From an uncultured Pelagibacteraceae bacterium (GTDB taxonomy: Bacteria > Pseudomonadota > Alphaproteobacteria > Pelagibacterales > Pelagibacteraceae): a stretch of 33,418 nt of DNA. Both the position numbers and the translations under genes were made by a program. The notes beneath the pieces are model-generated. The model was not told the DNA's origin. It made no database searches and saw nothing but the letters and a program-made list of their open reading frames with translations. The first letter of the stretch is position 1. Every line of letters starts with the position of its first letter. Positions 1 through 33,418 of the stretch are shown in pieces. The stretch is from NCBI GenBank assembly GCA_902572515.1, contig CACGGJ010000013.1, positions 1 to 33,418 on the forward strand. The letters run 5' to 3'.

Positions 1-1001
1 TCATCAATATCTTTTTCATCTTTTGCAAATTTTTCAACAAGAACACTTACCATTAAATTGTCCTCATCATCATTAGTTAATGCAAGAACTGTTTCGGCTT
101 CTTGTAAATTAGCCTCCACAAGAATCTCTTCGTCTAAGGCATCACCATTAATGATAATTGTATTATTTAATTCACTAGCAAGAAATTCAGCTCTTTCTTT
201 ATTTTTTTCAATAATTTTAACTCTTGCTGCATCAAGTGTTTCTTCAATATTTTTAGCTAAATTAAAACCTATGTTGCCTCCACCTACAATTAAAATATTT
301 TTAGACACTTTCTCTTCATGTCCAAAAGCTTCTAAAGTGTCTGACATTTGTGATGAATTAATTATCACATAAATTTTATCATTTTTTTTAACATCATCAT
401 TTTTCTTTGGAATTAAAAATTTTTCATCTCTTATTATTCCAATAATGTTTGCATCTAAATTAGGATATTTTTTAGTTAAATCATTTAGTTTAATATTAAT
501 TAACTTACAATTTTCATTAATTAAAATTTCTAATAATCTAATTTTATTATCAGCAAAAGGAACGCTATCTAATGCTCCTGGGGCCTCAAGTTTTCTTTGT
601 ATTGATTTAGCAATTTCAATCTCTGGTGAAATAATTACGTCTATTGGTAAATTTTCTTTATTATAAACTCTTGTAAATTTTGGATTTAGATAATCTTGAG
701 ATCTTATTCTTGCAATTTTTTTTGGAATTTTAAAAATTGAAAAAGCTATTTGACAAATAAGCATATTAATTTCATCATTTCTAGTAACTGCTATGATCAT
801 GTCAGTCTCTGCAGCATTAGCTTTTTCTAGTATTGAGGGATACGTACCTTTTCCTACTATGGCTTTAACATCCAAAGCATCATCAATTTTTTGAATATCT
901 TCACTAGATGGATCAATAACAGTTATAGAATGACCTTGTTCACTTAGCTGTTTAGCTATGGTGAATCCTACTCTTCCAGCTCCACATATGATTATATTCA
1001 T
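1..1001 (-). CDS. trkA: Trk potassium uptake regulator TrkA, partial (3' end beyond the window)
   Basis: Peripheral NAD(H)-binding subunit that gates the TrkH/TrkG potassium channel at the inner membrane. About 333 codons are visible from ATG. The N-terminus carries a Rossmann motif GAGRVGFTIAKQL (residues 7-19), and a second one, GGGNIGFNLAKNI, lies about 240 residues in, giving the tandem RCK_N arrangement of the family with an RCK_C-like segment between. TrkA proteins are usually about 450-460 residues, so roughly the last 120 are off the left edge. The ATG directly abuts the ntrX stop with no spacer, so it is probably co-transcribed as the last visible gene of ntrY-ntrX-trkA. No odd features seen. 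Confidence 0.93.
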   Translation of the reverse strand, partial: MNIIICGAGRVGFTIAKQLSEQGHSITVIDPSSEDIQKIDDALDVKAIVGKGTYPSILEKANAAETDMIIAVTRNDEINMLICQIAFSIFKIPKKIARIRSQDYLNPKFTRVYNKENLPIDVIISPEIEIAKSIQRKLEAPGALDSVPFADNKIRLLEILINENCKLINIKLNDLTKKYPNLDANIIGIIRDEKFLIPKKNDDVKKNDKIYVIINSSQMSDTLEAFGHEEKVSKNILIVGGGNIGFNLAKNIEETLDAARVKIIEKNKERAEFLASELNNTIIINGDALDEEILVEANLQEAETVLALTNDDEDNLMVSVLVEKFAKDEKDID

Positions 1002-2357
1002 CTAATTAAATTCTTTGATGCCCAAGCCTTTCAATTTTCGATGCAAAGCACTTCTTTCCATACCAACAAAGTTTGCTGTTTTTGATATATTTCCATTAAA
1101 TTTTTTTAATTGGATAGTTAAATACTCTTTTTCAAATTTTTCTCTAGCCTCTTTTAAAGGTACAGACAGATTTTTTTCAGCTTTTTGGTCTTCAAAATTT
1201 ATGTTTTTTAGAGATTCTTTGATTATATTTGAAATTTTATCTTTTGAGTCTGGTTGTAATATAGCTATTCTTTCAATCAAATTTCTTAACTCTCTAACAT
1301 TACCATGCCAATCGTGATTTAGAATATAGCTATTGTTTTGGTCTATGTCTAACTGTCTAATATTATAGTTTTCAGATATCTTTTTTGAAAAATAATTTAT
1401 CAATAGTGGAATATCAGAAATTCTTTGATTCAAAGGCTGAATATTTATCTCAAAAACATTTATCCTATGAAATAAATCTTCTCTAAAATTTCCTATTTCA
1501 ATTTCTTTTTTTAAATCTTTACTTGAAGAACATATCAATCTAACATCAACACTGATATCATTATTTCCATTAACCCTTTTAAATTTTTGGTCAGTTAAAA
1601 CTCTAAGAATTTTAGATTGTATATCTAAAGGGATTTCAGAAACCTGATCTATTAAAAGTGTACCTCTATTTGCTTTTTCCAGAGCTCCATAAGAAATAGA
1701 TCCGTTTGCTTTTTCTTCTCCAAATAATTCTAATTCATATTTATTAAAATCTAATAAAGCACCATTTAAAACTATAAAAGGATATTTCTCTCTTTTAGAT
1801 GACTTATGAATTTTTCTTGCAACTAATTCTTTTCCAGATCCAGATGGTCCACTAATAAATACTCTACTTTCCGTTACTGAAATTTTTTTTATTTGGTCAA
1901 TTATATTTATAATATTTTTACTATTCCCAATTAATTCATATGATGAAAATAATTTGCTTTCGTATTCTTTGTTTTGTTTTTTTAAGTTAAAGTTTTCAAC
2001 TGCTCTTTTGATAAAGTTTATAAGTCTATCTTGATCAAATGGTTTTTCAATAAATTCAAATGCTCCGCTTTGAAGTGATTTTATTGCCATTTCAATATTT
2101 GCATGACCTGAAATAATTATGACAGGAATATCTTTATTTTTTGATTTAATATGTGTTAGAAGTTCAATTCCATCATTATCTCCTTTATCTAACTTTACAT
2201 CTAGAATAGCAACATCAGGTAATTTTTTATCAATTTCTCCAAGAGCTTGATTGTAATTAGCTGCAACTCGAGTTTTATATCCTGCATCAAGTATCAAGTC
2301 ACTTATGAGACTTCTGATGTCAGCATTGTCATCAACAATTAATATTTCTTCACTCAT
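1002..2357 (-). CDS. ntrX: NtrX-type response regulator with degenerate AAA+ domain
   Basis: Cytoplasmic response regulator partner of NtrY. Residues 1-120 form a receiver: acidic pocket D9/D10, phospho-acceptor D53, S83 and K105. Residues about 140-370 are a sigma54-activator-type AAA+ domain with Walker A GPSGSGKE (170-177) and the segment REDLFHRINV. The C-terminus (about 420-447) is a Fis-type helix-turn-helix. Two key features are missing: no GAFTGA loop is found where it should follow ELFG (211-214; the sequence reads EEKANGSISYGALEKANRGT), and the Walker B acidic pair is D237-Q238 instead of D-E. Such a protein probably works as an ordinary DNA-binding regulator rather than a sigma54 activator. 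Its ATG overlaps the ntrY stop (TAATG). Confidence 0.93.
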   Translation of the reverse strand: MSEEILIVDDNADIRSLISDLILDAGYKTRVAANYNQALGEIDKKLPDVAILDVKLDKGDNDGIELLTHIKSKNKDIPVIIISGHANIEMAIKSLQSGAFEFIEKPFDQDRLINFIKRAVENFNLKKQNKEYESKLFSSYELIGNSKNIINIIDQIKKISVTESRVFISGPSGSGKELVARKIHKSSKREKYPFIVLNGALLDFNKYELELFGEEKANGSISYGALEKANRGTLLIDQVSEIPLDIQSKILRVLTDQKFKRVNGNNDISVDVRLICSSSKDLKKEIEIGNFREDLFHRINVFEINIQPLNQRISDIPLLINYFSKKISENYNIRQLDIDQNNSYILNHDWHGNVRELRNLIERIAILQPDSKDKISNIIKESLKNINFEDQKAEKNLSVPLKEAREKFEKEYLTIQLKKFNGNISKTANFVGMERSALHRKLKGLGIKEFN

Positions 2358-4138
2358 TATCTTAAAAATGTAATATGTATTTTTGCACCATTTTTAATTG
2401 GTATAAAATCAATTTTACCATTATGATCATTTACTATCTTATTTACTATTGATAATCCTAAACCAGTACCATTTTTCTTAGTTGTAAAATAAGGGTTAAG
2501 TATGTCTTTAATATTATCTTTTAGTTCACCAAAACCAACACCATTATCTTCAATAGTTGCTTTAATGTGGCTATCATATTGAATAAGTTCAATAGTGATT
2601 TTTTTATTGAAATTACTAAAGTTTTGAGCTTTTTGATTAATACTTTCTATTGAATTTTTTATTAAATTTAAAAAGACTCTACTTAATTGTTCTTTATCAC
2701 TCTCTATCAAAATTTTATCAGAATTTTTATTAAAAATAATATCAATTGAATTATCTAATTCTTTTAGTAATTTAATATTTTCATAAATTAAGTTCACTAA
2801 GTCATTCTCTCTGAAAATAGGTTTGGGCATTCTTGCAAAATCAGAAAATTCATTAACTAGTTTTTCAATTTGCTTTATTTGATTATTAATAATTTTTAAA
2901 TTTTCTTTAAAATTTTCTGTTTCGCTTTCATTTAATTGGTTAGAATATTTATTTTTCAATCGATCTATAGTTAGTTGAATTGGAGTAAGGGGATTTTTAA
3001 TTTCATGAGCAAGTTTTCTAGCTAAACTTCCCCACGCTTCATGTCTTTCATTAATAATTAGTTTTTCTTGTTGATTTTTTAATCTATCTATCATCAAATT
3101 AAAATTTTTATTTAACATTTCTAAATCTTTATCTGTTTTAACTTCAGGGACTTTTGCATTAAAATTTCCTTGTCCAATTGAAGTTGATGCAAGAATTAAA
3201 TTATTTATAGATCTAAAAAATCTAGATGAAAATCTTATAGCGATGGATATAGAGACAAATAATAAAACACTAACAACTATAATATAAATAATAGCAAAAG
3301 AGATTTTAATTCCAGTACTTTTTTCCTCTACTGTGTAGTAAAAATTAATAGCTTCTTGTGATTCTGTTAAATACTTTGAAATATCTTTATCTAAATATTT
3401 TACAACATATAAAAATCTATCCTCAAAATTTTGCAATCTCATTATTGCTGCAGAAATATTTTCTGGTGCGTTAATAATTTTTAATGGACGATCATCGTCT
3501 AAAACTAAGTTCAAAGCTTTATCAACTGGAGGTATGTATTGTTGATCATCATTCAAAGTTGAAAATAAAAGTTTTTTATTAAGATCTATAATATGAATTT
3601 CATCAACATCTCTTATCAATTTCTGCGTGCTTAAAAACCTTCTATATTCATTTAAATTATCATTCAAAAATTTTTTGCTTTTACTAGTATCGAAAGCTAT
3701 CAAAACAATATCAGATTGTATTTTGTTTCTTATTTCATCTACATAATTTCTTGCTAATTCATATGAATTATTAACAACAGTTGTAACCTTTTTGTCAAAA
3801 TACTTTTCTAAAGCAAAAGAAAACAAAAAGAGTGAAAAAATTGAAATTAATACTGATGGTATTAAGGTAAATAAACCAAAGTATGTAATATATTTTTTAT
3901 TTGACTTTAAACCATCTTTATCGATATCATTTTTAATCGCGCTCCTAATCTCAATAAAAATAAAAACAAAAAGTGCTATTAACAGAACAATGTTTAGAAC
4001 TAATAAAATTTGTAAGTTTTGATCTGATAATTCAATAAATCCTTTATCTATAAAAGTTAAAAAGGTTAAAAAACCTATCGATAATGTGATAATAAATAAT
4101 ATTATTAGATATATATTTTTTTTAATAAATTCGTACAT
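2357..4138 (-). CDS. ntrY: NtrY-type membrane sensor histidine kinase
   Basis: Inner-membrane sensor kinase expected to phosphorylate NtrX. The 593 residues show three N-terminal membrane spans (about 9-31, 43-64, 84-110), a periplasmic sensor region (about 111-277), a fourth span (about 278-300), a HAMP linker, then HisKA with the H box LARKLAHEIKNPLTP (His378), an N box near LNLIKNSIESI, and G boxes DNGVGF and GTGLGLSIV. All catalytic boxes look intact. First gene of a minus-strand operon with ntrX and trkA. Only 24 bases separate its ATG from the divergent ispDF ATG, and no Shine-Dalgarno sequence is apparent. Confidence 0.93.
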   Translation of the reverse strand: MYEFIKKNIYLIILFIITLSIGFLTFLTFIDKGFIELSDQNLQILLVLNIVLLIALFVFIFIEIRSAIKNDIDKDGLKSNKKYITYFGLFTLIPSVLISIFSLFLFSFALEKYFDKKVTTVVNNSYELARNYVDEIRNKIQSDIVLIAFDTSKSKKFLNDNLNEYRRFLSTQKLIRDVDEIHIIDLNKKLLFSTLNDDQQYIPPVDKALNLVLDDDRPLKIINAPENISAAIMRLQNFEDRFLYVVKYLDKDISKYLTESQEAINFYYTVEEKSTGIKISFAIIYIIVVSVLLFVSISIAIRFSSRFFRSINNLILASTSIGQGNFNAKVPEVKTDKDLEMLNKNFNLMIDRLKNQQEKLIINERHEAWGSLARKLAHEIKNPLTPIQLTIDRLKNKYSNQLNESETENFKENLKIINNQIKQIEKLVNEFSDFARMPKPIFRENDLVNLIYENIKLLKELDNSIDIIFNKNSDKILIESDKEQLSRVFLNLIKNSIESINQKAQNFSNFNKKITIELIQYDSHIKATIEDNGVGFGELKDNIKDILNPYFTTKKNGTGLGLSIVNKIVNDHNGKIDFIPIKNGAKIHITFLR

Positions 4139-4162
4139 TTGAATATAAAAAATACCATATAA

Positions 4163-5263
4163 ATGAATAATTATTTTATAATACTAGCATCAGGACAAAG
4201 CAAAAGATTTAATTCAAAAAAACCAAAACAATTTAATATTTATAAAAATAAGGCTCTTTTTAAACATTCTTTAGAAAAGGCAATGAAATCAAAGCTGTTT
4301 AAAAAAATTATATTAGTCGTAAATAATAAAAAAAGTATTAAAGAAAAATTTCCTAAAAATGTATCCATTATAAAAGGTGGAAAGGAAAGATCTGATTCTT
4401 CTTTAATAGCTTTAAAATATATCAAAAAATTTAAACCCAATAATGTTCTAATTCACGATGCCGCTAGACCAAATTTCACTATCAAGCTTTTAAATAAGCT
4501 AATTAAATCACTTAAAAACAATAAAGCGGTAATACCTTATATACGTTCAAGAGATTCCATTAAATACAAAATAAAAAACCAACTTTTTAACTTAAATCGA
4601 AATAATTCAATTTTAACTCAAACCCCTCAAGCTTTTAAATTTAAAGATTTATATAATCTTTCAAATAAACAAAAAAATAAAATTACTGATGAAGCAACAA
4701 TATTTATTGAAAATAATCTAAAAATTAAATTTATTAAAGGAGAAAATTTAAATAATAAAATTACATTCAAAGAAGATATCAAAACTAAAAAAACTTACTT
4801 TGGTATTGGATTTGATATTCATAGGTTAATAAAAGATAAAAAACTGTTTTTAGGTGGCATAAAAATTCCTTATCACTCAGGACTTAAAGGACATTCCGAT
4901 GGGGATGTAATTATTCATTCAATTATAGATTCTCTCCTTGGCGCTATGAGAAAAAAAGATATTGGTACTTTTTTTCCAGATAATCAAAAAAAATATAAAA
5001 ATATTAGATCTCCTAAAATACTAAAACCTATTGTTGAGATATTAAATAGTAATGAGTTTTATATAAATAATTTAGATATAAATTTAATATGTGAACAGCC
5101 AAAAGTTTCAAGGTATCGTGATAAAATAATCAAATCTCTATCTGGTTTATTAAATATTGATAAAGAATTAATTAACCTAAAAGGTAAAACAGTAGAAAAA
5201 CTTGGATTAATTGGAAAGGAAAAAGCAATAGCTTGTGAAGTTATTTGCTCAATAACACAATGA
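4163..5263 (+). CDS. ispDF: Bifunctional IspD-IspF (MEP pathway cytidylyltransferase / MEcPP synthase)
   Basis: Cytosolic fusion enzyme catalysing two non-consecutive steps of the non-mevalonate isoprenoid pathway: MEP + CTP to CDP-ME (IspD), and CDP-MEP to MEcPP (IspF). Residues 1 to about 208 are IspD: nucleotide loop ILASGQSKRFNSKKPKQF (7-24), VLIHDAARP (95-103) and TDEA (175-178). Residues about 213-366 are IspF: GIGFDIHRL supplies metal ligands D218 and H220, HSDGDVIIH (244-252) the third ligand H252, and FFPD follows. The 366-residue length fits the alphaproteobacterial fused form. First gene of ispDF-pgpA-pncC; its TGA overlaps the pgpA ATG. Dxr, two steps earlier in the pathway, lies at the right edge of the window. 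Confidence 0.95.
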   Translation: MNNYFIILASGQSKRFNSKKPKQFNIYKNKALFKHSLEKAMKSKLFKKIILVVNNKKSIKEKFPKNVSIIKGGKERSDSSLIALKYIKKFKPNNVLIHDAARPNFTIKLLNKLIKSLKNNKAVIPYIRSRDSIKYKIKNQLFNLNRNNSILTQTPQAFKFKDLYNLSNKQKNKITDEATIFIENNLKIKFIKGENLNNKITFKEDIKTKKTYFGIGFDIHRLIKDKKLFLGGIKIPYHSGLKGHSDGDVIIHSIIDSLLGAMRKKDIGTFFPDNQKKYKNIRSPKILKPIVEILNSNEFYINNLDINLICEQPKVSRYRDKIIKSLSGLLNIDKELINLKGKTVEKLGLIGKEKAIACEVICSITQ

Positions 5264-5751
5264 AAAAAATAAATGTTTTATTATCTACTTTCTTTGGTTA
5301 TGGATATTTAACCAAAATTCCTGGTACTGTAACTTCTGCTGTAACAACTGTTTTTATTTATATTGCTTATGAAATTTTAGGATATACAGATCTTAAGTTT
5401 TCAATTATTTTTTTTATTCTTTTATTCTTTTATTCATTTTATGCAGTAAAAGATTCTGAAACTGAATTTAAAAATAAAGATCCAAGGCAAATAGTAATAG
5501 ATGAAGTTTTAGGGCAATCCATGCCTTTAATTTTACTTTTATATTTAAATCAAACTAATCAAATAAGTATTTCAATTGAAATTTATTATTTTATGTCTTT
5601 TGTATTTTTTAGATTTTTTGACATTCTAAAACCTTTTCCAGTAAGTTACTTTGATAAAAACTATAAGAACTATTTTGGAATCATTATGGATGATATAATG
5701 GCAGGACTATATTCCATGATTTTAATATACTTGATAAGTTTAAAATTCTAA
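5260..5751 (+). CDS. pgpA: Phosphatidylglycerophosphatase A
   Basis: Integral inner-membrane phosphatase converting phosphatidylglycerol phosphate to phosphatidylglycerol. The family motif appears near the N-terminus as FGYGYLTKIPGTVTS, and a second conserved block reads DPRQIVIDEVLGQ. Several hydrophobic stretches fit a membrane enzyme. The ATG chosen makes an ATGA overlap with the ispDF stop and gives 163 residues; an in-frame TTG 15 bases upstream is possible but lies inside ispDF and adds only five unconserved residues. The stop overlaps the next ATG (TAATG), so the three genes are probably translationally coupled. Confidence 0.9.
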   Translation: MKKINVLLSTFFGYGYLTKIPGTVTSAVTTVFIYIAYEILGYTDLKFSIIFFILLFFYSFYAVKDSETEFKNKDPRQIVIDEVLGQSMPLILLLYLNQTNQISISIEIYYFMSFVFFRFFDILKPFPVSYFDKNYKNYFGIIMDDIMAGLYSMILIYLISLKF

Positions 5752-6215
5752 TGAGCATTCAACTACTTCATAAAAAATTAATTAAAAAAAAATTAACTAT
5801 ATCTGTAGCCGAGTCTTGCACAGGTGGATTATTGGCTCATAATTTAACTAAATTAGCTAACTCATCAAAGTACTTTGAGATGGGTCTAACTACTTATTCT
5901 AATCAAGCTAAAATAAAGATATTAAAGATTAATAAAAATATTATAAGAAAATGTGGTGCGGTCAGTCATGAGTGTTGTAAGGCAATGGTCCAAAATTTAT
6001 CTAAAATTTCAAAGAGTAAAATCAACGTCTCCATAACAGGAATTGCTGGACCAGGAGGTGGATCAAAAGAAAAACCAGTTGGCCTTGTTTATGTTGGTAT
6101 CAAAACAGGTAAAACTTTGCTTATTAAAGAAAATAAATTTAAATCAAAAAACCGTAATTCAATTCAAAAATCAACAGTTCAAACTGTAATTAAAATAATT
6201 AGTAAAATTATTTAA
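5751..6215 (+). CDS. pncC: CinA C-terminal family, nicotinamide-nucleotide amidase PncC
   Basis: Stand-alone CinA C-terminal domain (154 residues), a family whose studied members deamidate nicotinamide mononucleotide to nicotinate mononucleotide in pyridine nucleotide recycling. Signature blocks: SVAESCTGGLLAHNLT near residue 18, a GLTTYSNQAK block, and TGIAGPGGGS followed by KPVGLVYVG. The N-terminal molybdopterin-like domain of full CinA is absent, as in most short PncC proteins. Last gene of the ispDF operon; its 3' end overlaps the convergent ratA gene by 8 bases. Confidence 0.9.
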   Translation: MSIQLLHKKLIKKKLTISVAESCTGGLLAHNLTKLANSSKYFEMGLTTYSNQAKIKILKINKNIIRKCGAVSHECCKAMVQNLSKISKSKINVSITGIAGPGGGSKEKPVGLVYVGIKTGKTLLIKENKFKSKNRNSIQKSTVQTVIKIISKII

Positions 6216-6663
6216 TGCTTTCAGCTCTTTTTTGAAAAGCATCTGCTATTTTTTCCAAACCAAATTGAAAAGATTTAGTCATCAAAATATTTAAAAACTT
6301 GTTTTCTATTTCAAAATCAATATCAAACATAACTTCAGTTTTGTAACCATCTGTATCATTTCCTATCTCAAAAAATTTCCAATTATTTTCTAAATGATTT
6401 AATGGTCCTCCTAAATTAACAACATGAATATGATTATTTTTTTTATTTAATTTAACGTCACTTTTAAATGTATCCTTAAACGGCCCCTTACCTATTGTAA
6501 GATCTGCGATTATATTTATTGTATCACCCTTATCAATTCTCTCATAAACTTTTGAATTATCACAGAAAGGAATAAATTCTGGGTATTTTTCAATATCTAA
6601 AACAAACTCAATTAGCTTATCTTTTCTATTATCAATTAATCGCTTAACTGATGCTTTTGGCAT
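6208..6663 (-). CDS. ratA: RatA/Coq10-type START-domain protein
   Basis: 151-residue SRPBCC/START-like protein of the RatA-Coq10 family, linked to ubiquinone handling; RatA of E. coli was named as a toxin but the alphaproteobacterial members sit with lipA and are generally taken to be Coq10-like. Visible family features: the start [10 protein letters not shown], the block DIEKYPEFIPFCDNSKVYER, and the C-terminal helix ending FQKRAESI. Its ATG overlaps the lipA stop, so it is the last gene of the tpiA-to-ratA operon. It meets pncC tail to tail with an 8-base overlap. Confidence 0.85.
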   Translation of the reverse strand: MPKASVKRLIDNRKDKLIEFVLDIEKYPEFIPFCDNSKVYERIDKGDTINIIADLTIGKGPFKDTFKSDVKLNKKNNHIHVVNLGGPLNHLENNWKFFEIGNDTDGYKTEVMFDIDFEIENKFLNILMTKSFQFGLEKIADAFQKRAESIK

Positions 6664-7583
6664 TAATTATTTTTTAATCTGTTTTGTTGAAGTTTTACAA
6701 AATCTTCATCTGCATGATATGAAGATCTAGTTAAAGGGGATGAAGACACTAACAAAAATCCTTTAGCTTTTGCAATAGTTCCCAAATCCTCAAATTCTTT
6801 TGGTGTGTAGTATCTATCTAATGGATAATGTTTTGTTGATGGTTGTAAATATTGACCTATAGTTATGAAATCAACATCTGCTGCTCTTAAATCATCCATA
6901 ACTTGTAAAATTTCATCTCTGGTCTCACCTAAGCCAACCATTATTCCTGATTTGGTAAAAATATTTTTGTTAACTTTCTTTGCATTTTTCAAAAGTTCTA
7001 AAGATGCAAAATATCTAGATCCAGGTCGAACTTTTAAATATAGACTAGGAACAGTTTCAATATTATGATTAAAAACATCTGGTTTAGCATCTAAAACTTT
7101 TTTATATGCATCTCCTTTTCTTAAAAAATCAGGTGTAAGAACTTCAATAGTAGTATTTGGGTTTGATTTTCTAGTTTGTTTAATCACTTCAAAAAAATGT
7201 TCTGATCCACCATCATATAAATCATCTCTATCAACTGAGGTAATTACAACGTGTTTTAAATTTAATTTTTTTACTGCTTCAGCAATCTTAACTGGTTCAA
7301 GTTGATCTAATTTTCCTGGTACACCAGTTTTAACATCACAAAAAGCACAAGCTCTTGTACATGTGTCTCCCATAATCATAAAAGTTGCATGTCGCTTGCT
7401 CCAACAATCAGTTATATTTGGGCAGTTTGCTTCTTGACATACGGTTACAAGATTATTGTTATTAACTATTGTTTTAGTTAAAAAAAATTCCTTACTATTT
7501 GTAAGTTTTGATCTAATCCATTCTGGTTTTTTTTTAATTGGATTAACCGGTTTGTTTTCTTTTTCTGGATGTCTACTTTTCAT
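6663..7583 (-). CDS. lipA: Lipoyl synthase
   Basis: Radical SAM enzyme inserting two sulfur atoms into octanoyl groups on lipoate-dependent proteins such as pyruvate dehydrogenase E2. The auxiliary cluster cysteines are C49, C54 and C60 ([12 protein letters not shown]), the radical SAM cluster cysteines C75, C79 and C82 (CTRACAFC), and the C-terminal RSSY motif is present; 306 residues is normal. The start overlaps the end of ftsB by 11 bases (ATGAAAAGTAG). In many alphaproteobacteria the pyruvate dehydrogenase genes sit between ftsB and lipA; here there is no room for them. Confidence 0.96.
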
Positions 7584-7875
7584 CTTTTTTAATTATATAA
7601 ATTGTCTCATTTTTTTTACCAAACAAAAATCGTTCTCTAATTAAAGTCTCAATATAATCAAGATCTAAATTTGTGCTTAGAAGTGAATTTTTATGATCCA
7701 TATCTTCTATTTTACTAGTTAGGGTTAATTCTTCTTTTTTCAAGTTAGACAAAAGATCCTTTTTTTCTATATATGAAAAAAGGCCCCTTTCTCCAGATAC
7801 TAAGTTAAAACCAAAATAGAAAATAAGAAAAACAGAAATTAATAAAAAATAATTTCTTTTAATTAATCGAAGCAT
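7573..7875 (-). CDS. ftsB: FtsB/DivIC-type septum formation initiator
   Basis: Small (100-residue) bitopic inner-membrane division protein, expected to act with FtsL and FtsQ in the divisome. One hydrophobic span covers residues about 9-26, followed by a charged coiled-coil-like segment (about 35-70), then a short conserved tail with [20 protein letters not shown], where the pattern E..ARE.L....PGE is relaxed. The position just downstream of eno is the usual one in Proteobacteria. Its ATG lies next to the eno stop with a 1-base overlap. Confidence 0.85.
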
Positions 7876-9131
7876 TAATTGATCTTATTCATCCTCGCTT
7901 TTTTTCCAAGTTCTTCTTCAATACGGATTAATTGATTATATTTTGCAACCCTTTCAGATCTAGCTAAAGATCCAGTTTTAATTTGATTTGAATTAGTACC
8001 GACCGCTAAATCAGCAATAAAAGTATCCTCACTGTCACCTGATCGGTGAGATATAATTGTTTTATATCCAATGGTTTGAGCAAATTTGATTACATCTAGA
8101 GTTTCTGAAACAGTGCCAATTTGATTTAATTTTATTAAAATAGAATTTGAGGAAATATTTAAAAAACCTTTCTTTAACCTTTCCAGGTTTGTTACGTATA
8201 AATCATCTCCAACGATCTGAACTTTTTTTATTGACTTCATTAATTTACTCCATGCCAACCAATCATTTTCGGCAAATGGGTCTTCAATAGACTTAATTTT
8301 ATATTTTTGAATAATTTTTTGATATTCCTTAATAGATTTATCTACTGAAATATAACTTTTTGAATGAATAGAGTATTTGTTCTTTTTATATAATTCATTA
8401 GCAGCCACATCTAGGCAAATAGAAACGTCTTTCCCATTAATAAATCCTGATTTTTTAATTGCACTCACAATTAAATCTAAAGCTTGATTATTACTACTGA
8501 TCATAGGTGCAAACCCACCTTCATCACCTACTGAAGTTGATAAACCTTTGTCTTTAATTAATTTGCTTAAGTTTTTAATGACAACAAAACAAATCCGCAT
8601 CGCCTCAGAAAAACTTTTTGCACGATCAGGTCTGATCATAAACTCCTGAATTCTAAGACCATTATTTGCATGCGCTCCACCATTAATAATGTTCATTAAT
8701 GGATAAGGTAATTGAAAGTTATTTTTTTGAGAAAAAGTTTTATACAAAGGTAATTTTTTTGCTTTTGCAGACAGTTTTTTAACAGCCATAGAAACAGCTA
8801 ACATCGAATTAGCTCCTAAGTTAGTTTTTTGTCTTGTACCATCCAAGTTAATTAACAAAGCATCAATTCTTTCTTGATTATGGATACTTTGTCCTTTTAA
8901 TTTTTTTGAAATCTTTGTGTTAACTAAGTTAACTGCATTTAAAACACTTTTTCCTAAATACCGTTTATTATTTTTATCTCTTTTTTCAAAAGCTTCAAAA
9001 GTTCCTGTGGAAGCACCTGAAGGACAAATAGCGGATGCACTATTATTTTTAATATAAACCTCTGCCTCTACAGTTGGATTTCCTCTGCTGTCAAAAACTT
9101 GACGTGCTTTTACTTTTAAAATTTTACTCAC
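7875..9131 (-). CDS. eno: Enolase
   Basis: Cytosolic enolase interconverting 2-phosphoglycerate and phosphoenolpyruvate. 418 residues, close to the usual length. Diagnostic blocks: VFDSRGNPTVEAEV near the N-terminus, SVGDEGGFAP, IEDPFAENDW, VGDDLYVTN, LIKLNQIGTVSETL and ISHRSGDSEDTFIADLAVG. The start codon is GTG, fused to the kdsA stop (TAGTG); the conserved N-terminus MSKILKVKARQVFDSRG leaves no better choice. PEP made here is a direct substrate of KdsA, encoded immediately upstream. Confidence 0.97.
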   Translation of the reverse strand: MSKILKVKARQVFDSRGNPTVEAEVYIKNNSASAICPSGASTGTFEAFEKRDKNNKRYLGKSVLNAVNLVNTKISKKLKGQSIHNQERIDALLINLDGTRQKTNLGANSMLAVSMAVKKLSAKAKKLPLYKTFSQKNNFQLPYPLMNIINGGAHANNGLRIQEFMIRPDRAKSFSEAMRICFVVIKNLSKLIKDKGLSTSVGDEGGFAPMISSNNQALDLIVSAIKKSGFINGKDVSICLDVAANELYKKNKYSIHSKSYISVDKSIKEYQKIIQKYKIKSIEDPFAENDWLAWSKLMKSIKKVQIVGDDLYVTNLERLKKGFLNISSNSILIKLNQIGTVSETLDVIKFAQTIGYKTIISHRSGDSEDTFIADLAVGTNSNQIKTGSLARSERVAKYNQLIRIEEELGKKARMNKIN

Positions 9132-9955
9132 TATTTTTTAATTAGATTATCTATATCGTGTAATTGTTTTAATAGATTCTCTAATTTATTCAATGGTACC
9201 ATGTTTGGTCCATCTGATGGAGCATTATCAGGATCTTGATGCGTTTCAATAAATACACCAGCAACTCCAACCGCAACTGCAGCTCTTGCTAAATATTCAA
9301 CAAATTCTCTTTGACCACCAGAGGTTTCTCCTTGGCCACCTGGTTGTTGAACGGAATGAGTTGCATCAAAAATTACTGGATAACCATTCTTTGCCATAAT
9401 AGGTAAAGATCTCATATCAGAAACTAAAGTGTTGTAACCAAAGCTTGCACCTCTTTCAGTTACTAATATTTTATCATTTCCAGACTCTGAAATTTTTTTA
9501 GTTACATTAACCATATCCCACGGTGCTAAAAACTGACCTTTTTTTACATTAATAATTTTATTTGTTTTAGCTGCAGCAATTAACAAGTCTGTTTGTCTAC
9601 ATAAAAAAGCTGGGATTTGTAAAACATCAACATGTTTTGAAACAATTTCACATTGTTCAGAATTATGTATGTCTGTTAAAATAGGAACATTCAATTCTTT
9701 TTTAATTTTATCAAATACAGGAAGTGATGCATCTAATCCTGCTCCCCTTTTACCTTTTAAACTTGTTCTATTCGCTTTATCAAATGAAGTTTTGTAAATA
9801 AATCCAAGGCCAAATTTTGAAGTAATTTCCTTAATTTTTCCAGCCATATCCATTGCATGTTGCTCTGTCTCTAACTGACAAGGGCCTGCAATAATACAAA
9901 TCTTATTATTGTTTGAAATTTCTATATTTTCACAATTTACTTTAATCGCACTCAT
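9131..9955 (-). CDS. kdsA: 3-deoxy-8-phosphooctulonate synthase (Kdo-8-P synthase)
   Basis: Condenses PEP with arabinose-5-phosphate to make Kdo-8-phosphate for the LPS inner core. 274 residues. Motifs: [19 protein letters not shown] (21-39), [47 protein letters not shown] written as [13 protein letters not shown], and [17 protein letters not shown]. Cys26 in the GPC motif is the residue that marks the metal-dependent class of the family (the E. coli enzyme has Asn there), so a divalent metal is inferred. ATG overlaps the pyrG stop (ATGA). Confidence 0.96.
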
Positions 9956-11568
9956 CTATGATTTTTTGCTGCTTTGATAAAAGAAGAGAATAAAGGATGT
10001 GGGTTCAAAGGTCTAGATTTAAATTCAGGATGAAACTGAACTCCTATAAACCAAGGATGATTTTTAAGTTCAATTATCTCTGGTAGCTTATGATCTGGGG
10101 ATAAACCTGAAAATATTAATCCTTTCTTCTCAAATTTTTCTTTATATGAAATATCCACTTCATATCTATGTCTATGTCTTTCTTTAATTAATCTAGACTT
10201 GTAAATATCCCTTATTTTAGATTTATCTTTTAAGATAGCATCATAAGAACCAAGTCTCATGGTACCCCCTAAATCTTTATCTGTTCCTTTAACTTTTCTG
10301 CCACTTTTCTCCCACTCATGCATCAAACCAATAATATGAACGCCACTTTTATCAAACTCAGAAGAAGTTGCTTTTTTAATCTTTAATTGATTTCTAGCAA
10401 ATTCAATTATTGCCATTTGCATTCCATAACAAATTCCAAGGAATGGAATTTTATTTGTTCTTGCATATCTTATCGCTTCAATTTTACCTTCAGTTCCCCT
10501 TTTACCAAATCCACCTGGAATTAAAATTCCTGAAACATTTTTAAGTTTATTTTTTATTTCTGAAACTTTTAGTTTTTCAGAATCTATTCTAATCAAATTA
10601 ACTTTAAGATTATTAGATATTCCTCCATGAGTAAGTGCTTCATCTAAAGATTTATAAGCATCCTTTAATTCAACGTATTTTCCAATAATTGCGATGTTAA
10701 CATGTCTTTTAGTATTAAGAGTGATTTTAGTTATTTTCTTCCAAGGAGTTAAATTATTTGATTTTTTAGATTTTATTTTGAAATAATTTAAAACTTGAAC
10801 ATCCAATTTTTCTTTAGCAAAGCTTATTGGTGCCTCATAAATGGTTTTAACATCAACAGTTTCAATTACATTTTTAATATCAACATTACAAAACAAAGAT
10901 ATTTTTTTTCTATGATTTAAAGGAATAGGTCTTTCAGATCTACAAATTATTATATCTGGTTGAATACCAATGCTTCTTAATTCTTTAACTGAATGTTGAG
11001 TTGGTTTTGTTTTTATTTCATCGGATGCTTTTAAGTATGGCACTAATGTTAGATGAATAAATAATGCATTTGTTTTACCAATATCGTTAGAAAATTGCCT
11101 AATTGCCTCTACAAATGGTAGGCTTTCTATATCCCCAACTATTCCTCCTATTTCACAAATCACAAAATCTTCTTTAGAAGTATCGTGTTTTATAAATTCT
11201 TTAATCCTATCTGTGATGTGAGGAATAACTTGAACTGTTTTACCTAAATACTGACCTTTCCTCTCTTTTCTAAGAACATCACTATAGATTTTTCCTGTAG
11301 TAATATTATCTGTTTTCTTTGCAGTTACTCCTGAAAATCTTTCATAGTGGCCTAAATCTAAATCTGTTTCAGCGCCATCGTCTGTTACAAAAACTTCTCC
11401 ATGTTGAAACGGACTCATTGTTCCTGGATCAACATTTAGATAAGGATCTAATTTTCTTAATCTAACTTTAAAACCTCTCGATTGTAATAAATAAGCTAGT
11501 GATGCTGAAGATAAACCTTTACCAAGGGAAGAAACCACGCCGCCAGTGACAAATATATATCGCGCCAT
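9952..11568 (-). CDS. pyrG: CTP synthase
   Basis: Converts UTP to CTP using glutamine or ammonia. 538 residues in two domains: the synthetase domain (1 to about 265) begins [15 protein letters not shown] and has the [20 protein letters not shown] block; the class I glutamine amidotransferase domain (about 290-538) has the nucleophile elbow FLGICYGMQ with Cys380 and the His/Glu of FHPEF near the C-terminus. CTP made here is used by IspDF, CdsA and Kdo activation. 44 bases separate the start from the end of secG, a likely but not obvious place for a secondary promoter. Confidence 0.97.
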
Positions 11569-11612
11569 GGAAGTATCTTATAGCGAATAAAAAAAGAATT
11601 GAAAAGGATTAA

Positions 11613-11912
11613 TTAATTATTTTCAGGAATTGAAGGTGTATCTTCAGTTTTTTCCTCGACAGTATCTAATACTGAGCCTGTAGGAGTGAGTTCTGCTCTT
11701 GAAATTATTGTCAGAGCCAAACTACAGATAATAAAAAGTGTTGCTACAATCGCAGTGGCTTTTGTCATGAAGCTTCCTGCTGATCTAGATAACATAAAAT
11801 TTTCTTGAGAAACTCCAATACCAAGAGCACCACCTTCTGACTTTTGTAATAGAACTAAAAGAACTAAAATAACTGCAAGTATGATGTTAATTACTAATAA
11901 TAAAGTTTCCAT
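11613..11912 (-). CDS. secG: Preprotein translocase subunit SecG
   Basis: Small inner-membrane component of the SecYEG channel. 99 residues with two hydrophobic helices (about 4-22 and 51-70) joined by the family's conserved loop QKSEGGALGIG (23-33), then an acidic, proline-containing tail ending in residues such as DTPSIPENN. Lies 6 bases downstream of tpiA, the usual alphaproteobacterial tpiA-secG-pyrG order. Confidence 0.92.
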   Translation of the reverse strand: METLLLVINIILAVILVLLVLLQKSEGGALGIGVSQENFMLSRSAGSFMTKATAIVATLFIICSLALTIISRAELTPTGSVLDTVEEKTEDTPSIPENN

Positions 11913-11918
11913 GAAGGT

Positions 11919-12659
11919 CTAATTAATGGTTTTTTTGATTATATCAATAAATTTTTTTGGATTTTGAGATGCACCTCCAATCAAAAAACCATCAATGTTG
12001 GGAATTTTTTTTAATATACTTACGTTATTACTATTTACAGATCCGCCATATAAAATTTTAGGATATTTTTTTACAAATCTACTTTTAATAAATGAAATAG
12101 TTTGTGTTAAAGCTGTCTCATTTGGTATTACACCAGTGCCAATAGACCATATTGGCTCATAGGCTATAATAATTTTTGATTTATTCTTTATAGATTTTAA
12201 TCCTTTTTCAATTTGTCTTTTTAAAATTTGATTAGTTTTCTTTTGTCTTCTCTCTTTCAAAGTTTCACCAATACAAAATATAATTTTCAGACCTGATTTA
12301 ATTACACTTTTAATTTTTAAATTAATTAGATTGTCTGTTTCTCCTAACTGCCTATTTTCTGAGTGTCCCAAAATAATATACTTTGCTCCAACATTTTTAA
12401 GCATGGTAGAATTTACTTGGCCTGTGTACGCTCCATAGTCATAACTGTGATGACAGTTTTGAGCACCAACCTCTATTTTTGTTTTTTTAAGTCTTTTCGA
12501 TAATGGGCGAATTAATGTATTTGGTGGACAATAAACTATTTTAAACTTATTTTTTTTATTATTTTTTGAAAACTTTATTACTTTATCAAGTGAATTTAGA
12601 GTTCTTAAGTCACCAAACATTTTCCAATTAGCTACAAAATACATATATTTATTTGTCAT
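11919..12659 (-). CDS. tpiA: Triose-phosphate isomerase
   Basis: Interconverts dihydroxyacetone phosphate and glyceraldehyde 3-phosphate. 246 residues with the complete active site: VANWKMFG (Asn/Lys), ILGHSENR (catalytic His), IAYEPIWSIGTG (catalytic Glu and flexible loop), YGGSVNSNN and DGFLIGGAS. First gene of an eight-gene minus-strand run ending at ratA. Divergent from ppiD with 56 bases between the starts, where a palindromic -10-like element is found. Confidence 0.97.
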   Translation of the reverse strand: MTNKYMYFVANWKMFGDLRTLNSLDKVIKFSKNNKKNKFKIVYCPPNTLIRPLSKRLKKTKIEVGAQNCHHSYDYGAYTGQVNSTMLKNVGAKYIILGHSENRQLGETDNLINLKIKSVIKSGLKIIFCIGETLKERRQKKTNQILKRQIEKGLKSIKNKSKIIIAYEPIWSIGTGVIPNETALTQTISFIKSRFVKKYPKILYGGSVNSNNVSILKKIPNIDGFLIGGASQNPKKFIDIIKKTIN

Positions 12660-12681
12660 AATTGACTTTTTAATCTATAGA
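12653..12681 (+). promoter_or_regulatory. Candidate promoter for ppiD-trp, sharing a palindromic -10 with tpiA
   Basis: TTGTCA (5 of 6 to the -35 consensus), a 17-base spacer and TATAGA (4 of 6 to the -10). The -10 sits in the perfect 12-base palindrome AATCTATAGATT (12672-12683), so TATAGA is read on both strands; a weaker TTGATC lies 15 bases upstream of it for the tpiA direction. Predicted leaders are about 28 bases for ppiD and about 8 for tpiA. In such AT-rich DNA chance matches are common. Confidence 0.4.
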
Positions 12682-12715
12682 TTTGTTTTTTACAGATCAA
12701 TAAATTTATAACGTA

Positions 12716-14137
12716 ATGATTGAAAAAATAAAAAACTTAGGCTGGAAACAATTAGGTGGACTGGTGTTAATTATCATAATCATCATTGCTTTTGGCTTTG
12801 GTGGTTTTGGAGGTGGCTTTAGTACAAACAATCAAAATAATATTGCAAAAATTAATAAAACAAACATTACAACACAAGATTTTATTGACTATGTGAACCA
12901 AAGTGGAATTTCTCAAGAAGTTATAAGAGACAATTTGGAAGATAATATTATTGAAGAACTTTTGTCAGGATTAATTTCTACAACAATAATAGATTTAGAA
13001 ATTCAAGACTTCAATCTTTTGATTAATGAAAAAACAATATTAAAAAATATAAAAGAGAATAAAAATTTTCATGATGAAAATGGTAAATTTCAAAGAGTAA
13101 AATATGAGAAATTTTTATTATCAAATAATATGTCTGCTGCTATGTTTGAGTTACAATTGAAAAATAGAGAGCTGCAAAAACACTTATTTGATTTTATTGG
13201 GGCTGGAACTATTACACCTGAATTTTTAATTGATGAAAAATATAAAGAAAATAATAAGTCATTAGAAATTGAATACTTTGAATTAGAAAATCTATATAAA
13301 ATCAAATCCGATTATACAGATGATGAAATAAATTTATTTATAGAGGAAAATAAAGATCAATTAAAAAGAGAATATGTTGATTTTAAGTACGTAGCTTTAA
13401 ATCCTAATAATTTAATTGGTGTAGAAGAGTTCAATCAAGAATTTTTCAATAAAATTGATGAAATAGAAAATCAAATATCTCAAGGAGATACGTTTGAAAT
13501 TATATTAGAAAATATAGATGTTAGAGTTATAGAAGTGACTGAATTTGCCCCAAGTTCAAAAAAAGAAAATTATGAGGATTTAATTTATTCCAAAAAAGAT
13601 ACGAAATTAGATCTGATTGAAAGTGGCGATAATTTTTTACTGTATAACATTGTAAAAGAATATGATCGAGCTCCAGATTTAAATAATGAAATAATTAAAG
13701 ATGAAATTGCTGAGTTAATTTATCAAAAAGGAAAGTTTGATTATAATAGAAAACTTTTAGAGGACATTCAAAATAATAAGTTTGATAATGCAAAATTTGA
13801 GAAGCTTAGTAATTTCAATAAAAAAAATATATCAATAAATTCTATTAATGATGATGAGATTTTTGAAATAAATTCTGTAAAAATGCTTTATTCATTACCC
13901 GTAAATTCATTTACTTTAGTTAATAATAGTGAGAATAAAATTTATTTAGTTAAAATTACTGGTTCAAATAATAATCAATTTAATAAATCAGATGAAAATT
14001 ATATAGAATTTGTAAAAAGGGAAAACACAAATAATAGAAGGAATATTTTACAAACTTATGATCAATTAATGAATACTAAATACCAGGTCCAGCTAAATCA
14101 AAAAACACTTGATAGAGTTAAGAATTATTTCAAATGA
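12716..14137 (+). CDS. ppiD: PpiD/SurA_N-type periplasmic folding factor, membrane anchored
   Basis: 473-residue protein with a short cytoplasmic N-terminus, one membrane anchor (about residues 13-30, ending in a glycine-rich GFGGFGGGF stretch) and a long periplasmic part. Residues about 40-190 match the SurA_N-like chaperone region of PpiD (the IAKINKTNITTQDFIDYVNQ-type start, paired charged helices). It is shorter than E. coli PpiD (623 residues), and I cannot find a clear parvulin signature in the middle, so isomerase activity is doubtful while a chaperone role near the Sec channel is plausible. Leads the plus-strand run into trpE, a known alphaproteobacterial neighbour; the stop overlaps the trpE ATG. 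Confidence 0.8.
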   Translation: MIEKIKNLGWKQLGGLVLIIIIIIAFGFGGFGGGFSTNNQNNIAKINKTNITTQDFIDYVNQSGISQEVIRDNLEDNIIEELLSGLISTTIIDLEIQDFNLLINEKTILKNIKENKNFHDENGKFQRVKYEKFLLSNNMSAAMFELQLKNRELQKHLFDFIGAGTITPEFLIDEKYKENNKSLEIEYFELENLYKIKSDYTDDEINLFIEENKDQLKREYVDFKYVALNPNNLIGVEEFNQEFFNKIDEIENQISQGDTFEIILENIDVRVIEVTEFAPSSKKENYEDLIYSKKDTKLDLIESGDNFLLYNIVKEYDRAPDLNNEIIKDEIAELIYQKGKFDYNRKLLEDIQNNKFDNAKFEKLSNFNKKNISINSINDDEIFEINSVKMLYSLPVNSFTLVNNSENKIYLVKITGSNNNQFNKSDENYIEFVKRENTNNRRNILQTYDQLMNTKYQVQLNQKTLDRVKNYFK

Positions 14138-15594
14138 TTATTAATCGAAGCTTCAAAGATTTTAAGTTTCGACACAGAAGCAAAAAAAATCAAATCATCT
14201 TTATTAAAAAGAAAGTAAAAAATGATGAGGAAATATTAAACTTAATAGATAATTTCCTAGAGGAAAAAAATAGTTTTATATTTGAATCTGTAGAAAAAGG
14301 TAAAATCAAAGGTAGATATACAATATTCGGTAAAAATCCCGATAAAATTTGGGAATTTAATAATAATAATTCTTATCTAATTCAAAAAAATAAAAAAAGA
14401 AAATTAAATGAGAAACCAGAAAAATTAATTGAAAAAATCATTGAAGATTTCAAGTTTGAAACTCCTAAAAATTTACCTAACATTTGCTCATTGATCTCTG
14501 GGTATTTTTCTTATGATTCTATCAGATATATAGAAAAAATTCCGGATAATTGTAAAAATGATCTCAATTTACCCGATGTGAGACTTCTTCGTCCAAGAAC
14601 TTTAGTCATTCATGACAATTTAAAAAAGGAAATATATTTTATTTCAAATATCTTTAAAGATGAAAAGATTACTAATTATGAAAATAAGTTTAACGAAGTA
14701 AAATCAGAATTATTCAAATTACAAATTCAATCATTAATTAAAAATATTGATAAAAAAATAATTCAAAAATCGAAGATTATAAAAGTGAAATCTAACACTT
14801 CAAAAAATAAATTTCTTACTATGGTAAAAAAAGCGAAAAAATACATAAAATTAGGTGATATTTTTCAGGTAGTTTTAAGCCAGAGATTTGAGGCAAAATT
14901 AATAAAAAAGCCTATAGACATTTATAAAAAACTTAGAGTAACTAACCCCTCACCTTTTATGTTTTTCTTCAATTTTGAGGATTTTCAAATAATTGGTGCA
15001 AGTCCTGAAATTCTTGTAAGGTTAAGAGATAATAAAATTACTGTAAGACCAATTGCAGGAACTAGACCAAGAGGTAAAAATAAAAAAGAAGATCTTTTTT
15101 ATGAAAAAGACTTACTTAAAGATAAAAAGGAACTTTCGGAGCATTTGATGCTTCTTGATTTAGGTAGAAATGATGCTGGTAAAGTCTCAAAGATAGATTC
15201 AGTAAAAGTTACAGAAAGCTTCATTATTGAAAGATATTCTCATGTTATGCATATAGTTTCAAATGTAGTTGGGGAATATAATAAAAAATTTTCAAAATTT
15301 AAATCACTCTTAGCTGGTTTTCCTGCGGGAACTGTCTCTGGAGCTCCAAAAATCCGAGCTATGGAAATTATAGATGAATTAGAAACATCAAAAAGAAAAG
15401 TTTACGCTGGTGGAATTGGATATTTTGCTGCAAATGGGGAATTTGACACTTGTATAGCGTTAAGAACGGCTGTTGCTAAAAATAAAAAATTCTATGTTCA
15501 GGCTGGTGCAGGTATAGTTGCAGATAGTAAACCTAAAAATGAATACGAAGAAACCGTTAATAAAGCTAAAGCTTTAATTAATGCTTTGAGATAA
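14134..15594 (+). CDS. trpE: Anthranilate synthase component I
   Basis: Large subunit that converts chorismate to anthranilate with ammonia from TrpG, the first step to tryptophan. 486 residues. N-terminal regulatory block FIFESVEKGKIKGRYTIFG corresponds to the LLES tryptophan-binding region (first residues changed from LL to IF). Catalytic chorismate-binding domain: FQVVLSQRFE, PSPFMFF, GASPEILVR, RPIAGTRPRG, LLDLGRNDAGKVS, VERYSHVMHI written here as IERYSHVMHI, FPAGTVSGAPK and the final QAGAGIVADSKP. Overlaps ppiD (ATGA) and trpG (TAATG). No leader peptide or attenuator can fit in front. Confidence 0.96.
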   Translation: MIINRSFKDFKFRHRSKKNQIIFIKKKVKNDEEILNLIDNFLEEKNSFIFESVEKGKIKGRYTIFGKNPDKIWEFNNNNSYLIQKNKKRKLNEKPEKLIEKIIEDFKFETPKNLPNICSLISGYFSYDSIRYIEKIPDNCKNDLNLPDVRLLRPRTLVIHDNLKKEIYFISNIFKDEKITNYENKFNEVKSELFKLQIQSLIKNIDKKIIQKSKIIKVKSNTSKNKFLTMVKKAKKYIKLGDIFQVVLSQRFEAKLIKKPIDIYKKLRVTNPSPFMFFFNFEDFQIIGASPEILVRLRDNKITVRPIAGTRPRGKNKKEDLFYEKDLLKDKKELSEHLMLLDLGRNDAGKVSKIDSVKVTESFIIERYSHVMHIVSNVVGEYNKKFSKFKSLLAGFPAGTVSGAPKIRAMEIIDELETSKRKVYAGGIGYFAANGEFDTCIALRTAVAKNKKFYVQAGAGIVADSKPKNEYEETVNKAKALINALR

Positions 15595-16160
15595 TGAAAA
15601 TATTATTAATAGATAATTACGATAGTTTTACTTTCAATTTGTATCACTATATCTCCTCATTAAACACAACCGTTGATGTTGTTAGAAACGATAAAATTAA
15701 TTCAAAGGAAATTAAAAAAAAGAAATATGATAAAATAGTAATTTCACCTGGTCCAGGTAATCCGAATCAATCCGGAAACTGTATTAATATTTTAAAGTCT
15801 TTACATAATGAACTACCTTTTTTGGGAGTTTGTCTAGGACATCAAATTATTGGTCAAGTTTTTGGTTCAAAGATTATCCAAGCAAAGAAACTAATGCATG
15901 GAAAAACAAGTAAAATAAAATCAAAAAAAATTGGTATCCTTAAAAATCTTCCAAGTACTTTTGAAGCTACCAGATACCATAGTTTAGTAATTGATAAAAA
16001 AACACTTTCTCAAGACCTAACAATAACAGCAGAGACTGAAGATGGAGTAATAATGGGTGTTCAACATAAAAAATTCAATATTCATGGTGTACAATTTCAT
16101 CCTGAAAGTATTAAAACTAAATTTGGGATGAAAATACTAAAAAACTTTATAAATTATTAA
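15594..16160 (+). CDS. trpG: Anthranilate synthase component II (glutamine amidotransferase)
   Basis: Small subunit that hydrolyses glutamine and channels ammonia to TrpE; in some bacteria the same protein also serves PabB. 188 residues, class I amidotransferase: LLIDNYDSFTFNLYHY at the start, ISPGPGNPNQSG oxyanion region, nucleophile Cys80 in GVCLGHQ, and the His/Glu pair in VQFHPES. No fusion to TrpE or TrpD. Coupled to trpE by a 1-base overlap and followed 4 bases later by trpD. Confidence 0.95.
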   Translation: MKILLIDNYDSFTFNLYHYISSLNTTVDVVRNDKINSKEIKKKKYDKIVISPGPGNPNQSGNCINILKSLHNELPFLGVCLGHQIIGQVFGSKIIQAKKLMHGKTSKIKSKKIGILKNLPSTFEATRYHSLVIDKKTLSQDLTITAETEDGVIMGVQHKKFNIHGVQFHPESIKTKFGMKILKNFINY

Positions 16161-16164
16161 ATTT

Positions 16165-17157
16165 ATGGATCAAATTTTAGACAAATTAAAAAATAAAAAA
16201 AATTTAACTTTTGAAGAAAGCAAGTCTGCATTTGAAATTTTAATGACTGGAAAAGCCAGTGATGAACAAATTTTTAGCTTTCTAACACTGTTGACTGAAA
16301 AAGGGGAAGTTGCCGATGAAATAGCTGGTGGTGTTTTTGTATTAAGAGAAAAATCAAAAAGAGTGAATGTAAATGATTGTATTGATACTTGTGGAACAGG
16401 TGGCGATGGTATGAACACGCTTAATATTTCAACAGCTTCTGCGCTACTTTTAGCTAGTATGGGCACAAAAGTAGCCAAACATGGAAATAAAGCTGTTTCT
16501 TCAAAGTGTGGGTCTGGTGATGTTTTGGAAGCTCTTAAAATTAAAATTAATTTAGAACCACAAGATATCGAAAAAGAAATTAATGCTAATAATTTTGGCT
16601 TTATGTTTGCACCAAATTACCATAGTGCAATGAGATTTGTTGGACCCGTCAGAAAAAAAATTGGAAAAAGAACAATTTTTAATATGATTGGCCCATTAAG
16701 TAATCCAGCTCTTGTAGAAAGACAAGTTATCGGCGTTTTTGATAAAAAATTACTTAAAATATTTGCAGAAGGACTTAAAAATTTAAATTTAAAATTTGCT
16801 TGGATAGTAAATAGTGAAGATGGTTTAGATGAAATATCTCCGTATGCAAAAACCAATGTTGTTCAATTAAAAGATGGTCATATATCTGAAATTGAAATAG
16901 ATCCAAATTCATTAGGAGTAAACGGAGATAATTTTAAAAATTTGGTAGGAGATGATGCAAGATTTAATGCTGAAAAGATGATTCAAATATTTAAAGGTGA
17001 AGATAATGATTTTTCAAAAGCTGTTTGTTTAAATGCTGCAGCAGGTCTAATTGTTGGAGAAAAATTCTCTGAATTTTCTCAAGCTTATAATCACACAAGA
17101 GAATTTATCCTTTCTGGAAAAACTTTTTCACATCTAGAAAAAATTCAAAATGTCTGA
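16165..17157 (+). CDS. trpD: Anthranilate phosphoribosyltransferase
   Basis: Transfers phosphoribose from PRPP to anthranilate. 330 residues, normal length. Hallmarks: DTCGTGGDGMNTLNISTA (PRPP loop), AKHGNKAVSSKCGSGDVLEAL, FMFAPNYHSAM and GPLSNPA, with the late ENDG-type region reading SEDGLDEIS. Its stop overlaps trpC by 8 bases, making translational coupling likely. The trpF, trpB and trpA genes needed to finish the pathway are not in this window. Confidence 0.96.
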   Translation: MDQILDKLKNKKNLTFEESKSAFEILMTGKASDEQIFSFLTLLTEKGEVADEIAGGVFVLREKSKRVNVNDCIDTCGTGGDGMNTLNISTASALLLASMGTKVAKHGNKAVSSKCGSGDVLEALKIKINLEPQDIEKEINANNFGFMFAPNYHSAMRFVGPVRKKIGKRTIFNMIGPLSNPALVERQVIGVFDKKLLKIFAEGLKNLNLKFAWIVNSEDGLDEISPYAKTNVVQLKDGHISEIEIDPNSLGVNGDNFKNLVGDDARFNAEKMIQIFKGEDNDFSKAVCLNAAAGLIVGEKFSEFSQAYNHTREFILSGKTFSHLEKIQNV

Positions 17158-17941
17158 AAATATACTTCAAAATATAATTAAAAAAAAAATTGAAAAAGTT
17201 GAAAAATTAAAAAAATCCTTAGATCTTAAAACTTTGGATGAATTAATTCATAAAAATAACAAGTATATCAATTTTAAAGAGAAAATAGAAAATAATATAA
17301 AAAATAATAAAACTTCAATTATTGCTGAAATTAAAAAAGCAAGTCCTTCGGCAGGTATAATAATAGATGATTATAACCCAGTAGATATCGCTCAAATTTA
17401 TTTAAATAATAAAGCAACTTGTCTTTCAGTTTTAACCGAAGAAGATTATTTTTTAGGAAATTTAATTCACATCAGTAAAATAAAAGATAAAATTAATTTA
17501 CCTGTATTGTGTAAAGATTTTTTTATCGATAAATTTCAAATACCTTTGGCAAAAAGCTATGGCGCAGATGCTATTTTAATTATTTTAGCCGGGGTTTCAG
17601 ATAATCTTGCTTCTGAATTATACGATGAGGCTTTGAAATACAATATGTCTGTTATAGTTGAAGTTCATACAGTGGAAGAAGCAAAAAAAGCTTTGAATTT
17701 TAAAGATGCATTAATTGGAATAAACAATAGAAATTTAAAAACTCTTAAAACTGATATAAATACAACTTATGATATTTATGATGTTATAAAAAATCATAAA
17801 GGTCCTTTAATATCTGAAAGCGGAATTAAAAATAAAGAAGATTTGTTAGAACTAAATAACAAAACATCAATTAACACTTTTTTAATTGGTGAATCACTTT
17901 TGAAAAATTTAGATAAAAATTCTATTTTTTCTGTTTTATAG
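17150..17941 (+). CDS. trpC: Indole-3-glycerol phosphate synthase
   Basis: Ring-closing decarboxylase of tryptophan synthesis, a TIM barrel. 263 residues. Conserved blocks: IIAEIKKASPSAGII (catalytic Glu/Lys and phosphate site), VLCKDFFID, YGADAILIILA, VIVEVHT, IGINNRNLKTLK and LISESGI. Not fused to TrpF. Last gene of trpEGDC; 89 bases follow before lexA, the longest gap in this run. Confidence 0.95.
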   Translation: MSENILQNIIKKKIEKVEKLKKSLDLKTLDELIHKNNKYINFKEKIENNIKNNKTSIIAEIKKASPSAGIIIDDYNPVDIAQIYLNNKATCLSVLTEEDYFLGNLIHISKIKDKINLPVLCKDFFIDKFQIPLAKSYGADAILIILAGVSDNLASELYDEALKYNMSVIVEVHTVEEAKKALNFKDALIGINNRNLKTLKTDINTTYDIYDVIKNHKGPLISESGIKNKEDLLELNNKTSINTFLIGESLLKNLDKNSIFSVL

Positions 17942-17991
17942 CTAAATAAAGCCCTATTTTACTTGTTTTTTTTAGTATTGTTAATTTAAAA

Positions 17992-18028
17992 GAACTTTTA
18001 TAGAACATTATTTGTACGATATTTGTTC
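17992..18028 (+). promoter_or_regulatory. LexA operator: four half-sites spaced by 11 bases
   Basis: GAAC at 17992, 18003, then GTAC at 18014 and GTTC at 18025, each separated by exactly 7 bases. The first pair is a perfect GAACN7GAAC, the reverse complement of the alphaproteobacterial SOS box GTTCN7GTTC; the second pair, GTACN7GTTC, is one mismatch from it on the other strand. A TATAGA -10-like element (17999-18004) overlaps half-sites 1 and 2, so bound LexA should block its own promoter. The last half-site ends 2 bases before the lexA ATG. Confidence 0.8.
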
Positions 18029-18030
18029 TT

Positions 18031-18708
18031 ATGCTAACAAAAAAACAAAAAAACCTACTTTTATTTATCAACAAGAAGTTGAGAAGTTCAGGCGTATCTC
18101 CCTCATATGAAGAGATGAAGCAATCTCTAAATTTAAAATCTAAATCAGGTATTCATAGATTGATTAGTGCTTTAGAGGAAAGAGGTTTTATTAAAAGACT
18201 AGCTCACAAAGCAAGAGCATTAGAGGTAATTAAATTGCCAGAGACCGCTTCTGCTAATGATATTTATAATAGCTTTTCACCAAGTGTAATTAAAGGTGGA
18301 TTAGATGAAGAACAAATTAATTCTGATGAAATTGAAGTTCCTGTTCTTGGAAAAATTGCTGCAGGAACTCCTGTTGAAGCAATACAAAATGAGGTTTCTA
18401 GAATTCCTTTGCCAAATAATTTAGAAAAAAATGGAGATTACTTTGGATTAAAAGTTCAAGGTGACTCCATGATAGATGCTGGTATTCATGAAGGTGATAC
18501 AGTTATTATAAAAAGAACTGACACTGCAGATAATGGTAAAATTGTTGTTGCATTAATTGATGAACATGAGGCTATGTTGAAAAGAATTCGAAAAAAAGGC
18601 AAAGTTGTAGCTCTTGAAAGTGCTAATAGAAACTATGAAACTAAGATTTTTGGACCTGATAGAGTAAAAGTGCAAGGAGTTTTAGTATCTTTATATAGAA
18701 ACTTCTAA
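18031..18708 (+). CDS. lexA: SOS repressor LexA
   Basis: Repressor of DNA damage genes, self-cleaving when RecA filaments form. 225 residues. N-terminal winged helix-turn-helix (1-70) is of the alphaproteobacterial type, with SKSGIHRLISALEERGFI (37-54) as recognition region. A linker leads to the S24 peptidase domain: scissile bond A111-G112 in GKIAAGTP, catalytic Ser146 in QGDSMIDAG and Lys184 in AMLKRI. All autocleavage residues are intact. The start is fixed by the conserved MLTKKQ N-terminus, leaving no room for a normal ribosome binding site beside the operator. comEC and the moa genes often found nearby in alphaproteobacteria are absent. Confidence 0.96.
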   Translation: MLTKKQKNLLLFINKKLRSSGVSPSYEEMKQSLNLKSKSGIHRLISALEERGFIKRLAHKARALEVIKLPETASANDIYNSFSPSVIKGGLDEEQINSDEIEVPVLGKIAAGTPVEAIQNEVSRIPLPNNLEKNGDYFGLKVQGDSMIDAGIHEGDTVIIKRTDTADNGKIVVALIDEHEAMLKRIRKKGKVVALESANRNYETKIFGPDRVKVQGVLVSLYRNF

Positions 18709-18730
18709 AAAAATAGTCTAAACAACATTG

Positions 18731-20131
18731 ATGTCAAAAGTAGCAACACGTTTTGCACCGTCCCCTACAGGAGCTCTTCATATTGGAGGAGTTAGAACCG
18801 CCTTATTTAATTGGTTATTCTCAAAAAATCAAAAAGGAACTTTTCACCTTAGAATTGAAGATACCGATAAAGAAAGATCTAAAGACGAGCATAAAAAACA
18901 GATTATTGATTCTTTAAAATGGCTTGGTATTGAGCACGATGGAAATGAATACATTCAATCAAGTAAAATAAATGATCATATTAAGGTTGCAAACGAATTA
19001 CTTAAAAATGGTAATGCTTATAAATGTTATTGCTCAGCAGAAGAAATAGAAGAGCAAAAGAAAAGAGCTAAACAAAAAAAACTTCCTTATATCTACAATA
19101 GAAAATGGAGAGATATACCAGAGTCTGATGCTCCTGAGGATATAAAACCAGTAATAAGATTTAAAAGTAAAATAGAAGGATCAACAGTACTTAAAGATTT
19201 GGTTCAAGGTGATATTGAAATTGAAAATAATACAATTGAAGATTTTATAATCTTAAGAAATGATGGCACACCGACATATAATTTGTCTGCGACTGTAGAT
19301 GATCATATAATGAAAATGACACATATAATTAGAGGAGATGATCATAAAATTAATACATTTAAGCAAATGCAAATTTATGGAGCAATGAAATGGGATTTAC
19401 CAAAGTTTGCACATATACCTCTTATTCATACAATAGAAGGTAAAAAATTATCGAAGAGAGATAATGCGTCAACATTAGATGATTATTCTAAAATTGGCAT
19501 AATGCCTGATGCATTAAGAAATTATTTACTTAGATTAGGTTGGTCTTATGAGGATAAAGAAATATTCACTTTAGATGAGAGTATAAAACACTTCAACATA
19601 GAAGGTATAGGGAAGTCACCATCTAAGTTAGACATGAGTAGAATTTTATCAATGAATGAGCATTACATTAAAAATATTGATGAAAATGATTTATTCAATC
19701 AACTAACTGAATACTGTAAATTATATAAAAGTGAAATTAAGCCAGATAAAAAAGATAAAATAAAAAAATCTTTAACTTTTTTAAAGAATAAGGCAAAAAC
19801 ATTAGAAGATATATTTAATAACGGTCAATATATTATTGTGGATAAAGTAAATTTTAATCAGGACGATATTAAGTTAATTGATGATAAAGCTAAGAAAGTC
19901 ATTTCTGAATTTACTACTGAATTTTCTACCATTGATAAAATGAGCAAAGAAGCTTTAGAACCAATAGTAAATAAGCTAATTAAAACAAACGATACAAATT
20001 TTAAAGGTGTTGGACAACCTTTAAGAATAGCTTTAACAGGATCAAAATTTGGACCTGGAATATATGATATAATTATTTCTCTAGGAAAAGAGGAAGTAAC
20101 AAAAAGATTAACTAATAAGAAACTTAGTTAA
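18731..20131 (+). CDS. gltX: Glutamyl-tRNA synthetase
   Basis: Class I aminoacyl-tRNA synthetase charging tRNA-Glu (possibly also tRNA-Gln if the organism uses GatCAB). 466 residues from ATG; a TTG one codon upstream is possible but less likely. Motifs: RFAPSPTGALHIGGVRTALFN (HIGH region), RIEDTD, RNDGTPTYN, HIIRGDDH and the KMSKS equivalent KKLSKRDNAS. The C-terminal anticodon-binding helices run to the end. Its last 24 bases overlap the convergent lpxB gene inside a palindrome that carries both stop codons. Confidence 0.96.
   Translation: MSKVATRFAPSPTGALHIGGVRTALFNWLFSKNQKGTFHLRIEDTDKERSKDEHKKQIIDSLKWLGIEHDGNEYIQSSKINDHIKVANELLKNGNAYKCYCSAEEIEEQKKRAKQKKLPYIYNRKWRDIPESDAPEDIKPVIRFKSKIEGSTVLKDLVQGDIEIENNTIEDFIILRNDGTPTYNLSATVDDHIMKMTHIIRGDDHKINTFKQMQIYGAMKWDLPKFAHIPLIHTIEGKKLSKRDNASTLDDYSKIGIMPDALRNYLLRLGWSYEDKEIFTLDESIKHFNIEGIGKSPSKLDMSRILSMNEHYIKNIDENDLFNQLTEYCKLYKSEIKPDKKDKIKKSLTFLKNKAKTLEDIFNNGQYIIVDKVNFNQDDIKLIDDKAKKVISEFTTEFSTIDKMSKEALEPIVNKLIKTNDTNFKGVGQPLRIALTGSKFGPGIYDIIISLGKEEVTKRLTNKKLS
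20108..20131. terminator. Palindrome spanning the gltX and lpxB stop codons, candidate bidirectional terminator
   Basis: Perfect 8-base arms TTAACTAA (20108-20115) and TTAGTTAA (20124-20131) with an 8-base loop. Each arm contains one gene's TAA stop, and both genes end in AGTTAA (Ser-stop). On the lpxB transcript the stem is followed by UCUUUUUG, a short U-rich run, which favours an intrinsic terminator in that direction; on the gltX side no U tract follows. The stem has only one G-C pair per arm, so stability is modest. Confidence 0.45.
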
Positions 20132-21244
20132 TACTACGGCAGCTTCATCAGATGATGAAGTTTTTGATCTAATTTTAGTTAAAGTTTCTTCACAATCACT
20201 AATTTGTTTTTTCATTAATTCTGGATTTTTTAAAAAGTAAACAACAGAATTATAAATCTCTTTAGAATTACACTCTTTTTGTATTAATTCTGGAATTATT
20301 TCTTTGCTATTAATAATATTGATAATGTTAGCAAATTTAATTTTTACTAACATTTTGACAATCAAAAAATTTAAAAAATTCATTTTATAGATAATTATAG
20401 AGGGAACTTTTGCATTACAAATTTCAAGAGAAATTGTTCCAGATTTTGAAACTGCAAAAATAGAATTATTCAATATTTGTTTTTTTATATTTTCATCAGA
20501 AATAACCTCAACATTTTCTAAATTGCTTTTATTAATTTTTACATTAATTAAATTTTTATTTTCATCAGTAGCATGAAAAACAAAAGTGAAATTGTCAAAT
20601 TTTCTATTCATTAGATTTATAAAATCAATCAAGATTGGCAATAGTAAATTTACTTCAGATGATCTACTGCCACAAAAAAGAGAAATAATTTTTTTATCAC
20701 TTGAAATAATACTAGATAGATCTGTTCTATTTTTTGTTTCTTGTTCTAATAATGGGTGGCCAACAAAAGTATTTGGAATATTTTCTTTATCAAAATATTT
20801 TTTTTCAAAATCAAATAATAACAAAATATGATCTATAAACTTTTTAATTTTTTTTACCCTACCCTCTCGCCATACCCACACTTGGGGAGCCACATAATGA
20901 ACGGTCTTGATCCTATTATTTAATTTTTTAACTTTTTCAGCAACTCTTAATGTAAAGTCAGGACTATCTACACTAAATAAAATATCAGGATTAAATTTTA
21001 TAATCTCTTCTACGGTTTTATTTATTTTATTTTTAATTTTAAAAATATTTAACAAAACACTTGTAAAACCAATGTAGGTAATTTCTTTAAGATCAAAAAT
21101 AGATTTTATTCCTAATGAATTTAAATGTGTTCCGCCGACACAAGAATATTCAATATTAGGATCATTTTTTTGAAGTTGAGATATGACTTTAGAAGCAAGT
21201 TTATCTCCGGAAGGTTCTCCAGTTAGTATAAAAATCTTTTTCAT
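20108..21244 (-). CDS. lpxB: Lipid-A-disaccharide synthase
   Basis: Glycosyltransferase (family GT19) joining lipid X and UDP-2,3-diacylglucosamine, on the cytosolic face of the inner membrane. 378 residues. Diagnostic N-terminus ILTGEPSGDKLASKV, then SVDSPDFTLRVA, HYVAPQVWVWREGR, FVGHPL, FCGSRSSEV, and the C-terminal SKSGTISLE. Its ATG overlaps the stop of lpxI (ATGA), so its translation may depend on ribosomes finishing lpxI, which carries an internal stop codon in this sequence. Confidence 0.95.
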   Translation of the reverse strand: MKKIFILTGEPSGDKLASKVISQLQKNDPNIEYSCVGGTHLNSLGIKSIFDLKEITYIGFTSVLLNIFKIKNKINKTVEEIIKFNPDILFSVDSPDFTLRVAEKVKKLNNRIKTVHYVAPQVWVWREGRVKKIKKFIDHILLLFDFEKKYFDKENIPNTFVGHPLLEQETKNRTDLSSIISSDKKIISLFCGSRSSEVNLLLPILIDFINLMNRKFDNFTFVFHATDENKNLINVKINKSNLENVEVISDENIKKQILNNSIFAVSKSGTISLEICNAKVPSIIIYKMNFLNFLIVKMLVKIKFANIINIINSKEIIPELIQKECNSKEIYNSVVYFLKNPELMKKQISDCEETLTKIRSKTSSSDEAAVVLTKFLIS

Positions 21245-22035
21245 ATTACAGAGATAAACATCCTATTTTTGTTAGCAAAGTTAATACATTTGTTTTTATC
21301 TAAAAAAACATGTTTCTTATTTTTAACAACAATACCTTTTAATCCAGCAATTTTACATTGTTTAAAAGTCTTTAATCCAATAGTAGGAAGATCAATTCTA
21401 AGATCTTGTTTCTTTTTTGGAAATTTTACTAAAACGCCATGATTTCTAAATTTTTTACTTCTACTTTTTTCAAGCATTTTTTTGGTTCCACCCTTTCCTT
21501 CAATAGAAACTATCTTTTTATTCCTAGCTACAACACCTTGACTAAAATTGTATTGTCTTAAAGTATTTAATGTTTTTATTGCTTTTTTAATATCTATGTA
21601 ATCTTACTTGCTTGGTTTAACCTTTGAAAAATTTCCTTTCTTTAAGGATAGTTCGGGATTAAATTTTAGTGAATTTTCAGTTTTAATATTATTTTGAGCT
21701 AATATTTTAATAATTTCTTTAAGTATAGCGGCGTCTCCAAGCTTTGAGGCTTTGATTATTCTAGGAATATAATAAATTCCTTTTAAATCTAATTTCAATT
21801 TAGAAAAATTTGGTTTATTTACTTTTCCAGCAAATAAGACTTGTTTACATTTATTTTCTTTAAGAATGTTAATAATTTTACCAAACTGACCTATGGATAC
21901 CGCGTAAGATTTTTTATCTTTTTTAAATTTCTTTGATTTTGATAGATCAACTATCAAATACTTTATTTTCTTTTTTTTGATAGTTTTTAAAATTTCCTTT
22001 GGAAAATCAGTTTCACCAAAAATTAATCCTATCAT
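21241..22035 (-). pseudogene. lpxI: UDP-2,3-diacylglucosamine pyrophosphatase LpxI, interrupted by an in-frame TAA
   Basis: LpxI (DUF1009) cleaves UDP-2,3-diacylglucosamine to lipid X in lipid A synthesis, replacing LpxH in most alphaproteobacteria. Without the stop, the frame has 264 codons, near the family's usual 270-280. Codons 1-143 begin MIGLIFGETDFPKEI and include QVLFAGKVNKPNFSKL and KLGDAAILKEIIKIL. A TAA at 21604-21606 follows KVKPSK, yet the same frame continues with DYIDIKKAIKTL, QGVVARNKKIVSIEGKGGTKKML and a good C-terminus (DLPTIGLKTFKQCKIAGLKG). No base is gained or lost, so this is a single nonsense change or base error, not a frameshift. Neighbours lpxA and lpxB are intact. 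Confidence 0.85.
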
Positions 22036-22036
22036 T

Positions 22037-22813
22037 TTATGAAAATGGTGTGCAAATAGATCTTTTTTTATCTTTTGTTATAAAATCAATTACATTTTTA
22101 ATTAACGGATTTTCTTGTAATGAACCATTTAATTTACTTAAATTTTCAATAATATTCTTTGATGCAAATATTTCTTTATAAGCTTCACTTAACTCTAAAA
22201 TATCCTTATTTTCGAACTTGGCTCTTCTTAAACCTATTAAATTCAATCCTTGTAATGAATTTCTATTTCCTGTTGATAATCCATATGGAATTACATCATG
22301 TAATACACCTGTCATCCCACCAATCATTGCCATTTTTCCAATTCTAGTAAATTGTTGAACGGCAGAATTTCCACCAATCACTACATTATCCTCAATGATT
22401 GCATGACCACCTAAAGGCACATTATTTGCAATTATTACATTATTTCCAACTTGGCAATCATGAGCTATATGTGATGAAATCATAAATAAACAATTATCTC
22501 CAATTATTGTTTTACCGCCACCACCTGCTGTTCCAGGATTAATTGTTACGTATTCTCTGATTTTATTATTATCACCAATTACTAAATTTGTATTTTCCCC
22601 ATTGTATTTCAAGTCCTGGGGATCGTTAATTGAAACGAAAGGATAAATCTTATTTCCTTTTCCAATTTTGGCACTTACAGAAATATTAACATGGGATTGA
22701 ATGATAGTGTTCTCGTTAATTTCAACATTAGGACCAATTACGCAATATGGACCAATTTCAACATTCGAAGCAATTTTTGCTTTTGAATCAACTATTGCAG
22801 TTTTGTGAATCAT
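22037..22813 (-). CDS. lpxA: UDP-N-acetylglucosamine acyltransferase
   Basis: First enzyme of lipid A synthesis, moving a 3-hydroxyacyl chain from ACP to UDP-GlcNAc. 258 residues; the body is a left-handed beta helix of hexapeptide repeats (IASNVEIGPYCVIGPNVEIN and similar), followed by a C-terminal helical region (about 190-258). The catalytic His lies in SSHIAHDCQVG, followed by IANNVPLGGHAIIED and IGGMTGVLHDVIPYG. Its ATG overlaps the lpxD stop, so fabZ is not between lpxD and lpxA as it is in E. coli. One base separates it from lpxI. Confidence 0.95.
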   Translation of the reverse strand: MIHKTAIVDSKAKIASNVEIGPYCVIGPNVEINENTIIQSHVNISVSAKIGKGNKIYPFVSINDPQDLKYNGENTNLVIGDNNKIREYVTINPGTAGGGGKTIIGDNCLFMISSHIAHDCQVGNNVIIANNVPLGGHAIIEDNVVIGGNSAVQQFTRIGKMAMIGGMTGVLHDVIPYGLSTGNRNSLQGLNLIGLRRAKFENKDILELSEAYKEIFASKNIIENLSKLNGSLQENPLIKNVIDFITKDKKRSICTPFS

Positions 22814-23790
22814 TTATTTTCCTTAATAAATCTTTTTAAATCTTTAGCTGGATACCCCATAACTTTAGAGTTGTCAGGTACATCTTTAATCACTCCTGAA
22901 CCACCACCTATTTGAACATTGTTTCCTACTTTCAAATGTCCTGATATTCCTGCTTGTCCACCAATCATAACATTATTTCCAAGGGTAGAGCTTCCAGCAA
23001 AACCAACTTGACCAGCAATAATACAGTTTTCACCAATTTTGTTATTATGAGCTATATGTATTTGATTATCTAAGAAAGTATTTTTTCCAATTATTGTATT
23101 TGATAAAGAACCTCTATCAATTGTTGAGCCACAACCAATCTCACAATTATCCTCAATTATAACAATACCAATATGAGGATAACGTATATTTCCATTCTTA
23201 CTTGGGAAAAAACCAAATCCTTTTTTTCCAATAACACAACCATCTAATATTGAAACATTATTTTTAATTATTGTATTTCTAATAATAACATTGGACCCAA
23301 TTGAGCAGTTATCACCAATAACAACATTGCTTTCAATGATTGTGTTGTGACCAATTAAGCAGTTTGATCCAATTTTAAGATTTTTTCCGACTAATACATT
23401 TTGACCATGATTTACAGCATCATTATAAGAAGTTTTTTCAATATTCAGGGTATGAATGTCAAAATCATCTGTAATAGCATCAGGATAAAACATTGTTGTA
23501 ATCATTGAAGTTGATACAAGAACATTATCAACTTCTATTGGTATGCAGGTATCAGGTAATTTGTTAGATAAATTTTTTGTAGTAATACAAAAAGCTGCTT
23601 TTGTTTTTGAAGCGGCTAATTCATATTTTTTAGAATGAAAAAAAGTAATATCTTTATCTGATGCGTTAACAAGATCTTTAATATCAGAAATTTTTATTCC
23701 ACTATATCCAGATTTATTTTGAAATTTGATTTGAGCTAAAATCTCTTCGATTTTTTTTGGACCTTTATTTTCAAAAAAAGGATTAATCAT
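22810..23790 (-). CDS. lpxD: UDP-3-O-acyl-glucosamine N-acyltransferase
   Basis: Third lipid A enzyme, N-acylating UDP-3-O-acylglucosamine. 326 residues: N-terminal uridine-binding domain (1 to about 105, with KDITFFHSKKY and ITTKN blocks), then a left-handed beta helix of hexapeptide repeats (about 118-300) with IDRGSLSNTIIGKNTFLDNQIHIAHNN split around the catalytic His region, and a short C-terminal extension ending in MGYPAKDLKRFIKE. Full length and intact. Preceded by 53 bases and then the fabZ remnant, so its normal upstream genes are cut off by the junction near 23,925. Confidence 0.95.
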   Translation of the reverse strand: MINPFFENKGPKKIEEILAQIKFQNKSGYSGIKISDIKDLVNASDKDITFFHSKKYELAASKTKAAFCITTKNLSNKLPDTCIPIEVDNVLVSTSMITTMFYPDAITDDFDIHTLNIEKTSYNDAVNHGQNVLVGKNLKIGSNCLIGHNTIIESNVVIGDNCSIGSNVIIRNTIIKNNVSILDGCVIGKKGFGFFPSKNGNIRYPHIGIVIIEDNCEIGCGSTIDRGSLSNTIIGKNTFLDNQIHIAHNNKIGENCIIAGQVGFAGSSTLGNNVMIGGQAGISGHLKVGNNVQIGGGSGVIKDVPDNSKVMGYPAKDLKRFIKENK

Positions 23791-23843
23791 TAATTGCTTT
23801 TTATCAAAACAATTCTTAAATACTTATCAATAAATATTACTAA

Positions 23844-23927
23844 TTATTTTCTATCAACAATTGTAGCTGACCATTGAGCATCAGCCATTTTTTTTCCTTC
23901 TACAAAAGCTTCTCCTTTATATTTCCA
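23844..23927 (-). pseudogene. fabZ: 3' remnant of fabZ (3-hydroxyacyl-ACP dehydratase)
   Basis: Only the last 27 codons are recognisable: WKYKGEAFVEGKKMADAQ, then WSATIVDRK and TAA. This matches the C-terminal strand of FabZ (pattern WKF.G.A.VDG...AEA..SAMIVD). Upstream of the Trp codon the frame loses FabZ similarity and soon hits a stop, because the DNA switches to plus-strand lolC. FabZ supplies unsaturated acyl-ACP in fatty acid synthesis and is commonly encoded with the lpx genes. The stop lies 53 bases before the lpxD start. The assignment rests on a short stretch. Confidence 0.75.
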
Positions 23928-23940
23928 AAACCTTACGATA
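23918..23940. other. Head-to-head junction between truncated fabZ and truncated lolC
   Basis: To the left the minus strand reads the end of fabZ; to the right the plus strand reads lolC from its middle. Neither gene has its 5' part here. Similarity to FabZ stops at about 23,927 and a LolC-like frame starts within a few bases of it. This is either a chimeric join or a genuine rearrangement breakpoint. Confidence 0.75.
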
Positions 23941-24935
23941 AACCGTTAGCTTCCTTCTCAGATAAAGATTTTGTTAAAGGCGTTTTATCAAATGACGGAG
24001 AAGCAGTTATTTTTCACAAGAATGGCACTAAAGGAGTTTTGCTAAAAGGTTATTTGGAAAAAGATTTTAAAGATCTGGAAATTTCAAATAATGATAGTTT
24101 TTTTGGTTCTAAAAATTTAAATGAAAATTCAATTTCTATTGGTCGAGACTTAAGCAATATCTTAGGATTAGATATTGGAGATGAGGTTTCAATTACTTCA
24201 CCCTCAGGAGTTCAAACGTTAGTTGGGTCTTTACCAAAGCAAAAATTATTTCTAATAACTTCAATATTTGAAAGTGGATTATCAGAATATGATGAAAATA
24301 TTGCTTATATAAATTTAAACACTTTAGACGATTTTTTTGACAAAAATAAAAATGATAGATTTACCGAGTATTATTTTATAGATCCAAAAAATATAGAAAA
24401 TCATAAAGAAAAACTGATGAAACTATACCCCGATGCATTTGTATATACATGGGCCGATATGAATAGTTCATTATTTTCAGCACTTAAAGTTGAGAGAAAT
24501 GTGATGTTTATTATTTTATCTTTAATTGTTATTGTTGCTGCTTTTAATATAATTTCAGGTTTAACAATTTTAGTTAAAAATAAAACTCGAGATATTGCAA
24601 TTTTAAAATCTATTGGGGTCTTAAATAAATCAATTGTTAAAATATTTTTTCTTGTTGGAGTTTCAATTGGAACTTCAGCAACAATTTTTGGAATATTTTT
24701 AGGTGTAACATTCTCAATTTATGTAGAAAACATTAGACAATTTTTAAGCTCTACTTTTAATATTAGTTTATTTCCAGAGGAAATATATTTTTTAAGCAAG
24801 ATGCCCTCAGAAATAAATATTAATTCTATAGTAATTATAACAATCTGTTCAATATTAATAACAATAGTAGTTTCTATATTTCCAGCACTTAAAGCTGCAA
24901 ATATGGATCCTATAAAATCACTGAAGTATGAATAA
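23925..24935 (+). CDS. lolC: Lipoprotein-releasing permease LolC/LolE family, 5'-truncated
   Basis: Inner-membrane subunit of the LolCDE ABC exporter that releases lipoproteins to LolA. About 336 codons remain: most of the periplasmic domain, then three membrane spans (around plus-strand positions 24,500-24,570, 24,640-24,730 and 24,820-24,890) and the family ending FPALKAANMDPIKSLKYE. Compared with the usual 400-415 residues, some 70-80 N-terminal residues with the first membrane span are missing. The frame runs on upstream to a TTG at 23874, but that part is merely the antisense of the fabZ remnant. No promoter or start is left. Overlaps lolD by 8 bases. Confidence 0.85.
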   Translation, partial: PKPYDKPLASFSDKDFVKGVLSNDGEAVIFHKNGTKGVLLKGYLEKDFKDLEISNNDSFFGSKNLNENSISIGRDLSNILGLDIGDEVSITSPSGVQTLVGSLPKQKLFLITSIFESGLSEYDENIAYINLNTLDDFFDKNKNDRFTEYYFIDPKNIENHKEKLMKLYPDAFVYTWADMNSSLFSALKVERNVMFIILSLIVIVAAFNIISGLTILVKNKTRDIAILKSIGVLNKSIVKIFFLVGVSIGTSATIFGIFLGVTFSIYVENIRQFLSSTFNISLFPEEIYFLSKMPSEININSIVIITICSILITIVVSIFPALKAANMDPIKSLKYE

Positions 24936-25605
24936 TTTTTTAGAATTAATTAATATACGAAAAAGTTTTACTTCGGAAAAAAAAATTAATGTATTAAGAG
25001 GTCTATCTAGAAAATTTAGGTTAGGTAAAACTTACGCAATAATGGGACCTTCTGGATCTGGAAAATCAACTTTACTTAATTTAATTTCTTTAATTGATAA
25101 ACCAACATCAGGTATCATTAAGTTTGATAATCATGTGATAAATTTCAGTCAAAATGAAAAAAATGATTTACTTAGATCTAAAAGAATAGGTATTGTTTAC
25201 CAAGAAAATAATCTTCTTTCTGATTTTACAGCATTGGAAAATGTTTATTTTGCTTCTTTATCTCTTAATAATGACAAAAAATTAGCATTATCTAAAGCTG
25301 AAAAATTATTAAAAAAAATTGGACTTTCAAACCGATTAAATCATTTTCCCTCGCAACTTTCAGGAGGTGAAGCTCAAAGAGTTGCAATAGCAAGAGCGAT
25401 TATTAATGATCCTCAAATTATTTTAGCTGATGAACCAACTGGTAGTTTAGACATGAATACGGCTAAAGATATTTTTAAACTTTTAAACAATCAAAAAAGA
25501 TCAGACAGAATAATTATATTTGCAACTCATAATAGATTTTTTGCAAAAAAAGCAGATTATCTGTTGGAGATGAGAGATGGTAGTATAAAATCATCTAATG
25601 TCTGA
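24928..25605 (+). CDS. lolD: Lipoprotein-releasing ABC transporter ATPase LolD
   Basis: Cytosolic ATPase of LolCDE. 225 residues, complete: Walker A GPSGSGKST (40-48), Q loop VYQENNLL, signature LSGGEAQRVAIARA, Walker B IILADEPTGSLD and the switch His in IFATHN. The MacB/LolD subfamily is indicated by the adjacent LolC-type permease. It overlaps both neighbours by 8 bases (ATG inside the end of lolC; dnaE ATG inside its own end), so with lolC broken its expression signal is unclear in this sequence. Confidence 0.95.
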   Translation: MNNFLELINIRKSFTSEKKINVLRGLSRKFRLGKTYAIMGPSGSGKSTLLNLISLIDKPTSGIIKFDNHVINFSQNEKNDLLRSKRIGIVYQENNLLSDFTALENVYFASLSLNNDKKLALSKAEKLLKKIGLSNRLNHFPSQLSGGEAQRVAIARAIINDPQIILADEPTGSLDMNTAKDIFKLLNNQKRSDRIIIFATHNRFFAKKADYLLEMRDGSIKSSNV

Positions 25606-28600
25606 ATCTGTCTTACAAAATTTTAATCATTTAAAAATTCATACCCAATATTCAATTTGCGAAGGAGCTGCTAGAATTGATGATTTACAAGAATATTCTA
25701 AGAAAAATAAAATTAAATCCTTGGGTTTATGTGATACCTCAAATTTATGTGGTGCACTAGAATTCTCTGAAAAGATCTCAAAATCTGGTACTCAACCAAT
25801 AATCGGAACTCAAATAAATTTTAAAATCGGAGAAACAATAGGTTTACTCCCTTTGTTTGCTCTTAATGAAGCAGGATATAAAAATATAATAGAACTTTCA
25901 TCTTTATCGTATTTGGAAAACGATGAATTGTCAGATCCACATGTAGATTTTGAATTATTATTAAGCAATTCCAAAGGTGTTGCTGTATTTTCAGGAACTG
26001 TTTTTGGTTTATTTGGTAAATTATTTGATAAAGGAAAGCTTAGTGAAATTGATAAGCTTTATAATAAAATTAAAAATGCTTTTGATGATAGATTCTACTT
26101 AGAGATTCAAAGACATAATGATCAAAATGAAATTGGATTTGAAAAATTTAACTTAAAAAAATCTTTAGATTTGGAAATACCTATTATTGCAACTAATGAA
26201 GTTTTTTATTTAGATAAAGAAATGCATGAAGCTCATGATGCTTTAATTTGCATCGGTAACAAGACATATGTAAATGAAAAAAACAGATTAAGATTTACTG
26301 ACCAACATTATTTAAAAACTAACTCAGAGATGTCTGAATTATTTGTTGACTTGCCTGAAGCTTTAGAAAACAATTATAATTTTCCACTAAGATGTACTTA
26401 TAGACCATTATTTTCTAATCCAATATTACCTAATATTAGCAGTGATAAAGATGGAAATGCAGATGAAATTTTAAAAAAAGATTCAATAGAGGGATTAAAA
26501 GTCAAATTCAATAAGATTTTTAATTTAAGTGATGAAGACTTAGAAAATAACAATTCTTATAAAGAATATAAGAACAGACTTAATCATGAACTTTCTATTA
26601 TTGTAGAAATGAAATATTCTAGTTATTTTCTTATAGTTGCTGACTATATAAAATGGGCTAAAAATAATGATATCCCTGTAGGTCCTGGAAGAGGCTCAGG
26701 TGCTGGCTCATTAGTAGCTTGGTGTTTATCAATTACAGACGTCGATCCAATAAAATTTAATCTTATTTTTGAAAGATTTTTAAATCCAGATAGAATTTCA
26801 ATGCCAGATTTTGATATAGATTTTTGTGAGGATAAAAGAGATAAAGTTTTTGAGTATCTAACAACAAAATATAAAGACAGTGTAGCTCATATTATAACAT
26901 TTGGTAAATTAAAAGCACGAATGGTAATTAGAGACGTTGGAAGAGTTTTGGGATTAGCATATGGATTTGTTGACAGCATATCAAAGATGATACCTTTTGA
27001 TCCATCTAGACCACAAAATTTAACTCAGTGCATTGCTGGGGAGCCACGATTACAAAAACTCATAAATGATGATCCAAGGGTAAAGAAACTTACTGATCTC
27101 TCACTAAAATTAGAAGGTCTAAATAGAAATGTTGCAACACATGCAGCTGGAGTGGTAATAGCAGATAAAAAACTCACTGAAGTTGTTCCTTTATATAAAG
27201 ATATTACTGCAGATTTATTGTTACCATCTACTCAATTCGACATGTACTCTGCAGAAAATGCAGGTTTAGTAAAATTTGATTTTTTGGGTTTAAAAACACT
27301 TACAGTAATTAACAATACGCAAAAACTTGTAAGAAAAAAAATTAAAGATTTTGATATAGAAAAAATAAGTTATGAAGATCAAGAAGTTTTTGATCTAATG
27401 TCAACCGGTAAAACAGTTGGGTTATTTCAAATTGAAAGTGCTGGTATGAGAGAAGCCTTAATTCAAATGAAGCCAAATCATATTGAAGATATTATTGCAT
27501 TAGTTGCCCTCTATAGACCAGGACCAATGAGCAATATTCCAACTTATAATGATTGTAAACATGGAAAGCAAAAACCAGATTATTTACACCCACTTCTAGA
27601 AGATATTTTAAAACCAACTTACGGTGTGATTATTTATCAAGAACAGGTAATGCAGATTGCACAAAAATTATCGGGATTTACAGCAGGACAAGCTGATCTT
27701 TTAAGAAGAGCAATGGGTAAAAAGAAAAGAGCGGAACTTGAAAAACAGAAACAAGTGTTTATTGCTGGAGCTGTTAAAAATGGAATAGCAAAAGATATTG
27801 CTGCTGGAATTTTTTTAAAAATTGAACCATTTGCTGAATATGGCTTTAATAAAAGCCATGCTGCTGCGTATGCAATTATATCTTATCAAACTGCATTTTT
27901 AAAAACATACTATCCAAAAGAGTTTATTGCAGCATCAATGACTATGGATATATCTAATCAAAATAAGTTAAGTGAATTTTACGAAGAATTAAAAAGATTA
28001 AATGTTGAAGTTGTTCGTCCCGATATAAATGAATGTTTTGAAGATTTTAGAACAATCGATAGTAAATTTTATTATGCATTAGGTGGCATTAAAGCTGTAG
28101 GTTTTGAGGCAATATCAAACATAGTTGAAGAAAGGATTTTAAATGGAAAATTTGAATCTATTCATGATTTTATAAATAGGGTAAATCCAAAAGATATAAA
28201 CAAACTTCAATTAGAAGGTTTAGTAAAAGCAGGAGCTTTTGATAAACTAAATATAAACAGACAAGCTTTATTTGATTCAATTCCAGCTTTAATAGCTAAG
28301 AATAAAAATATATTTGAAAACAAATCTGCTAATCAGATTGATTTATTTTTAGATGATGAAAATAACCAGGATGATATTTTAACCAAATCTGAAGATTGGA
28401 AATTTGAAGAAAGATTATCAAAAGAATTTGAGTCAGTAGGTTTCTTTATTTCAGACCATCCATTAAATCAATTTAAAGAAATTTTTGATGATTACAAAAT
28501 AACAGATTATTCAAATTTTGTTTCTAATGAAAGTTTAAAAGATTCAAATATTGCTGCAACATTATTGAAGGTTCAAGAAAGAAAAACTGCAAAAGGAACC

Positions 28601-29014
28601 TCATATGCTGTTTTAAAATTAACTGATTTATCAAGTGTATTTGAACTATTTATTTTTTCAGATGTATTAGAATTAAATAGAGAAATTTTGAAGGAGGGTA
28701 ACTCCCTCATTTTAACATTATTTAAAAATGTTTCTAATGATGAAAATCGACTTACTAGAATCAATGTTCAAAAAATAGCTTCACTTAAAGATTTATTTAA
28801 TAGTCCTATAAACGAGGCTTCATTTGAGATAAATTCTGAAAAACAGATTGAAACAATATCTAAAATTTTGAATGATGAAGGTAAAACTCTTGTAAATATT
28901 AATCTAGTTACAAAAGATAATATTCTTAAATTTAGATTAAAAAATAAACGAAAATTAGACAGAAAAGCTCTAAATCTATTAAGAAATCAAGAAATACAAG
29001 CAATAATTAACTAA
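25598..29014 (+). CDS. dnaE: DNA polymerase III alpha subunit
   Basis: Replicative polymerase of the DnaE1 type, 1138 residues (E. coli 1160). The N-terminal PHP domain starts FNHLKIHTQYSICEGAAR. The family C palm has GPGRGSGAGSLVAW, then MPDFDIDFCEDKRDKV near residue 405 (two catalytic Asp) and KFDFLGLKTL near 560 (third Asp). Next come ALYRPGPM, GVIIYQEQVMQIA, LRRAMGKKK and FNKSHAAAYA. The thumb/HhH region is around 820-880 (LQLEGLVKAGAFD) and the OB fold around 985-1060. Follows lolD with an 8-base overlap, a common alphaproteobacterial arrangement. Confidence 0.97.
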   Translation: MSESVLQNFNHLKIHTQYSICEGAARIDDLQEYSKKNKIKSLGLCDTSNLCGALEFSEKISKSGTQPIIGTQINFKIGETIGLLPLFALNEAGYKNIIELSSLSYLENDELSDPHVDFELLLSNSKGVAVFSGTVFGLFGKLFDKGKLSEIDKLYNKIKNAFDDRFYLEIQRHNDQNEIGFEKFNLKKSLDLEIPIIATNEVFYLDKEMHEAHDALICIGNKTYVNEKNRLRFTDQHYLKTNSEMSELFVDLPEALENNYNFPLRCTYRPLFSNPILPNISSDKDGNADEILKKDSIEGLKVKFNKIFNLSDEDLENNNSYKEYKNRLNHELSIIVEMKYSSYFLIVADYIKWAKNNDIPVGPGRGSGAGSLVAWCLSITDVDPIKFNLIFERFLNPDRISMPDFDIDFCEDKRDKVFEYLTTKYKDSVAHIITFGKLKARMVIRDVGRVLGLAYGFVDSISKMIPFDPSRPQNLTQCIAGEPRLQKLINDDPRVKKLTDLSLKLEGLNRNVATHAAGVVIADKKLTEVVPLYKDITADLLLPSTQFDMYSAENAGLVKFDFLGLKTLTVINNTQKLVRKKIKDFDIEKISYEDQEVFDLMSTGKTVGLFQIESAGMREALIQMKPNHIEDIIALVALYRPGPMSNIPTYNDCKHGKQKPDYLHPLLEDILKPTYGVIIYQEQVMQIAQKLSGFTAGQADLLRRAMGKKKRAELEKQKQVFIAGAVKNGIAKDIAAGIFLKIEPFAEYGFNKSHAAAYAIISYQTAFLKTYYPKEFIAASMTMDISNQNKLSEFYEELKRLNVEVVRPDINECFEDFRTIDSKFYYALGGIKAVGFEAISNIVEERILNGKFESIHDFINRVNPKDINKLQLEGLVKAGAFDKLNINRQALFDSIPALIAKNKNIFENKSANQIDLFLDDENNQDDILTKSEDWKFEERLSKEFESVGFFISDHPLNQFKEIFDDYKITDYSNFVSNESLKDSNIAATLLKVQERKTAKGTSYAVLKLTDLSSVFELFIFSDVLELNREILKEGNSLILTLFKNVSNDENRLTRINVQKIASLKDLFNSPINEASFEINSEKQIETISKILNDEGKTLVNINLVTKDNILKFRLKNKRKLDRKALNLLRNQEIQAIIN

Positions 29015-29067
29015 ATAATCGCTTGTTAAATATAGTAAATATTTGTAAATAATCTCTAAATTAAATT

Positions 29068-29144
29068 AACACGCACACAGTTGTTGGTTTTATACCTCCG
29101 GTCCTTAATTGGAAATTACTGTGGTGGCTTAACCGGGAATAAAT
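29068..29144 (+). ncRNA. Structured 5' leader of rpsB-tsf
   Basis: The 130 bases between dnaE and rpsB form the largest gap in the window, and their second half is far richer in G+C than the surroundings. CACAG (29076-29080) can pair with CTGTG (29119-29123), and CCGGT (29098-29102) with ACCGG (29132-29136); the two pairings cross, giving a possible pseudoknot. The second pairing would bury the GGGA that lies 6 bases before the ATG, suggesting autogenous control by ribosomal protein S2. From memory, an rpsB leader motif has been described by comparative genomics in Pelagibacter and other alphaproteobacteria; identity with it was not verified. Confidence 0.6.
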
Positions 29145-29963
29145 ATGAAAATACCTAACGTAACAATACAACAATTATTAGAAGCAGGCGTTCATCTTGG
29201 GCATAAAACTTTAAGATGGAATCCAAAAATGAAAAAGTATATTTTTGGAAAAAGAGATTCAATTCATATCATAGACTTAACGCAAACTTTGGAATTAACT
29301 AAAGTAGCTTTAGAAAAAGTTTATGAAACCATTGCAAATAATGGAAAAATTTTGTTTGTATCTACTAAAAAACAAGCATCAGAAGCTATTGCTGAAACTG
29401 CTAAAGAAACAGATCAATATTTTGTAAATTACAGGTGGTTAGGAGGAATGTTAACAAACTGGGGAACAATTTCAAATTCAATTAAAAAATTAAAAAAACT
29501 GGAAACTGATTTGGCATCGGAAAATAGAGGTTTTACTAAAAAAGAACTTTTAAAAATGAGTGTTAAAAAAGACAAACTTCAAAGATCATTGGGTGGTATA
29601 GCTGAAATGAAAAAAGTTCCTGATTTAGTGTTTGTTATTGATACAAATTATGAGTCTCTAGCTATCGCCGAATCCGCTAAATTAGGAATACCAATTATTG
29701 CTATTTTAGATAGTAACTCTAATCCAGATAATATTGATTATCCAATTCCAGGCAACGACGATGCAAGAAGAGCTATTGATCTTTATTGTAATTTAATAAA
29801 AGAAACCATTAATAGTGCTAAAAATTCTTCACCAGTTATAGAGTCAAAAAAAGATAATGCTAAGGACTCTAAAATCGAAGATAAAAAAAAAACTATTCAA
29901 GAATTAGATAGAGAAAAATTAGAAAAAAAATTTTCTAAAGAAGATAAGGAGAAATTAAATTAA
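29145..29963 (+). CDS. rpsB: Ribosomal protein S2
   Basis: Small-subunit protein, 272 residues. Core signature: [98 protein letters not shown] in consecutive blocks. Beyond the core (about residue 228) is a lysine- and acid-rich low-complexity tail, longer than in E. coli (241 residues). The start is fixed by the conserved beginning, and a weak GGGA lies upstream. First gene of rpsB-tsf-frr-uppS-cdsA-dxr. Confidence 0.97.
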
Positions 29964-30814
29964 TGAGCAATATAGAAAAAGTTAAAAAACTTAGAGAAGC
30001 AACTGGTGCTGGTTTTAAAGATTGTAACTTAGCTATTAAGGAGTCAAATGGAGATTTAGACAAGGCAATTGAAATCTTAAGAGTGAAAGGAATTTCAAAA
30101 GCATCAAAAAAAATGTCTAGAGATGCAAAAGAGGGAGTTGTCGTAGTTAGCGGAGACGAAACGAAAACCTCAGTGATAGAAGTAAATTGTGAAACAGATT
30201 TTGTTGCTAAAAACGATGATTTTATTAATTTTGTTAAAGAATTAAGTGAATTAAATAACGAAAATAATTCAAATATTGAAGAATTAAAAGTGGCAAAAAT
30301 GAAAAATGGTCAAAGTGTTGATGACAATCTAGTTGCTTTGATCGCAAAAATTGGTGAAAAAATTACAATTGGTAAAGCTAAAACTATTCAAAACTCAGAT
30401 TGTTTAAATAGTCATTATCTTCATACAGTTGTCAAAGACAATGTAGCAAAACTAGCAGTTATGGTTTCACTAGATACAAAGGATAATTCAGATACAGTCA
30501 AAACATTTAGCAAACAATTATCAATGCACATTGCTGCATCTAATCCATTAGCTTTGGAATCCACCTCTATAGAACAATCAATAATAGATAAAGAGCAAGA
30601 ATTAGTAACTGAAGAACTTAAAAATTCAGGAAAACCAGATGATATTGCAAAAAAAATAAGCTTAGGTAAGATGAATAAATTTAAAGAGGAAAATGCTCTT
30701 TTAACACAAGCTTGGGTTATGGAACCAAAGAAAAAAGTACAAGATGTATTAAAAGAATTATCTATAGCTGATTTAAAAATTAAAGAGTTTTATAGAATAA
30801 AGATTGGAGAATAA
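29963..30814 (+). CDS. tsf: Elongation factor Ts
   Basis: Guanine nucleotide exchange factor for EF-Tu, 283 residues. The N-terminal UBA-like domain has [17 protein letters not shown] and [12 protein letters not shown]; the core has [15 protein letters not shown] and [11 protein letters not shown]; the C-terminus includes [15 protein letters not shown] overlaps the rpsB stop by one base (TAATG), with GGAG about 12 bases before it. The next gene, frr, starts directly after its TAA; pyrH, which usually follows tsf in alphaproteobacteria, is absent. Confidence 0.97.
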
Positions 30815-31366
30815 ATGTTTGATGAGAAATCTTACAGCCTTAAAATGGATAAAGCCATTGAGGTATTCTCAAAAGAACTTTCATCTTTAAGAACTGGAAG
30901 AGCAAATGCATCAATGTTAGATCTGATTAAGGTTGATGTATATGGTCAGCAAATGCCAATCAATCAGGTAGGAAGTATAACAACTCCCGAACCAAGAATA
31001 ATTAATATTCAAATTTGGGATGCAAATAATGTTCCACTTGTTGATGCAGCTATCAAAAAATCAGATTTAGGGTTAAATCCACAAATCGACGGACAGTTAG
31101 TAAGATTACCTATACCTGAGCTTAATGAAGAAAGAAGAACAGAACTTAAAAAATTAATAAAATCAATTGGTGAAAAATGTAAAGTTTCAATAAGAAATAT
31201 TCGAAGAGAAGCCAATGAAGATTTGAAAAAACTTCTTAAATCAAAAGAAATAGGAGAAGACGAAGAAAAAACTCATGAAAAAAAAGTTCAAACTATCACA
31301 GACGAACATATAAAATCTGTAGATGACAAAGTTTCTTCTAAAGAAAAAGAAATAATGACAATATGA
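30815..31366 (+). CDS. frr: Ribosome recycling factor
   Basis: Splits post-termination ribosomes with EF-G. 183 residues, usual length. Conserved: MDKAIEVFSKELSSLRTGRA near the start, YGQQMPINQVGSI, the central loop GLNPQIDGQLVRLPIPELNEERR in consecutive blocks, and IRNIRREANEDLK in the helical bundle. ATG follows the tsf stop with no gap, and GGAG eight bases upstream is a good ribosome binding site. Its stop overlaps the uppS ATG (ATGA). Confidence 0.96.
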   Translation: MFDEKSYSLKMDKAIEVFSKELSSLRTGRANASMLDLIKVDVYGQQMPINQVGSITTPEPRIINIQIWDANNVPLVDAAIKKSDLGLNPQIDGQLVRLPIPELNEERRTELKKLIKSIGEKCKVSIRNIRREANEDLKKLLKSKEIGEDEEKTHEKKVQTITDEHIKSVDDKVSSKEKEIMTI

Positions 31367-32037
31367 ACCCTGTAAAACATGTAGCCATTATTATGGATGG
31401 TAATGGTAGATGGGGTTTAAAATATAAAAATTCAAGAAATGCCGGCCATAAAGAAGGGTTAAATACAGTAGAAAAAATAATTAAAGAAACAATTAAAAAC
31501 AAAATAAAATTTTTAACACTATTTGCATTTTCAACAGAAAATTGGAAAAGACCAAAAAAAGAAATAAATTATCTTTTTAACCTTCTTGAAAATTTTTTAG
31601 AAAATAGAATCTCAGATTTAAACAAGCAAAATATAAAATTGAAAATAATTGGTTTAAAGAATTTTTCGACAAATTTTAATCGACTACTTTCAAAATCTGA
31701 AAAAAAAACATCTAAAAATAGTAAATTACAAATTAATTTAGCAATAAATTATGGTTCAAAGTATGAGATAATAAACGCTTTTAAAAATTTGCAAAAAAAA
31801 AAAGAAACAATAAATGAGAAAAGTTTTGAAAAATATTTACTGACAAAAAACATACCAGACCCAGATATATTAATTAGAACTGGTGGAACGACAAGATTGA
31901 GTAATTTTTTATTATGGCAATTAGCTTATACGGAAATTTTTTTTGAAAGGAAACTATGGCCGGAATTTAACAATAATGATTATAGTAGAATAATTAAAAA
32001 GTTTAAAAAAATAAAAAGAAATTTCGGGAGTATTTGA
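31363..32037 (+). CDS. uppS: Undecaprenyl diphosphate synthase (cis-prenyltransferase)
   Basis: Adds isoprene units to farnesyl diphosphate to make the C55 carrier for peptidoglycan and LPS. 224 residues. Conserved: [13 protein letters not shown] (catalytic Asp), [30 protein letters not shown], and the C-terminal [20 protein letters not shown] followed by LWPEF. In that last block the usual GGE-H or GGE-Q is GG-T-T, so the positions matching E. coli Glu198 and His199 are both Thr, while the metal-binding Glu213 equivalent (AYTE) is kept. Sits between frr and cdsA as usual. Confidence 0.94.
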
Positions 32038-32702
32038 TGAATAACGAACTCACTAAAAGAGTAATTAGTTCAATTTTGTTATTGATATTATCTCTCTTTT
32101 TTATTTTTCAAGAATCAATACTGTTTATATTTTTTTTAGTTATTTTATTTTTAATAACTATATTTGAGTGGGTAAAATTATCTAAAAATAACCTTATATT
32201 ACTGTTATTGGGTTTTATTTTTTTATTAATATCTTTTTATTCAACTTTTCTACTAAGAAAAGATTATGGAATAAATATTCTTATCTTTATTTTGTTGATT
32301 TGTGCATCGACAGATATTGGTGGCTATCTTTTTGGTAAAATTTTAAAAGGACCAAAATTAACTAAAATTAGTCCAAACAAAACAATTTCCGGAACATTTG
32401 GAAGTTTTATTTTACCTTTAATTACTGGGCTAATATATAATTATTATTCAGAATTAAATTTGAATACTATTTTTGAAACCAGTACATTTGATTTATATAT
32501 AAAATTTAAAATTGAATTAATTTTAGTAGTTTTGGTAGTTTCATTAACAAGTCAAATTGGAGATTTAGTAATTTCTTATTTTAAACGTCTATCTAATTTA
32601 AAAGATACAGGCAAACTGTTACCTGGTCATGGTGGTTTATTAGATAGAATAGATGGTTTAATATTTGTTTTACCAATTTTTTTAATTTTTATTTTAAAAT
32701 GA
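32037..32702 (+). CDS. cdsA: Phosphatidate cytidylyltransferase
   Basis: Inner-membrane enzyme making CDP-diacylglycerol from phosphatidate and CTP, upstream of PgpA in phosphatidylglycerol synthesis. 221 residues from ATG, shorter than E. coli CdsA (285) but with several membrane spans and an intact signature near the C-terminus: [20 protein letters not shown] then GLLDRIDGL. The ATG was preferred over the TTG one codon earlier because GGGAG ends 6 bases before it. TGATG overlap with uppS; the stop overlaps the dxr ATG. Confidence 0.94.
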
Positions 32703-33418
32703 AAAAAAAAATTATCATTCTAGGATCAACTGGATCTGTTGGATCAAAAACATTTGAAATTTTTAAAAAAGATAAAAAAAATTTTAAGGTTATCCTTCTA
32801 TCAACGTATTCGAATGTTAACAAAATAATTAAGCAAGCTCAAATATTAAATGTTAAAAATATTATAATTAACGATAATGATGCTTATGTTAGGGCAAAAA
32901 AAAAATATAAAAATAGTAAAATTAAATTATTTAATGAGTTTAATGTTATCAACAAACTTTACAAATCAAAAGAAATTCATTATGCCATGGTATCTGTTTC
33001 AGGTTTGGCTGGTCTTAAGCCCACAATGCTTTTAGCTAAATACACAAAAAATTTGGCGATAGTAAATAAGGAATCTCTCATTTGTGGTTGGGATCTAATT
33101 AAAAAAAATTTAATTAAAAATAATACTAATTTTGTACCGATTGACTCAGAACATTATTCAATTTACAGTTTAATGAAGGGTCATAGTTATACAGATATTA
33201 AAAAAGTTTATATTACAGCATCTGGAGGGCCTTTTTTAAATTATTCTAAAAAAAAATTCAAAACAATTAAACCAAAAAATGCTTTAAAGCATCCTAATTG
33301 GAAAATGGGTAAAAAAATTACAATAGACTCCTCAACTTTAATGAACAAAGTATTTGAAGTAATTGAAGCAAAAAATTTATTTAATTTATCGTATAAAAAA
33401 ATATCGGTTTTAACTCAT
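32699..33418 (+). CDS. dxr: 1-deoxy-D-xylulose 5-phosphate reductoisomerase, partial (cut by the window edge)
   Basis: Second MEP-pathway enzyme, making MEP from DXP with NADPH. The first 240 codons are visible of about 385-390. NADPH-binding [16 protein letters not shown] at the start, [19 protein letters not shown], the metal-site block [13 protein letters not shown] (Asp and Glu kept; the Asn usual after SEH is Tyr), [29 protein letters not shown] in consecutive blocks, and [13 protein letters not shown] overlaps the cdsA stop (ATGA). Its product is the substrate of IspDF, encoded on the left side of the window. Confidence 0.95.

Follow-up and report, generated by a model that had tools for sequence, protein, structure and literature searches.

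A probable inverted amplification chimera joining broken fabZ and lolC genes in a Pelagibacteraceae contig

Chimeras arising during multiple displacement amplification (MDA) are predominantly inverted: in the study of Lasken and Stockwell (2007, PMC1855051), 406 of 475 chimeras had this geometry, 337 of the 406 spanned less than 10 kb, and complementarity was present in only 34.8% of the inverted joins beyond 10 kb. Another report (PMC4595205) places chimera distances mostly within 0-5,000 nt with an overlap mode of 6 nt, and a benchmark of the SCGC workflow (PMC11247762) gives an average of 1.5 misassemblies per 100 kb. The join described here lies in a window of 33,418 bp, the whole stretch of DNA that was analysed and the entire contig C13 of an assembly of 41 contigs (1,167,165 bp, 88.97% complete); there is no sequence beyond the right edge, because the window is the whole contig and ends inside dxr. 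At a break point at 23,928, two broken genes, fabZ on the minus strand and lolC on the plus strand, stand back to back with their 5' ends missing (Table 1). Apart from those for which a Pfam or NCBIfam match is cited, gene names were presumed from sequence and gene order, and relatives are denoted by handles, among them the nearest genome (G022) and a complete genome (G012).

Table 1. Coordinates of the join and of the features on either side of it in the window.
Feature	Position	Strand	Basis or remark
Left arm: lpx cluster (lpxB, interrupted lpxI, lpxA, lpxD), inverted relative to the right arm	20108..23790	-	tblastn against relatives
fabZ 3' remnant, 27 codons and stop	23844..23927	-	whole FabZ is 149 aa in G022
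Spurious 353-aa ORF, product of the join	23874..24935	+	ORF list; FtsX domain only
Join, 2-3 bp (AA or AAA) compatible with both arms	23927..23929	.	BLAST and ungapped alignments
lolC without its first 66 codons	23928..24935	+	plus strand, from the Lys codon at 23928
Right arm: lolD, dnaE, rpsB, tsf, frr, uppS, cdsA, in the usual order	24928..32702	+	ORFs, comparison with relatives
dxr, cut by the contig end after 240 codons (386 aa in G022)	32699..33418	+	ORF, comparison with G022

The position of the break was determined with ungapped alignments, in which the window follows fabZ of G022 and 15 other genomes as far as 23927-23929 and follows lolC at 38 close loci from 23928 onward, a few of these loci agreeing one or two bases sooner. 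When the window from 23600 to 24300 was compared by BLAST with 60 other genomes, partial matches were obtained in 33, the fabZ pieces that reach the join stopping at 23927-23934 and the lolC pieces beginning at 23927; no match in these 60 genomes extended more than a few bases past the join. A 34-mer spanning the junction had no exact match in genome_contigs, a collection that may omit records close to the source genome, and there is no run of N at the join. Judged on the alignments, the joining of fabZ to lolC is not due to chance. The earlier note, made from the letters of the window, had described 27 C-terminal FabZ codons on the minus strand ending abruptly at a Trp codon, and these lie exactly where it put them (23927-23844, followed by a stop, with the Trp codon at 23925-23927). 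Its claim that both genes lose their 5' ends at one point is borne out, alignment with the intact fabZ and lolC of relatives fixing the exact point at 23927-23929 with an overlap of 2-3 bp. The statement that LolC is entered well inside its periplasmic part has to be corrected, as the reading begins early, at residue 67 of 403; the lost N-terminus presumably contains the first membrane segment.

The join also creates a misleading open reading frame that opens, with a TTG start and 18 initial codons, in DNA antisense to fabZ. A gene caller applied to 23874-24935 on the plus strand would annotate LolC as a 353-aa protein that begins at a false TTG and carries 18 fabZ-antisense residues.

The normal form of the locus was established from relatives. 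In G012 and G024, tblastn gave a single-strand order of lolC-lolD-dnaE-rpsB-tsf-frr-uppS-cdsA-dxr-...-fabZ-lpxD, and G022 carries cdsA-dxr-bamA-skp-fabZ-lpxD on one contig. Of the 60 other genomes, seven (G005, G012, G018, G024, G025, G031 and G036) carry both halves, lolC and fabZ, on one contig, where BLAST places them 13-14 kb apart on one strand with lolC upstream of fabZ. The distance between the two break points is 13.06 kb in G012, 13.98 kb in G018 and 13.10 kb in G024, and the span in the source genome is estimated at ~13.07 kb, the sum of 9,491 bp present in the window and ~3,580 bp taken from G022. Additionally, a scan of 437 relatives with the LolC remnant kept 78 distinct loci, of which the 71 from Pelagibacteraceae and other alphaproteobacteria were examined and the seven from distant phyla (L111-L117) were left out. 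The LolC N-terminus lies directly upstream at all 71 loci, proS precedes lolC at 70 (the remaining contig begins at lolC), and a FabZ C-terminus was found at none of the 71. The same junction, which the earlier note had raised as the sign of a genuine arrangement, was thus found neither in the 60 genomes nor at the 71 lolC loci. The note had also taken the lpx genes to lie normally downstream of dxr in the same direction, which relatives confirm except for the rseP it inserted, G022 reading dxr-bamA-skp-fabZ; the lpx cluster of the window is, as it said, inverted and upstream of lolC, a strand layout opposite to that of relatives.

The order in G018 agrees with that of G012 and G024 except for lpxD (L026, G018:C2, 1734-3142), which lies upstream of fabZ there and downstream of it in G012, G022 and G024; this is perhaps a small natural change.

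Outside the join, the two arms resemble a single relative. The left arm (23,569-23,929) is 93% identical to G022 and the right end (32,014-33,418) 94%, which places the join within the genome of one organism; contamination by another species was ruled out on the same identities. The region 3,901-23,900 aligns as a single block to G012 and G009, and to G022 from the start of its contig. With this block intact and the right arm in its usual order, a scrambling of the whole window was also ruled out and, as far as sequence comparison goes, the window is collinear with relatives apart from the join. Within the left arm, an in-frame stop following codon 143 splits lpxI (21241-22035, minus strand) into ORFs of 143 and 78 aa; the gene is intact in relatives (264 aa in G022 and G029), and the split copy may represent either a true pseudogene or an amplification or sequencing error.

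The sequences expected beyond each broken end were then sought in the source assembly, where their absence is weak evidence because the assembly is only 89% complete. Neither the LolC N-terminus nor a second intact lolC or fabZ was found anywhere in it, proS was represented by nothing beyond one distant partial match, and the dxr 3' end, bamA, skp and the fabZ 5' end were not found. RNase J was not found either, and the 10 kb upstream of a close relative's lolC gave only chance-level matches, both in searches run without a positive control. A FabA/FabZ profile had one match in the source assembly, as opposed to two each in G012 and G022; this single match is a FabA-family gene on contig C10, found by the profile and missed by the FabZ query. 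A LolC/E profile matched once each in the source assembly (G000) and in G012, both times under the curated cut-off, and had no match in G022. The losses alone do not decide the nature of the join, since a true inversion would gather them into one gap, and in G022 as well the LolC/E profile found nothing.

A second inverted join was detected in the same assembly, near position 3,519 of contig C16 (G000:C16:1673-4478, L138), where a truncated gyrB faces a NAD-epimerase gene beside lepA. The GyrB encoded on C16 lacks the C-terminal DNA_gyraseB_C domain (PF00986) that is present in the GyrB of G012. In that complete genome gyrB and lepA are on one strand, the matches flanking the C16 join are 8.7 kb apart on opposite strands, and the sequence that follows gyrB corresponds to source contig C31, which starts 0.7 kb from the break. 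The surroundings of the C16 join are a variable sugar-gene region, whose other genes are placed in G012 by weak matches only (58-60%), leaving the second break point inexact; natural variation may account for some of the difference but does not readily explain a cut through gyrB. This join was the only further one cutting a gene that was taken up from a sample of 18 stretches of the source assembly (335,900 of 1,167,165 bases) compared with 820,000 of the 1,343,202 bases of G012, a comparison in which 168,015 bases aligned in pieces of at least 150 bp, paralogues included, and the strand pattern was judged by eye. Opposite-strand pieces in L124, L127, L130 and L137 (65-78% identity) were taken for weak matches to gene relatives, and none of L126, L131, L132 and L136 matched the compared part of G012.

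Combined, these results make it very probable that the fabZ-lolC join is an inverted chimera from phi29 MDA of a single cell that was kept in the contig. In one of two equivalent orders of events, a strand would have grown leftward through dnaE and lolD to codon 67 of lolC; its 3' end, freed by branch migration, would have paired through 2-3 A/T bases with a displaced 5' strand in fabZ, ~13 kb rightward in the same branched molecule or a different one, and would have been extended rightward through the fabZ 3' end and the lpx genes. The assembler would then have followed the chimeric molecule into the contig, seeing no fork because neither side's true continuation had been recovered. We infer both these polymerase steps and the origin of the source as an MDA single-cell genome. 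Names beginning with AG- or AH-, which we take to denote SCGC single-cell genomes, are carried by 61 of the 71 relatives examined, and some titles say MAG; if the source is such a genome, some 17 misassemblies would be expected at its size from the SCGC benchmark rate of 1.5 per 100 kb. The arms on opposite strands, their origin in one genome, the 2-3 bp overlap, the lack of any crossing match and the second inverted join all argue for the chimera. Against it, sequence dropout would be needed at both break points, where a simple inversion would need a single gap past the contig end; the ~13-kb span is greater than in most published inverted chimeras, and 2-3 shared A bases could easily be chance in AT-rich DNA.

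The alternative, that the ~13-kb segment lolC-dnaE-...-bamA-fabZ is really inverted in this cell and that lolC and fabZ are split by the inversion, is very unlikely, although one junction of a simple inversion with intragenic break points would look identical to that observed. Such an inversion needs a reciprocal junction (lolC 5' against fabZ 5'). None was found in the assembly, 89% complete, where it would fall in a gap ~3.6 kb past the right end of the contig, and the missing pieces would then make a single gap adjoining that end. It would also break two genes at once, both essential in E. coli; the FabA-family gene in the assembly means that loss of fabZ might be bearable, but lolC has one match, under the curated cut-off, in the complete G012. 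A cell-specific event of this kind, detaching the lolD-dnaE-rpsB-dxr-bamA segment in one SAR11 cell in which FabA takes over from FabZ, is given little credence, and the absence of the join from the 60 other genomes and the 71 lolC loci, as well as the second inverted join through gyrB, weighs against it. Least probable is a purely computational misassembly, in which contig ends were bridged over the 2-3 shared bases with no chimeric molecule involved. The tiny overlap and the missing true continuations are consistent with this, but there is no N run at the join, an overlap of 2-3 bp is normally too short for short-read assemblers to join on, and reads crossing the join probably existed, which points back to a chimeric molecule. 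The amplification chimera or misassembly already favoured from the letters of the window is supported by the gene order of relatives, the missing neighbours, the gyrB join and a geometry compatible with that of published MDA chimeras.

Overall, the join is most likely an ordinary assembly artefact, to be flagged rather than interpreted biologically. Contigs of this assembly should be used with caution as they carry joins that cut housekeeping genes; automatic gene calling would yield a LolC with a hybrid start and a shortened GyrB, and FabZ would seem to be absent. Claims of gene order or gene loss made from this genome should be compared with relatives first. A true inversion would mean that SAR11 tolerates breakage of a seemingly single-copy lipoprotein-export gene, which is unlikely.

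Set against the inverted MDA chimeras described in PMC1855051, the join differs in its span, which at ~13 kb exceeds the usual <10 kb, and in being known from an assembled contig alone, whereas the published chimeras were seen in reads. Its overlap of 2-3 bp is shorter than typical but falls within the 2-21 nt of complementarity given for MDA chimeras. In its remaining features the join is like those chimeras, as segments of the same genome are inverted relative to each other, both arms extend in the same direction from their break points, the intervening stretch is lost and a short complementarity marks the join.
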